Origin: Acidobacteriaceae bacterium
GTDB lineage: Bacteria; Acidobacteriota; Terriglobia; Terriglobales; Acidobacteriaceae
Direction: 5' to 3'
Length of the DNA stretch: 64,000 nt
Assembly (NCBI GenBank): GCA_030041515.1
Contig: JASHNS010000119.1
Coordinates: 1 to 64,000 of the forward strand
Positions 1 to 64,000 of the stretch are shown in pieces (the first letter of the stretch is position 1; every line of letters starts with the position of its first letter). Below the pieces are notes generated by a model. The model was not told the DNA's origin and searched no databases. It saw nothing but the letters and a program-made list of their open reading frames with translations. The position numbers were made by a program, and so were the translations under genes.

Positions 1-732
1 GGGCTCTATTGCTTTCTGCCGTCGGTGGTGCGCGCCTCGACCGTTCCCAACAACGAGATTCTGGCCGCGCTGGGGCTCTTCGCGTCGGTGTATCTGGCCA
101 TTGGCGTGGGCCACGCTCTGCAGGGGCCGCGGCGCAAGTGGCGGCCGCGCATCGTGCTGCTCACCCTGGCCCTGGGATTCACCGCCGCGGCGCACATTGC
201 CGCCTTCGAGCTGGCGCTCGTGCTCATCGTCGTCTTCATGGCGTGGGTCGCGGAGGGGCGGCGCGCCTACATTCCCACCCTGCTGATTGTGTGGGTGCTG
301 GGCGCGCTGCTGCTGCTCTTCGCGTCGTATGCGTTTTCGCCGGACGCCTTCAGTTACGTCTTCCGCAGTGCGGCCGGGCGCATCTGGGTTTCGATCAACG
401 GGGCGGAGTGGTTCTTCCGCAATCCGGCGAACGCTGCGTTCACCGGTGCGCTGGCCGGAGCGCTGGCGTTGTATGTTGCGACGCGGCGCTCCCGCTATTT
501 CGGCAACACCACGCCGCTGATCGTCGGAGCGCTGCTGATGGTGCTGACGACCACCGGCGTCCGGTCGGAGATGTGGCTGTGGGCGCTGCCGTTCCTCGTC
601 GCGTTTGTCGGCGGCGTCTTCGCCGACGCGCTCGAGACACGCCAGCGCAGGGTGTTTATCGCGGCGACGTGGGTCGTGGTGGTGGCGCAGGCGGCGCTTT
701 GCTGGGCGAGCTTGCCGGGGCTGGTGGGGTAG
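1..732 (+). CDS. C-terminal part of a polytopic membrane protein (5' truncated by window edge)
   Basis: The frame is open from base 1, so the true start lies outside the window and 243 residues remain. The visible part is a chain of hydrophobic helices (for example around residues 28-47, 56-82, 91-112, 140-156 and 173-205) separated by short Arg-rich cytoplasmic-type loops. I see no catalytic motif and no recognised family signature. Membrane-embedded glycosyltransferases and other polytopic envelope proteins often end like this, but that is a guess. It converges on the XRE-type gene with a 32-base gap and no obvious terminator. Function unknown; integral inner-membrane location is well supported. 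Confidence 0.75.
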   Translation, partial: GLYCFLPSVVRASTVPNNEILAALGLFASVYLAIGVGHALQGPRRKWRPRIVLLTLALGFTAAAHIAAFELALVLIVVFMAWVAEGRRAYIPTLLIVWVLGALLLLFASYAFSPDAFSYVFRSAAGRIWVSINGAEWFFRNPANAAFTGALAGALALYVATRRSRYFGNTTPLIVGALLMVLTTTGVRSEMWLWALPFLVAFVGGVFADALETRQRRVFIAATWVVVVAQAALCWASLPGLVG

Positions 733-764
733 GTACGGGAAATATTTTGAAGAGCTCGTTGGAA

Positions 765-1148
765 CTAGACGGCCTCGGCCATGCGGCGAGCGCGGCGAGC
801 GCTGGCTGGCTGTTTTGAGTGGCGGGCGCGGGGCTGGACGGGACGAACGGCGATGGTTGTTTGGAGATGGAGGCGGTCGGCGTAGCGCAATAGCTTCTCG
901 ATGCTGACCTGAGAGATGCGCCCTTTGAGCAGGTTGCTGACGGAGGGCTGGTATTCATCGAGGATGTCGACGAGCTGGCGCTGGGTGTAGCCCTTTGCGC
1001 GCACGTGCTCGAGGATGGCGGAGAGGATTTCCGCTTTGACCTTGAGGGCGCTGGCCTCGGAGGCGGAGAATCCCAGAGCGTCAAAAATGTTGCCGGAGAC
1101 GACGTGGGTGGGCTTATTGGGCGGTGCGCTTTTCTGCTTTAGCGCCAT
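765..1148 (-). CDS. XRE-family HTH regulator, HigA-like orphan antitoxin
   Basis: A 127-residue protein with a central helix-turn-helix (about residues 50-95: GYTQRQLVDIL, then PSVSNLLKGR as recognition helix). The preceding stretch, with FDALGFS and LKVKAEIL, resembles the XRE/HigA-type antitoxins that normally sit beside a RelE/HigB toxin. The C-terminal tail is basic and Arg/Ala-rich. ATG at 1148 is preferred over the upstream in-frame TTG at 1184, because the HTH family normally begins close to the conserved domain; the ribosome-binding site is weak for both. No toxin-like frame lies next to it on either side, so it is an orphan antitoxin or a stand-alone regulator. A TATAAC hexamer upstream on the minus strand could be its -10 element. 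Confidence 0.75.
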   Translation of the reverse strand: MALKQKSAPPNKPTHVVSGNIFDALGFSASEASALKVKAEILSAILEHVRAKGYTQRQLVDILDEYQPSVSNLLKGRISQVSIEKLLRYADRLHLQTTIAVRPVQPRARHSKQPASARRARRMAEAV

Positions 1149-1335
1149 CGCGCTAAGGGTAACGCAAGGGTCTCTGTTATACAAGATTTGCTATAGGATG
1201 TTCGTGGGCTACGCGGGTACGGAGGCAAGGGGCCCTCCTCAAGGAATTAAGGAGACGAGGCTGATCGGAGGTGCCGTTGTTGGGATGAGTCGGCTGGTGT
1301 ATCTTTGGTGGTCGCCCCATAGACGGAGGTTTCCC

Positions 1336-2049
1336 ATGCAAGCGAGCTTTGCGGAGCCGGGCCGGCGTCTAAGTAATATCTGGCTAGAGTGGATTGAGCT
1401 TCACAAGGTGCTGGACAAGAGCATGAATGGTCGTGTTACAGCTCCATTCTTCTCGTCGGCAGCGTTTGATCATCCTCAATATTGCGTCCTGTTGGTTGGA
1501 AAGGCGACCGCCGGGGACTATTGGCTCGGTTCCTATAAAAGGGCACTCCGCGAGTCTCCGGAAACGGCGATGCGCGAACGGTTGAGACGGAATCGCGAGT
1601 TTCTCTCAGGCGGAGGAAATCGGGGACCTTTCTGGAGATTTGTTGAGCGTGTAGCGGAGCTTCGGCCTGATCTCGGCTGGGATGGTGTTATCTGGAGCAA
1701 CGTTGCGAAAATCGGCTGCCTGAAGGGTAATCCGTCGGGACCCCTTTTGTCGGCGCAAGAGGACTTGGCTAGGCGAACGCTCGTCCAAGAGGTCCGCGAA
1801 TACAAGCCAGCAGTTGTTGTTTTTGTGACTGCGAACTATGCCGACGAGATCATCAACGACGCCTTCGGCTTCACGAGTGCTGGATGGGAAAGCAGCCCAA
1901 AGGGAACACCAGATCCGGAAGTGTGGCTGAAGCGCGGCAGCCGGGATTTCCCAAAGGTACGGTTCCTGTGGGTTCGGCACCCTCAGGGAAAAACAAGAAG
2001 ACAAATCGATTATTGGACCCAGAAAACTTGGGACCTGATAATGGAATGA
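1336..2049 (+). CDS. Hypothetical protein, possible uracil-DNA-glycosylase-like fold
   Basis: A 237-residue protein. ATG 1336 has a good Shine-Dalgarno (GGAGGT, 1325-1330) five bases upstream; the frame is open further 5' but nothing supports a longer start. Near the N-terminus is VLLVGKAT. In the middle is WSNVAKIG followed by GNP, and later YKPAVVVFVTANY. The arrangement (beta strand + GKA, a WxN segment, then a 'KPxVVVF.T' strand) recalls uncharacterised relatives of the uracil-DNA glycosylase superfamily, but the classical catalytic motifs are not clearly present. There is no signal peptide and no membrane segment. Base composition looks less GC-rich than the neighbours, hinting at transfer. 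The gene is transcribed away from the XRE gene and converges on obgE. Confidence 0.6.
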   Translation: MQASFAEPGRRLSNIWLEWIELHKVLDKSMNGRVTAPFFSSAAFDHPQYCVLLVGKATAGDYWLGSYKRALRESPETAMRERLRRNREFLSGGGNRGPFWRFVERVAELRPDLGWDGVIWSNVAKIGCLKGNPSGPLLSAQEDLARRTLVQEVREYKPAVVVFVTANYADEIINDAFGFTSAGWESSPKGTPDPEVWLKRGSRDFPKVRFLWVRHPQGKTRRQIDYWTQKTWDLIME

Positions 2050-2066
2050 TCGAGTGTCCGTTCCCG

Positions 2067-3137
<1,071 letters not shown>

Positions 3138-3216
3138 TTAGTGTAGCGAAGGCGATAGGCTCGACTTGGCTTCCGGAAACCCAGGTCCGGCGCCGCAAGG
3201 TTGGCACGAGGGTAAC

Positions 3217-6200
3217 GTGCGGGTTCCTGGGCTCCTGAGAACGGCGGCGGTGGCGGTAGCAATCGTATCCTCCGCGGGGTGCTGGGCGCAGTCCGAAACG
3301 GGCGGCGCGGTGTTGGGACGCGTGAGCGGGCCGGATGGGAAGGCGTTGAGCGGGGCGCAGGTCGAGCTGGTCAACGCGGCCACCGGAGAGCGCAGGGCGG
3401 CGGCGACGGACGCCGAGGGGAATTTCGACTTTGCCGAGGTGGCGCCGGGCGCGTATCGCGTGCGGGTGCGGACGCGCGCGCTGAGCGACTGGGAAGCGGA
3501 CAATTTGACGGTCGGCGTGGGGACGACGGCGCGGCTGGCGGTGCGGCTGACGCCGCGGACGCTGCACCATACGATTCTGGTGGACGCGCGGCGGGTGAGC
3601 GATGGTGGGGCGGGCGATGCCGGCGGGGCGATGGGGCAGGCCTGGATCGATGCTTTGCCGAACAATGGGCAGCATTACGCGGACCTGGCGGGGCTGTTCG
3701 GCGCGGCCTCGCCGGATGGCAACGGCGATCTCAGCTTCGAGGGGCTGAGTCCGCTGATGAACAGCGTGGCGCTGGACGGGACGGACAACACGCTGGCGTT
3801 CCGGTCGCGGGAGCGTGGAACGGAAGGGAATGGATTCGCGACGGGACAATCGACGGTGGGATTGTTCCAGACGAGTACCTACGGTTCCTCGGCAGAGCAT
3901 GGGCGGGGCGGCGGCACGATCGAGACGGTGAGCAAGGGCGGCTCGAGCCGGATGCGGGGCGAGGCCGTGTTCTTCGACCGCGGCGCGATTGGGCAGGCGG
4001 ATAACGCGTACAGCAAGGTGATGGAGACGGAGCCGGCGGGGACGACGGCGACGGCGACGGGCGAGCCGGTGCAGTACCTGAACGGTCAGCCGGTGACGTA
4101 TGTCGATGTGCCGGTGCACATGCCGGACCGGCGGCAGCAGTGGGAAGTGTCGGCGGGAGGGCCAATTCGGCGGGAGCGGGCGTTCTGGTTCTTCTCGTGG
4201 GAGGAGCACAATCGGCACGATCCGGCAGTGGCGCGGGCGAGCGAGCCGGAGGTGTTCTTCTTCCCGGCGTCGGGGCCGTCGCTGACGGTGCTGGAAGCGC
4301 GGCTGGCGCGGGGGACGACGACGAATCCGCTGGTGAGGGATTGCCCGCTGGCGAGCGGGGCGCCGGAAGGCTCGACGGCAGCGGCGGAGTGCGCGTACTC
4401 GGCAGTGCTGAACCAACTGCGCGGGATGCTGGGGAGCGTGCCGCGGTCAACGATGCAGACGAACGTGTTCCAGAAGATCAGCTGGCGGGTGAACGCGCGG
4501 AATGAGCTCGAGGCGCAGTACGGCGAGATGCGGCGGACGGCTCCGCATGGAGCGCTGAGCGGGGCGTCGGAAATGGATGGGATGGGGAGCTTTGCCGACA
4601 GCTCCACGAGCGACGATGACGCGGTGGCGCGGTGGGATTTTTTTGCCAGTCCCCGATGGCTGAACAGCGTGCGGATGCAGTTTAGCCGAGATGTGCTGGC
4701 ACAGCGCGCGGAAGCGCCGTCAGCCTTTGAGCAGCAACTGGCGAAGAACGCGTTCGGGCTGCCGCCGCAGATCACGATCGACCGCAGCGCGGGGTTTACG
4801 TTTGGGACGTTGGCGAGCGCGAACAAGCGGGAATACCCAGCGGAAACGCGAATCCAGCTGGCGGACGCCACGACCTGGATTCACAGGCGCGAGGCGGTGC
4901 GGCTGGGCTATGACTTCAACCATGTGAGCGACGAACTGGAGGGCATGAACGGAGAGAACGGCGAGTATTCGTACGCGAACGTGGCGGATTTCGCTTCAGA
5001 CCTGCTGGCGCCGAACAGCTGCGACGGAGGGGCGACGGGAGCGGGGCCCTATCCCTGCTACTCGCGATTCCGGCAAACGGTGGGGCCGACGAATTGGTCG
5101 TTCAGCACCGAGGACTATGCGGGCTGGGCTGCCGGGGAATGGAAGGCGTGGCCCTCCCTTACGCTGACGGCGGGGCTGCGCTACGAATATGAGCGATTGC
5201 CGGAGACCAATGCGGCGCTGGCGAATCCGGCCATTCCGGAGACGGCGAAGCTGCCGCGCAACGGCGATGATTTCGGACCGAGGGTTGGTTTCGCGTGGGA
5301 TGTTGTGGGGCGCGGAAGCACGGTGTTGCGTGGCGGATGGGGAACGTACTATGCGCGGGTACCCAATGCGATGGTGTTCAGCTCGCTGACGTCGACCGGA
5401 GCAGCGCGGTCACCGCGAACGTATTCCTGGCGCCCCATGGATGAGGGAGCTCCGCCATTTCCATACGTTTTTGGGAGCAGCGAGACGCCGTATACGGACC
5501 CAAACGCGCCGGATCAGGCGTCGACAGCGCCGGAGGCGGTGTACTTTGATCCGCACTTCCGGGATCCGCAGATTGAGGAGGCGGACGTTGAGTTGCAGCA
5601 ATCGTTGGGCGCGGGGATGATCCTGACACTGACAGGGATGGCGACGGACGGGCATCGACTCACGCAGTTCATCGACGCGAATATTGACCAGAACGATTGG
5701 GCGGATATCTTTTACAGTGTTGAGGGCCCGGACAATCTGAGCGATGCGGGGCCGCTGGGAAAAGCCGAGCGGGCGCCGAGCGAGTCGTCATTCCCGATCT
5801 ATGCGGTGCAACGTTTCTACTATCGGAGGCTCAACCCGGGGTACGGATCCATCACCGATATTGAGAGCGAGACGAACTCCAGCTATCGCGGAGCCATGGT
5901 GCGGCTGGTGCGGCGCATGTCGCGAACGATGAGTATCAACAGCGGTTACACATGGGCGCACGCGATCGATGACGGGCAAAATGAGGCGACGTTTGCGGAC
6001 CGAAACGATGTATACGATCCCGCCGATCTGCGGCTGGAACATGGCACGTCGAATTTCGATGTGCGCCAGCGCGTCGCGGGCGGGATGGTTATCGAGGAAC
6101 CGTGGCGGCCGCACGGCGCGACGGGCCTGCTGGCGGGCGGATATTCGCTGTCGGGAACGGGAGAGTGGCGAACGGGATTGCCGTATTCCATGCGGACGAT

Positions 6201-6765
6201 GGGGTCGACGCCGACGCCGTCGTGTTCGTATCAGGACTGGCTGGCAGCGGGCGGAGCGACGGGAAATGGGGCGGACTGCCTGAAGGCGGTGCAGCAGCCG
6301 AACGCAAACTTCGATGCGGGAAGCGCGGCCGTGCCGATTGCCGGACTGGGTGCGAGCCTGAACGGCTCCGGCGGCGAAGATTTGATTGTGCCGATCGGGC
6401 GGAATACGTTTCGCTATCCGGACGCAGCCAATCTGGATCTGCGCCTCACGAAAAGGATGCGTTTCAGCGACCGTTACTCATTGGAACTGATGGGAGAGGC
6501 ATTCAACGCGCTGAACCATGTGAATGTGACTGATGTGGAAACAGTTGGATATCGATTGAGCAACGACACGCAACACGCGAACATGGCCAGGCTCATCTGG
6601 CAGAGCGGCATGAAGCCCGGGAGCACGGTGCAGTTGGTGAACGGCACGAAAGTAACAGATCCTGTATTCGATCCGACAGCAGCGTTCGGAAGCGCAAGCA
6701 ACGCGAACAGCAGAATGTTGAGCCGCGAGCGACAAATTCAGGCGGGAATCCAGCTTTTCTACTGA
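3217..6765 (+). CDS. Oar-like TonB-dependent outer-membrane receptor (1)
   Basis: About 1182 residues. The GTG start at 3217 is chosen because GAGGG sits four bases upstream and the product then begins with a clean signal peptide (basic start, hydrophobic core, cleavage near CWA-Q). A TTG 17 codons upstream is the alternative. Residues of about 30-110 form a carboxypeptidase-regulatory-like beta sandwich (GRVSGPDGKALSGAQV, then EGNFDFAEVAPGAYRVRV). A plug-like segment (MNSVALDGTDN, GGTIETVSKGGSSRMRGEAVFF) and a long beta-barrel follow, ending in a terminal aromatic (LFY). Acidobacterial Oar-like receptors of this size are thought to import oligosaccharides or other large ligands with TonB energy. 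The ligand is unknown. It is first of three tandem receptors. Confidence 0.93.
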   Translation: MRVPGLLRTAAVAVAIVSSAGCWAQSETGGAVLGRVSGPDGKALSGAQVELVNAATGERRAAATDAEGNFDFAEVAPGAYRVRVRTRALSDWEADNLTVGVGTTARLAVRLTPRTLHHTILVDARRVSDGGAGDAGGAMGQAWIDALPNNGQHYADLAGLFGAASPDGNGDLSFEGLSPLMNSVALDGTDNTLAFRSRERGTEGNGFATGQSTVGLFQTSTYGSSAEHGRGGGTIETVSKGGSSRMRGEAVFFDRGAIGQADNAYSKVMETEPAGTTATATGEPVQYLNGQPVTYVDVPVHMPDRRQQWEVSAGGPIRRERAFWFFSWEEHNRHDPAVARASEPEVFFFPASGPSLTVLEARLARGTTTNPLVRDCPLASGAPEGSTAAAECAYSAVLNQLRGMLGSVPRSTMQTNVFQKISWRVNARNELEAQYGEMRRTAPHGALSGASEMDGMGSFADSSTSDDDAVARWDFFASPRWLNSVRMQFSRDVLAQRAEAPSAFEQQLAKNAFGLPPQITIDRSAGFTFGTLASANKREYPAETRIQLADATTWIHRREAVRLGYDFNHVSDELEGMNGENGEYSYANVADFASDLLAPNSCDGGATGAGPYPCYSRFRQTVGPTNWSFSTEDYAGWAAGEWKAWPSLTLTAGLRYEYERLPETNAALANPAIPETAKLPRNGDDFGPRVGFAWDVVGRGSTVLRGGWGTYYARVPNAMVFSSLTSTGAARSPRTYSWRPMDEGAPPFPYVFGSSETPYTDPNAPDQASTAPEAVYFDPHFRDPQIEEADVELQQSLGAGMILTLTGMATDGHRLTQFIDANIDQNDWADIFYSVEGPDNLSDAGPLGKAERAPSESSFPIYAVQRFYYRRLNPGYGSITDIESETNSSYRGAMVRLVRRMSRTMSINSGYTWAHAIDDGQNEATFADRNDVYDPADLRLEHGTSNFDVRQRVAGGMVIEEPWRPHGATGLLAGGYSLSGTGEWRTGLPYSMRTMGSTPTPSCSYQDWLAAGGATGNGADCLKAVQQPNANFDAGSAAVPIAGLGASLNGSGGEDLIVPIGRNTFRYPDAANLDLRLTKRMRFSDRYSLELMGEAFNALNHVNVTDVETVGYRLSNDTQHANMARLIWQSGMKPGSTVQLVNGTKVTDPVFDPTAAFGSASNANSRMLSRERQIQAGIQLFY

Positions 6766-6980
6766 AAATCGCGGGTCGATGGAGTTTTGCACCCGGTTTT
6801 CCACCGGCGAGGGAAAATTCCTGGTTCGCTCCCTGGGAGGATCGTGCTGTAATTAACGGCGCGTTCATTAAAAAATGTCACCCTGAGAGTGCGTTACGCA
6901 CACTTTATCTATTGGGTACCGGGAGACCTGTACAGGGTGGCCCGGAAAATGAGCAATTTCACTTTTCGAGGCCGAATGCA

Positions 6981-9900
6981 ATGAAAAATAGTCTGCGATT
7001 TTTTCCTGTTTTTGCGTTGTGTCTGCTGGGTTTGCTGTTCATCACGACGGAAAGCGCCCGAGCGCAGGAGACGCTGGGGAGCATGAACGGGACAGTGACG
7101 GATATTTCCGGAGCCGCGATTCCCGGGGCCACGATCACCGTGGTGAGCGAGCAAACGGGCCTGACGCGGTCGGCGCAATCGCACAGCAACGGATACTGGG
7201 AGATTCTGGCTCTGCCGATCGGGCCGTATCACGTTAAAGTGACGGCATCGAATTTCGAGACCCTCGATTTTCCGGGCATCACGGTTCGGGAAGGCCTGGC
7301 GACGACGATCCCGCAAATGGCACTGAGGCCGGGACAAGTGACGCAGTCGGTTACAGTTACGGCGAATCCGCTGCTGAACGCGACGGATACGAATAATGGG
7401 TACACGCTGGACAAGTCGCAGATTGCTGAAACGCCTCTGGCGACGGGAAGCTTCACACAGTTGGCGATTCTGGCGCCAGGTGTGAGCTCGCAGCTGCTTT
7501 CAGGCGTGGGCACAAACTCCGGGCTGGGCAATCAGCCGATCTGGTCAAACGGGCAGCGCGACACCAGCAATACGATCACGGTGAACGGCGTCAGCGTGAC
7601 GAACCTGTTCAACGGAAAGACGTCCAGCCAGGACGTTTCGCAGCGCTATCAGTTCAACATTGGCGAAGGATCGAACACCGCAGGACAGGACCAGGACAGC
7701 GATTCAGTCTACGGCTCGAACGGGAACGGCCTGGCGTCGCCGCCGCCTGAGTTCATGCAGGAAATTAACGTGACGACGTCGATGTACGACGCGCAGCAGG
7801 GGCAGACGAGCGGCGCGCACGTGGCGATCAGCACCAGCACGGGAACGAACGGGTATCACGGGCAACTGTACGGGCTGCTGGGCAACAACTTCATGAACGC
7901 TGACCCGTTCTTCTATAAGCAGGACGTGGCGCTGGGGACTTTGCCGGCATCGGAGGAGAATCCGCAGCTGCACCGGTGGGTGCTGGGCGGAACGATGGGC
8001 GGGCCGATCAAGAAGAACAAGCTGTTCTTCTTCCTGGGCTATCAGCATCTGTATGACTCCGATCAGACGGGGGCGCTGTCGCAGTTCCAGGTGCCTTACG
8101 GGCTGACGAATGACCGGAGCACGGCGGGCATTGAGGCGGCGTGCGCGAGTTACATTGCCGCATCAGGCTTCGGCACTTGTCCCGCTTCGAGCAAATGGAA
8201 CGAAGCGGCGGTGAGCCTGCTGAACGCGAAGTTGCCGAACGGAGGGTATCTGATTCCGTCGGCGGATGCCACGGGAGCGACGCAGCTCCAGAATGGGCAA
8301 CCGGACGTGACGATCCAGGGCACCTCCGTCTTCAAAGGCGACTGGGTCACGGGGTCGATGGACTACAACGCCACCGACAACGACCATCTTTCAGCGAAGT
8401 ACTTCTACCAACACACGCCGACCAACAGCCCGTTTGCGGCGTCGGACACCATCGGATTCCCGGAGACCGAGGATACCGGGGCGCAGACGGGATCGCTGAC
8501 GAATTCCATCACGATGGGGCCGAGGATCAACTGGGTGCAGCAAGTCGGCTTCTCGCGGCAGAAGGTGTACAGCAGCCTGACCAACGCATTGAATGCATCC
8601 GACGTAGGCATCCAGGCGCCGGCAAATATTATGCCGGGCGTGGAGGCGGAATATTTCGGAATCGACAGCTCCTCGCCATTCAGCACAGCGAAGATCGGGC
8701 CGCTGAACGCCGATGGGTTCATCGATCAGGGCTATTTCGAAAACCGCCTGTCGCCTTCGACGACAGCAATCTATTCGATGGGCAAGCACACGATCACGGT
8801 GGGCTTCGACTATGACTACAACCAGCTGAATATCAGGAACAACGCTGAAAACCATTCTTATGTGGAAACGGCGTCGTTCACGAAATTCCTGACGGGCAGC
8901 CTGCACGGCGGCAATGTCCTGGAGGGCAACTCGGATCGGTATTACCGGTCGAGCGATGACGGAGCATTTGCCATGGACAAGTGGCAGGTGCTGTCGAACG
9001 TGAGCATTACGGCGGGAGTACGGTACGACTTCGACGGGCCGTTCAGCGAGAAGAACGGAGATTTATTCAACTTCGATCCGTCTCTCTACTCCGCAACGGA
9101 TAGTGCCGTGACCAACACAGGTTTCATCGTGGCAGGCAATAATAAGCAGTTCGGGACGCAGGGGGTGAGCGACTCGACGCTGAAGGGGAGGCAGTGGGGC
9201 GTTGCGCCGCGCCTGGGAGTGGCGTGGGCGCCGAAACGCTTTAATGGCAACGTGGTGTGGCGCGCAGGCGCTGGAATCTACTATGACCGTGGGGAATATT
9301 TTCAATACCTGTCACCGCCGGCCGGCTCGGGAATCAGCGGACCGTTCGGAGTGACGCAGGAGGCGCCGTTTGCCGCCTACACCGCCGCCAAAGGCACGCT
9401 GAGCCAACCGTTCACGAGCTTCGTGTCACCGACAACTCCGGCAAACCTGGCGTCGATTATGCCGACCGTCGATTCCATCAAGGCGACCTGCACGGCAAGC
9501 AACGTATACAACGACACCGGGGATATCCTGATCCCGTATAGCTGCGATGACGGGGCGCCGGACGGCCCGCTGGTGATCGGGAACTACAACGTCAACAACG
9601 TGCTGCCGTATACGGAGAACTGGATGACGGATGTCCAGTGGCAACCGCGCACCGACACCTCGGTCGATCTCGCGTATGTGGGGAATCGCGGCAAGCACGA
9701 GGTGATTCCGATTCCATTCAATGAGCCGGGAATCGCGACGGCGAGCAACCCGATCCATGGCGAGACGTACTCGTACGGGGTTCAGGTGCTGAGCAATGCA
9801 ACCGACCCGAGCGGGAACCCGTATCCCATGGCGACTGAGCCATACGACTCGTACAGCGGCGGGAACGTGGATTTGCGTGTTCCTTACGTGGGGTACGACC

Positions 9901-10982
9901 CGAACTCAGCGAGTTTCGAAACGGCGGGGATTTCGTCGTATGACGCGCTGCAGGCGCAGGTGACGAAACGGATGTCGCACAACATCCAGCTGAACCTGTC
10001 TTATACGTGGTCGCACACGCTGGACGAACAGAGCGACATCGGCCTGTTCTTCACGGGTGATAATCCGGACAATCTTCGCGAGTCATACGCAAATGCGGAC
10101 TTCGACCAGACCAACACGCTGACGTTTAACTACATATTGCAGTCGCCAAATTTGATCAGGGACCAGCACAACTGGCTGGGCAAGGTGATCAACGACTGGT
10201 CGCTGCTGGGCATTACCGTGCTGCAGAGCGGAGAGCCGTACAGCATTTACGACTACACGGGTTCGGTGGGCAGCGAATACTTCGGCGGCAATATCGAGCT
10301 GACGAATCCAGTCCTTCCGATCAAGCCGGGGATCTCGCCAAAGTCAGTGGAAACGGGGCATTCCGGGGCTTACACGTATGCCAAACCGGACGGAAGCGGC
10401 GGGGTGACCCCTGTCTATTCACCTGCCCTGACGGCCACGGATTTTTATATTCCGCTGCTGTCTCCGGGGCAAAACGGCGTGCCGCCGTGCGACACCACGA
10501 CAGCTGGCGGCAATGCCGGCCCAGGAGGGGGGCCGCTGTGCGACGTCTATGAAACGACATTTGTGGGAGGTCAGCGCAACATCTTCCGGCAGTCCTTCCA
10601 GAAGCGCGCGGACATGACCCTGCAGAAGGATTTCCACGCCACGGAACGGTATACCGTCCGGTATCAGTTCCAGGTCTTCAACGTCACGAATACGCCGAGC
10701 TTCGACGTACCCACCAACGCCCTGTACCTGAGCCCAAATTATGAAGAGCTGGCGAATCCTCCTGGAGGCTATGCCAATGGAACTCAGGCACAACCGTACG
10801 CGTCGAATAATGTGTCGACGCCTACGTCGCCGAATGGTGGCGCGGTTTGCCAGGGCAAGTCGCCGAATTGCGCGTATGAGATGTATTTGCTGCCCCAGAA
10901 CGGTAACGCTGAGCTGGGAGTGGTCAAGAATACCATCGGCAGCCAGCGCCTGGTGGAGATGTCGCTGCATCTGCTCTTCTAA
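6981..10982 (+). CDS. Oar-like TonB-dependent outer-membrane receptor (2)
   Basis: 1333 residues from ATG 6981, which places a textbook signal peptide at the N-terminus (cleavage after SARA-Q). The upstream extension in the same frame lacks any such signal. A carboxypeptidase-regulatory-like domain covers about residues 33-115 (MNGTVTDISGAAIPGATITV). It is followed by a plug region (NTITVNGVSVTN; then MQEINVTTSMYDAQQGQTSG) and a very long beta-barrel with repeated aromatic strands, ending MSLHLLF with the terminal Phe expected for BAM insertion. It lies 215 bases after receptor 1 and is closed by a strong intrinsic terminator at 11003-11033. It is the largest receptor in the window. The substrate cannot be read from sequence. 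Confidence 0.95.
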   Translation: MKNSLRFFPVFALCLLGLLFITTESARAQETLGSMNGTVTDISGAAIPGATITVVSEQTGLTRSAQSHSNGYWEILALPIGPYHVKVTASNFETLDFPGITVREGLATTIPQMALRPGQVTQSVTVTANPLLNATDTNNGYTLDKSQIAETPLATGSFTQLAILAPGVSSQLLSGVGTNSGLGNQPIWSNGQRDTSNTITVNGVSVTNLFNGKTSSQDVSQRYQFNIGEGSNTAGQDQDSDSVYGSNGNGLASPPPEFMQEINVTTSMYDAQQGQTSGAHVAISTSTGTNGYHGQLYGLLGNNFMNADPFFYKQDVALGTLPASEENPQLHRWVLGGTMGGPIKKNKLFFFLGYQHLYDSDQTGALSQFQVPYGLTNDRSTAGIEAACASYIAASGFGTCPASSKWNEAAVSLLNAKLPNGGYLIPSADATGATQLQNGQPDVTIQGTSVFKGDWVTGSMDYNATDNDHLSAKYFYQHTPTNSPFAASDTIGFPETEDTGAQTGSLTNSITMGPRINWVQQVGFSRQKVYSSLTNALNASDVGIQAPANIMPGVEAEYFGIDSSSPFSTAKIGPLNADGFIDQGYFENRLSPSTTAIYSMGKHTITVGFDYDYNQLNIRNNAENHSYVETASFTKFLTGSLHGGNVLEGNSDRYYRSSDDGAFAMDKWQVLSNVSITAGVRYDFDGPFSEKNGDLFNFDPSLYSATDSAVTNTGFIVAGNNKQFGTQGVSDSTLKGRQWGVAPRLGVAWAPKRFNGNVVWRAGAGIYYDRGEYFQYLSPPAGSGISGPFGVTQEAPFAAYTAAKGTLSQPFTSFVSPTTPANLASIMPTVDSIKATCTASNVYNDTGDILIPYSCDDGAPDGPLVIGNYNVNNVLPYTENWMTDVQWQPRTDTSVDLAYVGNRGKHEVIPIPFNEPGIATASNPIHGETYSYGVQVLSNATDPSGNPYPMATEPYDSYSGGNVDLRVPYVGYDPNSASFETAGISSYDALQAQVTKRMSHNIQLNLSYTWSHTLDEQSDIGLFFTGDNPDNLRESYANADFDQTNTLTFNYILQSPNLIRDQHNWLGKVINDWSLLGITVLQSGEPYSIYDYTGSVGSEYFGGNIELTNPVLPIKPGISPKSVETGHSGAYTYAKPDGSGGVTPVYSPALTATDFYIPLLSPGQNGVPPCDTTTAGGNAGPGGGPLCDVYETTFVGGQRNIFRQSFQKRADMTLQKDFHATERYTVRYQFQVFNVTNTPSFDVPTNALYLSPNYEELANPPGGYANGTQAQPYASNNVSTPTSPNGGAVCQGKSPNCAYEMYLLPQNGNAELGVVKNTIGSQRLVEMSLHLLF

Positions 10983-11002
10983 CCCAATACGGAACCTTAC
11001 CG

Positions 11003-11033
11003 AAGGGCCGGCCGAGCGCCGGCCCTTCTTTTT
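11003..11033 (+). terminator. Rho-independent terminator after TonB receptor 2
   Basis: A perfect 10-bp stem (AAGGGCCGGC at 11003-11012 pairs with 11018-11027), a five-base loop and the T-rich tail TTCTTTTT. It starts 20 bases after the stop codon and ends the receptor 2 transcript, so receptor 3 needs its own promoter. Confidence 0.9.
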
Positions 11034-11367
11034 GCCTGGTTATGCACTGCCCGGTATCCACGGAACCCAATGAACAGAGGCGTTTTCCACAGAAATACCC
11101 CAGCCGCCAGGTGGCCTGGAGATTTTCTCCTTGTAATCAACTGTTAAACACGGTATGAAACGATAATATCCGCCGGAAAACCTCCGGATCGATCCCATGT
11201 CGCGGGCATCGGCTCCGTGCGGAGCAGATACGCGGCGAGAACGCGAGCACTCCATCGACAGCCCCTGACGCATGCCAGGCCAACCAGTAATGAATACGGT
11301 GACATAACCAGGTCCGACGAGCATGCGCACACTCGCAAAGCAAACCAATCAAGACCTCAGGAGAACA
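11034..11367. other. Gene-free interval upstream of TonB receptor 3
   Basis: About 330 bases without a convincing frame. It holds a candidate promoter (11131-11159) and a single TTTTCCACA (11083-11091), which matches a relaxed DnaA-box consensus but stands alone and far from dnaA. The remainder would be a long 5' untranslated leader of roughly 200 bases; I see no riboswitch-like structure in it. Confidence 0.5.
11131..11159 (+). promoter_or_regulatory. Candidate sigma-70-type promoter for TonB receptor 3
   Basis: TTGTAA (11131-11136), a 17-base spacer and TATGAA (11154-11159); each hexamer matches four of six consensus bases. It lies downstream of the receptor 2 terminator, where a new promoter is required. 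An overlapping GATAAT a little downstream is an alternative -10 element. Confidence 0.35.
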
Positions 11368-14300
11368 ATGATGCGCAAGAGTAGCTGCGGCTGCCGGGCA
11401 AGCGCGTGTTTCGCGTTGCTGCTCGCTATGATTCTGACGATGGGCGCGCCGGGAGCGTGGGCGCAGTCGACCACCGCGGGAGCGATCGCAGGCACGGTGT
11501 CGGACCAGACGGGCGCGGTTGTAAGCGGCGCCACTGTTGACATCCGGAATAATGCCACGAATGCCGATATTCAGATGACAGCCAACGGGAGCGGCTCATT
11601 CAACGCGCCTCTGCTGGAGCCGGGCACGTATACGGTAACGATCACAGCTCCGAATTTCGCCACCTATAAGGCCCGCGATGTGGAAGTATTCGTGGCGCAG
11701 GTGACGACACTGCTGCCGCATCTGGCGCTGGCGACGGCGACGACGAAGGTGGTGGTGACGGAACAGACGCCGGCGATGAATCTGGAGTCGCCGTCGTTCA
11801 CGGACCAGCTGAACAGCAAAGCGCTGCAGTCGATTCCGATCAACAATAAGCGCTGGTCGAGCCTGGCGATGACGACGCCGGGGGTGGTTTCCGACGCAAA
11901 CGGCTACGGGCTGGTGAGCGTGCGCGGGATCAGCACGCTGCTGAATAACGTGGAGATCGACGGCGCGGACGATAACCAGGCGTTTTTCTCAGAGGAGCGC
12001 GGGCGTACGCGCGAGGCTTATTCGACCACGTTCGCGGCGGTCCGCGAATTCGCCGTGAACACCGGCGTCTATTCCGCTCAATATGGCCGCGCCGCGGGCG
12101 CCGTTATTACCTCTGTCACGCGGAGCGGCGGCAATCAACTGCACGGGCAGGCCTACTTCTGGGACCGGGAAAGCAACTGGGAGGCTTACACTCCGTTCTC
12201 GACGATTACGGCGCTGGTGAACGGAGCCAATGTCAGTGCGCCGCTGAAACCCGAGGATGAGCGCAAGATCTACGGATTCACGGCGGGCGGACCCCTGATC
12301 AAGGACAGGCTTTTCTGGGAGTATACGTACGATCAGCACACGCACGTTTTCCCGAACATCGGAGTGCCTTACAATCCGCAGATTTTTTACACGCTGCCTT
12401 CAGCAGCGCTGGTGGGCGGGGAAACCTGCGACACCGCCACCGGCGCGATCAGCGGAGCTCCGGCGAGCGCGGTCAACGATGGCAATGCCTGCGCGCTGGC
12501 GGCACGTCAAGGGATCAGCTATTCCCAGGCCGCCTATGACTGGGCTGCCCTCACCGACGGCAGCGCGGCCGTGAACGTGGCCAATTATCCAGGCGCCGCA
12601 CCCATCACCGATCCCGGACTGACCGGCGACATCGGGGAATCGCCGCGCTACGGCTACCAGGAAATCAACATGCCGAAGCTGGACTGGCAGATCGATGGCA
12701 GGAACCATCTGAGTCTGCTTTACAACCGCCTGCGCTGGGATTCGCCCGGCGGCGTGCAGACGAGCGCGCCGGACCACTATTCGCAGGACGCCAACGGCAA
12801 CGATTTCGTGAAACTGGATTACGGCGTGGCCACACTCTCCACGATGGTCACCTCCAACATCAGCAACCAGCTGCTCTACCAGTACAGCCGCGAGCTCGAC
12901 GATGAGGGCCAGCAGCCGTACACGCCTTACACTCTCTCGGACATCAACAATCGTACGGGCAACATCCCGGAACTGGAGCTGTACGAGGATGGTGTCACTG
13001 CGGGCTCGCCCTACTACAGCTATCGCACGGCATACCCGGACGAGCGCAAATGGCAAGCCAACGATATCGTGTACTGGAACAAGGGTCGTCACCAGCTGAG
13101 CATGGGCGCGGAATTCGTGCACAACTACGATCTGATGAACAACACCTACGAGAGCAACGGCGTTTTCCTGTACGACTGGGATGGCAACTACTTTAACGAC
13201 CTGCTCAACTTCAAAGACGGCAACAATCCCGCGGTCTCCGGGGTGGGAGGCTGCAACAAGTCCGCGTCAGAAAACGGGAGCAGCGGCATTACTGGAAATT
13301 ACCCGTGCTATGCCGACTTCTACCAGGGATTCGGTCCTCCAGTCTTCGCGATCGCCACACTGGATTCCGGCGCGTTCATCCAGGACGACTGGAAGGCGAC
13401 GCCGCGCCTGACGGTGGATCTGGGACTGCGCTGGGACAAGGAAACGCTGCCCGGCCCCGATGCGAACCTTACGGCGGCCACCGGCGCATTTGTGCCCTAC
13501 GTGGGCCTGATGAACAATCCCTCCGACAACACGGCATTCGGGCCCCGGATCGGCTTCGCTTACGATCTGTTTGGGAATGGCAAAACGGCAGTGCATGGCG
13601 GCTGGGGCATGTATTACGGCCGCATCACCAACGGAAACCTCGAGGAGGTGCGCCTGAACACCGGCAGCCCCAACGGCCAGTACACCAAAACCTGGCACGA
13701 GGACACCTACGCCTCCGGCTCGCCGACCTATCCGAATATCATCTCCAGCGCCGCCTATTCCGGCACGCCTAACTCGTACTTCATGGCGCCTAACCTCAAG
13801 ATGCCGCAAGTGCAGGAGTTCGACCTTTCGCTGCAGCAGGAAATCGGGCATGGGACGGTCGTCCAGGCAAGCTATCTGGGATCGCTGGGCCGCGAACTGC
13901 CGAACTTCCTGGACGTCAACCTGAATCCCGCAACCACCACGGATACCTTCACGGTCACAGGCGACCCGGGCGGCGAGGGCCGGCTGGGCCCCACCGGCTC
14001 GACCATCAGCGTCCCGGTGTTCACCAGCCTTGGCAACACCAGCAACCCTGAGCTGGATGCCGTCAATGGCGGCGGCTCCGTAGCCGCAAATTTCGGGCAA
14101 GTGGCCGAATTTCTCAGCAATATCAACTCGAACTACAACGCGGCCGTGGTGGAAATTCAGAATCACACACTGCACAGCATCCAGTTCGACGCCAACTACA
14201 CCTGGGCACATGCGCTGGATTACGCGCAAAACGCTGACACCGAAGGCGCCCTGAACAACTGGTACAACCCGTACGGCGATTACCACGCCAACTACGGGAA

Positions 14301-14820
14301 CAGCAGCTGGGACATTCCCAATCGCTTTGTAGGCTATGTGCTCTACACTTTGCCGAACATGCATGGGGGCAGCTGGATGAAGTGGGTGGCCAATGGCTGG
14401 AGCGTGGACGACACGTTTCAGGCACAAAACGGACTTCCCTTCATGGCAGGCGTCTCCGGCTATCCGAGCAATGGCGTTGAAAGCGATCTGAATGGGGCGA
14501 GCGGCAGCGCGGTCATTCCGCAGATTGGTTACAATGCGGGCCGTTATCCGCGGACCATGGTGGACGACGCTCGCCTGCAGAAAGACATTTCCTTCGAGGG
14601 CGGCCGAAGTCTGCAACTCAGCGCCAATGCCTATAACGTGGCGAATCACGAAAACATTACGGGATTCGAGGCCTCGTACCAGTACTACCTGTCGGGAACC
14701 TCGCTGGAATATCAGGGGGCGGATGGAGCCAATGACTTCATGGTTCCCGATGCTGCCAACAACAGCGGGTTCCTTTACACGCCACGGGAGATTGAACTGG
14801 TCGGACGGTTCACTTTCTAG
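11368..14820 (+). CDS. Oar-like TonB-dependent outer-membrane receptor (3)
   Basis: 1150 residues. ATG 11368 (or the adjacent ATG 11371) follows AGGAG at 11359-11363, and the product begins with a signal peptide ending near GAWA-Q. The carboxypeptidase-regulatory-like domain spans about residues 33-115 (IAGTVSDQTGAVVSGATVDI). The plug region contains LVSVRGISTLLNNVEIDG and AAGAVITSVTRSGGNQLHG, and is followed by a long beta-barrel ending in a terminal Phe (ELVGRFTF). The sequence is clearly related to receptors 1 and 2 but well diverged, so the three probably take different ligands rather than being recent duplicates. A strong terminator follows at 14845-14874. Confidence 0.95.
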   Translation: MMRKSSCGCRASACFALLLAMILTMGAPGAWAQSTTAGAIAGTVSDQTGAVVSGATVDIRNNATNADIQMTANGSGSFNAPLLEPGTYTVTITAPNFATYKARDVEVFVAQVTTLLPHLALATATTKVVVTEQTPAMNLESPSFTDQLNSKALQSIPINNKRWSSLAMTTPGVVSDANGYGLVSVRGISTLLNNVEIDGADDNQAFFSEERGRTREAYSTTFAAVREFAVNTGVYSAQYGRAAGAVITSVTRSGGNQLHGQAYFWDRESNWEAYTPFSTITALVNGANVSAPLKPEDERKIYGFTAGGPLIKDRLFWEYTYDQHTHVFPNIGVPYNPQIFYTLPSAALVGGETCDTATGAISGAPASAVNDGNACALAARQGISYSQAAYDWAALTDGSAAVNVANYPGAAPITDPGLTGDIGESPRYGYQEINMPKLDWQIDGRNHLSLLYNRLRWDSPGGVQTSAPDHYSQDANGNDFVKLDYGVATLSTMVTSNISNQLLYQYSRELDDEGQQPYTPYTLSDINNRTGNIPELELYEDGVTAGSPYYSYRTAYPDERKWQANDIVYWNKGRHQLSMGAEFVHNYDLMNNTYESNGVFLYDWDGNYFNDLLNFKDGNNPAVSGVGGCNKSASENGSSGITGNYPCYADFYQGFGPPVFAIATLDSGAFIQDDWKATPRLTVDLGLRWDKETLPGPDANLTAATGAFVPYVGLMNNPSDNTAFGPRIGFAYDLFGNGKTAVHGGWGMYYGRITNGNLEEVRLNTGSPNGQYTKTWHEDTYASGSPTYPNIISSAAYSGTPNSYFMAPNLKMPQVQEFDLSLQQEIGHGTVVQASYLGSLGRELPNFLDVNLNPATTTDTFTVTGDPGGEGRLGPTGSTISVPVFTSLGNTSNPELDAVNGGGSVAANFGQVAEFLSNINSNYNAAVVEIQNHTLHSIQFDANYTWAHALDYAQNADTEGALNNWYNPYGDYHANYGNSSWDIPNRFVGYVLYTLPNMHGGSWMKWVANGWSVDDTFQAQNGLPFMAGVSGYPSNGVESDLNGASGSAVIPQIGYNAGRYPRTMVDDARLQKDISFEGGRSLQLSANAYNVANHENITGFEASYQYYLSGTSLEYQGADGANDFMVPDAANNSGFLYTPREIELVGRFTF

Positions 14821-14844
14821 GGCCAATCCAACTCCTCTCGCATG

Positions 14845-14874
14845 CGCGGCGGCTTCGGCCGCCGCGTTTTCTTT
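14845..14874 (+). terminator. Rho-independent terminator with UUCG tetraloop
   Basis: A 9-bp all-GC stem (CGCGGCGGC at 14845-14853 pairs with 14858-14866) capped by TTCG and followed by TTTTCTTT. It separates receptor 3 from mnmG. Confidence 0.92.
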
Positions 14875-14913
14875 GCCGGGACCGAGGCCCGATAGAATAA
14901 AAGTGTCCCCTGA

Positions 14914-16902
14914 ATGCCGTTTACCGAACAATACGATGTTGTGGTGGTGGGCGCGGGCCACGCCGGCTGCGAGGCGGCCGTGGCGGCCGCACGGATGGGG
15001 CTGCGCACGGCGTTGTTCACGCTGAATCTGGACCTGATTGCGCAGATGAGCTGCAATCCGGCCATTGGCGGGATCGCCAAGGGCCACCTGGTGCGGGAGG
15101 TGGACGCGCTGGGCGGCGTGATGGGCGAAGTGGCGGACGCGGTGGGGATCCAGTTCCGGCTGCTGAATACGTCGCGAGGGCCGGCGGTGTGGTCGCCGCG
15201 GGCGCAGTGCGACAAGCAGCAGTACCGCGTGAAGATGCGCGAGATGCTGGAGTCGCAGGCGAATCTGTTCATCAAGCAGGCGGAGGTGAGCGATCTCGTG
15301 ATTGAGAGCTCAGAGCTCAGGGCTCAGAGCTCAGGGAATGACCAGAGATCCGTGATCCGTGATCAGGAAAAGCCAGCGCGGATTGCCGGGGTGAAGCTGC
15401 GAGATGGACGGACGATTCTGGCAGGGGCGACGGTGATCACGACAGGGACGTTTCTGAACGGGCTGATCCACTGCGGGGAGGAGCATTATCCGGCGGGACG
15501 CAGTGGGGAGCCGCCGTCGGTGCTGCTGGGCGAGGCGCTGAAGCGGCTTGGACTGCGGGGATGCCGGCTGAAGACGGGCACGCCTCCGCGGCTGGACGGG
15601 CGGACCATTGCATGGAGCAGATTTGCTGAGCAGCCCGGTGATGCCGATCCGACGCCGTTCAGCTTCCGGACGAAGACGCTTCCGCAGCGGCAGGTTTCAT
15701 GCCACATCGCCTTCACCACGCCGGAGACGCTGCGGATCATTCGCGAGAACGTGCACCGGTCGCCGATGTATTCGGGGCAGATTCAGGCAATTGGGCCGCG
15801 CTATTGCCCGTCGATTGAAGACAAGGTGGTGAAGTTTCCGGATAAGGAGCAGCACCAGTTCTTTCTGGAGCCGGAGGGGCTGAACACGCATGAGGTGTAC
15901 GTGAACGGGATGTCGACGTCGCTGCCGATGGAGGTGCAGTGGGAGATCGTGCGGTCGATACCGGGGCTCGAAAGCGCGGAGATGCTGCGGCCGGGATATG
16001 CGATCGAGTACGACGCTATCGATCCAACGGAACTGGAGCGGTCGCTGCGGGTGAAGAAGTTCGAGGGACTGTACCTGGCGGGGCAGATCAATGGAACGTC
16101 GGGGTATGAAGAGGCGGCGTGCCAGGGACTGATGGCAGGGATTAATGCGGCGCTGGCGGTGAAGGGGGAGGAGCCGTTCACGCTGGATCGGACTGAGGCG
16201 TACACGGGGATCCTGATCGACGATCTGATTTCGAAGGGAACGAACGAGCCGTACCGTATGTTCACCTCGCGGGCGGAGTTCCGGCTGCACCTGCGGATCG
16301 ACAATGCGGACCGGCGGCTGACGCCGTATGGGCGGCGGCTGGGACTGATCGGCGATGCCGCGTGGGCGGAGTACGAGGCGAAGCAGTCGCGGGCGGCGGC
16401 GCTGGAGAGTTTCCTCGCGACCGGCAAGGCGGTTGGAAGTCCCGAAAACGGATGGGCTGCCGGGCAGACGTGGGCGCAGGTGCTGCGGCGGCCGGAAGTG
16501 ACGATGGAGACGATTTGGCCGGAACTGCGGGAACAGCTGCGTGATTCGGTCTTTGCACCATGGGTGGCAGAGACGGAGACAGCGCACGAGCATCTGTCCG
16601 CACATCTGCGGAACGAGCTGAAGACAGTGGAGACGGAGATCAAGTACGCCGGGTATCTGGATCAGCAGAAGAAGGCGATCGACAAGCTGAAGAAGGCGGA
16701 GGAGCGCGGGATTCCGCAGTGGTTCGACTACACGCAGGTGAGTGGACTGTCGCGGGAGATGCAGGAGAAGCTGGCAAAGGTGCGTCCGGCGACGCTGGGG
16801 CAAGCGAGTCGCATTCCGGGCGTGACGCCGGCAGCGCTGAGCCTGGTGAATGTGTATATCGAGATCCAGGGCCGGCGGATGCGCGAGGCAGCTTCAGCCT
16901 GA
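14914..16902 (+). CDS. mnmG: tRNA uridine-5-carboxymethylaminomethyl modification enzyme MnmG (GidA)
   Basis: A 662-residue FAD enzyme that, with MnmE, builds the cmnm5/nm5 group on wobble U34 of certain tRNAs. The N-terminal dinucleotide-binding motif is [12 protein letters not shown]. The family signatures follow: [34 protein letters not shown] with the catalytic-region loop, [14 protein letters not shown], and [21 protein letters not shown]; the helical C-terminal domain ends at about residue 655. About residues 130-150 carry an unusual Ser/Arg/Gln-rich insertion encoded by tandem repeats (15308 onwards), in a loop that varies between homologues. ATG 14914 lacks a strong Shine-Dalgarno. 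Its partner mnmE is 20 kb away rather than adjacent. Confidence 0.98.
15308..15335 (+). repeat. Two perfect 14-nt tandem repeats inside mnmG
   Basis: GCTCAGAGCTCAGG occurs twice head-to-tail. A second short tandem (ATCCGTG twice) starts a few bases downstream, near 15348. Together with flanking bases they add about 18-20 in-frame codons without disrupting mnmG. Confidence 0.85.
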
Positions 16903-16907
16903 GCGCT

Positions 16908-17777
16908 CTATCGCGGACGGGAGAGATTGACCCGCAGCTCCACACCGCGGCCGAGGGGAGTCTGGACTTCAGAGACATCCACGAGCCTTCCGTGCTCGAG
17001 CGAGCGGTGGTGGAGGACATAGCCGCCGATGAGCCAGCCGAGGGTGCTGCCGACCAGGACGTCCGACGGGAAATGCTGGCGAGCGTAGACGCGGGAAATG
17101 GAAACGGTAGTAGCCAGGCCGTAGACGATGGCTTTGGTGGCGAGGCCGTTGTACTGACCGGCGATGACATGCGCGAACGCCCAGGAGTTCATGGCGTGTT
17201 CTGAGGGCATGGAAGGACTGTTGGGCCAGCCTTTGGGCCCGTCGGGCCAGAGGCCGCCGCGGGCGTTGTCGAGCTGCGGCCCTTCGCGGTCGAGTGCATA
17301 TTTAAGACCTTCATTCAAAATGCCGGCGTCGGCCATGGCCTCCGCGGAGAGGACAGCGGTTTCGGTGAGGTAGTCGTTGTGGCGGACGGTGCCCCACATA
17401 TAACCGGCGGCGGACGCGCCAAAGGGCAGGTAAATGCCGCCCGCCGTGGAGTAGGTCTCAAAATCGTTTTCGCGATTGGGGTGAACGCCGAGGTCCTGGA
17501 TGGCCTGGGTATCGTAATGGACCGCCACGCCGGTAGCGACGCCGAAGGGAAGAATCCAGAGGAGCTGGCCAGCCGGCGCGTGGAGGGGGCTGGTGACGAT
17601 GCCGACCTCGTCCTGTGCGACATGACGGAGGCAGACGGGAAGGTGACTGAGGCGGCATTGAGGGGAGTCCGGTACCTGCGCAGAAGCCCATGGCGTGCCG
17701 GCGAGCAGGAGGAAAGAGACGGCCATTACGATGCGGGCGGTGCGAAGGTAAATGCTCATCCTTTCCCATCTCATCAT
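16908..17777 (-). CDS. Secreted or envelope PAP2-family phosphatase
   Basis: About 289 residues with a signal peptide or anchor (core IVMAVSFLLLAG, possible cleavage after WASA). PAP2 acid-phosphatase motifs appear in order: a degenerate first motif KYALDREGP, PSEH in place of the usual PSGH, and SRVYARQHFPSDV, which contains the catalytic R-x5-H-x3-D. Substrates in this family are phospholipid or undecaprenyl pyrophosphates, or phosphatidic acid; which one applies here cannot be told. The start is uncertain: ATGs at 17777, 17774 and 17759 are all in frame, and only the last has a purine run, which abuts it. The gene converges on mnmG with a five-base gap. Confidence 0.85.
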   Translation of the reverse strand: MMRWERMSIYLRTARIVMAVSFLLLAGTPWASAQVPDSPQCRLSHLPVCLRHVAQDEVGIVTSPLHAPAGQLLWILPFGVATGVAVHYDTQAIQDLGVHPNRENDFETYSTAGGIYLPFGASAAGYMWGTVRHNDYLTETAVLSAEAMADAGILNEGLKYALDREGPQLDNARGGLWPDGPKGWPNSPSMPSEHAMNSWAFAHVIAGQYNGLATKAIVYGLATTVSISRVYARQHFPSDVLVGSTLGWLIGGYVLHHRSLEHGRLVDVSEVQTPLGRGVELRVNLSRPR

Positions 17778-17984
17778 TTCGGGCGAGTTCCCGTCCAACG
17801 CCAACCATGCGAGACGCTGGCGGATGAACGTCTTGTCATGCGCGGGAAAGGTGCGAGGATGGGGCGCGGAGTAGTCTGAATCACAGAAACAGCAGCTGCC
17901 AACGGAAGGATTGCCGCTCCATAGCGGCGCAGGCAGGGTGCGGCACGGCGGTTAAGAGACAGGGAATACGAGAAAAGGGAAGAA

Positions 17985-18659
17985 ATGCGGCTCCTGGTAG
18001 TGGAAGACGATAAGACGATTCGGGAGTTTCTGACGCGGGCGCTGGCGGAGTCGGGATTTGGCGTGGACGCATCAGCTCTGGGGCGGGAGGCGGAAAAGCT
18101 GGCACTGGAAGGCGTGCACGACGCGCTGATTGTGGATTTAACGTTGCCGGATATGGATGGGCTGGAGCTGATCCAGCGGCTGCGGGCGCAGGGGGTTACG
18201 TCACCGGTGCTGATCCTGTCGGCGCGGCGCTCCGTAGACGAGAGGGTGCTGGGGCTGGAGCGCGGCGGGGACGATTACATGACGAAACCGTTCGCGGTTG
18301 CGGAGCTGCTGGCGCGGGTGCGGGCGCTGCTGCGGCGCAGCACACCCAGCCAGTCTGAAGCGACGCGGTTGCGGGTGGGAGACCTTGAGATCGACCTGAT
18401 CCGGCGCGAGGCGAAGCGCGGAGGGACGGAGATCCAGCTGACGCAGCAGGAGTTTTCGCTGCTCGAATACCTGTGCCGCAACGCGGGGCGCGTGGTGACG
18501 AGGGCGATGGTGCTGGACCACGTATGGAAGATGCGAATCGACACGTCGACCAATATTGTGGACGTGCATATCCATCGGCTTCGCAATAAAGTGGACCGCG
18601 ACGCGCACCAGCCGCTCATCCGCACGATCCGCGGGGTCGGATATGTTCTCAAGGATTAG
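17985..18659 (+). CDS. OmpR/PhoB-family response regulator
   Basis: 224 residues. The receiver domain (about 1-115) has acidic residues at 7-9 (VEDD), phospho-acceptor Asp51 (VDLTLPDMDG) and the conserved Lys in MTKPF. A winged-helix DNA-binding domain follows (about 130-222), with NAGRVVTRAMVLDHVW and VHIHRLRNKVD leading to TIRGVGYVLKD. The stop codon overlaps the kinase start by 17 bases, so the two are co-translated. The protein resembles the QseB/CpxR-like group; the stimulus is unknown. Confidence 0.96.
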   Translation: MRLLVVEDDKTIREFLTRALAESGFGVDASALGREAEKLALEGVHDALIVDLTLPDMDGLELIQRLRAQGVTSPVLILSARRSVDERVLGLERGGDDYMTKPFAVAELLARVRALLRRSTPSQSEATRLRVGDLEIDLIRREAKRGGTEIQLTQQEFSLLEYLCRNAGRVVTRAMVLDHVWKMRIDTSTNIVDVHIHRLRNKVDRDAHQPLIRTIRGVGYVLKD

Positions 18660-20148
18660 AGGGAGTTTTTATCGGACATCTGCGTGGCGGCTGGCACTGC
18701 GCAGTACGCTGGTATTCGCAGCGGGCTGCGCGGTTATTTTTCTGGCCATGTACATCGTGGTAGCACGAGCCGTGCAGGAGCGGAGCGACTCGTGGCTGAT
18801 TGGTGAGAGCGAAACGCTGAAGCAGGTGGCGGTGACGACGCCCCGCGATGCGCTGTACGACCGCATCGTGGAAGAGGTGGCGGAGCTGGCGTCGCAGGAG
18901 GTTTCGTACGACGGCAGCGGCCATCCGATCAAGGGCAACACGGTTTTCTTTGCAGAAACCGATAGCAGCCCCCACCAGACGGTCTGGGTGGGTCCGCAGG
19001 ACAGCGGGAAGTTTCTGGCTGCGCTGCATGGAATAAGCCCCGAGCGGGGAGCGCCGGTTTCGGTACGGGTCCCTGGATGGAGCGCGCCGTTTCGCGTGGT
19101 CGCCGTCAGCATGCGGCCTGGGCAGGGGCATATCTATCTGGGCCTGCTGGACGCCTCAGCGGCGGCGCTGATGCGGCGGCTGCTGGTACGGTTCGCGCTG
19201 GGCTGGCTGTTGATGGTGGGCCTGGGCTTCTTCGTCACTCTGATGGGGTTGCGTCGCATGCTGCGCCGCGTGGACGCGATCACGGGAACCGCGGCCAGCA
19301 TCCGCTCTGACGATCTGAGCACGCGCGTTCCGTTAAAGGGGCAACGAGACGAAGTGGCGCGGCTGGCCCAGACCTTGAACAACATGCTGGACCGGATTTC
19401 GTCGACGGTGAATCAACTGCGGACGCTGACGGACTCGATGGCTCACGATCTGAAGAGCCCGATCACCTCAGTACGAGGAAGGCTGGAGATCGCTCTGTCG
19501 ACAGAGGATCGCAACCAGTGCGCAGAACTGGTTGCGGGAGGGATTGAGCAGCTGGACCGGCTTTCTGAGGTCATTACAACATCGCTGGATGTGGCGGAAG
19601 CTGATGGAGGGGCATTGCGGCTGAGGCCGCAAACTGTGGACCTGAGCGAGCTGGCCGGACGCGTGGCCGAATTGTACAGCCCGGCGTTTGGAGATAATCG
19701 CCAGTCGTTCACGATCGAAGCGGCCAGGCCGGTGCTGGTGCAGATGGATGTGCCGCTGGGGACTCGGATGCTGTCGAATCTGATGGAAAACGAACTCCAC
19801 TATGCAGGAGCGGGGGCCGAGGTAAGTGTGGAGATCGGGATTGTGCAGAATCTCGCCGTGATTCGGGTAGAAGACAACGGACCTGGATTCGCCGCCGAAT
19901 TGCTGGAGAGCGCGGGGGATGGCGCTGCGGCGATGGCACGGGTTTTTCACCGTTTTGTGAAAGGCAACGGCTCGCATGGGCATGGGCTGGGGCTGGCGTT
20001 TGTGAATGCAGTCGCAGTGGCACACGGCGGCCGGGTCGTGGCGCGGAACCGAAAGCACGCAGGCGGCGCGGAAATTCTTGTCGAGCTGCCTCTTTCCGGC
20101 GCGAAAACGGACCAGCCGCCAACCTCGACGAGAGAGGCGGTTTCATGA
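18643..20148 (+). CDS. Membrane sensor histidine kinase paired with the upstream regulator
   Basis: 501 residues from ATG 18643, inside the end of the regulator gene. Two membrane helices (about 17-40 and 183-208) enclose a periplasmic sensor domain of some 140 residues. Then come a HAMP linker (LRRMLRRVDAITG...), the dimerisation/phospho-acceptor motif MAHDLKSPI with His268, and an ATPase domain with the N-box NLMENELHY, G1 DNGPGF and G2 GHGLGLAF. All catalytic motifs are intact, so it should autophosphorylate and pass phosphate to Asp51 of the partner. The longer upstream frame is rejected because it would only read through the regulator gene. Confidence 0.95.
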   Translation: MFSRIRGSFYRTSAWRLALRSTLVFAAGCAVIFLAMYIVVARAVQERSDSWLIGESETLKQVAVTTPRDALYDRIVEEVAELASQEVSYDGSGHPIKGNTVFFAETDSSPHQTVWVGPQDSGKFLAALHGISPERGAPVSVRVPGWSAPFRVVAVSMRPGQGHIYLGLLDASAAALMRRLLVRFALGWLLMVGLGFFVTLMGLRRMLRRVDAITGTAASIRSDDLSTRVPLKGQRDEVARLAQTLNNMLDRISSTVNQLRTLTDSMAHDLKSPITSVRGRLEIALSTEDRNQCAELVAGGIEQLDRLSEVITTSLDVAEADGGALRLRPQTVDLSELAGRVAELYSPAFGDNRQSFTIEAARPVLVQMDVPLGTRMLSNLMENELHYAGAGAEVSVEIGIVQNLAVIRVEDNGPGFAAELLESAGDGAAAMARVFHRFVKGNGSHGHGLGLAFVNAVAVAHGGRVVARNRKHAGGAEILVELPLSGAKTDQPPTSTREAVS

Positions 20149-20246
20149 GCGATGCAGAGGCGGCGGGGATTGGCGGGCGCAGTTGACGATTTTCGGCGAA
20201 CCCCTGAGATGGCGGCCACATCCCACTGCGCAGAAGGGAGCGCGCG

Positions 20247-20756
20247 ATGCCGGAAAAAGCAACGATGCAACGGGCCAGGGAGGATCTTCGCGAAGGGAAA
20301 GCACCCTCGACGGTCGCAGGCGAATTCGTCCATGAGGAAATCGAGCATGTTCGCGAGGGCAAGCATGGGGCGCGGTCGCCGCGACAGGCGATTGCGATTG
20401 GGCTGAGCAAGGCGCGTCGCGCGGGCATCCCGCTGAAGCCGCCGAAGGGCGGTGCGAAATCGACGCAGCAGAAGGCTGAACAGGACTACGAGAAAGGACA
20501 GTCCCAATCGTCCCGCAAATCCTCCGCAAAGAAATCTTCGTCACGGCGATCGCAGGCGCGGGAAAAGGCATTGCGGCGCGAGCCGCAATCCACGGCCTCG
20601 CGTGAGGCGCTCTCTCGACAGACCAGGCAGGCAGCGAAGAAGCGCTCGTCGAGCAGCCGCAGGACGGCCGCTCAGAAGGCGGTGCGGACAAAGGGGCCGA
20701 AGGAGCGGAAATCCGCCGCAAAGAAGGCGGCGAGGACACGCGCGAAGCGATCGTGA
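20247..20756 (+). CDS. Small basic DUF6496-like protein with Lys/Arg/Ser-rich tail
   Basis: 169 residues. The first 75 or so resemble the DUF6496 family (PRQAIAIGLSKARRAG). The rest is a low-complexity Lys/Arg/Ser/Ala tail reminiscent of bacterial histone H1-like or other nucleic-acid-binding tails. There is no signal peptide or membrane helix. A purine-rich run (GAAGGGAG) precedes ATG 20247. DNA or RNA binding is an inference from charge alone. The gene stands alone between the two-component system and the tRNA. Confidence 0.7.
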   Translation: MPEKATMQRAREDLREGKAPSTVAGEFVHEEIEHVREGKHGARSPRQAIAIGLSKARRAGIPLKPPKGGAKSTQQKAEQDYEKGQSQSSRKSSAKKSSSRRSQAREKALRREPQSTASREALSRQTRQAAKKRSSSSRRTAAQKAVRTKGPKERKSAAKKAARTRAKRS

Positions 20757-20819
20757 CGCCAAGGCGGCGATGTGCAGGCGCCGAGGAGCGCCGGAGAATA
20801 ATCACAATCGAGAAGGAGA

Positions 20820-20895
20820 TGGTGGACGCGGAAGGAATCGAACCTTCAACCTGTCGATTAAGAGTCGAATGCTCTGCCAATTGAGCTACGCGTCC
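20820..20895 (-). tRNA. tRNA-Lys, anticodon CUU, CCA encoded
   Basis: On the minus strand, acceptor arm GGACGCG pairs with CGCGTCC. The sequence then gives TA, a D arm GCTC/GAGC, an anticodon loop CTCTTAA with anticodon CTT, a T arm GAAGG/CCTTC with the loop TTCGATT, discriminator A and a genomically encoded CCA. The anticodon stem has one mismatch at its outer pair. TATATT (20969-20974, minus) could be the -10 element, but no matching -35 is evident. An inverted repeat (CGTGAAGC...GCTTCACG, 20922-20954) lies in the presumed leader. Confidence 0.95.
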
Positions 20896-21074
20896 ACGGC
20901 TGGAAAGGCAGGAGAGAGGCGCGTGAAGCAGGCGGAAATCAGCCGCGCTTCACGTGGAAGCCTTCCTCAATATAGCACAGCGAAAGAGTGCTTCCGGTGA
21001 GGCATCCGGGAAGCGCAACGGTTGCATCCGGCGCAGGCGCGCGTCCAACATGATGGTGACGGGAGGCATAGCCC

Positions 21075-21617
21075 ATGCCACGCAGGACCACCTGTTTTCT
21101 GGCTCTGATCGCGCTGCTGTTCTCGGGGATGATCCCCCGCCTTTGGGCGCAGGACCAACAAGATGCGCTGAGCCCGGACGAAGTCCAGCAGATTCGCGAC
21201 AGCAATATCCATCCCGATGCGCGGATCAAGCTGTTTCTGAAATTCGTGCAGGAACGGATCGATGCGCTCAAAGAGCTGACCGCGAACGCTGACGTGAGCC
21301 ACCGGATGGCGCAGATCAGCGACCAGCTGCAGGAGTTCACAAGTCTTTGCGATGAGATGCAGGACAATATGGACACCTACGACTCGAACCACGCCGACAT
21401 TCGCAAGTCGCTGAAAGATGTCTTGAAGGCGAGCGCGGAGTGGCCGGTGGTGCTGCACGCGCTGCCGAATGGATCGAACAGCAATTATGCCGTGGACACC
21501 GCCGTGGATTCCGCGCAGAGCGCGTACCAGGACGCGCAGCAGCTTTCGACGGAGCAGGAAATCTACTTCAAGGCTCATCCCAAATTGCGGCATAAGAACG
21601 GGAGCGGCCCGGACTAG
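21075..21617 (+). CDS. Small secreted helical protein of unknown function
   Basis: 180 residues from ATG 21075, with GGGAGG about eight bases upstream. An N-terminal signal peptide ends near RLWA-Q. The mature part is predicted helical and charged (repeated amphipathic stretches such as LFLKFVQERIDALKELT and HRMAQISDQLQEFTSLCDEMQD). It has a single Cys in the mature part and no catalytic motif I recognise. Periplasmic location is likely. It may be a lineage-specific acidobacterial protein; that is an impression, not a search result. Confidence 0.75.
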   Translation: MPRRTTCFLALIALLFSGMIPRLWAQDQQDALSPDEVQQIRDSNIHPDARIKLFLKFVQERIDALKELTANADVSHRMAQISDQLQEFTSLCDEMQDNMDTYDSNHADIRKSLKDVLKASAEWPVVLHALPNGSNSNYAVDTAVDSAQSAYQDAQQLSTEQEIYFKAHPKLRHKNGSGPD

Positions 21618-21717
21618 ACCGTGGCTGGCGGAAGTTCCGGGGCTGAAGGCGACAGGTTGAGGCGGCCCTTTGCCTTTCGGGCAGGATTCATCGATGATGG
21701 AGGGCGGGAAGGGGCCC

Positions 21718-23625
21718 ATGACTGTGAAAAGGTTTACTGGAGCGGTGCTGGTCCTGATGCTCGCGGCGGCCGCGGGCGCGCAAACTCACGCCGTCCGCGT
21801 GGTGCTCACCATCCATGCCGATCAGCCGGTCCACTCGGTCAGTCCCACGCTGTACGGGCTGATGACGGAGGAGATCAACCACTCGTATGAAGGCGGGCTG
21901 TATGCGGAGCTGGTGAGCAACGAAAGCTTTCGCGCGGACTGGAGCGGGGTTCACGACTGGTATGTGGTGCAGAATGGCGATTCAGCCGCGAGCATGGCTG
22001 TGGATACCGGCACCGGGCCGAGCGCGGCAATCACCCACAGTCTGAAGCTCACCGTGACAAAGGCCGATGGAGCGGATAAGGCTGGCGTGTTGAACGTGGG
22101 GTACTGGGGCATAGCCGTGCGGCCGCAGACGACGTATCAGGGCTCCTTCTGGGCGAAGGCGGATTCTCCGGAGATGGGCGACGTGACGGTGCGGCTGGTG
22201 AACAACGAGACAGGCAAGACACTGGCGGCGGCGACGGTGAGTGGGCTGGGAACCAGCTGGAGGGAATTTCCGTTCACGTTGAAGACGGGCCAGGTCGAGG
22301 CTTCCTCGGCGAATACGCTCCACCTCACGGTGGCGCGCCCGGGGACCCTGTGGCTCAGCGAGGTATCGCTGTTTCCGCCGACCTATGACAATCAGGCCAA
22401 TGGGGATCGGGTTGACCTGATGAAGATGCTGGCGGCGATGCATCCGGCGTTTCTGCGTTTCCCGGGCGGCAATTATCTCGAGGGGAATTCGATCAAGGAG
22501 CGGTTCGACTGGCAGAAGACGATTGGGCCGCTGGTGGATCGCCCGGGACATGAAAGTCCATGGGGGTACTGGTCATCGGATCACTTTGGGCTGCTGGAAT
22601 TTCTGGACTGGTGCGAGGATCTGCACATGCAGCCGGTGCTGGCGGTGTATGCGGGTTATTCGCTGAACGGAGAACATGTGACACCGGGTCCGGATCTGCA
22701 GCCGTATGTCGAGAGCGCACTGGACGAGATCGAGTACGCGACCGGGGGGACGGATACGAAGTGGGGTGCGGTGCGCGCGGAGGACGGGCATCCGGCGCCA
22801 TTTCAGCTCAAGTATGTGGAAATCGGGAACGAGGACTTCTTCGATCGATCCGGCAGCTACAACGAGCGCTTTGCGCAATTCTTCAAGGCGATTAAGGCGA
22901 AGTACCCCGACCTGCAGCTGATCGCGACGGCGCCGGTGACCAGCGTGCGCCCGGACGTGATCGACGAACATTATTACGTGCGCGCCACGAAGTTCTTTGA
23001 TGATGCGACGCACTACGACAAGACAGACCGCACCGGCCCGAAGATTTTTGTCGGAGAATGGGCGACGCGGGAAGGGACGCCGACGCCCAATATGGATGCG
23101 GCACTGGGCGATGCGGCGTGGATGACAGGACTGGAACGCAACAGCGATATCGTGATCATGGCATCGTATGCGCCGCTTCTGACGAATGTGAATCCGGAGG
23201 CACTGCAGTGGACGCCGGATCTGATCGGGTACGACGCGCTGCACAGCTATGGCTCGCCTAGCTATTACGCGCAGGTGATGTTCTCGAATCACCTCGGGAA
23301 TGAGGTGCTGGGGTCGAGCGTGGAGGGGGCTGGCCCGCGGTTCTTTTATTCGATCACGGGGAACGCGGCGGATAAGCGGCTCTATCTGAAGCTCGTGAAT
23401 GCGACGTCGAAACCGCAGGCGCTGGCAGTGAGGTTCGAGGGAGCGGGGCTGACGGGGTCAGGAGAGCTGATCACGCTGAGCGCGAAGAGCACACAGGCGA
23501 CGAACAGCATCACGGAGCCGCGGAACGTCGTGCCGGTGGAGACGCCGCTGCGTGGCGTAGGGGCTGACTGGACGCACGAGATGCCGGCGTACTCGATCGA
23601 GGTGGTGCAGCTGGATCTGCGCTGA
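21718..23625 (+). CDS. Secreted GH51 alpha-L-arabinofuranosidase
   Basis: 635 residues from ATG 21718, which gives a signal peptide (core AVLVLMLAAAAGA). An N-terminal carbohydrate-binding-like beta domain (about 100-230) precedes the (beta/alpha)8 domain. The GH51 signatures are FLRFPGGNYLEGN, the acid/base in VEIGNEDFF (Glu372) and the nucleophile in FVGEWATR (Glu447). A C-terminal beta-sandwich completes the fold. The enzyme should release terminal arabinofuranose from arabinan, arabinoxylan or arabinogalactan side chains in the periplasm or outside the cell. No arabinose genes are adjacent, so the product probably feeds a pathway elsewhere. Confidence 0.95.
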   Translation: MTVKRFTGAVLVLMLAAAAGAQTHAVRVVLTIHADQPVHSVSPTLYGLMTEEINHSYEGGLYAELVSNESFRADWSGVHDWYVVQNGDSAASMAVDTGTGPSAAITHSLKLTVTKADGADKAGVLNVGYWGIAVRPQTTYQGSFWAKADSPEMGDVTVRLVNNETGKTLAAATVSGLGTSWREFPFTLKTGQVEASSANTLHLTVARPGTLWLSEVSLFPPTYDNQANGDRVDLMKMLAAMHPAFLRFPGGNYLEGNSIKERFDWQKTIGPLVDRPGHESPWGYWSSDHFGLLEFLDWCEDLHMQPVLAVYAGYSLNGEHVTPGPDLQPYVESALDEIEYATGGTDTKWGAVRAEDGHPAPFQLKYVEIGNEDFFDRSGSYNERFAQFFKAIKAKYPDLQLIATAPVTSVRPDVIDEHYYVRATKFFDDATHYDKTDRTGPKIFVGEWATREGTPTPNMDAALGDAAWMTGLERNSDIVIMASYAPLLTNVNPEALQWTPDLIGYDALHSYGSPSYYAQVMFSNHLGNEVLGSSVEGAGPRFFYSITGNAADKRLYLKLVNATSKPQALAVRFEGAGLTGSGELITLSAKSTQATNSITEPRNVVPVETPLRGVGADWTHEMPAYSIEVVQLDLR

Positions 23626-23667
23626 GACGCGCGGCTGCGCGACGAACGACAGACGAGCCGGGACGAC

Positions 23668-24075
23668 TCAGCTCCAGGTGAACGTAATCGGCGTTTGGAT
23701 GTCGGGGTGAAGGCTCTTGTGGACCGGGCAGGTGTGGGCGGCGCGCTCGAGCTTTTGCTGGTTCTCGGCGCTGAGAGCGCAGGGAACGTGGATTTTGACG
23801 GCCAGGCTCTGGATCCTGCGCGGGGCCGTGGCGGTCATCTGCTTCTCGACGGTTGCGGTTGCGCCCGCGATGTCGATGCTGAGGGTGCGCGCGAGAATGC
23901 CCATGACTGTGAGCATGCAGGTGCCGAGCGCTGTGGCGACGAGGTCGGTGGGAGAAAAGCTTTCGCCGCGGCCCTGATTGTCGACGGGGGCGTCAGTGTT
24001 GAGCTCGGCGCGGGAGAGATCGTGCACGGCGTGGCAGTGCAGATCTCCCTGGTATTCGATCTGAATGGAGACCAT
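23668..24075 (-). CDS. OsmC-family peroxide-detoxification or redox protein
   Basis: 135 residues. The two conserved cysteines of OsmC/Ohr-type thiol peroxidases are present in ALGTCMLTVMG and HTCPVHKSL, and SPTDLVATALG is typical of the OsmC/YhfA branch. Members reduce organic peroxides using lipoyl or other thiol partners; the exact substrate is not determined here. ATG 24075 has AGGGG five bases upstream, and a plausible promoter lies at 24118-24146. The gene converges on the GH51 gene. Confidence 0.93.
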   Translation of the reverse strand: MVSIQIEYQGDLHCHAVHDLSRAELNTDAPVDNQGRGESFSPTDLVATALGTCMLTVMGILARTLSIDIAGATATVEKQMTATAPRRIQSLAVKIHVPCALSAENQQKLERAAHTCPVHKSLHPDIQTPITFTWS

Positions 24076-24117
24076 TTTTACCCCTGAGTTGCCGGAAGCA
24101 CAACTGTTTCGAGTTTC

Positions 24118-24146
24118 ATCCTAGCGGGCGCCACCGGACGTTACAA
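24118..24146 (-). promoter_or_regulatory. Candidate promoter for the osmC-like gene
   Basis: Reading on the minus strand: TTGTAA (24146-24141), exactly 17 bases, TAGGAT (24123-24118); each hexamer has four of six consensus matches. The start of transcription would fall about 36 bases before the ATG. Confidence 0.4.
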
Positions 24147-24185
24147 TGCCGTCGGCACGGCGACGGGCTTTGTGGGATCCAGGCA

Positions 24186-25307
24186 TCATTCAGCGTGCTT
24201 GCCCGAGTAGTTGAAGGTCAGTGTGGCAAGGAAACTGTTGCTGCTCGTTCCGAAGAGCGTGCCGACGCGGCTGCGGCCCATATTGTGGACGTAGGCGGTG
24301 TCCAGCTTGAGCCGCCTGCATTGGAGTGACAGGCCGCTTGTGGGAGAGGTTTCATCCAGTCCGCTCCGCAGGCTCAGGCGCTTGTGCAGCAGATTTTGTT
24401 CGAAGCCGAGATTGGGTTGATAGACGTGGCTGTGGGTGGCCGTCTGAGCATTGCTTCGGATGAGGCTGGTGCCGCCCACATCCAGCCATGCCCCTCGCCA
24501 TGGGGCGATGTCCGCACCGAGCCGGAACTCTGTACTGCGGATTTCGCCGTGGGTGGTGCCTTCCGGATCGGTGCGGTACTCCATATCATTGTTCACCATT
24601 TCGCGGATGCCGAAGAGGAGGCGCCTGCTGGGCTCCCAGGCAAGAGCAAGTCCTCCGGATGGGCGCCAGGCGGAATCGTAGCGGATGGTATTGGCAGGCG
24701 TGGTGTCGCTGCTCGCCTCGAAATGGGACCTCTCGTGCGACAGGAGGACACCCAGAGAAAAACCTCTGGAGAGCGGCATCGCGATTTTGCCAAAAACACC
24801 CAGGTCCGCGCCGCTTCCGGTAATCGCGGTTGAGCCAGGGCCAAGGCCGGGCGACCGGGCTTTCAAATGAATATCGTTTCCTCTTTGGACCATCGTGATC
24901 GCGTAGAAGGTAAGGCGATGCCAGGTGGCCGGCGAGGTCATCCCAAGGGCCTGGAATTGGAATTCGTTGCCGTTCGTAAACTGTGTTTCGCCGTCATCGC
25001 CGAGCGCTCCGCCCGCTTCGTGCCATAACAGGCCGTAGTTTCCCCAGGTGGCGCCGTCGCCTCCGAAGCCGATCGGGCGAACACCTTTCTTGATCTGGCT
25101 GGAGGAGAACTCGCGCATGGAGATTTCAGGCGACTGGCCTCGCGCCTGAGGCAGGATCCCGCTGGCCATCGTTATGGCAGTGACCAGAAGCAGGATGCGC
25201 AGACGCGGGTGCGCACGCTTCTTCACGCGAGGGCGGCAAAACCGGCGGGGAAACCACGCCCGTTGATCAGGGATGACCACGAAACACACAGGATCGATGG
25301 CGACCAA
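24186..25307 (-). CDS. Predicted outer-membrane beta-barrel protein, unknown function
   Basis: Up to 373 residues. A hydrophobic signal segment (LRILLLVTAITMASGIL...ARG-Q) lies at about residues 36-58 of the longest frame. The mature part has alternating beta-strand patterns, many Gly/Ser turns and a C-terminal strand (SFLATLTFNYSGK), suggesting a barrel. The start is uncertain: the longest form begins with TTG at 25307, and a GTG at 25226 would place the signal peptide close to the N-terminus. Neither has a convincing Shine-Dalgarno. No enzymatic motif is visible. It follows dnaN on the same strand after some 77 bases, where recF would stand in the classical order. Confidence 0.65.
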   Translation of the reverse strand: MVAIDPVCFVVIPDQRAWFPRRFCRPRVKKRAHPRLRILLLVTAITMASGILPQARGQSPEISMREFSSSQIKKGVRPIGFGGDGATWGNYGLLWHEAGGALGDDGETQFTNGNEFQFQALGMTSPATWHRLTFYAITMVQRGNDIHLKARSPGLGPGSTAITGSGADLGVFGKIAMPLSRGFSLGVLLSHERSHFEASSDTTPANTIRYDSAWRPSGGLALAWEPSRRLLFGIREMVNNDMEYRTDPEGTTHGEIRSTEFRLGADIAPWRGAWLDVGGTSLIRSNAQTATHSHVYQPNLGFEQNLLHKRLSLRSGLDETSPTSGLSLQCRRLKLDTAYVHNMGRSRVGTLFGTSSNSFLATLTFNYSGKHAE

Positions 25308-25384
25308 AAATAGTGTGTGCCTTCACCGGCCGGACTGTAGGTGATTCTGGTCACACCCGGCGGTGGCGGTGTTCCGGGCGGAGG

Positions 25385-26551
25385 TCAAATCCGCATAGGC
25401 ATGATGATATAGCGGTACTTGTAGTCATCGGAGGCGTCTTCGGGGCGGACCTGGCCGGCGGACTGCGCGTCCTTGAATTCCAGCCGCACTTCGCCCTCGT
25501 TTCCGATGGCCTTGAGGAAGTCGATGAGGTAGGCGGAGTTGAAACCAACGACGAGGGGATCGGAGCTGTAGGGAGTCTCGATGGTGTCTTCCGACTCGCC
25601 GGCTTCGGCGGACGAGGAGGAAACCTTCAGCTCGTTCTGCTCGATGCGCATTTTGATGGCGCCGGAACGCTCGTCGGCGAACTGGGCGACGCGCTGAATG
25701 GAAGCGAAGAGATCCTGGCTGCGCACGATGACGAATTTGTTGTTGTCGCGCGGCATGACGGCTTCGTAGTTGGGGAACTGGCCGGTGAGGCGGCGGCTGG
25801 TGAGGACGCGATGGCCGACGCGGAAGAAGAGCGTGGAGTCGTCGTCGGCAAAGTCGAGGGAATCGGCGTCGGTGTCAGCCAGCAGAGACTGGAGTTCCTG
25901 GAGAGCCTTGCGCGGGATGAGCACCTTCTTTTCGCCATTGATGCCGGGAAAGCTTTCACCGGCTTTTTCAATGTGGGCGAGGCGATGGCCATCGGTGGCG
26001 ACCATGGCGAGCGATTCGGCTTTGAGGATGAGCAGTGCACCGTTGAGGGTGTAGCGGGACTCCTCGTTGGAGATGGCGAAGATGGTGCGGGCTATGAGGG
26101 TTCGCAGAGACGCGACGGGAATGCGCGTGACGGAGCTCTCAGGGAACTCAGGCACCTGCGGAAAGTTGGCGCGAGCCATGCCGACCATACGGGTGTTGGA
26201 GCGGCCGGCGCGAATCTGAACCCAGTGGTTTTCGAGCAGCTTGATGGAGATGTCGCCATCGCCGAGGAGGCGGATGTAGTCGTAGAGCTTGCGCGCGGGA
26301 ATGGTGCAGGAGCCGGGCTTCTTGACTTTGGCGGCGCAGGAGGTGCGGATGCTCTGATCGAGATCGGTGGCGGTGATGGCGATGCGGTCACCATCGGCTT
26401 CGAGGAGGAAGTTGGAGAGAATGGGAATGGTGGTTTTGCGCTCGACGACGCTTTGCGTGGCGGTGAGTTCGCGCAGCAGGTCATGACGGCTGACGGCGAT
26501 CTCCATCGCGGCTCCCGAGACGGCTTTTTCCTGTTCGACTCCGGCCGGCAT
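25385..26551 (-). CDS. dnaN: DNA polymerase III beta subunit (sliding clamp)
   Basis: 388 residues; the ring-forming processivity clamp for the replicative polymerase. Conserved segments include LLRELTATQSVVERKTTIPILSN near the N-terminus, LNGALLIL...MVATDGHRLA in the centre and the C-terminal tail YRYIIMPMRI, which ends with the clamp signature MPM(R/K). ATG 26551 is preferred because GGGGAG stands five bases upstream; a later ATG (26506) begins at the conserved region but lacks a site. The about 15-residue N-terminal extension is, as I recall, common in acidobacterial clamps. A large gene-free interval lies upstream. Confidence 0.98.
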   Translation of the reverse strand: MPAGVEQEKAVSGAAMEIAVSRHDLLRELTATQSVVERKTTIPILSNFLLEADGDRIAITATDLDQSIRTSCAAKVKKPGSCTIPARKLYDYIRLLGDGDISIKLLENHWVQIRAGRSNTRMVGMARANFPQVPEFPESSVTRIPVASLRTLIARTIFAISNEESRYTLNGALLILKAESLAMVATDGHRLAHIEKAGESFPGINGEKKVLIPRKALQELQSLLADTDADSLDFADDDSTLFFRVGHRVLTSRRLTGQFPNYEAVMPRDNNKFVIVRSQDLFASIQRVAQFADERSGAIKMRIEQNELKVSSSSAEAGESEDTIETPYSSDPLVVGFNSAYLIDFLKAIGNEGEVRLEFKDAQSAGQVRPEDASDDYKYRYIIMPMRI

Positions 26552-27213
26552 AGTGGCTCCCCTATAGTCACCCCAGCGAGCCAGGCTCGCCGAGGACCCC
26601 GATGCATTTGGACCCAATGTACACCATGCGGATGCAGGCTCCGCAGCGAAAGAACGGGTGACCTCTCATTGTAGTAAGAAAAGGCGAAAAGCGGCTCTCT
26701 GGAAAAAGAGGGACGCAATGTGAGAACCGGGTTCATGGTTGGAGCGGCAGCAGGCCGGAGCGGCTGCGACGGTCAAGTAGGTTTTTAGAGAATGTTCTCT
26801 CCGTAGCAGTAGTCGTTCGCGTGGGAAAAGTGGAAAGCATCGGAGAAACCACTGGGAGCTGGGATTCCGTGGCGTGCGAGTTTTAGAAAACCGGGCCAGT
26901 TGGGAAGCAAAAGGAGGAAAGGCGGGGACGATGGAAGCTTTAGGCGCCAGAATCTCCACGGATTCAACACGCGTGCTGCTGAGGGGTGTGGAAACGGACG
27001 GCGCTGCGTGGAAAGGTGCGGCGGGACCAGCAGGGATGCGGTGTTGCAAGAGCGACGTATTCCACGGCTGAACGGTTATCCGAAGCATGCACAAGTGGGA
27101 CGAAGGCCGAGGAAATTGGCGATTGCGGGAGGCGGGGTGACTCCAGGGCGCAGGAAATAATTTGAACCGGGTGGGTCGCGAGGGTCCATCGAAGGCGCAG
27201 AGGAGACGGGGCG
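26552..27213. other. 662-bp gene-free interval upstream of dnaN
   Basis: No frame here looks like a protein. On the + strand GTGGAAA-type cores (complements of TTTCCAC, the inner part of a DnaA box) occur near 26829, 26987 and 27007. The copy at 26987-26995 is TGTGGAAAC, identical to one in the dnaA-rpmH gap. TTATCCGAA stands at 27077-27085. TACAAT on the minus strand (26673-26668) may be a -10 element for dnaN. The interval may hold dnaN regulation or a replication-origin element. Confidence 0.45.
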
Positions 27214-27849
27214 ATGAGGATTGTCGTCTTTGGAGCGTCGGGCGGCACGGGGCGGGAACTGGTGCGGCAGGGGATCGCACAGGGGCACGAGGTGACCGGG
27301 TTCGTGCGGAATCCGCAGTCTGTGAAAGATATTCCGGGAGTTCGGGTCACTACGGGCGACGCGAGAAATGCCGCGGCTGTGGCGGCCGCGATCGAGGGGC
27401 AGGAGGCGGTGCTTTCCGCGCTGGGATCGCGCACGCTGCGGGACAGCACGTTGTTGCCGGAGGCGATGACGGGAATCCTGGCTGGGATGCGACAGCACGG
27501 AGTGAGGCGGCTGATTGTGCTGGGAGCGGCGGGTGCGTGGCCCGGAGCGAGCAGCAAGGTTTCAGGCGTGGGAAAGGTGATCGTTGGGTTGCTGCGGCTG
27601 ACGCTCCTGCGGCAGGCCTTTGCGGCGCAGCGCGCGATGCAGGAGCTGATCTTCGCCAGCGACGTGGAGTGGACCGTTGTGCAGCCGCCGTTTCTGCTGA
27701 ATGAGCCGGGGCGCGGTGTTTATCGCGTGGACGGTGCCAGCCTGCCGCTGCGGGGGATGCGCATCGCGCGCGGGGACGTGTCGGCATTCATGCTGGCGCA
27801 ACTGGGGCGTGAGGAGTGGGTGAGAAAGTCGCCTTTTGTGGCCTGGTAA
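27214..27849 (+). CDS. NAD(P)-binding oxidoreductase (NmrA/atypical SDR type)
   Basis: 211 residues with the N-terminal Rossmann signature VVFGASGGTGRELV and the downstream LGAAGAW region. There is no canonical YxxxK motif, which fits the atypical SDR / NmrA-like NAD(P)H-binding group. Members act as reductases or as redox-sensing, non-catalytic proteins; the substrate is unknown. A purine-rich run precedes ATG 27214. It stands 63 bases before the MocA-type gene on the same strand, and the pair separates dnaN from dnaA. Confidence 0.85.
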   Translation: MRIVVFGASGGTGRELVRQGIAQGHEVTGFVRNPQSVKDIPGVRVTTGDARNAAAVAAAIEGQEAVLSALGSRTLRDSTLLPEAMTGILAGMRQHGVRRLIVLGAAGAWPGASSKVSGVGKVIVGLLRLTLLRQAFAAQRAMQELIFASDVEWTVVQPPFLLNEPGRGVYRVDGASLPLRGMRIARGDVSAFMLAQLGREEWVRKSPFVAW

Positions 27850-27912
27850 AGCAACGAGTCCGGGCGGTCTGCTGCGGGCCTGGCCCTACAATAGGCGCGG
27901 AGGAGTTTCCCG

Positions 27913-29079
27913 ATGAAGTTGACGCGCCGCGATTTTTCACGTTTGGGAGCGATGGCTGCGCTTTCGAGCGCAGTTCCCTACCCCGCAGCGATGGCGTCGC
28001 CGGTCGCGAGCGTGGGCGAGCCAGCGGGGCAGAATCCAGGGCGCAGGCTGGGCTGGTGCATCGTGGGTCTGGGGCGGATCTCGATGGGGCATTTCATGCC
28101 GGGGGTGCAACTGTCGCAAACCGGCAAACTGGTGGCGCTGGTGAGCGGGCACCGCGAGAAGGCGGAGCGGCAGGCGGCGCTGTACAACGTGCCCTCGCCC
28201 TCCATTTACGACTACACAAACTTCGACGAGATCGCTGCCGACAAGGATATTGATGCGGTTTATATTGCGTTGCCGAACTCGATGCACGCCGAGTACACGA
28301 TCCGGGCGGCGCACGCGGGCAAGCACGTGCTGTGCGAGAAGCCGATGGCGACGAGCCTGGAAGACTGCCGGAAGATGATCGAGGCCTGCGAGAAGAAGAA
28401 TGTGAAGCTGATGATCGCCTACCGGTGCCAGTACCAGCCGGTGCAGCTGAAGGCTATCGAGCTGATCCGGTCGGGGGCTCTGGGGCAGGTACAGGAGATC
28501 GAGAGTGCGTTTGGGTTCGACATCCAGAAGACGTTTGTGTTCGACGGGGTCAGAAGCCCCTCGTGGCGGCTGGAGAAGAAGATGGCCGGCGGCGGTCCGC
28601 TGGTGGACGTGGGGATCTATTGCCTGAACGCCTGCCGGTATTTGACGGGCGAGGAGCCGGCGGAGATCAAAGCCATTGCCTCGGTGATTGACCACGACGG
28701 GCGATTTACGGAAGTAGAAGAGAACGACGCCTGGACGATGCGGTTTCCGTCCGGGATTCTGGCGAGCTGCAGCACCACGTACGGGGCAGCCGGGACTGGA
28801 GGCTTCCTGCGCGTGAAGGGGTCGAAAGGGTGGCTGCGGATGGAGCCGGCGTTCCCGTACCAGGGGATGCATTTGACGGGGAGCGTGGCCGGCGATCAGG
28901 CGATCGACATGCCCGATCCGTGGCACGATCCGGCGCAGTTTACGGCGGAGGCGGACTATTTTGCGAATTGCGTGTGGAACGACCGGGAGCCGAAGACGGA
29001 CGGCGAAGAGGGGCTGCGGGATATGACGTACATTTCGGAGATTTATCAGTCCGCGGGGCTGGAGGGGCTGCAGAAATAA
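27913..29079 (+). CDS. Tat-exported Gfo/Idh/MocA-family oxidoreductase
   Basis: 388 residues. The N-terminus MKLTRRDFSRLGAMAAL is a Tat signal (RRDFSRL followed by a hydrophobic stretch and Ala-rich cleavage region). The NAD(P) domain has VGLGRISMG and the signature CEKPMATSLEDCRKMI, including the conserved EKP lysine. The C-terminal alpha/beta domain contains GGGPLVDVGIYCLNACRYLTG. The layout resembles periplasmic glucose-fructose oxidoreductases, which carry tightly bound NADP. An exported enzyme acting on sugars or sugar derivatives is likely, but the substrate is unknown. It converges on dnaA. Confidence 0.93.
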   Translation: MKLTRRDFSRLGAMAALSSAVPYPAAMASPVASVGEPAGQNPGRRLGWCIVGLGRISMGHFMPGVQLSQTGKLVALVSGHREKAERQAALYNVPSPSIYDYTNFDEIAADKDIDAVYIALPNSMHAEYTIRAAHAGKHVLCEKPMATSLEDCRKMIEACEKKNVKLMIAYRCQYQPVQLKAIELIRSGALGQVQEIESAFGFDIQKTFVFDGVRSPSWRLEKKMAGGGPLVDVGIYCLNACRYLTGEEPAEIKAIASVIDHDGRFTEVEENDAWTMRFPSGILASCSTTYGAAGTGGFLRVKGSKGWLRMEPAFPYQGMHLTGSVAGDQAIDMPDPWHDPAQFTAEADYFANCVWNDREPKTDGEEGLRDMTYISEIYQSAGLEGLQK

Positions 29080-29121
29080 TCTGCCCTGCGCCGCAAGGCG
29101 CGTCTGCCTGGACGGCGAGTC

Positions 29122-30549
29122 CTAGCCGTTCAGGGTTTCCTGGAGCTTGTTGAGGGTGCTGTTGAGGTTCTTGTCGTTGCGGCGCTGCTCGTCGATTTTG
29201 GCGATGGAGTGCATCACGGTGGTGTGGTGCTTGCCGCCGAACTGGCGGCCGATCTCCGGCAATGAGGCCTCGGTGAGCTGCTTGGCGAGGTACATGGCGA
29301 TCTGGCGCGGCACGACGACGGCGCGGGAGTTGTTCTTCTGCTTGAGCTCGGCGACGCGCATGCCGAACTGCTCGGCGACGGCGCGCTGAATGGATTCGAT
29401 GGTGATCTTGCGCACCTGAGTGTCGATGAACTGCTTGAGGCACTGCTGGGCGGTGGGCAGGACGATTTCGACGCCGTTGAGGCCGCACCAGGCGACCAGG
29501 CGGACCAGAGCACCCTCGAGCTCGCGGATGTTGGTGCGGACGTTGGAGGCAATGAAGAGGGCCACGTCCATGGGGAGCGTGACGTGTTCGCTCTCAGCTT
29601 TTTTCTGAAGGATAGCAACTTTGGTTTCGAGGTCGGGTGGCTGGATGTCGGCGATGAGTCCCCACTCGAAACGGCTGCGCAGACGGTCCTCGATCTCGGC
29701 CAGCTCGCGCGGCGGCCGGTCGGAGGCGATGACGATCTGCTTCATGTTGTCGTGCAGCGCGTTGAAGGTGTGGAAGAACTCCTCCTGAGTGCGCTCCTTC
29801 TGCGAGAGGAACTGGATGTCGTCGATGAGCAGCACGTCCACAGTGCGGAACTTGTCGCGGAAGCTGGTCATCTTGTCGTAGCGCACGGAGCTGATCATCT
29901 CATTGGTGAACTTCTCTGCGGAGACGTAGGAGATGGACGCAGAGGGATTGCGGAGCTTCACCTCATGACCGATGGCGTGCATGAGGTGGGTCTTGCCCAT
30001 GCCGACGCCGCCGTAGAGGAAGAGCGGGTTGTAGGCTTTGGAGGGCTGTTCGGCCACGGCCTGGGCGGCGGCGCGGGCGAACTGATTGCCGGGGCCGCAG
30101 ACGAAGGCGTCGAAGGTGTAGCGGGGATTGAGCTGGGCGGCGGTGGACCAGTCAAAGCGGGCCTGCTGGGGGCCGACCGAGGGATGCTGGCGCGCGCCGG
30201 CTCCGTTGGCGTGGAGGGATGAGAGGGGCGCAGAAGAAGAGGGCGCGAAGCCACCGTCCTCGCGCACGCGAGGGAGGGTTGGATCCTCGTCCGGAGTGAT
30301 GAAAGTGACGTCGTCGAAATCGAGCTGAAGATTTTCGATGGCTTCCTGAATGAGATCGCCGTAGCGGTCGCCGACATTGCGGAATTCGGGCGTGGGGATA
30401 CGGACGAAAATCAGGCGATCGCGGGTATAGCTGAAGCGGGTCGGCTTGAGCCAGGTGTCGTAGGACTGACGATTGATTTTCTTTTCCAGCGCCGCGAGGA
30501 TCTGAACCCAGGGGTTGAGGGCGACCGACGGAGTGACGGCGAAAGACAT
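29122..30549 (-). CDS. dnaA: Chromosomal replication initiator DnaA
   Basis: 475 residues. Domain I (WVQILAALEKKINRQSYDTWL), a flexible linker, then the AAA+ domain with Walker A GGVGMGKTHL, Walker B VDVLLIDDIQFL and the sensor region RLRSRFEWGL. Domain IV carries the DnaA-box-binding helix-turn-helix ending in GGKHHTTVMHSI. ATG 30549 is chosen over TTG 30555, since AAAGGGA lies seven to eight bases upstream of it. The gene is divergent from rpmH, as in many bacteria, so the intervening 480 bases are the obvious place for dnaA control and possibly the origin. Confidence 0.98.
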   Translation of the reverse strand: MSFAVTPSVALNPWVQILAALEKKINRQSYDTWLKPTRFSYTRDRLIFVRIPTPEFRNVGDRYGDLIQEAIENLQLDFDDVTFITPDEDPTLPRVREDGGFAPSSSAPLSSLHANGAGARQHPSVGPQQARFDWSTAAQLNPRYTFDAFVCGPGNQFARAAAQAVAEQPSKAYNPLFLYGGVGMGKTHLMHAIGHEVKLRNPSASISYVSAEKFTNEMISSVRYDKMTSFRDKFRTVDVLLIDDIQFLSQKERTQEEFFHTFNALHDNMKQIVIASDRPPRELAEIEDRLRSRFEWGLIADIQPPDLETKVAILQKKAESEHVTLPMDVALFIASNVRTNIRELEGALVRLVAWCGLNGVEIVLPTAQQCLKQFIDTQVRKITIESIQRAVAEQFGMRVAELKQKNNSRAVVVPRQIAMYLAKQLTEASLPEIGRQFGGKHHTTVMHSIAKIDEQRRNDKNLNSTLNKLQETLNG

Positions 30550-31031
30550 GAGCAAATCCCTTTGTGCAACGCCCGAGCGCGGAAGCGACCCTGAGACCGA
30601 AAATACGAAATGCCCAAGGCAGACCCTGCTTTGTGGAAACAGGGCGAGTTCAGGGCAGATTCGTCTTGGCCTGGAATGACTCCGCCAAGTTTCACAGCGG
30701 AGCTTCAGTCAATTTCTTCCGACAGCCGGAGGGCGTCGAAAAAATCTTAAGTGAACGTTGCCGATAGTAGCACAGCGCAAGGCGAAAAGAGCGGTCATCG
30801 CGGAAGAAAAAAAGTAACCGAAAGATTTTGCACCAGGGCTGGTGAACGAGGCAGGATTGGCACGTCTTTTGCTGGCGCGAAGGCGATGGGATATACTTAA
30901 TTTTTGCTGAGAGAAGGCGTGTTGTGAGCGGTTGCGCGGCTCGAGCGCGAGTTGTGCTTTCCCAAGGAGCCGCGAGTGCGGCGCGCCAACCGGCGTAATC
31001 CCAGGCGAAACCAGTCAGGAGTTTCATTCCC
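30550..31031. other. dnaA-rpmH intergenic region, candidate oriC or regulatory region
   Basis: 482 bases without a gene between divergent dnaA and rpmH. It has relatively AT-rich stretches (about 30740-30850 and around 30895-30910), one DnaA-box-like TGTGGAAAC (30632-30640; complement GTTTCCACA) and a good promoter reading into rpmH (30869-30897). I do not see a dense array of perfect boxes, so origin function is plausible from position only. Confidence 0.45.
30869..30897 (+). promoter_or_regulatory. Promoter for rpmH-rnpA-yidD
   Basis: TTGCTG (30869-30874), exactly 17 bases, TATACT (30892-30897; five of six matches). Transcription would begin near 30904, about 128 bases before the rpmH start. 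Confidence 0.6.
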
Positions 31032-31187
31032 ATGCCGAAGCGCACATTTCAACCCAACCGCCGCAGCCGCTCGAAGACGCACGGCTTCAGGAGCCGGATG
31101 AAGACGAAGAGCGGGGCAGCTGTGTTGTCGCGCCGCCGCGCGAAGGGCCGCGTGCGGGTATCCGTCAGCCCCGGATACCGCGACTAA
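31032..31187 (+). CDS. rpmH: 50S ribosomal protein L34
   Basis: 51 residues, very basic, beginning [20 protein letters not shown]. The central segment [19 protein letters not shown] is the classical L34 signature. AGGAG at 31017-31021 is the likely ribosome-binding site. The protein is slightly longer than the usual 44-46 residues, with an extra C-terminal tail (VSVSPGYRD). It heads the conserved rpmH-rnpA-yidD-yidC order beside the origin. Confidence 0.97.
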
Positions 31188-31262
31188 GAGGATCCGCTCG
31201 ACCCATCCGTTGCATGAGAGCGGCCGCTGGCTGCCCCATCCCGAGCGGGACAGAATGGAAAT

Positions 31263-31643
31263 ATGGCGGAGGTCACTTTCGACTGGCGCAGCGCCCGTCT
31301 GCGGAAGCATGCGGACTACCAGCGCGTGTACCGGGAGAGCCGCCGGTATTCCTCGGCATCGATGAGCTACTTTTACCGGGTACGCGGAGAAGGCGAAATG
31401 GCCGGCAGGCAGGGGCGGATCGGCCTGACGACGGGACGCGTCCTGGGAAAAGCCGTGGAGCGGAACCGGATTCGGAGGCGCATGAGGGAAGTGGTGCGAC
31501 TGCACCTCGGGGATCTGCCGGAAAGAACAGACGTGGTATTGCACCCTCGGCGGATTGTTCTGGAGATGGAGTTCACTCGTCTGGAAGGCGAGGTGGCGCG
31601 CGTCCTTGCGGCAGTTCGATCCGGAGTGGAGGCAGGGCAATGA
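31263..31643 (+). CDS. rnpA: Ribonuclease P protein component
   Basis: 126 residues. The protein subunit helps the RNase P RNA remove 5' leaders from pre-tRNAs. It starts with the family pattern [19 protein letters not shown], and carries the RNR signature in [24 protein letters not shown] 31641-31643 overlaps the ATG of yidD (ATGA), so the two are translationally coupled. The RNase P RNA gene is not in the window. Confidence 0.97.
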
Positions 31644-31942
31644 AGCGGGGCATGAGGCATGGGATCGCGGCGGGGCTATTGCGCGTATATAAGGCAGCGC
31701 TGTCTCCGGCGCTCCACGCGCTCGCGGGCACCAGCAGCGGATGCAGGTTTCAGCCCAGCTGTTCGGAATATGCGGCGATTGCGGTAAGCGAGTACGGGTT
31801 GTTGCGGGGCGGAGCGATGGCTGCGGGCCGGTTGCTGCGGTGCCATCCGCTGAGCGGGCTTCTGCACGGCGGCGGAGGTTTCGATCCGGTGCCGGCGCGA
31901 GGCGAAGCGACGCCGGGGGTACCGTCGGGACAGGTGCATTGA
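31640..31942 (+). CDS. yidD: Membrane protein insertion efficiency factor YidD
   Basis: 100 residues. The family core is present: [17 protein letters not shown], then [24 protein letters not shown] and RLLRCHPL, including the conserved cysteines. YidD is a small membrane-associated protein that aids YidC-dependent insertion. The C-terminus is extended ([17 protein letters not shown]) and looks unstructured. The start overlaps the rnpA stop by four bases; the longer frame upstream only covers rnpA and rpmH. Confidence 0.93.
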
Positions 31943-31990
31943 TCCTCCGCGGATCGTTGCGGAGAGGAAGCAAGAGACAGGAACGGACGT

Positions 31991-33787
31991 TTGGCAGAGA
32001 TACAAAATCCGAATCAGCAGGGCGGGGGCGGCGGGATGGATTCGAAGTCGCTCTTCGGCTTCTTCATCGCGTTTGCTGTCATGATGGTGGCGTTCGAGCT
32101 GTTTGCACCGAAGAAGCCACCAACCTCTGCAGCGCATCCTCAGCAAAAGGTGCAGACGACGCAAAGCGCGCCGGCTGCTTCCAGCAGCGGTTCAACGGGG
32201 GCGACTGCGTCCGCCGCGAAACCGGACAATGCGGCTGTAAAGGTTCCCGCGCCTGCGGAGAATACCATTCAGGCTGCCGGACCGGAACAGACGGTCGTCG
32301 AAAACGAGCTGTACAGGATCACATTCAGCAATCGCGGCGGCGATGTGACGTCGTGGGTGCTGAAGAAATACACCGATGATAACGGTAAGCCGCTCGATCT
32401 GGTGAATGACGCAGCAGCCGCGAAGTTTGGCGAACCTCTCTCGCTGTTCACCTATGACGCGGGACTGCGCGACAAACTGAATTCCGCGCTTTATGTGCCC
32501 TCGGCGACGGGAACGATAGAAGCTCCGGGCAAGCTGAGCTTCACCTATTCCGCCGGCGGCCTGACGGTGAAGAAGACATACCAGTTCGAATCGGGATATC
32601 CGATTCTTGCGGATGTTTCCGTGACGCAGAATGGCGCCCCGGTGACGGCGCTGCTGGCCTGGCCCTCCGGACTGGGGGACCAGACGAGCCGGGCGGTGTA
32701 CGCGCAGAGCACGATCGATCAGTCCATTAACGGCAAGACGGACGAGATTGCGGCCAAGAAAGTGGTGGGAGGAGCCACCCTGCAGGGTCCGGTGGATTAC
32801 GCAGGGACGGCTGATTTGTATTTCGCCGCGATTTTCATTCCGCAGGACCCGGCGGATACCAGCGTGGTCACTCTGAACAACGAACTGGAGATTCCGAAGG
32901 ACCCGCAACATCCGGTGGCGGGGGAGACGGAAAAGGTGCCGGTTCTGGGAGCAGCGATCGGAGTGAGCGGCGGCAGCCTGCAGACGACGCTGTTTGTGGG
33001 GCCGAAGATCACGAAGCTGCTGGCGACGATCCACACGGCCAACGGCGGCAACCTGGCCGACGTGGTCAGTTATGGGTGGTGGACCTGGATCGCCAAACCC
33101 ATGCTGCTGGTTCTGCGCTTTTTTGTCGACCATGGGGTTCCGAACTGGGGCTGGTCGATTCTGATCCTGACCTTCATCCTGAGCATGGCCATGCTGCCGA
33201 CGCGCTTCATGATGATGAAGACGTCGATCAAGATGCAGCGTCTGCAGCCGCAGATGGATGCCGTGAAGGCGAAGTACGCCAAGTACAAAGCAACAGATCC
33301 GCGGCGGCAGGAGATGAACAAGGAGATCTTCGACCTGCAGCGGGCGAACGGCGTGAACATGTTCGGCGGATGCCTGCCGATGCTGCTGCAGTATCCGCTG
33401 CTGATCGGGTTTTACGAGATGCTGGAGAAGGCGATCGAGCTGCGGCACGCGCACTGGTTGTGGCTGCACGATCTGTCCGCACCGGACCCAACCCGCATTC
33501 TGCCGATCTTCGTGATTGTATCGATGTTCCTGTCGCAGTTCTTTACGCCTTCAGGAGCTATGGACCAGAAGCAGCAGCGGATGATGGCCTTCATGATGCC
33601 GGTGTTTTTCGGCTTTATCATGTGGAACCTGGGCGCGGGGGTGTCCCTGTACTACGCGGGCAGCAACCTGATCAGCGTGGTGCAGCAACTCGCCATTAAC
33701 CGCACCAGCATGGGGCGGGAAATGCGGGCGATAGCGGCGAAGCGCGCCTCAAAGAAGGCGGGAAAAACCATCAACGCGCGGCGATAA
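31991..33787 (+). CDS. yidC: Membrane protein insertase YidC (Oxa1 family)
   Basis: 598 residues with the Gram-negative layout. Helix 1 (SLFGFFIAFAVMMVAFELF) is followed by a large periplasmic beta domain (about 90-355) after an Ala/Pro/Ser linker. The Oxa1 core of four to five helices starts at GWSILILTFILSMAMLPTRFMMMKTSIKMQRLQP, followed by GGCLPMLLQYPLLIGFYEML. The positive C-terminus (KRASKKAGKTINARR) favours ribosome contact. TTG 31991 is preferred because AEIQNPNQQ matches the N-terminal start I recall from other acidobacterial YidC proteins; ATG 32036 is the alternative. The gene acts with YidD and SecYEG. Confidence 0.96.
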   Translation: MAEIQNPNQQGGGGGMDSKSLFGFFIAFAVMMVAFELFAPKKPPTSAAHPQQKVQTTQSAPAASSSGSTGATASAAKPDNAAVKVPAPAENTIQAAGPEQTVVENELYRITFSNRGGDVTSWVLKKYTDDNGKPLDLVNDAAAAKFGEPLSLFTYDAGLRDKLNSALYVPSATGTIEAPGKLSFTYSAGGLTVKKTYQFESGYPILADVSVTQNGAPVTALLAWPSGLGDQTSRAVYAQSTIDQSINGKTDEIAAKKVVGGATLQGPVDYAGTADLYFAAIFIPQDPADTSVVTLNNELEIPKDPQHPVAGETEKVPVLGAAIGVSGGSLQTTLFVGPKITKLLATIHTANGGNLADVVSYGWWTWIAKPMLLVLRFFVDHGVPNWGWSILILTFILSMAMLPTRFMMMKTSIKMQRLQPQMDAVKAKYAKYKATDPRRQEMNKEIFDLQRANGVNMFGGCLPMLLQYPLLIGFYEMLEKAIELRHAHWLWLHDLSAPDPTRILPIFVIVSMFLSQFFTPSGAMDQKQQRMMAFMMPVFFGFIMWNLGAGVSLYYAGSNLISVVQQLAINRTSMGREMRAIAAKRASKKAGKTINARR

Positions 33788-33871
33788 GTGCAGTAAGTTG
33801 CCCGGCGGGCGTACCGATGGCTGCTAGTTGTGATTAAATTACGTCGGAACGCCAGGACCGAAGATATACCT

Positions 33872-34426
33872 ATGCCGATCGACGATTATTCCGCTGCTGC
33901 ACAGAAGATCGCAGAATTTCTGAAGATGCTCACATCTGTGGGCGGCCTGCGCCTGAAATACAGGATCACTGCGGGCGCAGGGGCAGCCGATCCGGCGGGG
34001 CTGGAAGCGCGGGAGATATATGTTGAGCTCGCCGGACCCGATGCGGGGCTGCTGACCCAACGCGGCGGTGAGTTGCTGCGGGCCCTAGAGCACGTGGCGT
34101 CCAAGATCCTGCGCCTCGAAAACGAGGAGCACGACAAGATTTCCTTCGATGCGGAGAACTTCAAGGCACTGCGGGCGCGGGAGATCAGGATGGCGGCGGA
34201 CACGGCGGCGGAGCGCGTGCGCCGCACCGGACAGCCGTGGAGTTTTGCGCCCATGAGCTCGCGGGAGCGCAGAATGGTGCACCTGGCGTTTCGCGGGTAC
34301 GACGACCTGGAAACGGCCTCGTCAGGCGAGGGGATGCATCGCTATGTCGTGGTCTATCCGAAGGGCCACGCGCGGCACGAAGCGGGGGAGCGATCCGGCA
34401 GCCGATTTGGGCGACGCGGGAGATAG
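33872..34426 (+). CDS. khpB: KhpB/Jag-like RNA-binding protein (KH + R3H) without Jag_N
   Basis: 184 residues from ATG 33872. A KH-like domain occupies about residues 1-90 (GLEAREIYVELAG, GGELLRALEHVASKIL). An R3H domain follows (about 100-165), with the family pattern RAREIRMAADTAAERVRRTGQPWSFAPMSSRERRMVH and a later YVVVYPKG. The N-terminal Jag_N domain of firmicute Jag proteins is absent. The short basic tail is typical of RNA binders. Its place directly after yidC is the classic spoIIIJ-jag order. In other bacteria KhpB pairs with KhpA to bind mRNAs; no khpA is visible here. Confidence 0.88.
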   Translation: MPIDDYSAAAQKIAEFLKMLTSVGGLRLKYRITAGAGAADPAGLEAREIYVELAGPDAGLLTQRGGELLRALEHVASKILRLENEEHDKISFDAENFKALRAREIRMAADTAAERVRRTGQPWSFAPMSSRERRMVHLAFRGYDDLETASSGEGMHRYVVVYPKGHARHEAGERSGSRFGRRGR

Positions 34427-34462
34427 CCATCACAGCGAGGCGTAGCTGACAGGAGCTGCATC

Positions 34463-35878
34463 GTGCAGCCTCATCCACAGACAACCGAGCGGGAGTCGAT
34501 CGCGCAGGAGACGATTGTGGCCATTTCCACGCCTCCGGGGCGTGGAGGGATTGGCATTGTGCGTTTGTCGGGGCCACATGCGACCGAAATCTCGGAGAAG
34601 CTCGTGCGCATGCGCGCTCCCATGGAACACGCGCGAGCGCGGCTGGCGGACGTGCCGGAACCCGAAACGGGCGAAAGGCTCGACGAAGCGGTGGTGACCT
34701 GGTTTGCGCGACCGAATTCCTATACGGGTGAGGATTTGGTGGAGATCGCGGCGCATGGGTCGCCGGTGGTGCTGGAGATGCTGGTGCGGCTGGCCCTGCG
34801 GGCAGGAGCCCGGCTGGCAAGACCTGGGGAGTTCACGGAGCGTGCTTTCCTGTCGGGCCGAATGGATCTGACGGAGGCGGAAGCGATCCGGGATCTGATC
34901 GAGGCGCAGACGCTGTATCAGGCCAGAGTGGCTGCCGAACAGATGGGAGGGGCGCTGTCGCGGCGCGTGCATCCGGCGAAGGAAAAGCTCGTAGAGCTGA
35001 TCGCACTACTGGAAGCGGGCATCGATTTTGCGGAAGACGACGTTGCCGTGACGCCAGATGCGGAAATTGTCACCTTTGTAGATACAGTTTCAGGGGAACT
35101 GCAAAAGCTGGCGAAGTCCTGGGAACACGGCAGATTGGTCCATGCCGGGTTACGGCTGGCGATCGTGGGACGCCCAAACGTGGGAAAGTCATCGCTGTTC
35201 AATCGGCTGCTGGAACGTGAGCGGGCGATTGTGACGGCGCAACCCGGAACCACCCGGGACCTGGTAACGGAGCGAATGTCGCTGGGAGGCATCCCCCTGG
35301 AACTTGTAGATACAGCCGGGTTCCGCGAAACCAGCGAGGAAGCCGAAGCGATCGGCGTGCGCAAATCGCGCGAAGTTCTGGCCGATGCCGACCTGGCGCT
35401 GCTGGTCGTTGACGGTTCGGTGCCGCTTCGCGAAGATGAGCGCGAATTGATGGCATCCCTGGCCGGGCGACGGGCGCTGGCAGCAGCGAACAAGTGCGAT
35501 TTGCCGATGGATAACGGGGATGAGATGGCACTGGAAACGCCGGTTTCAGAGGCGCCTCCCGCGCTTCGTGTGGTGCGGACCAGCGCACTAACCGGTGAAG
35601 GGGTCGGCTCTCTTCGGGATGCGCTCGCGGAGATGATCCATAATCCAGGGGGCGAGTGCGAGCCGGGCATCCTGACTAATCTGCGGCAATTTGAAGCGGT
35701 TCGCGGCGCCATGGATGCGCTGGGCGCAGCGCGGCAGGCGGTTGCTGAAAGGATTCCGCATGAGATGCTGCTGCTGCATCTCTACGCCGCATTGCGGCAG
35801 CTGGACAGCCTGACGGGAGAAACGACAACGGAGGATGTTCTGAATCGCATTTTCTCGAGCTTCTGCATCGGAAAATAG
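34463..35878 (+). CDS. mnmE: tRNA modification GTPase MnmE (TrmE)
   Basis: 471 residues from GTG 34463, with AGGAG eight bases upstream. The N-terminal folate-binding domain (ETIVAISTPPGRGGIGIVRLSG) is followed by a helical region split by a G domain with GRPNVGKSSL, GTTRD, DTAGFRE and NKCD. It ends with the invariant FCIGK, whose cysteine and lysine are needed for tRNA modification. MnmE acts with MnmG to modify U34. The last 18 bases form the classic attachment site of a class of genomic islands, and an integrase remnant starts directly behind. Confidence 0.98.
   Translation: MQPHPQTTERESIAQETIVAISTPPGRGGIGIVRLSGPHATEISEKLVRMRAPMEHARARLADVPEPETGERLDEAVVTWFARPNSYTGEDLVEIAAHGSPVVLEMLVRLALRAGARLARPGEFTERAFLSGRMDLTEAEAIRDLIEAQTLYQARVAAEQMGGALSRRVHPAKEKLVELIALLEAGIDFAEDDVAVTPDAEIVTFVDTVSGELQKLAKSWEHGRLVHAGLRLAIVGRPNVGKSSLFNRLLERERAIVTAQPGTTRDLVTERMSLGGIPLELVDTAGFRETSEEAEAIGVRKSREVLADADLALLVVDGSVPLREDERELMASLAGRRALAAANKCDLPMDNGDEMALETPVSEAPPALRVVRTSALTGEGVGSLRDALAEMIHNPGGECEPGILTNLRQFEAVRGAMDALGAARQAVAERIPHEMLLLHLYAALRQLDSLTGETTTEDVLNRIFSSFCIGK
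35861..35878 (+). other. attB-like 3' end of mnmE
   Basis: TTCTGCATCGGAAAATAG encodes FCIGK-stop. The 3' 18 bases of trmE/mnmE are the known integration site of SGI1-type islands. The integrase remnant directly behind supports past use of this site. I could not find a second copy downstream, so a right-hand att site is not shown. Confidence 0.5.
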
Positions 35879-35893
35879 AGTTGCGTCCACGCT

Positions 35894-35965
35894 CACCCGG
35901 TACTTGAATACCCAGGACTTCTTCCCACTGGGAAGGACGTCGAGCGACAAGCCATTGCCGTCGCT
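35894..35965 (-). pseudogene. Inverted fragment of a tyrosine-integrase N-terminal domain (DUF4102)
   Basis: Read on the minus strand, 24 codons give SDGNGL, LDVLPSGKKSW and FKYRV, the typical start of P4-type integrases just before the 'GKxxKVTLGRYP' stretch. That stretch continues on the opposite strand from 35971. The fragment is bounded by near-perfect inverted repeats (CGCTCACCCGGTA at 35890-35902 versus the complement of 35966-35977, CGCTACCTGGTA), which may have mediated the flip. The first 20 or so integrase residues are missing. Confidence 0.8.
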
Positions 35966-35970
35966 TACCA

Positions 35971-36999
35971 GGTAGCGGAAAGAAGCTGGAGAAGGTCACG
36001 CTGGGCCGATATCCCGATATGAGCCTCAAAGCGGCGCGCGCTGCGCGCCTGGAGAAGGCGTTCGAGGTTGCGGCGGGCAAATCGCCGGCGCAAATGAAAA
36101 GGCTCGCGCGTGCAGGTTTGACCGCAAACCCCACCCTCCGCCAATTTGGCGAGCGCTACTACACCGAACAGGTCCTGCGGCGCTGGAAGGATCCCAGCCA
36201 GATTCGTCGCTATCTCGATAACGAGCTCTACCCCAATCTCGGAGGTCGGCAGCTCAAGGAGATCACCGCGCTGGACGTTCAGACCTTGGTCTACAGGAAG
36301 CGTGACAACGGGCACGTCGCCGCAGCGGTCCAACTGCGCAGTGTCATCAAGCAGATGTATGACTATGCCGTGGTGGTCGGGCTGGTGACTGTTAACCCGG
36401 CCGCGATGGTGGCGACCCGCTTTATCGGCAAGGCGCGCAAACGGAGCCGCGTACTCAGCCCGAAAGAGATTCGCCTTTACCTCACCACGATCTATCGGAG
36501 CAACATCCGGCGGCAGTTCAAACTGGCTCTGCATCTCCTTCTGTTGACCATGGTGCGAAAGGGCGAATTGTTGTTTGCGCGGTGTGACGCGAAGCGCGCG
36601 AAACGGCATTTTTCCGACTTGCAGATATTGGTCTTTATCACGTCGGGCAAGGTGACAAATTACACCGGGAAGAAGTGGCAGACAGAGATAAAGAAGGAAT
36701 ACGGCTGGGACCTGGTCGTAATGCCGCGAGAAGAGATTATCGCGACTCTCCAGATGCCGAAGAATGTCGGCTTGTGCGCCGAGCATCTGGGGATCGTGGT
36801 GCCTCCAACGGAACCAACAGTCGAAGCTCTCATTCAGAATGCTCTCGCCGCCAATGGCGAGATCATCGCGAACTGGTCGCGAAGATTGGGAGACAATCCG
36901 GTCATAGATCTGCGGTTGCTTCGCCTGGACGACAAGGGACCAGAGACCCAGGAGATGCAACAACGGGCACGCCCGTGCCCGAAAACCGCGATTTTCTGA
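35971..36999 (+). pseudogene. Chimeric remnant: P4-type integrase N-half joined to an unrelated C-half
   Basis: The open frame continues the integrase with GSGKKLEKVTLGRYPDMSL, the core-binding domain (YYTEQVLRRWKDPSQIRRYLDNELYPNLG) and the start of the catalytic domain (LALHLLLLTMVRKGELLFAR), where the first catalytic Arg lies. After about 36597 the sequence changes to HFSDLQILVFITSGKVTNY, IKKEYGWDLVVMPREEI and NPVIDLRLLRLDD, which is not integrase. That part recalls N-terminal regions of large NTPase or defence-type proteins, but I cannot name the family. The HxxR box and the tyrosine nucleophile are missing, so recombination activity is excluded. From ATG 36019 a 326-residue product is possible, but function is doubtful. 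Confidence 0.75.
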
Positions 37000-37235
37000 T
37001 TTTGCAAGTTCCCGTTCTTGCTTGTTGAGTTGGTCGAACGGCAGCGCAGCCGTTGCGTTCTGATATCCGAGATAGAAGGTTTTTGCACGCTGGAAATCGC
37101 TGTGAGTTCGTTGGTCCGGCCGATTGCGAGACTTGTAACGGCTTGATTAGTTCTAAAGTCGTATTTCCGATTCGTTCCAGCGAAGCATTGTCCAGCTTGC
37201 GGCCCATGGGTAGCGTAATTATTGGGGTCAGCCCC

Positions 37236-39131
37236 ATGACAACAAGCCAGCCCGCGATGACAGGTTCCTACGATTACTTCCTGGTGACTCTTTCAGTGGT
37301 GATCGCAATTCTTGCATCCTATACGGCACTCGATCTAGCTGGACGAATAACCGCCGCGAGCGGATGGCTCCGCCAAATCTGGCTCGCTGGTGGGGCAGCG
37401 GCAATGGGATTCGGCATATGGTCCATGCACTACATCGGAATGCTGGCTTTTCGCCTGCCCGTGCCCGTCGCCTACGATTGGCCAACTGTTATGGTTTCGC
37501 TCGGAGCCGCGATTGTTGCCTCCGCCCTTGCCCTGCACACCGTGAGTCGAAAGGCGATGGGCCCACTGCAAACCGTCCTCGGCAGCCTCATGATGGGCAC
37601 AGGAATTGTGTCCATGCATTACATCGGCATGGCGGCGATGCGTTTGCCGGCCGAATGCCGGTACGACTTGCGGCTTGTGGCTCTCTCGATCCTCATTGCC
37701 GTTTTTGCTTCCTTCGCAGCGCTGTGGCTAGCTTTTTATTTCCGCGGAGACAAGGCCGGGACAGATGGGCGGAAGTTAGCCGGAAGTGTGGCCTTGGGTT
37801 TGGCGATCCCAGCGATGCATTACACGGGGATGGCTGCGGCGCATTTTAGCCTGTCAACGGCGCCGCCCGACTTGTCCCACGCCGTGAATATTTCTACACT
37901 CGGCATCGCGGTAATTATCGCTGTCACATTTGTGGTCCTCGGGCTGGCCCTCCTCACCTCCTGGGTCGACCGGCGATTCGCCGCCCATGCCCTGGAATTG
38001 CAGACGAGTAATGAACGTTATCGCCTGCTATTCGAGCGAAACGTCGCGGGCATTTACCGAGGGACTTTGGAGGCACGCATTCTTGACTGTAACGACGCCT
38101 TTTCTCGAATTCTTGGTTACGCATCCCGGAAGCACCTGAGCCAATCCGCATGCAATATTCTTCTCGGTTCAGCCGATCGGGAGACCTTTCTGGCAGAGCT
38201 CAGGAATCAGAAGGTCCTCAGCAGCTTCGAGCACTGTCTTCGACGTGAGGACGACGCGCCCGTTTGGGTTCTTGAAAACGCGACCCTCATCGACAGCAGT
38301 GACGAGGCGCCGGAGATGATTGAAGGAACTGTCATCGATATTACCCAGCGCAAACAAGCGGAGACGGACCTGCGCCGAGCGAATAGCCTGCTGGAAAAGC
38401 GCAGCCGGGAAATTGAAGAAGAGTTGATACTCGCCACGAAGGTACAGGAAACGCTGGTGCCGAAGGGGTTGCTTTGGGACCGCGGTGCGGTGGAAACGCA
38501 TTATCAGCCGGCCCGATGGATCGGCGGAGATTTTGGGCTCGTGACTTTGTGCGGCGATTGCCTCAATGCGATGGTTGCCGACGTGTCAGGGCATGGCATC
38601 GGCTCTGCGCTGGTAGCGAATCGTATTTACACCGAGATCATTGACCTCATCCAGCGCGGTATGGAATTCGCACCGATGCTCCAGCAACTCAACCGCTTCG
38701 TGCTGCAATCCTTGAGCGGCCAATTCTATTTCACGCTCGCAGCTGTGCGGCTGAATGGAGACGGACGCACGCTGGTATTCGCCGGAGCCGGACACCCACC
38801 GGCAATGATTGCGCGGCCCGGTGAGCAGCCCCTGTTGCTGGAATCGCAGAGTCGCGCTCTTGGACTGCTCGAAGAAGCAGTCCACGGCAACGCGACGACT
38901 CAAATCCAGCTTCAGGCCGGCGATCGCGTCGTCATCTACACGGACGGCTTCAGCGAATGCTTCAACCCGCAGGAGCAGGAATTGGGTATCGATGGGCTGA
39001 GGCGTATCGTAGGCGAGGCTTCGGAGCACCCGTTGCATGAGATGAAGCGGGCCATCCTCGATAGCATCGACGCATGGCAGAACGGTCCCCCCGCTGACGA
39101 CCGATCCCTGATTGTCGTCGGCGTGCGGTAG
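37236..39131 (+). CDS. MHYT-PAS-PP2C (SpoIIE-type) signalling phosphatase
   Basis: 631 residues from ATG 37236. The N-terminal seven-helix MHYT sensor has three motif copies (SMHYIGMLAF, SMHYIGMAAM, AMHYTGMAAA), whose Met/His/Tyr residues are proposed to bind copper and sense gases. A PAS-like domain follows (about 278-395; RYRLLFERNVAGIYR, LDCNDAFSRILGY, GTVIDITQRK). A short coiled coil leads to a SpoIIE/RsbU-type PP2C domain with WIGGDF, VADVSGHGIGSA, GAGHPPAM and YTDGFSE, so the metal-binding aspartates are present. Its likely role is dephosphorylating an anti-anti-sigma factor in response to a membrane signal. No partner gene is nearby. Frames upstream of this ATG are unsupported. Confidence 0.92.
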   Translation: MTTSQPAMTGSYDYFLVTLSVVIAILASYTALDLAGRITAASGWLRQIWLAGGAAAMGFGIWSMHYIGMLAFRLPVPVAYDWPTVMVSLGAAIVASALALHTVSRKAMGPLQTVLGSLMMGTGIVSMHYIGMAAMRLPAECRYDLRLVALSILIAVFASFAALWLAFYFRGDKAGTDGRKLAGSVALGLAIPAMHYTGMAAAHFSLSTAPPDLSHAVNISTLGIAVIIAVTFVVLGLALLTSWVDRRFAAHALELQTSNERYRLLFERNVAGIYRGTLEARILDCNDAFSRILGYASRKHLSQSACNILLGSADRETFLAELRNQKVLSSFEHCLRREDDAPVWVLENATLIDSSDEAPEMIEGTVIDITQRKQAETDLRRANSLLEKRSREIEEELILATKVQETLVPKGLLWDRGAVETHYQPARWIGGDFGLVTLCGDCLNAMVADVSGHGIGSALVANRIYTEIIDLIQRGMEFAPMLQQLNRFVLQSLSGQFYFTLAAVRLNGDGRTLVFAGAGHPPAMIARPGEQPLLLESQSRALGLLEEAVHGNATTQIQLQAGDRVVIYTDGFSECFNPQEQELGIDGLRRIVGEASEHPLHEMKRAILDSIDAWQNGPPADDRSLIVVGVR

Positions 39132-39137
39132 AACCCG

Positions 39138-41684
39138 TCACTTCTGTCTTTCAAAGCCGAAGGATCTTTGCAGCGAAAAGCGCACCTGAAAGGGCTCGGC
39201 GGGGTGGTAAACATTGGTGAATGCCGCCCCGGCGGCCGGCGAGATGCGGGAGATGTAGGCATAAGTAATGTCGTCGTTGCGGCGATCCAGCAGGTTCAAC
39301 AGGTCGGTTGAAATCCGCCAGTTTCTGTTCAACTGATAACCGGCCGCTCCATCGATGGATAACGCAGCCGCTGAGCGATTCACTCCGTCGGACGTCAAAT
39401 CGCGAGGACCAAAATAGCGTAGGCGAACTTCCGCTGCGATGCCTTTGTAATCGCGCAGCGCGATACCTGATGAAGCTACCGCCCTCACTGCTTCGGGAAC
39501 CAGCTTGCCTCCGGGGAGTTGCCGGGGATAAGACAAAGCATTTGCCGGAGAGGGGTTGGTGAACGCCGCGTCCGCTGAGTCTGTCCGGGTGAATTGGGCA
39601 CGAGAATCCGCGAGGTCCAGGTCGACGGTCCAATGATCGGTTGGGGCGTATTCATTGGCCCACTCCATGCCGTAGCGATTACTGGGTTGCTCGGACGCGA
39701 TGGTCCCACCGGTGTCGCCATCCTGCTGCAGTTCGGAGTTGCTCCGCAAAAACCAGAGGGACAGGGTGCTTTGCAGATGGGAAACGGTCGAGGTGCGCAC
39801 ACCGAATTCACCTCCTTTGAGCTGGACAAGAGGCGAGATTGGCGCGCAGGCGGCCGGAAATGGATATTCCGGCGATATCGGTTCCTCTCTTTGCGTTGTG
39901 CCGCGCGCGTCGTTCGAATGGAAACTGAATCCGCCCTGGGCGTAGAGCTCCGTTCTCAACCAGGGCCCGAAGATGAAGCTGAGTTTGGGTTCCGGCAGGA
40001 ACTGAGAGGCCGCGCCGGAATTGAGCCAGGAGAAGTCGACGGACTGGATGGGATTCACCTCGGTGGCGACATAAGCCGGCGTCAGGCTGGTCACAATATA
40101 GCGGGCCTCGTCACCGCGAAGGCCCAGAACAGACCGGAACTTATCGGCCCACTGGATTGAATTCTCCGCATAGATGCCAAAGAGCGTGTCGGTGAAGGTA
40201 TTGAGATCCGTGGCCGCAGGTAGAAACGCGACCAGACTCGGAGCGGAGGTGCATGCGGCAATCGGTTCCTCATGGCAGGCGTTGCTGTCATCCTTGCCGG
40301 TGCGCACGCGGTTTGCCGTTCGGTAAAGGCCGTTATGAACCCAGTCGCTGCGCACCTGCAGGCCAATCGTATTAACCATCCTGCGGCCGAACCACTCGCT
40401 CAGGATCGTGTGGTGCGCGTCCAGGCCGGCGACCCAGCGCCTGTCCTGCTGCTCGAACTGATCGCCCTTCACCAGATCATCCAGGTAATAGGTAAAGTCA
40501 GAAAACAGATCCAGGTCGTAATAAAAGCCCCAGGCAGCGATCTTCGTCCTTGAAATCGCTCCCTGGCGATGCCATTCGCTCTGCAGGCTGTACCGCTGCG
40601 ACTCGCCCCCGTCTGTCGGGTTCAGGGCGCCGAAGTAACCTACGAGAGGGACAGCGTTGACAGGGATCTGATCGCTGGAGTGCCAGGTTCCGCGATAGGC
40701 GTGCGCCATGATGACGAAACCATGGGCAGTTGCGCCGTGGCTATACGTCACGAGTCCGTTGTATTTGTAGTAATTATCTTCGTGTGTCGACCAGGGGCCG
40801 TTGTCGTGATACGCTTCGCCGCCGTACAGCAAGGTGCCCGTGCCCAGCGGGCGCGATAGTCCGAAAACGGTGCGCCCATAGCCATACGAACCGCCTTCCA
40901 CCTTTACGAAGTTCCGCGGGAGCGCCGTAAAGAAGACGACGTGCGCCGATCCAGCCGCGCCGAAGTCGCCGACATTCGCGTAATAGGGGCCCTTGTCGAA
41001 GTCCACACGCTGTACAAATTCCGGGATGACGACGTTCATATCGGAATAGCCCTCGCCGTGCGCGTGGGAAGGCAAGTTCAGGGGCATATTGTCCAGAAAG
41101 ACGGCAAAGTCGGTCCCGTGGTCGAGATTAAAGCCGCGCAGAAAATATTGGTTCGCCTTGCCGCCGCCGGCATGCTGGGTGATGATCAGGCCGGGAATCG
41201 CCTCCAGAATCTGTCCTGAGCGCAGAATCGGTCGATCCTCAATTTCCGTTGCGCCGATCGTGCCCTGGGTGGAGGAAACGGCAATTCCGGTCAGACTGTC
41301 CGCCTGCCCCTGCACGCGGATGGTTGTGCTTACGGTGCGCACAGCGAGTGGAATATGCATTGGAGCCGGATTTGTGGCGATAGCAAGCGTGACAGGAAAT
41401 TCCTTCGTCTCGAAACCCGGACTCGATACGACGAGGCGATAATTGCCCGCCCGGAGCCCGGGAAAAAGGAAAGTTCCGATCTTATCCGCCCTGGTTGTCT
41501 TCCATGCACCGCCGTGCACACTCCGGAGGCGCAGGGCCGCGCCGGCAATCACAGCGCCTGAGGCATCCACAACAGTGCCTGACAGGACGAGGCCGTCCGG
41601 GACGCCAGCGTATGCATACGCCGGAACTGTGCCCACCAGAGCGAAAAGCAGAAGCACCATTCCAGGCGCGTACCTGGCACGCAT
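39138..41684 (-). CDS. TonB-dependent receptor (canonical, medium size)
   Basis: 848 residues from ATG 41684. A signal peptide (MVLLLFALVGTVPAYAYA) is followed by a carboxypeptidase-regulatory-like domain (about 30-115; SGTVVDASGAVIAGAALRL), a well-formed plug (about 135-250; ILEAIPGLIITQHAGGGKANQYFLRGFNLDHG) and a 22-strand-type barrel ending FSLQRSFGFERQK. Unlike the other four receptors it resembles the compact canonical TonB receptors rather than Oar. It is divergent from the GH35 beta-galactosidase, suggesting uptake of galactosides, but this rests on position only. It converges on the MHYT gene with six bases between them. Confidence 0.94.
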   Translation of the reverse strand: MRARYAPGMVLLLFALVGTVPAYAYAGVPDGLVLSGTVVDASGAVIAGAALRLRSVHGGAWKTTRADKIGTFLFPGLRAGNYRLVVSSPGFETKEFPVTLAIATNPAPMHIPLAVRTVSTTIRVQGQADSLTGIAVSSTQGTIGATEIEDRPILRSGQILEAIPGLIITQHAGGGKANQYFLRGFNLDHGTDFAVFLDNMPLNLPSHAHGEGYSDMNVVIPEFVQRVDFDKGPYYANVGDFGAAGSAHVVFFTALPRNFVKVEGGSYGYGRTVFGLSRPLGTGTLLYGGEAYHDNGPWSTHEDNYYKYNGLVTYSHGATAHGFVIMAHAYRGTWHSSDQIPVNAVPLVGYFGALNPTDGGESQRYSLQSEWHRQGAISRTKIAAWGFYYDLDLFSDFTYYLDDLVKGDQFEQQDRRWVAGLDAHHTILSEWFGRRMVNTIGLQVRSDWVHNGLYRTANRVRTGKDDSNACHEEPIAACTSAPSLVAFLPAATDLNTFTDTLFGIYAENSIQWADKFRSVLGLRGDEARYIVTSLTPAYVATEVNPIQSVDFSWLNSGAASQFLPEPKLSFIFGPWLRTELYAQGGFSFHSNDARGTTQREEPISPEYPFPAACAPISPLVQLKGGEFGVRTSTVSHLQSTLSLWFLRSNSELQQDGDTGGTIASEQPSNRYGMEWANEYAPTDHWTVDLDLADSRAQFTRTDSADAAFTNPSPANALSYPRQLPGGKLVPEAVRAVASSGIALRDYKGIAAEVRLRYFGPRDLTSDGVNRSAAALSIDGAAGYQLNRNWRISTDLLNLLDRRNDDITYAYISRISPAAGAAFTNVYHPAEPFQVRFSLQRSFGFERQK

Positions 41685-42047
41685 GGAAAAACCCTATCTA
41701 CGGCTGCGCGCCAGCGGCTGTGACCCCAATCACACGAACGGCAGATTCGTGTTCCTCGGCAGGAGTTTGACTCGCGAATCAACGTTCATGTCCGCGTCGA
41801 ACGGCGGCTCCGGAATCGACGAGGAGCACTTTCCCCAGTTCGGCGCCGCGCAGCGCTTGCATGCGGTTGGCGACGTCCTGAAGTTCTGTGGCGCGGCCCC
41901 GAGCCCTGCGCAAGGAGTCTGGAACCGAGGAGCATCCAGCGGATACCGGTCGCTGTCCAACCGTTTATTCTGTGACTCAAAGCAGGCGCCCGGAGTCTGC
42001 GCTCTCCATTCAATGGACTATGGGCGTCTTAGTTGACGGGAGGCAGG
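41685..42047. other. Divergent intergenic region between TonB receptor and GH35 gene
   Basis: 363 bases that must contain both promoters. No convincing -35/-10 pair was found for either gene. On the minus strand between about 41775 and 41930 a short frame reads ATELQDVANRMQALRGAELG, which looks protein-like and may be the relic of a lost gene; it is too short to name. Confidence 0.4.
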
Positions 42048-44834
42048 GTGGCGATAACGCGCAGAGAAATGCTGCAGGGGATTGGAATCGTGTCGGCGTC
42101 AGCTGGCGCAAGAGGAATGAGATTGCTGCCTGCGGGAGTGTCCTCCGTATTCCCGGGCGATGGCGGAGCGCCACGTACCGCGAGACCGGAAATTATCCGC
42201 TATGACGCGCAGTGCTTCACGATCCACGGCGCTGACACGCTTCTGTACAGCGCCTGCATGCACTATCCGCGAACACCGAGGGAGCTGTGGCGGGACCGTC
42301 TCGGCAAGCTGAAGCAGGCCGGCTTCAACACCATTGAGACCTACGTGTTCTGGAATTATCACGAACCCATCGAGGGCAAGGTTGATATGACGGAATTTGA
42401 GGAATTCGTCAGGCTTGTGCACGAAATGGGATTCTGGATGATCGCGCGCGTTGGCCCTTACGTATGCGCGGAGTGGGATGCGGGCGGTTTTCCCCACTGG
42501 CTGATCGAGAAACGATTTCCTCTGCGCAGCAATGCGCCCGAATGTGTTCAGAGTTCCCAGGGCTGGTACAACCAGGTGCTGCCGATTGTCCGCGACGGCA
42601 TGATCACGAATGGAGGCCCTGTGATTCTGATTCAAATAGAGAATGAATACGATTACTGGGAACTGGCGGGCAGCCAAAAACTGGCCTATCTGACAGCTTT
42701 GGCGAAGATGGTGTGGAATGCCGGAATCGACATTCCTTTCATTACCAACTGGGCTGAGCAGGCGAGAGACAAGAAGGACCCGGTGATGGCGCGGATTACC
42801 GATACGTGCGATTTCTATCCCCGGTGGAATATCACGAAGGAGGTACCTCCTGGTCTCGAGAAGCTGCGCGAGCAGCAACCAGCTTCTCCGCTCTGTATCG
42901 CGGAATTGCAGGGCGGATGGTTCAGCCAGTTCGGAGGCGAATTGTCTGTCAGCCAGGAAGGGGTCAGCGGAGCGCAACTGAACGCGCTCACCAAAACCGC
43001 CCTTGAATGCGGTACCACGTTTCTGAGTTTCTATATGGGGCATGGCGGGACGAACTTCGACTGGGCAGCGCGGAATCTGACAACAACTTACGACTATGCC
43101 GCGCCGATCAGAGAGACCGGAGGATTGTGGGAGAAGTATTACGCCGCCCGCAGCATCGGGTCATTTCTTCAGCACTTCGGCCCCATGCTCTCCCGGAGCC
43201 GGCAGCAGAGCGGAGCCACCTGCGACAACCCCGATGTGTCTGTCACGCTGCGGGCGAACGGAGAGGCGGGCATACTGTTCGTCAGGAACAACGCGGACGA
43301 GTCACGAAGCTTCCATCTCAAGCTCCCCGGAGCGGGCGAAGGCACGGACCAGGCGATCGCCGTTCCGCGCGCAGGCAGGCTTCGGATTAGCCGTCGGGGG
43401 ATGAAGATGCTGCTGTGGCAGACGCGTGTCGCGGATATGCACGTCCACTACTGCACAGCGGAAATGCTGTCCTTCGGCCAAAGCGGCAACCATTCCTGGA
43501 TGGTTGTGTTCGACGATCCGGGCAGTCTGGTTGAGATAGCTGTGACGTCCGATGCATCACTACAGACTCAGGACGATGTGCTGTATCAGAGTTACGACTC
43601 GGGAAGGCGGTCTGCCGTGCTCGGGTTCCGGATGGAAATTGTCCCAAAGTATCTGTGGGCCGGGACACTGCAAATCATTGCCCTTCCCCGCGAACTCGCG
43701 GAACGGACCTGGACCATGCCTCTGCCAACCGGCCCCGTCCGAGAAGAGGGATTGCGAGGGAAGCATCTGACCCCGGTCATCACCGACTGCTCTCTGCTGC
43801 GTGCTGCCGCGGCGGACGATGAGCGTGTAACGGCCGAACTGGAGTATGCTCCCGGCGAACACAACCTAACAATCCTGACGCCGGGTGCTCCGACGCGGTG
43901 CACGATTGACGGCAAGCCGGCAGAAGTCCTGTACGATCCGCAATCACGAAGCGCCTCGGTGCGAATTCCGACGCCACCGCTCCCCTGCCAGCCCCTTGAA
44001 CTGGTGCGGGGGGAGTTCTGCGTGGAGCGTTTTGACCCGGCGGAAGGAGAGTGGCTCAGGACAGCGCCGCTTCCCCTGGAAAGGATTGGGGAGATTCCTT
44101 ATGGATATGTGAAATACCGGGCGAAATTTCAATGGGGTGGAGAGGAAAAGCTCTTCATTTCGTCCTTCGCGCGCCAACCCAGGGAAGTGTTCCTGAATGG
44201 CAAGCGAGTTGGGCAGCTTTCTCGAGAGGATCGCGACGTTTCTGTTCCCCTTGCGAACCAGGCACGCTCCGGAGAAAACCTGCTGGAAATCTCGTATGAA
44301 GCGTTTGGGAGCGCCAATTTCGGGCCGGAGATCGCGGATCTGACCGGGATTCGAAGCATCGGCCTCGGCAGGGATGGACAGACCAGGGAAATAACTGAAT
44401 TGGAGATCCAGCGCGTTCCCGCAGCGATGCGAGGCAGGGCGATCGATCCGGGATATGCCTTTGGAACGTGGCAGCCGGGCACGGTTGGCCCAACGGCTGA
44501 AGAAGCCGGCCTTGTGGCCTGCTATACATGGTTTCGCACTCAGTTTGCCCTTGCGAGCCGCAGCGAATGGGTGTGTCCCTGGAACATCGCGATCGCTGCA
44601 GATCGCGATGCGCTGCTGTACATGAACGGCAGATTTACAGGCTTCTATCGAACTGTCGGACCGCAGACGAAGTTTTACATCCCTGAACCGTATCTACACC
44701 TGGATGGTAAAACCGAGAACGTGCTGACGATGGTGCTGGCCTATACCGACAATGCAAAGGCATTGTCCCGGCTTGCCATTACTCCCGCGGTCGAGGCGGC
44801 GGTTCGGAAGACAAACGTCCAATTTGTATGGTGA
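42048..44834 (+). CDS. Tat-exported GH35 beta-galactosidase
   Basis: 928 residues from GTG 42048, preceded by GGGAGG at a good distance. The N-terminus ITRREMLQGIGIVSASA is a twin-arginine signal. The GH35 catalytic barrel includes YVFWNYHEP, GPYVCAEWDAGGFPHWL, acid/base Glu200 in QIENEY and nucleophile Glu286 in CIAELQGGWF. Several beta-sandwich domains follow (about 400-925). GH35 enzymes remove terminal beta-galactose from plant polysaccharides or glycans. The cofactor-less fold makes Tat export unusual, but the RR motif is clear. It pairs by position with the divergent TonB receptor. Confidence 0.95.
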   Translation: MAITRREMLQGIGIVSASAGARGMRLLPAGVSSVFPGDGGAPRTARPEIIRYDAQCFTIHGADTLLYSACMHYPRTPRELWRDRLGKLKQAGFNTIETYVFWNYHEPIEGKVDMTEFEEFVRLVHEMGFWMIARVGPYVCAEWDAGGFPHWLIEKRFPLRSNAPECVQSSQGWYNQVLPIVRDGMITNGGPVILIQIENEYDYWELAGSQKLAYLTALAKMVWNAGIDIPFITNWAEQARDKKDPVMARITDTCDFYPRWNITKEVPPGLEKLREQQPASPLCIAELQGGWFSQFGGELSVSQEGVSGAQLNALTKTALECGTTFLSFYMGHGGTNFDWAARNLTTTYDYAAPIRETGGLWEKYYAARSIGSFLQHFGPMLSRSRQQSGATCDNPDVSVTLRANGEAGILFVRNNADESRSFHLKLPGAGEGTDQAIAVPRAGRLRISRRGMKMLLWQTRVADMHVHYCTAEMLSFGQSGNHSWMVVFDDPGSLVEIAVTSDASLQTQDDVLYQSYDSGRRSAVLGFRMEIVPKYLWAGTLQIIALPRELAERTWTMPLPTGPVREEGLRGKHLTPVITDCSLLRAAAADDERVTAELEYAPGEHNLTILTPGAPTRCTIDGKPAEVLYDPQSRSASVRIPTPPLPCQPLELVRGEFCVERFDPAEGEWLRTAPLPLERIGEIPYGYVKYRAKFQWGGEEKLFISSFARQPREVFLNGKRVGQLSREDRDVSVPLANQARSGENLLEISYEAFGSANFGPEIADLTGIRSIGLGRDGQTREITELEIQRVPAAMRGRAIDPGYAFGTWQPGTVGPTAEEAGLVACYTWFRTQFALASRSEWVCPWNIAIAADRDALLYMNGRFTGFYRTVGPQTKFYIPEPYLHLDGKTENVLTMVLAYTDNAKALSRLAITPAVEAAVRKTNVQFVW

Positions 44835-44858
44835 CCGCGGGAGTTCTCCGCGCAGATC

Positions 44859-47800
44859 TCAGTGTGCCGGCACCAGCGTGACCGCGAGGACGAGCACATC
44901 CCGATTTCCGGGAAGGGTGAGGCTGCGCACGTCCTTCGCACCGTTGAGGGCGAAGGAATAAGCAAAGATGTTAAACGGATTGCCATCCTTCGAGCCGTCC
45001 GCGACGAGCCGATACGGAGTCTGCACTGCAACGGATTCGCCGGGGAGGTCGCCCCCGCCCGACCAATCGCTCAGGCTCTGGACAAACGAAGCATCCGTGC
45101 CGTCAGCGTACTGCACGGAAAACGCCTGCTGCTCCTGATCGCCATCCACGCCCAGCGCCAGCACCTTCACACTCGAAAACTTCCCTTTCGGGAGGAGGAT
45201 GGTTGCGCTGGTGACGGCATCCGGCGCGTTGGGCGGCCCCAGCCGGAACACGACATCCGCGCCCACGGGGTTGGGTTCCAAAGTCTGGCTGGAGAGAGCA
45301 TACCCTCCACCATCCAAACTCGCGGAGGGCGCAAACTTCGAGCCGTCGGTGTAAATGCCCGTCACGTTGAAAACGGAGGAGAGGTCTACCGGCACAGTAC
45401 CGCTCAAAACAGGCGTCACGCGCAGCACGGCTGAGACGCTGTGCGACCGATCGCCGGAAAGGCCGGCAATGGTAATGGGAGTCTGGACCGGACGGGCATC
45501 GCCGTCCGCAGTTAAGGTGAGTACGCTGGATGTAGCAGTCTCGGGAGGATTGAAGCGCGCCGTTACGCCGCTGGGCAGGCCCGAGACGTCCAGCCTGACA
45601 GTTCCACGGAAACTTCCCCGTGGCAGCATCAGGATTTGGGTTGTTTCCTTCCTGCCCTGCGGCACGGATATTTGTGGAGAGGCGGAGAGCGTAAAGTCCG
45701 ATGGGCCTGCATTGGGCGACGGGAGCACATCATAGAGCGGCTGCGCCGGTTCCAGGACAGGATTTTCATTCGCGACGGAAACGGCCAGGATCCGAATCCG
45801 GTCATTGTTCGGCAGTGTCAGGGTTTTCGCTCCCGGCGGCAGATCCACGCCATATCCGAAGAGGTACGAATAGGAATAGGCGACGTTTTTGCCCGACGAA
45901 TCATGGTGATGGTCGCTATACCAGGCGAGATCGGCACGCTTGATGAAGCCGGGTTTCAGTCCGATCATCTCGCCGTAGTTATCCTGTGCGGCGTCTGGCG
46001 AACTCCAGACACGGTCATCCCATTGCCCGATGAATCCGCCCCAGTTTTCGATATTCAGTTCCACCTTGTTGCTGCCTGCCGCAAATACCGCTTTTTGATC
46101 GCCATCATCCGATGCCGCCAGAAGATAGAGGCGGTTGTAGCTGCCCTCTGGCAGCCGGAGAGTCTGTCCCGTAGCAGCGATTGCGTTTGGTGTGCCGGTT
46201 TTGGCAGGGGCGAGGTGGAAGGTAACGCCGTGATAAGCGATCTGCGCGGGCAGCATCTCGGCCGGGAAAGCGTCGCCCTTGCCGTCAAAGCCGGATGTCG
46301 AGGCATCGCCGTTGTTCGTCGCTGTCGCCAGATCGTATGAAAGCTGCACCGGCGTTGAACGCACGGCCGCAAGACGTGTGGGTGCGGGATCGAGCTTCAG
46401 TGCAAACGTACGGGGCTGATAAGCGCCAAACGAGGTTACCAGCGCGCCATCCGTTACGGTGGCCGGCCCAACCGGCTGCTCCTGACCGTTGACTTCGCGG
46501 GCCGCAGCTATCGGAACGGCAAAGGAGATTCGCACGTTGGGTTGCGGTTTGCCGTCCATCTCAACAAGCCGCACGATGACTTCGTCACTCGCCTCAGCTT
46601 TCTTCAGCGCCATGATACGAATGCGGGGATCACTGACGTGCACGAGGGAGAAACTCCGGCCGAGCGCGCCGGGATGCTTTGGCGACTCGAAAGCAATGAG
46701 AGGCGCGTTGAGCTCCTCGCCCTGCCAGTCTGTCTGCGCAGAGCGCCAGTCACCCGCGTGGGCGACAAAGCCGTAGATGAATTCGTGGTGACCGATATCC
46801 TGTGTGCCCTGATCCGGATAGCCGCCCGCGGTTCCGGGAGTGCGGATCAAGGTGAGACGGATGGTGTGATCATTGGGCTTGTCCGAGCCGTTCTTGCAGT
46901 CGGTGAGGATGGTGGCGCCGAATTTCCCGCTCATGTCGGTGAGATCGATCCACTGGTGAGTTGCTACTTCAAATTTTTTCGGCTGCGCGGTTTTGCGCTC
47001 GATGGTGCCGATGTCCAGGTTATAGGTGGCCAGTTCATTCGAGGCGGTGAGCGGGAAGGTCGCCTTCAGGTTCGATTCGCGCGTGTCCCAGTCGATGACA
47101 TTGCCGAACTCAATGCGCTTGCCCGCATCACCGGCCGCAAGGCGAATGGTCTGCACGAATCGGGATCCTGCCGTTTCGCGTGAGACCTCGACGGCAACGC
47201 GCACGGGACCATTCTCGACCACGCGAATCTTCACCGGGCCGCTGACGTACTCCCGGGGCCTGGCCTGCTCCTGGTCCCAGTCCATATTCCATGCTGGCCA
47301 CTGCTTTGGATTGTCATAGGAAATGGCGAGACGCGCAGGCGCGGACAGGAGTTCGCGGTTGAGCTTCCTGTCGAAGATGCTGGAGACGTCGCCGTTAGCA
47401 TCGATCGTCACCCGGTAATACTCGTTTTCCATCTGGTGGGCGCTCACGCGGAGCACGGAGGAGGATTGGATGACTCCGGGTTGAACGTGATAAACCGCAT
47501 AGCCAACGGACGGAACAGTGGCTTCGAACAAGACCTTGTCATTGTCGATCTGGGCGGGTTGCTGGCGGCCATCGGGTCCTACCACGTGAACGGCCCGGGG
47601 AAGGCCGCCGGGGAAGTCCACTTTCGCCTCGACGATGTCGTGGCGCGCGATGTTGAGCGGATTGAAGACGACCAGCGCTATGCCCTGACCCTGGGTGTTC
47701 AAACCAGCTGAAACACCTTCTACCGCGCTCTTTAGCACGCCGGCAAACTGATTCATGGCGATCACATCGTCATTCCAGGCGAACTCATAGGCGCGGGGAG

Positions 47801-49241
47801 TCGCCGTTCCCGCGGCGAGGTCATGGAAATGCGCGGCCATGGCGAGCGTCCAGGCGTCGTTGAGCCGTTCCATCGGGTAGGGACGCGCGTCGAGCCAGGC
47901 AGCGGCGACCGAGGATTTCTCGGCCGCGTCCGCCAGCAGTTCTTCTTTGCGGATCCACCGTTTCTGGTAAGCCTCTGACGTGAGAGAGCCGGCCGAGTGG
48001 TTCGTCAGCTCAAGCTCACCCGTATAGCGAGGCAGCATCTCCGCTTCCTGTGGAGTGATGTCGCGAAACATCTGATCGGCGGTCGCAGAAATGACATGCA
48101 CCGGACCCTGCCCGACGCGGACTTCAGGGAAGGATTGGTGGCGCCCGCCCATAAAATACATGCCGTTCTGCGGAGGAAGTCCCACGGTTCCTCCGGTCAC
48201 GATCGCTTCGAGCCGCCTGACGGATTCTTCATCGGGAGCGCCGCCGATGTCTCCCGTCCCGTAATAGTGGTAGTCGGTGTAGACGCCGGTGATCTTGCCG
48301 TTTCGGAGCACACGGGCCGCCCAGTCGCCCTGATATCTCTGATTCTCGTATTCCGCCTGTGCATCGTTGAGGGCATTCAGCTCGCGGCGCAGCGTGAAGT
48401 ACTGGCTGAGGTCGTTCTGGTCGTAGGAGTGGTGATCGTGGCTTGATTTCTGCAGCCGCTGCTGGATTTCGGCGATTTGCTGTTCAACTTTGGCGATGGC
48501 GGGGTTCGCCGGCAACGGAGGAAGCGGGCGACTGAGGTCTGTATAGATGCCGCCGCTGTAGCTACCGGGATTCAGGCCAGCCAACACGCTCTCACCGTCA
48601 GGTCCAACCCAGACGCCGACATTGAAGGGCGTCCCTTCCGGGGTGTCCTCTCTCGAGTCGGGACCGCCGACATTGGCCGAAGAGCCCCAGGTGAGCTTTT
48701 GCGTGGAGAACCCTTTGACGCCGGCGTGAGCCAGGATGGTCGGCAGGGATGCCGGAAAGCCGAAGCAATCGGGCAGCATGAACTCCTCGCTGGACTTGCC
48801 GAATTCGCGATGGAACCATTCATTGCCATACAGAACCTGCCGGATGATCCCCTCCGCGCTCGGCGCGTTCACGTCGCCTTCTTCCATTGAGGAGCCGGCC
48901 GGGAACCAGCGCCCCTCGGCGACGTACTGTTTTACCTTTGCAAAATCAGAGGGAAAGTATTCCTGCATCAACCGATAGCGGTTGGCGCCGGTGAAGTTGA
49001 AGATGTAGTGCGGATATTTGGGGAACAGGGCAAAGTTATCCTCCATCGTGTGGCGGAGGTAGTCGTCAATCACCTGCGGATATTCCCATCGCCATTCCGT
49101 ATCGAGGTGGGCGTAGCCAACGACGTAGAGGGTTGGCTGCTTTTGGAGATCGGGGCTATTCGGGTTCTGCGACCCGGCGAAAGGGCAAAATGCAAGAAAC
49201 GCCAGCAGAGCCGGCGTCGACCACGTGCCATGTTTTCTCAT
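44859..49241 (-). CDS. Secreted GH38 alpha-mannosidase with beta-rich C-terminal domains
   Basis: 1460 residues from ATG 49241, which gives a signal peptide (LLAFLAFCPFAGS). The GH38 catalytic domain starts with the zinc motif GYAHLDTEW (His45, Asp47) and contains the nucleophile/zinc ligand Asp158 in MLPDCFGFPASLP. The middle and C-terminal mannosidase domains follow to about residue 1020. The last 400 or so residues add beta-rich modules, including an Ig/NEW3-like repeat (GTVRLDVSGLPSGVTARFNPP). The enzyme should trim alpha-mannose from glycans outside the cytoplasm. It lies downstream of an Oar-like TonB receptor on the same strand, behind a perfect hairpin, and probably belongs to the LacI-controlled locus. 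Confidence 0.94.
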   Translation of the reverse strand: MRKHGTWSTPALLAFLAFCPFAGSQNPNSPDLQKQPTLYVVGYAHLDTEWRWEYPQVIDDYLRHTMEDNFALFPKYPHYIFNFTGANRYRLMQEYFPSDFAKVKQYVAEGRWFPAGSSMEEGDVNAPSAEGIIRQVLYGNEWFHREFGKSSEEFMLPDCFGFPASLPTILAHAGVKGFSTQKLTWGSSANVGGPDSREDTPEGTPFNVGVWVGPDGESVLAGLNPGSYSGGIYTDLSRPLPPLPANPAIAKVEQQIAEIQQRLQKSSHDHHSYDQNDLSQYFTLRRELNALNDAQAEYENQRYQGDWAARVLRNGKITGVYTDYHYYGTGDIGGAPDEESVRRLEAIVTGGTVGLPPQNGMYFMGGRHQSFPEVRVGQGPVHVISATADQMFRDITPQEAEMLPRYTGELELTNHSAGSLTSEAYQKRWIRKEELLADAAEKSSVAAAWLDARPYPMERLNDAWTLAMAAHFHDLAAGTATPRAYEFAWNDDVIAMNQFAGVLKSAVEGVSAGLNTQGQGIALVVFNPLNIARHDIVEAKVDFPGGLPRAVHVVGPDGRQQPAQIDNDKVLFEATVPSVGYAVYHVQPGVIQSSSVLRVSAHQMENEYYRVTIDANGDVSSIFDRKLNRELLSAPARLAISYDNPKQWPAWNMDWDQEQARPREYVSGPVKIRVVENGPVRVAVEVSRETAGSRFVQTIRLAAGDAGKRIEFGNVIDWDTRESNLKATFPLTASNELATYNLDIGTIERKTAQPKKFEVATHQWIDLTDMSGKFGATILTDCKNGSDKPNDHTIRLTLIRTPGTAGGYPDQGTQDIGHHEFIYGFVAHAGDWRSAQTDWQGEELNAPLIAFESPKHPGALGRSFSLVHVSDPRIRIMALKKAEASDEVIVRLVEMDGKPQPNVRISFAVPIAAAREVNGQEQPVGPATVTDGALVTSFGAYQPRTFALKLDPAPTRLAAVRSTPVQLSYDLATATNNGDASTSGFDGKGDAFPAEMLPAQIAYHGVTFHLAPAKTGTPNAIAATGQTLRLPEGSYNRLYLLAASDDGDQKAVFAAGSNKVELNIENWGGFIGQWDDRVWSSPDAAQDNYGEMIGLKPGFIKRADLAWYSDHHHDSSGKNVAYSYSYLFGYGVDLPPGAKTLTLPNNDRIRILAVSVANENPVLEPAQPLYDVLPSPNAGPSDFTLSASPQISVPQGRKETTQILMLPRGSFRGTVRLDVSGLPSGVTARFNPPETATSSVLTLTADGDARPVQTPITIAGLSGDRSHSVSAVLRVTPVLSGTVPVDLSSVFNVTGIYTDGSKFAPSASLDGGGYALSSQTLEPNPVGADVVFRLGPPNAPDAVTSATILLPKGKFSSVKVLALGVDGDQEQQAFSVQYADGTDASFVQSLSDWSGGGDLPGESVAVQTPYRLVADGSKDGNPFNIFAYSFALNGAKDVRSLTLPGNRDVLVLAVTLVPAH

Positions 49242-49334
49242 GCTCTCTCTCGGGGGATGCCGGTGCCGACACCCAGGTGAAGTCAGAAACGGCCGCATGC
49301 AGGATCCCGTGCGGCGCAGGACTTAGACAGTAAC

Positions 49335-49367
49335 GCAAAGGCTCCGCGCTGGTCGCGGAGCCTTTGC
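49335..49367 (-). promoter_or_regulatory. Perfect 14-bp hairpin between TonB receptor and alpha-mannosidase genes
   Basis: GCAAAGGCTCCGCG (49335-49348), a five-base loop and its exact complement (49354-49367). It has no U tract on either strand, so it is either an imperfect intrinsic terminator or an RNA processing/stability element that sets different levels for receptor and enzyme. Confidence 0.7.
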
Positions 49368-49384
49368 CACAGGCGCGTTCTTCG

Positions 49385-52300
49385 TTAGAAGGTGAATTTC
49401 CCGGAAATCTTCAGGATTCTCGGGAAGTTCTGCTGCGTTGGGCCGATGGTACCGAAGCCGCTCCAGCCGGCTCCTGGGGTGAATACGGGCGGTCCGTCTC
49501 CTGGATTCGAGTCCGGGCCGCCGAATTGTACAGAGTTGAAGGAGTTGAAGGCATCCAGCCGAAGCGTGAAATTCATACCCTCATGGACAGGCGTTGCCTT
49601 CATCAGGGACAGGTCAAAATCCGGAACCGTGGGTTGGCGTACGGCGCTTGTTTGCGGTTGGGTCGTCTGCAGCCCCCAGGTGAATCCGTCCACATTCGGA
49701 ATCCTGCTCCAGCAATTGCTGATCGTAGTGGCATCATTTTTGAGCCATTCGCCGGAGCTGGTGCCGTGCGCCGGGCGCAATTGGCTCATGGGACAGCTAT
49801 CGTTCCAGCCATTATTCAGTCCAACGGGCCATCCAGTTTGCGCCGCGATCACCGAACTGAGGGTCCAGCCGCTGACCAACAATCGAACGGGCGCCGGGGA
49901 ATTCGCGAAGTACCGTTCGCCCTTACCGAAGGGCAGATCCCAGACCGGAGTAATGGAGAGGATCTGGTCGCGATCGATGCTGGAAATCACATGGTCCAGG
50001 CCGGTGCTGATGCCGCCGGGAACAGGAGCGGCCGAGCCCTGGAAGGGCCATCCGAATCCATAGCTCTCGGCGTTGATGGTCTTGGACCAGGTGTAGGCAG
50101 CCTGGAAGAACAGGCCATGACCCACATTACGGTTGGCCTTGACCTCCAAACCGTTGTACCAGTTCTTGCCAATGGGCTTGTTGTATTGTCCGACGAGGGC
50201 CGCCTCGCCTCCAGCACAATATTGGCTCAGGGGCTCCATCAGATCCAGTTTCCATACGGTGGAGTAGGCTCCGCATCCGCTGCCGCCCTGATAGGCGTCG
50301 GATGCACCATAGTAGGGATTCGGCTCTGCCTGAGTGAATACACTGGGGTTGGCGATGGCGGCCTTCCAGTCCGCCAGGCTTGTATTGGCGGCTGTCAACC
50401 AGACAAAGGTGCGGTTGTCGTAGGAATAGTTCCCCGCATAACGAGCGTCAATGACAATCCTGCTCGGCAACTCGCGCTGGAAGCCAAAGGAGAAAACCTG
50501 TTCCCAGGGGATTTTGCGCTGAGGAAAGTCGAAGGCAAGAAAATTGTTTCCCACATTCGTCAGAATCCCCTGCGAACTTCCCGGCGGAACAATCAGAGAG
50601 ACGCCGTTATAGGGAGCTCCGGACTGGAAGAGGGTGGTCGGGGTGATGCCGCCATCCGTGGAGGACGTGTAAGGCGTCGTCTCAGCGAAACCGCCATTGC
50701 TGCCGCCTTCGAGCCCGAACTGATAGATGATGCCCCATCCACCGCGGAGCACGGTCTTGTGGTTCAGGGCGTATGCCGCTCCGATGCGCGGTCCCACGTT
50801 GTTCCACTGGGTGTAATAGGCGTCGCGGGGATTGCCATCAACGCCGGGAAATTCCTGGCCGCCGAGCACCTGACTGGGAGGAGTGAGGCCCGCCGCCGAC
50901 CATGCGCTGAAGTTTGTCTGGCTGCTGATTGGATTCACGCAGGTCATGCACATGCCGGCATCCAGCGCATTGTGCCGGTCGATCAGGCCGCGCTGCAGAT
51001 CGTAGCGGATGCCGACGTTGACGGTGAGGCGTTGGGTGGCGCGCCAGTTGTCCTGGATGTAGACGCCATAGACCGGCTCCCCTTCGGAGTTGGTGCCATT
51101 CCAGTCGATGCCGCCGGGACCCCCATTTGGATTGGAACCGGGGTATCCAAGGTAGAAGTCTGCCAGGGAGGATCCGTTGCCCTCACTGCTGTTGCAGCCA
51201 TTCCCGGTCGATCCCGGAACGTTGCCATAGCAGCCGCTGTTGGTCGGGTTGTATTGGGTGAAGGACTGCCCGAAATAGAAATCGCCATTGGGGTGTCCGA
51301 AAAGCGACCAGTCGCCGTACCGATAATCGGCGATATCGCCGCCGAAGTGGAGGCTGTGTGGTCCCAGAAGCTTAGTGATATCGAGATCCCACTCAACATT
51401 GGTCGTGGCATCCGATCCGACGCCGTTGCCGAAGATCGTACTGTTGCCGCTCGAGCTTTGGCCGAGGATGCCGCCGGTGTAACTGTCGGCGACATTGAAT
51501 TCCGGGACATCCTGGAGAGCAGTGATCGGCGGCAGCGGCATGGTGAGGCCGATCGTCGAGGGAGCCTGCGCGGCCGCCAGGTTTCCATCCGGCGCAATAT
51601 CGACAAATCGGGAAAAGGAGACTTTGGTGTCGAGCAGGAAGGTGGGTGAAAACGTGTGGGTAAAATCCTGCCCCGCCGCCCAGTTTTCGCGGATCTGGCC
51701 GAGATTGCCGTTGGAGGCAAGCCCGCTCAGGCCATTGGTGATGCGGTTTTCCTCGCCGGTCTGCCACTCGTAATAGCTATACGTTTTGGTGTTGTCGCTG
51801 AGGTTGTAATCCACGCGGATACTGGGCTGGTAGTAGTGATAGAGGTCCGGCGTCGGCATATAGAAGTTGTCGCCCGCCGCGAAATTGGTAGCGCCGGGAA
51901 TATTGGGCAACGGAATGTATTTCAGGATCGCCGTCGCGGTGGGATTGATATCGCTTGGGGGAATGGTGTCGTTGGGAAAGGGCGTTTGATAGAGGTCGTT
52001 GTTGCTGCTGCAATTGTCCGTCGTTCCTTCGCTGACGGGGCATGTCGCCGTGCCAGGCTCGTAGATCGGAATACCGGCGGGCTCGCCCGAGGCCGGACCG
52101 AAGTGCGTGGGATCCATCACGGAGGCGAGGCCAAAATCCACACCCGCGTTGCCGTTGTATCCCGGCCGCAGATACGCCGGCGGAACGTTCGTCGAGACTC
52201 CGTGCATGATCGACTCGTTGTACCCTTCGAATCCGAAGAAGAAGAAGAGCTTCTTCTTCACGATGGGTCCGCCGATGGTCCCGTCATACTGGTTTTCCAC

Positions 52301-53203
52301 GTATCCCTGCCGGGGAAGGCCGTAGAGATTTTGCTGGAAGGTATTGGCATCCATGAAGGTGCCGGAGTAAATCTCATACAGGTCGCCGTGGAATTGGTTG
52401 GTGCCGCCTTTGGTGACGATGTTGATGGTGCCGCCCGCGGTCCTGCTGAACTGGGCGTCGTAGTTGGTCGTCATCACGTTGACTTCACTGACCGTGTCAA
52501 GGTTGGGCGCGACGTTCCACGCGCCGGCGGATTGATTCTGGAATCCCGTTTGCTGCGTGATGTTCACGCCGTTCAGGGTGAACTGATTCAGAGAACCGCT
52601 GGCGTCTCCGGCAACCGCGCCGCCGCCAATCGTATATTCATTCGTTTCATCCCAGCCGCGAGTTCCGGAGAATCCGCTGGCGCCGAAACTTTGCTGATAG
52701 AACTGGCTTCCGGGCGTGGTCCCAATCAGCATGTAGACCTGTTGCCCGTTGAGCGGAACGGCCTGGAGTTCGTGCGACAGAATGAGATTATTGCCCACGG
52801 CATCGGTGGTCTCCAGTTCGGGGGGGGCGGCGGTAACGGTGACCTGCTCGCTTGCCTGCCCCACGGGCAGCTGGAAGTTTTTGCCGGTGCCCTGCGCCGC
52901 ATAGAGGTGCAGATTCTCCTGGACCACGGTTTTAAATCCTTTCGCCGTGGCGGTGACGGTATAAACGCCGGGCAGCACATAGGGAATGTAATAGGTGCCG
53001 TCGCCGGTGGTATGAGCGGTGTAGGTGGTTCCGGTGCCGTTCTCGACGGCGGTGACAGTGGCATTGACAATCACGGCGCCCGTAGGGTCGGTGACGCGTC
53101 CCGAAAGAGTGGCCCGGAACTCCTGTGCCATCGCGCTACAGGCTGCGAAAATGCCGGCCAACAAGCAAACACCGACAAACTTCCGACTCCAACCCAACGT
53201 CAT
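49385..53203 (-). CDS. Oar-like TonB-dependent receptor of the mannoside locus (4)
   Basis: 1272 residues from ATG 53203, preceded by a strong GAGGAGG site. A signal peptide ends near CSAMA-Q. The carboxypeptidase-regulatory-like domain covers about residues 30-115 (LSGRVTDPTGAVIVNATVTAV). The plug region (FTLNGVNITQQTG, GGTINIVTKGGTNQFHGDLYEIY) precedes the barrel, which ends in a terminal Phe (KISGKFTF). A consensus-like promoter (53365-53393) and a LacI-type operator (53337-53354) precede it, with a leader of about 155 bases. It lies upstream of the GH38 gene and probably imports mannose-containing oligosaccharides; that substrate is an inference from context. Confidence 0.95.
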   Translation of the reverse strand: MTLGWSRKFVGVCLLAGIFAACSAMAQEFRATLSGRVTDPTGAVIVNATVTAVENGTGTTYTAHTTGDGTYYIPYVLPGVYTVTATAKGFKTVVQENLHLYAAQGTGKNFQLPVGQASEQVTVTAAPPELETTDAVGNNLILSHELQAVPLNGQQVYMLIGTTPGSQFYQQSFGASGFSGTRGWDETNEYTIGGGAVAGDASGSLNQFTLNGVNITQQTGFQNQSAGAWNVAPNLDTVSEVNVMTTNYDAQFSRTAGGTINIVTKGGTNQFHGDLYEIYSGTFMDANTFQQNLYGLPRQGYVENQYDGTIGGPIVKKKLFFFFGFEGYNESIMHGVSTNVPPAYLRPGYNGNAGVDFGLASVMDPTHFGPASGEPAGIPIYEPGTATCPVSEGTTDNCSSNNDLYQTPFPNDTIPPSDINPTATAILKYIPLPNIPGATNFAAGDNFYMPTPDLYHYYQPSIRVDYNLSDNTKTYSYYEWQTGEENRITNGLSGLASNGNLGQIRENWAAGQDFTHTFSPTFLLDTKVSFSRFVDIAPDGNLAAAQAPSTIGLTMPLPPITALQDVPEFNVADSYTGGILGQSSSGNSTIFGNGVGSDATTNVEWDLDITKLLGPHSLHFGGDIADYRYGDWSLFGHPNGDFYFGQSFTQYNPTNSGCYGNVPGSTGNGCNSSEGNGSSLADFYLGYPGSNPNGGPGGIDWNGTNSEGEPVYGVYIQDNWRATQRLTVNVGIRYDLQRGLIDRHNALDAGMCMTCVNPISSQTNFSAWSAAGLTPPSQVLGGQEFPGVDGNPRDAYYTQWNNVGPRIGAAYALNHKTVLRGGWGIIYQFGLEGGSNGGFAETTPYTSSTDGGITPTTLFQSGAPYNGVSLIVPPGSSQGILTNVGNNFLAFDFPQRKIPWEQVFSFGFQRELPSRIVIDARYAGNYSYDNRTFVWLTAANTSLADWKAAIANPSVFTQAEPNPYYGASDAYQGGSGCGAYSTVWKLDLMEPLSQYCAGGEAALVGQYNKPIGKNWYNGLEVKANRNVGHGLFFQAAYTWSKTINAESYGFGWPFQGSAAPVPGGISTGLDHVISSIDRDQILSITPVWDLPFGKGERYFANSPAPVRLLVSGWTLSSVIAAQTGWPVGLNNGWNDSCPMSQLRPAHGTSSGEWLKNDATTISNCWSRIPNVDGFTWGLQTTQPQTSAVRQPTVPDFDLSLMKATPVHEGMNFTLRLDAFNSFNSVQFGGPDSNPGDGPPVFTPGAGWSGFGTIGPTQQNFPRILKISGKFTF

Positions 53204-53336
53204 AATTGCCTCCTCAAGATGGTTCTCGTTTCTTCAGCAGACTCTGGAGAAAGTCCCCGGGGCCCTGCAATCCTCAACTCATGTTCGTTCGATCCATCGA
53301 CAGGTGCGATCTTCGATGAAGGAGTTTGAAGCTGCT

Positions 53337-53354
53337 CGTGGTAACGATTCCACG
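53337..53354. promoter_or_regulatory. LacI-family operator at the TonB receptor promoter
   Basis: CGTGGTAACGATTCCACG is an 18-bp near-palindrome with the central CG typical of LacI/GalR operators and arms CGTGG/CCACG. It starts about ten bases downstream of the -10 element (53370-53365, minus strand), so a bound repressor would block transcription. Its core matches the second operator at 54633 in 12 of 14 bases. Confidence 0.72.
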
Positions 53355-53364
53355 ATTTCAACGC

Positions 53365-53393
53365 AATTTAGTCCTGTCTGCGTACGTTGTCAA
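53365..53393 (-). promoter_or_regulatory. Strong promoter for the TonB receptor and alpha-mannosidase
   Basis: Read on the minus strand: a perfect TTGACA (53393-53388), exactly 17 bases and TAAATT (53370-53365; four of six). It is the best -35 element I found in the window, and it reads into the receptor gene with the operator just downstream. Confidence 0.7.
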
Positions 53394-53470
53394 GTCCGAC
53401 GCGCCGGACATCAGGAAATGGCCTGGAGCCCGTCGCAGCACGCCGGGAATCGACTGCCATCCGGTGGAGG

Positions 53471-54535
53471 CTAGTGAAGCGCTGACTGGCGAGATGCCTG
53501 ACACGCGCCCGACGGCTCGGGGCCTACTGCCGGAGGGACATGGAGAGGCAGAATGCAGGCGCCGAGAAGGCCGGCTTCCGGTCCCAAACGTGCGGGCATG
53601 ACCCGCGTGCCCCCGGGGATTGCCTGGAGAGCAGCGCCACCGGAAGTGGTCAGGCGATAGACGTAACTGCGGCGGTGGAGTTCGGCAAAGAGCGGCGCGG
53701 ACAGAAGGTCCCAGGACTGGGCTACGCCTCCGCCGACGACATAGAGGGGCAGATTCAGCATGTTAATGAGGTCGGCGAGAGCAATGCCGAGAGCGCGGCC
53801 TGCGGCGGCATAGACTCCGCGTGCATGCGGGTCCCCGGCACGGGCGGCCAGGGCGAGATTGGCCGCCGTGAGTGGGCTTGCGGGGTCGAGATGAGCGGAA
53901 GGGGACAGGCCGCCAGCGAACAGGCGCTCCGCGGCTTTGGCGATGGCCGTGCCGGACGCATACGCCTCAAGGCATCCCGCATTCCCGCACCCGCAGGGAG
54001 GGCCCTCCGGGTCGATGGTCAAGTGGCCGGATTCTGCGGCCATGCCGGAAGCGCCATGCCAAATGCGGCCATTCAGAATAATTCCGCTCCCCACACCGGT
54101 GCCAAGAGTGAGCATACAAAGAGAGTCGACCGCAAACTCTTTTCCAGAACCGAGAGCATATTCAGCGAGGGCTGCGACCCTTGCGTCTCCATCAAGGCTG
54201 ATGGGATGGGGGAGGCGGCTTTGCAATTCGTCGAGCAGCGGGAAGTTGTTCCAGCCGGGTAGATTAGGGGGGGCGTGCAGGCGTCCCGCGGGGAGCTCGA
54301 GGGGGCCTGGCGAGCCAACACCGATGCCCGCGCAGGGACGAGTTCGGCCGTGAATTTCAAGGAGGCGGCAGACATTCCTACAGATATCGTCGACGATTGC
54401 GAGGGGCCCCGCGGAGATGCGAGTGAGAAAAGCGGATGTTTCCAGCAGACCAGCTGGGGGAGAGTAAGCTGCAACTCTGACGCTGGTGGCGCCCAGGTCA
54501 ATGCCGATCGTCAACGTTTCGTGATCAGGATCCAT
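53471..54535 (-). CDS. ROK-family sugar kinase
   Basis: 354 residues. The N-terminal phosphate loop is IGIDLGATSVRVA. The ROK signature appears as ESGHLTID followed by CGCGNAGCLEAYASG, whose cysteines and upstream His bind structural zinc. The catalytic region is preceded by SLDGDARVAALAEY, with the conserved Asp-Ala-Arg variant. The protein starts directly with the kinase fold, without an HTH, so it is an enzyme and not a ROK repressor. The substrate may be mannose, fructose, glucose or an amino sugar; the neighbouring GH38 favours mannose. It is divergent from the LacI gene, and an operator lies between them. Confidence 0.92.
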   Translation of the reverse strand: MDPDHETLTIGIDLGATSVRVAAYSPPAGLLETSAFLTRISAGPLAIVDDICRNVCRLLEIHGRTRPCAGIGVGSPGPLELPAGRLHAPPNLPGWNNFPLLDELQSRLPHPISLDGDARVAALAEYALGSGKEFAVDSLCMLTLGTGVGSGIILNGRIWHGASGMAAESGHLTIDPEGPPCGCGNAGCLEAYASGTAIAKAAERLFAGGLSPSAHLDPASPLTAANLALAARAGDPHARGVYAAAGRALGIALADLINMLNLPLYVVGGGVAQSWDLLSAPLFAELHRRSYVYRLTTSGGAALQAIPGGTRVMPARLGPEAGLLGACILPLHVPPAVGPEPSGACQASRQSALH

Positions 54536-54632
54536 AGGAAGTGATGTTCAGCCCGCCACGAAAAAAGTGGGCGCGACGGCTGCCGCAAATCGCACCAGGT
54601 CGCATCAGGCGCGCCTCGCGGCCCCGATGCCA

Positions 54633-54646
54633 TGGCAACGATACCA
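54633..54646. promoter_or_regulatory. Second LacI-family operator, between ROK kinase and LacI genes
   Basis: TGGCAACGATACCA follows the form TGG-N-A-N-CG-N-T-N-CCA and matches the operator core at 53339-53352 (TGGTAACGATTCCA) in 12 of 14 positions. Its place between divergent genes suits control of the kinase and autoregulation of the repressor. Confidence 0.68.
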
Positions 54647-54749
54647 CAAAGCAGGCGGGTTGGATATTCCCCTGGAAGCGGCGTTTGTTTGCCCGCCGGG
54701 GCTGAGAATAGACTGGGGCCACCCGGAGAACTGTGCCGACCGATTGCCC

Positions 54750-55787
54750 ATGACGACTCGCAGCAAACGCCCGACCGTAAGTGAAGTAGCAAGGCTTGCA
54801 GGCGTGGGAACCACCACAGTTTCGCGTGTGATCAATGGCAGCACGCGAGTTGATCCAAACACGCTGGAGCGGGTGACGCGCGCTATCGAGAAGCTGGGCT
54901 ACATGCCGAACCAGGCAGCCCGGATTTTGCGCGGTGCGAGGACGCGCACAATTGGACTGCTGATTCCCAGCATTGCAGACCCTTTTTTTTCGAGCTGCGC
55001 CGAAGCAGCGCAGGCTATCGCGCGGGTGAACGATTCGCTGCTGACCGTAATTACCACGCAGAACGATCCGCACGTAGAGATTGAAAATCTAAATGTGCTG
55101 ATGAGACACCAGACGGACGGCCTGATCATCGCGCCGGCCAATTCGCAAAGCCCGGTGCTGCGGGATATTGTTCAGCGCCTGACCGTGCCGGTGGTAGCGA
55201 TGGATCGACCGCTGCTGAATGCGGGAATCTCTTCGGTGCTGGCGGATGGTTTTGCGGGGGCCCAGGAGGCGACGCAGCATTTAATTGAACACGGGCGCAG
55301 GCGGATTGTATGCCTGACAGGCGAAGCGACTTTGTATACCATTCGCGAGCGCATTCGCGGATACCGCAAGGCAGTGGAATCGGCGAGGTTGCCATGTATT
55401 CTCGACACCTCGATTCGGGACTATAAATCGGCGGAGTACGCGGTGCAGAGCATGATGTCAGAGGCCGAGCCGCCGGATGCATTCTTCACTCTGAAGAACA
55501 GCACCACGATTCACGCTTTCGAGGCCCTGCAGAAGCTGAAGATCGCGATTCCGGAGTCGGTAGCGCTTGTGGGCTACGACGATTTCGAGCTGGCGGCAAC
55601 GGTTCGCCCCTCCATTACCGTGGTGCAGCAGCCAGTGGACGAGATTGGGCGCATCGCCGCGGAGATCCTGTTTGAGAACCTGGCGCAGATAGGCGTTCGC
55701 CCGCATCACATGGAGCCGCAGTGCGTGCAGCTGAAGACGCGGTTAATCCGGAGGAGTTCGTGCGGCTGTTCTGTCCTCGCAGGCTGA
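54750..55787 (+). CDS. LacI/GalR-family transcriptional regulator
   Basis: 345 residues from ATG 54750. The N-terminal HTH is textbook: TVSEVARLAGVGTTTVSRVING, then the hinge helix NQAARILRG. The periplasmic-binding-protein-like effector domain follows (about 62-335; TIGLLIPSIADPFFS, VALVGYDDFELA). A sugar or sugar phosphate is the expected inducer. The upstream in-frame extension lacks family resemblance. Two operators of the LacI type, at the divergent ROK kinase and at the TonB receptor promoter, make it the probable local repressor of the mannoside locus. Confidence 0.95.
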   Translation: MTTRSKRPTVSEVARLAGVGTTTVSRVINGSTRVDPNTLERVTRAIEKLGYMPNQAARILRGARTRTIGLLIPSIADPFFSSCAEAAQAIARVNDSLLTVITTQNDPHVEIENLNVLMRHQTDGLIIAPANSQSPVLRDIVQRLTVPVVAMDRPLLNAGISSVLADGFAGAQEATQHLIEHGRRRIVCLTGEATLYTIRERIRGYRKAVESARLPCILDTSIRDYKSAEYAVQSMMSEAEPPDAFFTLKNSTTIHAFEALQKLKIAIPESVALVGYDDFELAATVRPSITVVQQPVDEIGRIAAEILFENLAQIGVRPHHMEPQCVQLKTRLIRRSSCGCSVLAG

Positions 55788-55941
55788 GCGCGGTGTGACG
55801 AAACGCGGGTGGGGTTGAAGGACATCAGGACCGCAACATCATGGAAGCCGGCCGGAGCATGAGCTGCGGCCGCCGCATGTCCGAAACGCCGCAGGAGCTG
55901 TTCTTTCGCGGGGGACTGCAATGCGCGGGCGAAGTTGGCGG

Positions 55942-57057
55942 TCAGCCTCTGAGGGGAAAGATGGCTTTCAGTTCCTCGGGCGGGACGAACTCCAGTTGAG
56001 CGTAGGTACAGTCTTTCGGCTCCTTATCGGCACGCCAGCGACGGAATTGGGCCATATGGCGGAAGCGACCGCTTTGCATGTGCTCGTAAGCGACCTCCGC
56101 GACGAGCTCCGGTCGAAGAGGCTCCCATGAGAGGTCTTTGCCATGGCTCCAACGGCTCTGCGCACCGGGTTTTCGAGAGCCGCCCTCTCCAGCCTCGTCG
56201 GCCAGTGCTCCCTGCCAGGGATGATGACGAGCTGCACGCGCACGGTACGGCTTGAGGAAGTCCACGAGCTCGTAACGCTTCCTGAGTGGAAAGCTTCCAC
56301 AGACTCCGACATGCTGCAGGACTCCTGAATCGTCATACAGTCCCAGCAGGAGAGAACCGACCGCCGGGCGATCGCTCTTCCGATACCAGCGGAAGCCAGC
56401 CACAACGCAGTCGCAGTCGCGTTCGTGCTTTACCTTCAGCATGGTTCTCTTGCCAGGCTGATAGGTGCTGTGTTTGGCCTTCGCCATGACTCCGTCGAAG
56501 CCGGCTCCCTCGAAGCGCTGGAACCAGTCGCGTGCCAACGCGGGGTCCTGGGTCGCGGGGGTGAGGAGGATCGGTTGCTTCGCGGCGGTGAGAATTAACT
56601 CCAGCCTGGCGCGCCGTTCGATGAATGGCTTCTGCCGCCAGTCATGAGTGCCCTGGGCGAGCAAATCAAAGAAGACGATGGAGGCGGGAGCCTGCTCGCT
56701 GAGAAGTTGTACTCGCGATGCAGCCGGATGGATGCGGAGCTGGAGGGCATCGAAGTCGAGCTCGCCGTTCGTGGCGATTACAATCTCGCCGTCGAGAACA
56801 CACTTCGGCGGCAGCTGATCCCGAAGAGGCCGAATAAGTTCGGGAAAATAGCGGTTCAGCGGCTTCTCGTCCCGGCTTTGAAGCAGGAACTCTTTGCCGT
56901 CACGGAAGACAATGGTGCGGAATCCGTCCCACTTGGGCTCATAGACCCATTCGGCGCCGGCCGGAAGCTGATCGACACGTTTGGCGAGCATGGGAGGGAT
57001 GGGCGGCTTAACAGGAAGATTCATCGAGCGTCGTCCGCCGGTCTCGCGGGTTGCCAT
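55942..57057 (-). CDS. ATP-dependent DNA ligase (LigC-type)
   Basis: 371 residues. The nucleotidyl-transferase motif I is EPKWDGFR, with the lysine that is adenylated. Motif III (LDGEIV), motif IIIa (IVFFDLLA), motif IV (GFDGVMAKAK) and motif V (MLKVKHERDCDCVVAGF) are present, followed by an OB-fold domain (about 225-350). It is a compact stand-alone ligase, comparable to mycobacterial LigC or the ligase module of LigD. No Ku or polymerase module lies nearby. It probably seals nicks in repair, while the replicative NAD-dependent LigA would be elsewhere. An alternative start is ATG 57024. Confidence 0.94.
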   Translation of the reverse strand: MATRETGGRRSMNLPVKPPIPPMLAKRVDQLPAGAEWVYEPKWDGFRTIVFRDGKEFLLQSRDEKPLNRYFPELIRPLRDQLPPKCVLDGEIVIATNGELDFDALQLRIHPAASRVQLLSEQAPASIVFFDLLAQGTHDWRQKPFIERRARLELILTAAKQPILLTPATQDPALARDWFQRFEGAGFDGVMAKAKHSTYQPGKRTMLKVKHERDCDCVVAGFRWYRKSDRPAVGSLLLGLYDDSGVLQHVGVCGSFPLRKRYELVDFLKPYRARAARHHPWQGALADEAGEGGSRKPGAQSRWSHGKDLSWEPLRPELVAEVAYEHMQSGRFRHMAQFRRWRADKEPKDCTYAQLEFVPPEELKAIFPLRG

Positions 57058-57159
57058 ACAAGCTAAGATGCGACGCGGTCAGATGAAACGAGCACGTTGA
57101 ATTCAGCAACAGGCACATCGTACTTGAGTCGGAATGCGCAGGAACACGCGAGTTGCCCA

Positions 57160-58491
57160 TTACTGAATTGCGGGCCGAACGGCCGTCGTGCGGCTGCTCT
57201 TCAGGTCCGCGTACGAATAGAAGCCCACGAGGAGATAGGCCGCAAGGGGCACGAGATAAGCGAGGGCCTGGCTGCCGGAGCGCTCCGCGATGAGGCCCAT
57301 CAGGGGCGTCAGCACGGCCCCGCCCACGATGGCCATCACCATGAGCGAGCCGCCGAGCTTGGTGTTCGGCCCCAGGCCGCGAATGCCCTGGGCAAAGATG
57401 GTCGGGAACATGAGGGACATGAAGAAGCTGGTCAACAGGAGCGCCCACACACCGACCCAACCTGGAAAGGTCACGCCGGCGAGCACCAGCAACGTATTGG
57501 CAACGCAATAGATTCCCATCAGCCGGCTGGGGTGGATGAATCGCATCAACCACGCGGAGAAGAAGCGCCCGATGAGGAAGCCTACGAGGGAGAGCGTCAG
57601 CAGAAATCCAGCTGCCTTGTCGCGGTCGGGCGTATACGACACGACATAGGGAATGAAGTAGCTCCAGGTGCCGATTTGCGCACCGACGTAGGCGAACTGC
57701 GCGAAGACCGCGAGCACGAATCCTGGATGGCGTAATAGGGCGCGGAAACTACCGCCATGTCCCTCCTGGGTTTCGGTTCGCGTCAGCGATGCAGGGAATC
57801 TGGTGAGCGCGATCAGGACGAGCATCACCAGGGTCGCGGCGGCAAGCGCGAGGTATGGGCCAACCACGCGCATCGTCTCGGTATGGAGATACGCGGCGTA
57901 GGCATGCCGCACGCGCAGCGCATCGACCTGCTGGGGGGTGAGATGGATGCCGGAAAAGATGAAGATGGTCCCGATGAGTACGCCGGTGATGGAGCCGACC
58001 GGATTGAAGGCCTGGGCGAGATTGAGCCTGCGCGCGGCGCTGCGCGGATCGCCCAACTGGGCGATGAATGAATTCGAGGCGGTCTCGAGAAACGAGAGGC
58101 CGCTCGCGATGACGAACAGCGCTCCCAGAAAAAAGGCGTAGCGGTTGGCGATGGCGGCGGGCCAGAAGAGAAATGAGCCCAGGCTGTAAAGCCCAAGCCC
58201 GATCAGAAATCCGGATTTGTAGCCGAAGCGGCGCATGATCAGCGCAGCCGGCATGGCCAGCAGAAAGTATCCGATATAAAACGCGGATTGCACGAGCCCG
58301 GCCTGGAGCCGATTCATCGCGAACGACTTCATGAACTGGCGGATGAGCACGTCGTTCAGGTTGTTGGGGATGGCCCACAGGAAGAACAGCGTTGTGATGA
58401 GAATGAACGGAACAATCGTCGCGCGGGTGACCAGGGGCGCCTGGAGATCGCTTTGGCGATCCGGGGAGGGCGCGTGATTCATCGGCTGCAT
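57160..58491 (-). CDS. fucP: L-fucose:H+ symporter-like MFS permease
   Basis: 443 residues and about twelve membrane helices. The first helix and loop, FFLWAIPNNLNDVLIRQFM, match the FucP-type signature of the fucose/glucose-galactose branch of the major facilitator superfamily. ATG 58491 is preferred because GAGGAAAG lies upstream and it avoids overlap with the dehydrogenase; ATG 58521 would overlap the upstream gene by 17 bases. The gene is co-transcribed with the Zn-dehydrogenase and stands beside an L-fucose oxidation cluster, so L-fucose or a close 6-deoxy- or L-galacto-configured sugar is the probable substrate. Confidence 0.9.
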   Translation of the reverse strand: MQPMNHAPSPDRQSDLQAPLVTRATIVPFILITTLFFLWAIPNNLNDVLIRQFMKSFAMNRLQAGLVQSAFYIGYFLLAMPAALIMRRFGYKSGFLIGLGLYSLGSFLFWPAAIANRYAFFLGALFVIASGLSFLETASNSFIAQLGDPRSAARRLNLAQAFNPVGSITGVLIGTIFIFSGIHLTPQQVDALRVRHAYAAYLHTETMRVVGPYLALAAATLVMLVLIALTRFPASLTRTETQEGHGGSFRALLRHPGFVLAVFAQFAYVGAQIGTWSYFIPYVVSYTPDRDKAAGFLLTLSLVGFLIGRFFSAWLMRFIHPSRLMGIYCVANTLLVLAGVTFPGWVGVWALLLTSFFMSLMFPTIFAQGIRGLGPNTKLGGSLMVMAIVGGAVLTPLMGLIAERSGSQALAYLVPLAAYLLVGFYSYADLKSSRTTAVRPAIQ

Positions 58492-58504
58492 TGAACCACT
58501 TTCC

Positions 58505-59530
58505 TCAAAGGGAGCGTTCATCGAGGTTGACCATGATTTTGGTGAATCGGGCAGGCTCGGAACTCCATGCCGCAAGGATCGATGGCGTCTCTTCGATCGG
58601 GACGATCGTGCTGATGGCCTCCCTCACCGGAAAGCGACCTGCCTCAAGCATGGCGATGACCTGGCGGAAATCCTCCGGCTGTGCGTTACGCGCTCCCAGT
58701 ATGTCCAGCTCCTTTTGCACAAAGAGTCGCGTTTCGCAGGACACCGGCTCTTTAGCGTAGCCAATGTACACTACGCGTCCGGTGTACGCGACTTCTTCGA
58801 CGGCTGCCTGAAAGGTCGCCGGAGTTCCGACAGCTTCGATGATTACGTCGGGGCCGAGGCCGCCGGTCAATTCTCGCAGGGGTTTGCTCAGGTTCTCGCG
58901 GCCTGAATGAATGGTGTGCATCGCGCCGGCTTTGCGGGCGATTGCCAGCTTTGCATCGTCAATATCCACAGCCACAGTCATGGCACCGCGGAACGCCGCG
59001 GCGGCGATTGCACCTAATCCCACTCCGCCGCAGCCGATCACCACAACTGTCTCGCCCACTGCCACGCGCCCGCGTCCAGCCGCGTGGCAGCCTACGGTCA
59101 ATGGCTCGACCAGGCACAACTCCTCGAGATTCAGCTTTGCGGGAAACAGTCGTTCGACGGGAACGCAGATAAATTCGGTCAGCGCACCATCGCGCTGCAC
59201 GCCGAGCGTCTGATTGAACTGGCACGCATTGTGGCGCCCACGGCGGCAGGACGCACATTTCCCGCAGTTCGTGCAGGGAGACAGGGTGACATCCATTCCC
59301 ACGCTGAGGTTCGGGTGGGCATCGGTCATCTCAACAATCGTGGCCGCGACTTCGTGTCCGGGAATTCGAGGATAAGAGACGAGGGGATTGCGTCCGCGAA
59401 AAGAATTCAGATCGCTGCCGCACAGGCCGACACGGCGCACCTTCAGAAGGGCCTCGCCCGGACCGGCTGAGGGCCGCGCGACCTGAACGATCTGAGCCCT
59501 TCCAGGCTCGGAAAGCACCAGGGCCTTCAT
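58505..59530 (-). CDS. Zinc-dependent medium-chain alcohol dehydrogenase
   Basis: 341 residues. Catalytic zinc ligands are Cys37 (GLCGSD) and His59-Glu60 (PGHE). The structural zinc lobe has four cysteines at 89, 92, 95 and 103 with regular spacing. The NAD-binding motif is VIGCGGVGLGA. The protein resembles sorbitol, threonine or galactitol dehydrogenase-type MDRs. It may oxidise fucose or another polyol, or reduce lactaldehyde; the SDR at 63010 is the better candidate for fucose itself. It is divergent from the FAH gene with an inverted repeat between them, and is followed by fucP. Confidence 0.92.
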   Translation of the reverse strand: MKALVLSEPGRAQIVQVARPSAGPGEALLKVRRVGLCGSDLNSFRGRNPLVSYPRIPGHEVAATIVEMTDAHPNLSVGMDVTLSPCTNCGKCASCRRGRHNACQFNQTLGVQRDGALTEFICVPVERLFPAKLNLEELCLVEPLTVGCHAAGRGRVAVGETVVVIGCGGVGLGAIAAAAFRGAMTVAVDIDDAKLAIARKAGAMHTIHSGRENLSKPLRELTGGLGPDVIIEAVGTPATFQAAVEEVAYTGRVVYIGYAKEPVSCETRLFVQKELDILGARNAQPEDFRQVIAMLEAGRFPVREAISTIVPIEETPSILAAWSSEPARFTKIMVNLDERSL

Positions 59531-59622
59531 ACGCCGGTCCCCGGCCGACCGTGTTCAGCGGCCCTTTGCCGGAGGACGCAGCAGCAGACATCATGAGGCA
59601 CATCGACGCAGGGAACCATGTA

Positions 59623-59638
59623 TCGTCTGATCTTACGA
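59623..59638. promoter_or_regulatory. Inverted repeat in the divergent promoter of the fucose cluster
   Basis: TCGT-N8-ACGA, between the divergent dehydrogenase/fucP and FAH-led operons. It is short, so chance is possible. It differs from the LacI operators, so a different regulator is implied, possibly the truncated gene at the window end. Confidence 0.3.
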
Positions 59639-59709
59639 CGCTCTGTTCGTTCGCTCACCTTCGTGGCCGCACGAGGGTGAGCAGCATCGGACCGCGAGAG
59701 AATGGATTC

Positions 59710-60564
59710 ATGCGCCTGGTCAATTTCCGAAGTGAGAATCGCACTGAATTTGGCGTAGAGCAGGACGGGCAGGTTCTCCCGCTCCGTTCTGCCGGCTACG
59801 CTTCCGATCTGGATTTCCTCGTTGCGGGTGAGGAGGGGCGCTTTGCCGTCCGACAGCACCTCGATCGCCGTGACGCCCAACGCGTCCCGCTCAGCGATGT
59901 TCATCTCCTCTCGCCGGTGCTGAAACCGGGAAAGATCCTCTGCATCGGTTTGAACTACCGCGACCATGCCGTTGAATCGAAGATGGAGATTCCCAGGGTG
60001 CCGACGGTATTTCTGAAATTGCCAAGCGCTGTCATCGGACCGGATGCCGACATCGTTCTGCCGCGCAACTCTGCGCAGCCGGATTACGAAGCGGAACTTG
60101 CGGCGGTGATCGGGAAGCCAGGGAAGGACATCGCAGCTGAGGATTGGGAACAGCACGTTGCCGGCTACACAATTCTGAACGACGTCAGCGCGCGCGACGT
60201 GCAGCTCGCCACGTCGCAGTGGTCGCTCGGCAAGAGCTTCGACACGTTTTGCCCGATCGGGCCGGCCATTGTCACGACGGATGAGATCCGCGATCCGCAC
60301 ACGCTCGATATCCGTCTTGCCATCGATGGCGAAGTCCTGCAGCACTCCAACACTCGGGAGCTGATTTTCAAGCTGCCGGATCTGATCTCCTACATTTCGT
60401 CGATTGTGCCGCTCGAAGCAGGCGATATCATCAGTACCGGAACGCCCGCGGGCGTAGGGCTGGGCCGGAAACCGCAGCGCTGGCTGCGCCCCGGCGAGCA
60501 GATCGAAATCACCATTGAGGGGATCGGGACCCTGCGGAATCGCACCGTCGCAGCTTCCTTCTGA
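59710..60564 (+). CDS. FAH-family hydrolase, probable 2,4-diketo-3-deoxy-L-fuconate hydrolase
   Basis: 284 residues from ATG 59710. The fumarylacetoacetate-hydrolase fold is marked by ILCIGLNYRDHAVE, PTVFLKLPSAVIGP, DYEAELAAVIGK (metal-binding acidic residues), GYTILNDVSARDVQ, SFDTFCPIGPAIV and ISTGTPAGVG. Family members cleave C-C bonds in diketo acids. In the oxidative L-fucose pathway this enzyme would split 2,4-diketo-3-deoxy-L-fuconate to pyruvate and lactate. The assignment rests on the neighbours: UxaA-type dehydratase and two SDRs on the same strand, with 16 bases to the next gene. Confidence 0.88.
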   Translation: MRLVNFRSENRTEFGVEQDGQVLPLRSAGYASDLDFLVAGEEGRFAVRQHLDRRDAQRVPLSDVHLLSPVLKPGKILCIGLNYRDHAVESKMEIPRVPTVFLKLPSAVIGPDADIVLPRNSAQPDYEAELAAVIGKPGKDIAAEDWEQHVAGYTILNDVSARDVQLATSQWSLGKSFDTFCPIGPAIVTTDEIRDPHTLDIRLAIDGEVLQHSNTRELIFKLPDLISYISSIVPLEAGDIISTGTPAGVGLGRKPQRWLRPGEQIEITIEGIGTLRNRTVAASF

Positions 60565-60580
60565 TCGTCAGGACCTGTTG

Positions 60581-62224
60581 ATGCCCAAAGTTCTGCAACT
60601 CGACCCCCGCGACAACGTGCTGATTGCGCTGGAGGACCTGCGCGCGGGCGAGAGCGTGGCCCTTGGCGGGAAAACATGGAGGCTGAACACTGCCGTCTCA
60701 CGCAAGCACAAATTCGTGACAGAAGCCCGTCGCCCCGGCGATCCGGTGGTCATGTATGGCGTGATCGTGGGCCGTGCTCGAGAGCCGATTCCTGCCGGCA
60801 CCGCACTGACGGTGGCGAACCTGCAACACGATACCGGCACCTTCACGGCGACGCGGCATCCGCAGCCCTGGACGCCCCCCGATGTGAGCGCCTGGAGCGG
60901 GAAGCATTTTCTCGGCTATCACCGCGCTGACGGGCAAGTGGGCACGCGCAACTACTGGCTGGTGGTCCCGCTGGTCTTCTGCGAGAACCGGAATGTGGCG
61001 ACGCTGCGGCAGGCGTTTGAGGAAGAGCTGGGGTACGCGGCGCCTTCGAAATATCGCCGACAGGTGGCGCATCTGGCGCGAGGCTACCGGGAGGGCCGTG
61101 CTGACTCGCTACAGTCCGATGACAATTCAGCGCGGCCGGAAGACGGACAGCGGCGATTGTTTGAGCACGTGGACGGCTTGCGCTTCCTGATGCACGAAGG
61201 TGGCTGCGGCGGCACGCGGGAAGACGCGGCGAACCTGTGCGCGGTGATTGCCGGTTACCTGCACCATCCCAATGTCGCCGGAGCGACGGTGCTCAGCCTC
61301 GGCTGCCAGAACGCGCAATCCGGAATCCTGATGGACGAGCTCCACAAGCGCAATCCACACTTCAGCAAGCCGGTGGTGCTGCTCGACCAGCAGACCGTTG
61401 GCACCGAATCCGCGCTGATGGACCGAGCGATCCGCGAGACGTTCACCGGGCTGGTGGAGGCGGATCGATGCCGCCGGGCGCCAGCTGCGCTCAGCAGCCT
61501 CACGATCGGCCTGAAGTGCGGCGGGTCGGATGGGTTCTCCGGTATTTCGGCGAACCCTGCCATTGGCTACACCTCCGACCTTCTGGTAACCCTCGGCGGG
61601 AAAACGGTGCTCGCGGAGTTTCCAGAGCTGTGTGGAGTCGAACAGAGCCTTGTCGATCGCTGCGTTACTCAGGATGCCGCCGATAAGTTTGTCGCTCTGA
61701 TGCGCGACTATGCGGCGCGCGCGCGCGCGGTGCGCTCGGGGCTGGAGATGAATCCCTCGCCTGGCAATATTCAGGATGGGTTGATTACCGACGCCATGAA
61801 GTCAGCCGGTGCGGCCCGTAAGAGTGGAACTTCTCCCGTGACGGATGTGCTTGATTATCCGGAGTACGCGGTCACGCCTGGCCTGAACCTGCTGTGCACG
61901 CCGGGCAACGACGTGGAATGCGTGACGGGACAAGTGGCCGCGGGAGCCAGCATCGTCCTTTTTACAACGGGCCTGGGCACGCCGACCGGCAATCCCATCG
62001 CGCCTGTCGTCAAAATCTCGACCAACACCGCGCTGGCGCGCCGGATGCCCGATATCATCGACATCGACACGGGCTCTGTCGTTGCCGGCGAGACGAGCAT
62101 CGAGCAGATGGGTGAGCGGATCCTGTCAAGGGTGATCGAGATTGCCAGCGGAACGGTACTGACCCGTGGCGAGCAACTGGGGCAATACGATTTCATTCCG
62201 TGGAAGAGAGGAGTTTCCCTGTGA
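60581..62224 (+). CDS. UxaA-family dehydratase, probable L-fuconate dehydratase
   Basis: 547 residues from ATG 60581 (AGGA about nine bases upstream). An N-terminal SAF domain (about 8-95; DNVLIALEDLRAGESVALGG) is joined to the D-galactarate/altronate dehydratase core: GYHRADGQVGTRNYW, GGCGGTRED, SLGCQNAQ, LTIGLKCGGSDGFSG and CTPGNDVECVTG. The iron-binding cysteines of the family are retained. Altronate dehydratase (UxaA) is the obvious annotation. The context, between an FAH hydrolase and fucose-type SDRs, instead argues for dehydration of L-fuconate. As I recall, this type of enzyme is used so in some Burkholderia. The start of the next gene overlaps its stop by four bases. Confidence 0.85.
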   Translation: MPKVLQLDPRDNVLIALEDLRAGESVALGGKTWRLNTAVSRKHKFVTEARRPGDPVVMYGVIVGRAREPIPAGTALTVANLQHDTGTFTATRHPQPWTPPDVSAWSGKHFLGYHRADGQVGTRNYWLVVPLVFCENRNVATLRQAFEEELGYAAPSKYRRQVAHLARGYREGRADSLQSDDNSARPEDGQRRLFEHVDGLRFLMHEGGCGGTREDAANLCAVIAGYLHHPNVAGATVLSLGCQNAQSGILMDELHKRNPHFSKPVVLLDQQTVGTESALMDRAIRETFTGLVEADRCRRAPAALSSLTIGLKCGGSDGFSGISANPAIGYTSDLLVTLGGKTVLAEFPELCGVEQSLVDRCVTQDAADKFVALMRDYAARARAVRSGLEMNPSPGNIQDGLITDAMKSAGAARKSGTSPVTDVLDYPEYAVTPGLNLLCTPGNDVECVTGQVAAGASIVLFTTGLGTPTGNPIAPVVKISTNTALARRMPDIIDIDTGSVVAGETSIEQMGERILSRVIEIASGTVLTRGEQLGQYDFIPWKRGVSL

Positions 62225-63006
62225 CGGATCCTTTCCGCCTCGATGGCCGGACGGCGATTGTCACCGGAGCCGGCAGCGGGATCGGACGAGCCATTGCAAA
62301 GCTGTTCGCGCGGCGTGGATCCTCGGTTTGCCTGGTCGATATCCGCCGCGAGGCTGCAGAAGAAGCTGCGCGCGAAATTGCCGGGTCAGGGGACGCTGCG
62401 GCTCATCCGTTTGCCTGCGACGTGACTAACGCCGAGATGACTCGCCGCGTCTTCGACGGGATTGCCGCGTCAGGCCCGATCGATATCCTGGTGAACAGCG
62501 CGGGCATTTCACACATCGGCCGCCTTGAGACCACGACTGAAGAGGACTTCGAGCGCCTCTTCCGCGTGAACGTCAAAGGAGTCTATCTCGGCATGCAGGC
62601 CGCTATTGGTCATATGAGGCGCAAGGGGGGTGGGGTCATCCTCAACCTCTGCTCCATCGCCGCAACTTCAGGGCTCAGCGACCGCTTCGCTTACTCCATG
62701 ACCAAAGGGGCCGTGCTCTCGATGACGCTTTCGGTAGCGAAGGATTATCTTGCCGACGGCATCCGCTGCAATGCCATTTCGCCCGCACGCATTCACACCC
62801 CATTTGTCGACGCGTTCCTGCGCGACCGCTACCCTGGCCAGGAACAGGAGATGTTCACCCGCCTCTCTGAGGCGCAGCCCATTGGGCGCATGGGCTCTCC
62901 CGACGAGGTCGCGGCCCTCGCTCTTTATCTTTGTTCCGATGCGGCGGCCTTCATTACTGGAGCCGACATTCCTTTGGATGGCGGTTACGTCAATTTACGA
63001 GGCTGA
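62221..63006 (+). CDS. SDR, probable 2-keto-3-deoxy-L-fuconate 4-dehydrogenase
   Basis: 261 residues from GTG 62221 (GAGGAG six bases upstream; GTGA overlap with the dehydratase stop). Classical SDR: cofactor loop VTGAGSGIG, Asp40 after beta-2 (favouring NAD), NSAG, and the catalytic triad Ser145, Tyr158, Lys162. The pathway position, between a deoxy-ketoacid-producing dehydratase and a diketo-acid hydrolase, matches the dehydrogenase that oxidises C4 of 2-keto-3-deoxy-L-fuconate. A generic sugar-acid dehydrogenase cannot be excluded from sequence alone. Confidence 0.87.
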   Translation: MTDPFRLDGRTAIVTGAGSGIGRAIAKLFARRGSSVCLVDIRREAAEEAAREIAGSGDAAAHPFACDVTNAEMTRRVFDGIAASGPIDILVNSAGISHIGRLETTTEEDFERLFRVNVKGVYLGMQAAIGHMRRKGGGVILNLCSIAATSGLSDRFAYSMTKGAVLSMTLSVAKDYLADGIRCNAISPARIHTPFVDAFLRDRYPGQEQEMFTRLSEAQPIGRMGSPDEVAALALYLCSDAAAFITGADIPLDGGYVNLRG

Positions 63007-63009
63007 CCT

Positions 63010-63792
63010 TTGGAACTGGGACTCAGGGAGAAAGTCGTCCTCATCACCGGCGGAGCGGAGGGTATCGGCGCCGCGATCTCGCGGGCGTGCCTCGAGGAAG
63101 GCGCGATTCCCTGCATTGTCACGCGCGACTCGGAAGCTGTGCAGGCGTTCGCGCGGGGTTTGCGGGAACGCGGGGCGCACTTCGAACTTGTAACCATCGA
63201 ACTGCACTCGCCGGAGAGCTGCGGCGCGGCTGTCGAAGAAGCGCTTCGGCGGTGCGGGCGGATTGACGCGCTGGTGAACAACGCCGGGGTCAATGACAAG
63301 GTGGGTCTGGAGTTCGGATCGCCGGAGGAATTCCTTGCGTCGATCCAGCGCAACCTGTGGCACTACTATTCGATGGCTCACTATGCGCTGCCCTCGCTGA
63401 AGGCGGCGCGCGGCTCGATTGTGAACATCGCTTCAAAGACGGCGATCACCGGCCAGGGAGGCACATCGGGCTATGCAGCTTCCAAGGGCGGACAGCTGGC
63501 CCTCACGCGGGAATGGGCCGTTGAGCTGCTGCCGTTCGGCATCCGGGTTAACGCCATCGTGCCCTCCGAAGTGATGACGCCGCTGTATCGGCGCTGGATC
63601 GCAACCTTTCCCAACCCGGACGACAAGCTTCGTTCGATTACCGAGAAGATTCCGCTCGGCCAGCGCATGACGGAGCCCGCCGAAATTGCCAGCATGGCGA
63701 TCTTCCTTTTGTCGGAAAGGGCCAGCCACATCACGGGCCAGCATCTTTTCGTCGATGGCGGCTACGTTCACCTCGACCGAGCTCTCGGGTAA
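63010..63792 (+). CDS. SDR, probable L-fucose dehydrogenase
   Basis: 260 residues from TTG 63010, three bases after the previous stop, with GAGG seven bases upstream. Cofactor loop LITGGAEGIG, NNAG, and the triad Ser142, Tyr155, Lys159. The N-terminus (MELGLREKVVLITGGAEGIG) resembles L-fucose dehydrogenases of the SDR family. It would start the pathway by oxidising L-fucose to the lactone. The basic residue after beta-2 (Arg39) hints at NADP use. The next enzyme, a fuconolactonase, is not in the window; it may follow beyond the end or be absent. Confidence 0.84.
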   Translation: MELGLREKVVLITGGAEGIGAAISRACLEEGAIPCIVTRDSEAVQAFARGLRERGAHFELVTIELHSPESCGAAVEEALRRCGRIDALVNNAGVNDKVGLEFGSPEEFLASIQRNLWHYYSMAHYALPSLKAARGSIVNIASKTAITGQGGTSGYAASKGGQLALTREWAVELLPFGIRVNAIVPSEVMTPLYRRWIATFPNPDDKLRSITEKIPLGQRMTEPAEIASMAIFLLSERASHITGQHLFVDGGYVHLDRALG

Positions 63793-63898
63793 AGTCCAAA
63801 CGACGCCGAATGGGACTTCGGGATCCCGCTTGTTTTTCGCCGATTCCCGGGGATAGCATAGGCAGGCGCGTGCCAGTCTCGATTTCGGCGGAGATCTT

Positions 63899-64000
63899 GT
63901 GGCCAATAAGAAAAGCGATTTAATGAGGAATTTCAGGAAGGACGAAGAGAATCCGGGAACCGGGTTGCTCAACCTGCCCGCACCAAAGATTTTTCGTATG
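63899..64000 (+). CDS. Possible start of a downstream gene (3' truncated)
   Basis: GTG 63899 has GGAG six bases upstream, and the frame stays open for 34 codons to the window end. It reads as a basic start followed by LNLPAPKIFRM. GntR-type regulators sometimes begin in this way, but with so few residues this is only a guess. If true, it could be the regulator acting at the inverted repeat at 59623. Confidence 0.4.
   Translation, partial: MANKKSDLMRNFRKDEENPGTGLLNLPAPKIFRM

Follow-up and report, generated by a model that had tools for sequence, protein, structure and literature searches.

A candidate LacI regulon for mannose-rich glycans in Acidobacteriaceae, linked by a recurrent operator motif

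In Xanthomonas campestris, the LacI/GalR-family repressor SuxR adjoins and controls genes for a TonB-dependent receptor, an enzyme and a sugar transporter, and its autoregulation was established by qRT-PCR (PMC1790865). For Shewanella, a mannoside (Man) regulon comprising ManR-I/II, omp(Man), ManP, ManK and ManI has been predicted (PMC2996990). The operators of LacI-family regulons are described as even palindromes with a central CG that mostly lie 30-140 bp upstream of the start codon; autoregulation is frequent, and mannose and mannosides are handled by five groups of regulators (PMC4052901). Alpha-mannan loci with GH76 genes are on record from Bacteroidota, for example in Salegentibacter Hel_I_6 (PMC9213526).

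Here we describe a locus of the Acidobacteriaceae in which a LacI-family gene lies close to genes for a ROK-family kinase, a TonB-dependent-receptor-like outer-membrane protein (TBDR) and a GH38 alpha-mannosidase (Table 1). The window, by which we mean the whole 64-kb stretch analysed (contig C37:1-64000 of a 4.77-Mb genome), is 87% coding according to a codon-usage gene caller written for this analysis. We consider it probable, at roughly 85%, that the LacI protein represses a regulon for the use of mannose-rich glycans. The first-pass annotation had proposed a single LacI regulon of receptor, alpha-mannosidase and kinase, and this proposal is supported by the enrichment of the operator motif and by its recurrence beside the same genes in relatives. 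The sites, their placement relative to promoter-like boxes, their recurrence, and their link to one LacI clade and to TBDR, GH38 and ROK genes come directly from computation; from there we infer binding, repression rather than activation, the ligand and the substrate of the kinase.

Table 1. Positions of genes, promoter and candidate operators in the window
Feature	Position	Strand	Basis or remark
GH38 alpha-mannosidase, up to 1479 aa	44859-49298	-	Pfam; alternative start 49241 possible
TBDR, CarboxypepD_reg + OMP_b-brl_4, 1272 aa	49385-53203	-	Pfam
Operator 1 (candidate), CGTGGTAACGATTCCACG, core 53339-53352	53337-53354	.	TBDR promoter region; counterparts in relatives
Promoter-like TTGACA-17-TAAATT of TBDR gene	53365-53393	-	12 nt upstream of operator 1
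ROK-family sugar kinase, 354 aa	53471-54535	-	Pfam; predicted from family membership
Operator 2 (candidate), TGGCAACGATACCA	54633-54646	.	ROK-lacI gap; counterpart between ROK and lacI in G130
LacI-family regulator, 345 aa, helix GVGTTTVSRVING	54750-55787	+	Pfam

The LacI protein has the domain arrangement of the LacI/GalR family, with PF00356 at 9-54 followed by PF13377/PF00532, all above cut-off; no NCBIfam equivalog scored above cut-off for it or for the ROK protein. The GH38 gene follows the TBDR gene on the same strand after 86 nt, and the solved structures nearest to its product are Ams1-type alpha-mannosidases. By Pfam, the genes flanking the TBDR gene encode the ROK and GH38 proteins, and no SusC/SusD pair was found among them. 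A GH35-type gene on the plus strand (42033-44834) faces the GH38 gene and has no site near it. Around the FucP-like gene at 57160-58575, no site was found within one mismatch.

Both 14-mers occur where they had been reported, one after the promoter and before the TBDR gene, the other between the genes for the ROK kinase and LacI. The core of operator 1, TGGTAACGATTCCA, in the ROK-TBDR gap, differs from TGGCAACGATACCA at 2 of 14 positions. The 18-bp palindrome that the first-pass annotation drew around it is present but imperfect, with 7 of 9 pairs matching. Operator 1 lies 135 nt upstream of the TBDR start, and operator 2 lies 97 nt upstream of the ROK start and 103 nt upstream of the lacI start. 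Thus, as is typical of LacI/GalR systems, even palindromic operators with a central CG are found near the regulator and its putative target genes.

Could the pair have arisen by chance? The pattern TGGNANCGNTNCCA matches twice in the window against 0.08 expected (the mean of 100 dinucleotide shuffles), and one shuffle in 100 reached two matches. With one mismatch allowed, the same two sites are found against 2.07 expected, which is no more than chance. A scan of the whole genome upheld the expected excess, with 14 loose matches against 5 for the reversed pattern; 6 of the 14 are intergenic. Because the other 8 lie inside predicted genes, a good part of these matches is probably due to chance. 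These intragenic matches are also what favours regarding the two sites of the window as a functionless chance resemblance. Against this stand the enrichment, the intergenic placement and the recurrence in relatives; we discarded a chance origin of the pair on the window enrichment and the 47-locus comparison below, and regard it as extremely improbable.

Full-length relatives of the LacI protein at 51-83% identity separate from the rest, at 47% or less, and we assembled an orthologue set of 47 loci (858 kb, window included), with gene limits in relatives taken from a simple codon-usage caller written for this analysis. Comparison of the orthologous loci bore out the motif: the loose pattern has 58 matches at 34 of 47 loci against 3 for its reverse, and the strict form TGGWAWCGWTWCCA has 45 matches at 31 of 47 loci against none, related genomes and loci being counted here without being independent samples. 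In the relatives' loci (window left out, one duplicate locus included), 56 of 57 sites are intergenic. The LacI protein of Acidobacteriaceae bacterium JOPF007 (L015; G098, listed as the same genus) is 70% identical to that of the window. The tblastn match to its gene (L015 10001-11027) is split into two overlapping segments, as a frameshift through assembly error or decay would produce.

In thirteen of the 47 orthologue loci, the fetched stretch lacks an exact site (L108, L112, L209, L213, L218, L220, L223, L226, L234 and L238-L241). Five of them (L213, L238-L241) carry a one-mismatch site before a matching gene, and L108 has two exact sites about 10 kb off, beyond the stretch fetched, in a gap from which GH38 and TBDR genes diverge. 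The LacI gene lies at a contig end in L209 and L220, and L218 is a 7.4-kb contig. In L112 and L234 the LacI helix is changed to GITTVSRVVNG. None of these circumstances applies to L223 and L226.

The sites are kept beside the same kinds of genes in relatives, as the regulon proposal implied, despite differences in gene order. We examined 55 proteins encoded beside sites (53 of the 55 site-adjoining genes of relatives and 2 of the window), of which 20 have OMP_b-brl_4 (TBDR-like), 15 are ROK proteins and 14 have the GH38 C-terminal domain. A mannoside-breakdown target, as in ManR-type regulons, is therefore present both in the window, where GH38 adjoins the TBDR gene, and in the 14 of 55 site-adjoining proteins. 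In G130, the closest relative by its LacI protein (83%), the order is ROK(-), site, lacI(+), site, TBDR(+), GH38(+); pairwise alignment of its ROK-lacI gap with that of the window left the two operators unaligned with each other. In G033 the gap from which the GH38 and TBDR genes diverge contains two sites, and G017, G039 and G035 share the order lacI, site, ROK. A PF00083 sugar transporter is the next gene after ROK in G017 and G039, the two scanned. Among 22 loose sites placed in G033, G060, G017, G039, G035 and G019 (from 20 stretches fetched around strict or near-strict sites), 3 are inside genes. Genes for GxGYxYP putative glycoside hydrolases adjoin sites in two genera (L168 9979 in G019 and L303 6142 in G067).

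The placement of the sites relative to promoters suggests how they may act. The promoter of the TBDR gene, which had been called the best of the window, is indeed the sole 10/12 match in the 60 kb scanned (1-40000 and 44001-64000). Promoter-like matches are no commoner in these 60 kb than in shuffles, so the promoter call rests on conservation in relatives: CTTGACA is invariant across an alignment of nine TBDR upstream regions. In this alignment G227, G273, G306 and G291 retain only the second operator position, and at six loci (L208, L212, L217, L222, L229, L231) two operators stand 19-21 bp apart. For operator 2, the search yielded no good -10 box. Among the oriented sites, 44 of 79 have a promoter score of at least 9. 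At 20 of these 44, mostly in front of TBDR genes and GH38 genes of the window's type, 6-13 nt separate the end of the -10 box from the operator. At another 11, which belong to ROK genes and second-type GH38 genes, the operator and a weak -35 overlap, and a -10 box follows after 17-18 nt. Offsets 31-33 hold 14 of 43 matches to -10-like boxes, and position -39 holds 9 of 77 TTGACA-like boxes.

The second placement raises the question of whether the regulator activates where its operator overlaps the -35, at the ROK and second-type GH38 genes of relatives. Arguing for this, part of the operator itself serves as the weak -35 at these 11 sites. Counter to this, the motif's invariant letters make a TTTCCA match as -35 more likely, and overlap with the -35 is also a usual position for a repressor. 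We consider activation at these genes unlikely.

Repression, the reading we prefer, could proceed as follows. LacI would bind as a dimer to sites that follow the pattern TGGNAWCGWTNCCA. On operator 1 it would occupy positions of about +7 to +20, counted from the transcription start that the -10 box implies for the TBDR-GH38 promoter, and prevent transcription; the lac repressor blocks transcription from a comparable position at lac O1. From operator 2, LacI may govern both the ROK gene and, divergent from it, lacI itself (autoregulation). The protein would be released by an inducer of the mannose type, after which the receptor would take up oligomannosides, GH38 would trim them and the ROK kinase would phosphorylate the hexose.

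Alternatively, a different LacI-family paralogue may be the main protein on these sites, in which case the lacI gene next to them would either not encode their cognate regulator or share that role with another gene. The genome has 10 LacI-domain matches, and among the 5 of 10 whose helices were read, that of C72 has a similar helix, GVSTTTVSRVLNG. Beyond this genome, we counted strict sites in 398 family genomes, our own among them and all related rather than independent samples, with a close orthologue defined by E below 1e-100. The 350 genomes without a close orthologue hold 114 strict sites (in 77 genomes) against 30 reversed, and because of this excess other regulators may use the motif; some of these genomes hold partial or 44-45% LacI relatives (e.g. 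G371, G167, G290). Set against this, 43 of the 48 genomes with a close orthologue hold 173 sites against 4 reversed. With helices read for 5 of the 10 LacI matches, the test of this alternative is partial. The loci divide in the same way: sites accompany this LacI clade at 34 of 47 loci and paralogues (LacI 37-42% identity) at 1 of 8, with one loose match in all, and a GH38 or ROK homologue is found at 32 of 47 orthologue loci versus 1 of 8. We judge another paralogue as the main binder to be very unlikely. The related idea of a motif common to several LacI paralogues is likewise weakened by the counts in genomes with and without the orthologue.

Returning to control by the neighbouring LacI protein, its targets may extend well beyond one locus. 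Up to 14 strict places occur in one genome (G071), and 20 of 21 strict sites fetched from G071 and G067 are intergenic (the LacI-locus site of G071 left out). Profiles were run on 20 of the 39 genes beside or behind strict sites in these two genomes. Those linked to mannan or uptake encode GH38, two GH92, GH47, two GH76 and three TBDR-like proteins, and further ones a kumamolisin-like protein (G067) and a GxGYxYP protein. Genes without a mannan link encode a propeller-like protein, MacB/FtsX, an isocitrate/isopropylmalate dehydrogenase, a GFO/IDH/MocA oxidoreductase, a DUF7544 protein, one protein without family and a LacI-type regulator, together with ruvB, which shares one gap with the GH47 gene, and ftsK. 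One GH92 gene (G071:C31:20946-22386) lies in three adjacent pieces, as if broken.

In our own genome, two sites stand 147 bp apart in a long gap of contig C112, at 33697 and 33844 (L131 9698-9711 and 9845-9858), upstream of a gene, with a provisional start, that encodes a kumamolisin-like protein. The first of the two sites follows the end of TTGACA-17-TTTAAT after 13 nt, a spacing close to that at operator 1, and the gene is likely a further target. Part of the kumamolisin-like protein (L131 6619-7581) and the C-terminus of the GH38 protein share 40% identity across 328 positions, and the alignment marks this part and the C-terminal 320 residues of GH38 as a shared module. At the third site of G130, a 59-bp stretch is similar to this two-site region. 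A site in C73, TGGGAACGATCCCA (L129 9507-9520), lies before a GH31 gene, between it and a divergent gene without a Pfam match. The stretches fetched around the other two of the genome's three GH38 matches (C63, C94) have no exact site, and those around its two GH92 matches (L339, L346) have no site.

What might the substrate be? The activities of the GH38, GH76, GH92 and GH47 families point to alpha-mannan or high-mannose glycans. Since GH76, GH92 and GH47 genes stand beside sites in relatives, the enzyme families make alpha-mannan or mannoprotein/high-mannose glycans the likely substrate, which narrows the 'mannoside' of the first-pass annotation to alpha-mannan-type glycans. Among chosen genomes, GH76 was found above cut-off in 17 of 24 that have the orthologue and in 3 of 21 that lack it (Fisher p = 1.5e-4). 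Six of 30 GH76 loci fetched have a site, all six among the 24 from orthologue genomes. For GH92 the figure is 2 of 30, which rules out GH92 genes as regulon members as a rule.

A real regulon could still serve a substrate other than alpha-mannan, such as a short mannoside or the products of N-glycan trimming, and the ROK protein would then work as a glucokinase. The solved structures nearest to the ROK protein carry glucokinase annotation, and mannokinase activity is a guess. Our own genome has no GH76, and the scarcity of sites at GH92 loci points the same way. On the other side are the GH76, GH92 and GH47 genes beside sites in relatives, and in G130, the closest of these, a GH76 gene lies behind ROK on the same strand. 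We give this alternative a substantial minority chance.

Taking alpha-mannan-type glycans as the substrate, the LacI clade may be the master switch of a dispersed programme for scavenging alpha-mannan and mannoprotein in Acidobacteriaceae, a wider reading that we see as evenly balanced. One operator motif would then join TBDRs, GH38, GH76, GH47, some GH92 and the kumamolisin-like protein, in two placements, just after the promoter and over the -35. If so, uptake and later steps may respond differently, and these soil bacteria would be regulated consumers of fungal cell-wall mannan. For sugar control in a common soil phylum, the analysis yields an operator, a regulator and a set of targets that experiments can address. 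A further prediction is that many Acidobacteriaceae import and consume alpha-mannan, a polymer of the fungal wall; this is relevant to how fungal remains are turned over in soil.

The alpha-mannan loci of Bacteroidota are of the SusC/SusD type and have other types of regulator, whereas here one operator motif links genes at scattered positions. Local LacI sugar regulons are already well known; the example in Acidobacteriaceae is new, and the titles and abstract openings of the open-licence literature yielded no description of a LacI regulon of this kind for Acidobacteria. Neither Acidobacteria nor TonB occurs in the main text of the account of LacI-family regulons (PMC4052901), whose ManR groups, as described, resemble the present system in operator type with central CG and in its predicted autoregulation. 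The Man regulon of Shewanella is similar in outline when compared by function, with a regulator, an outer-membrane receptor and a mannoside kinase (PMC2996990). SuxR was tested by experiment, whereas the Acidobacteriaceae regulon is predicted by computation, and SuxR serves sucrose in another phylum, without an alpha-mannosidase or ROK kinase; the two are alike in placing a LacI/GalR-family regulator beside a TonB-dependent receptor gene and an enzyme gene (PMC1790865).
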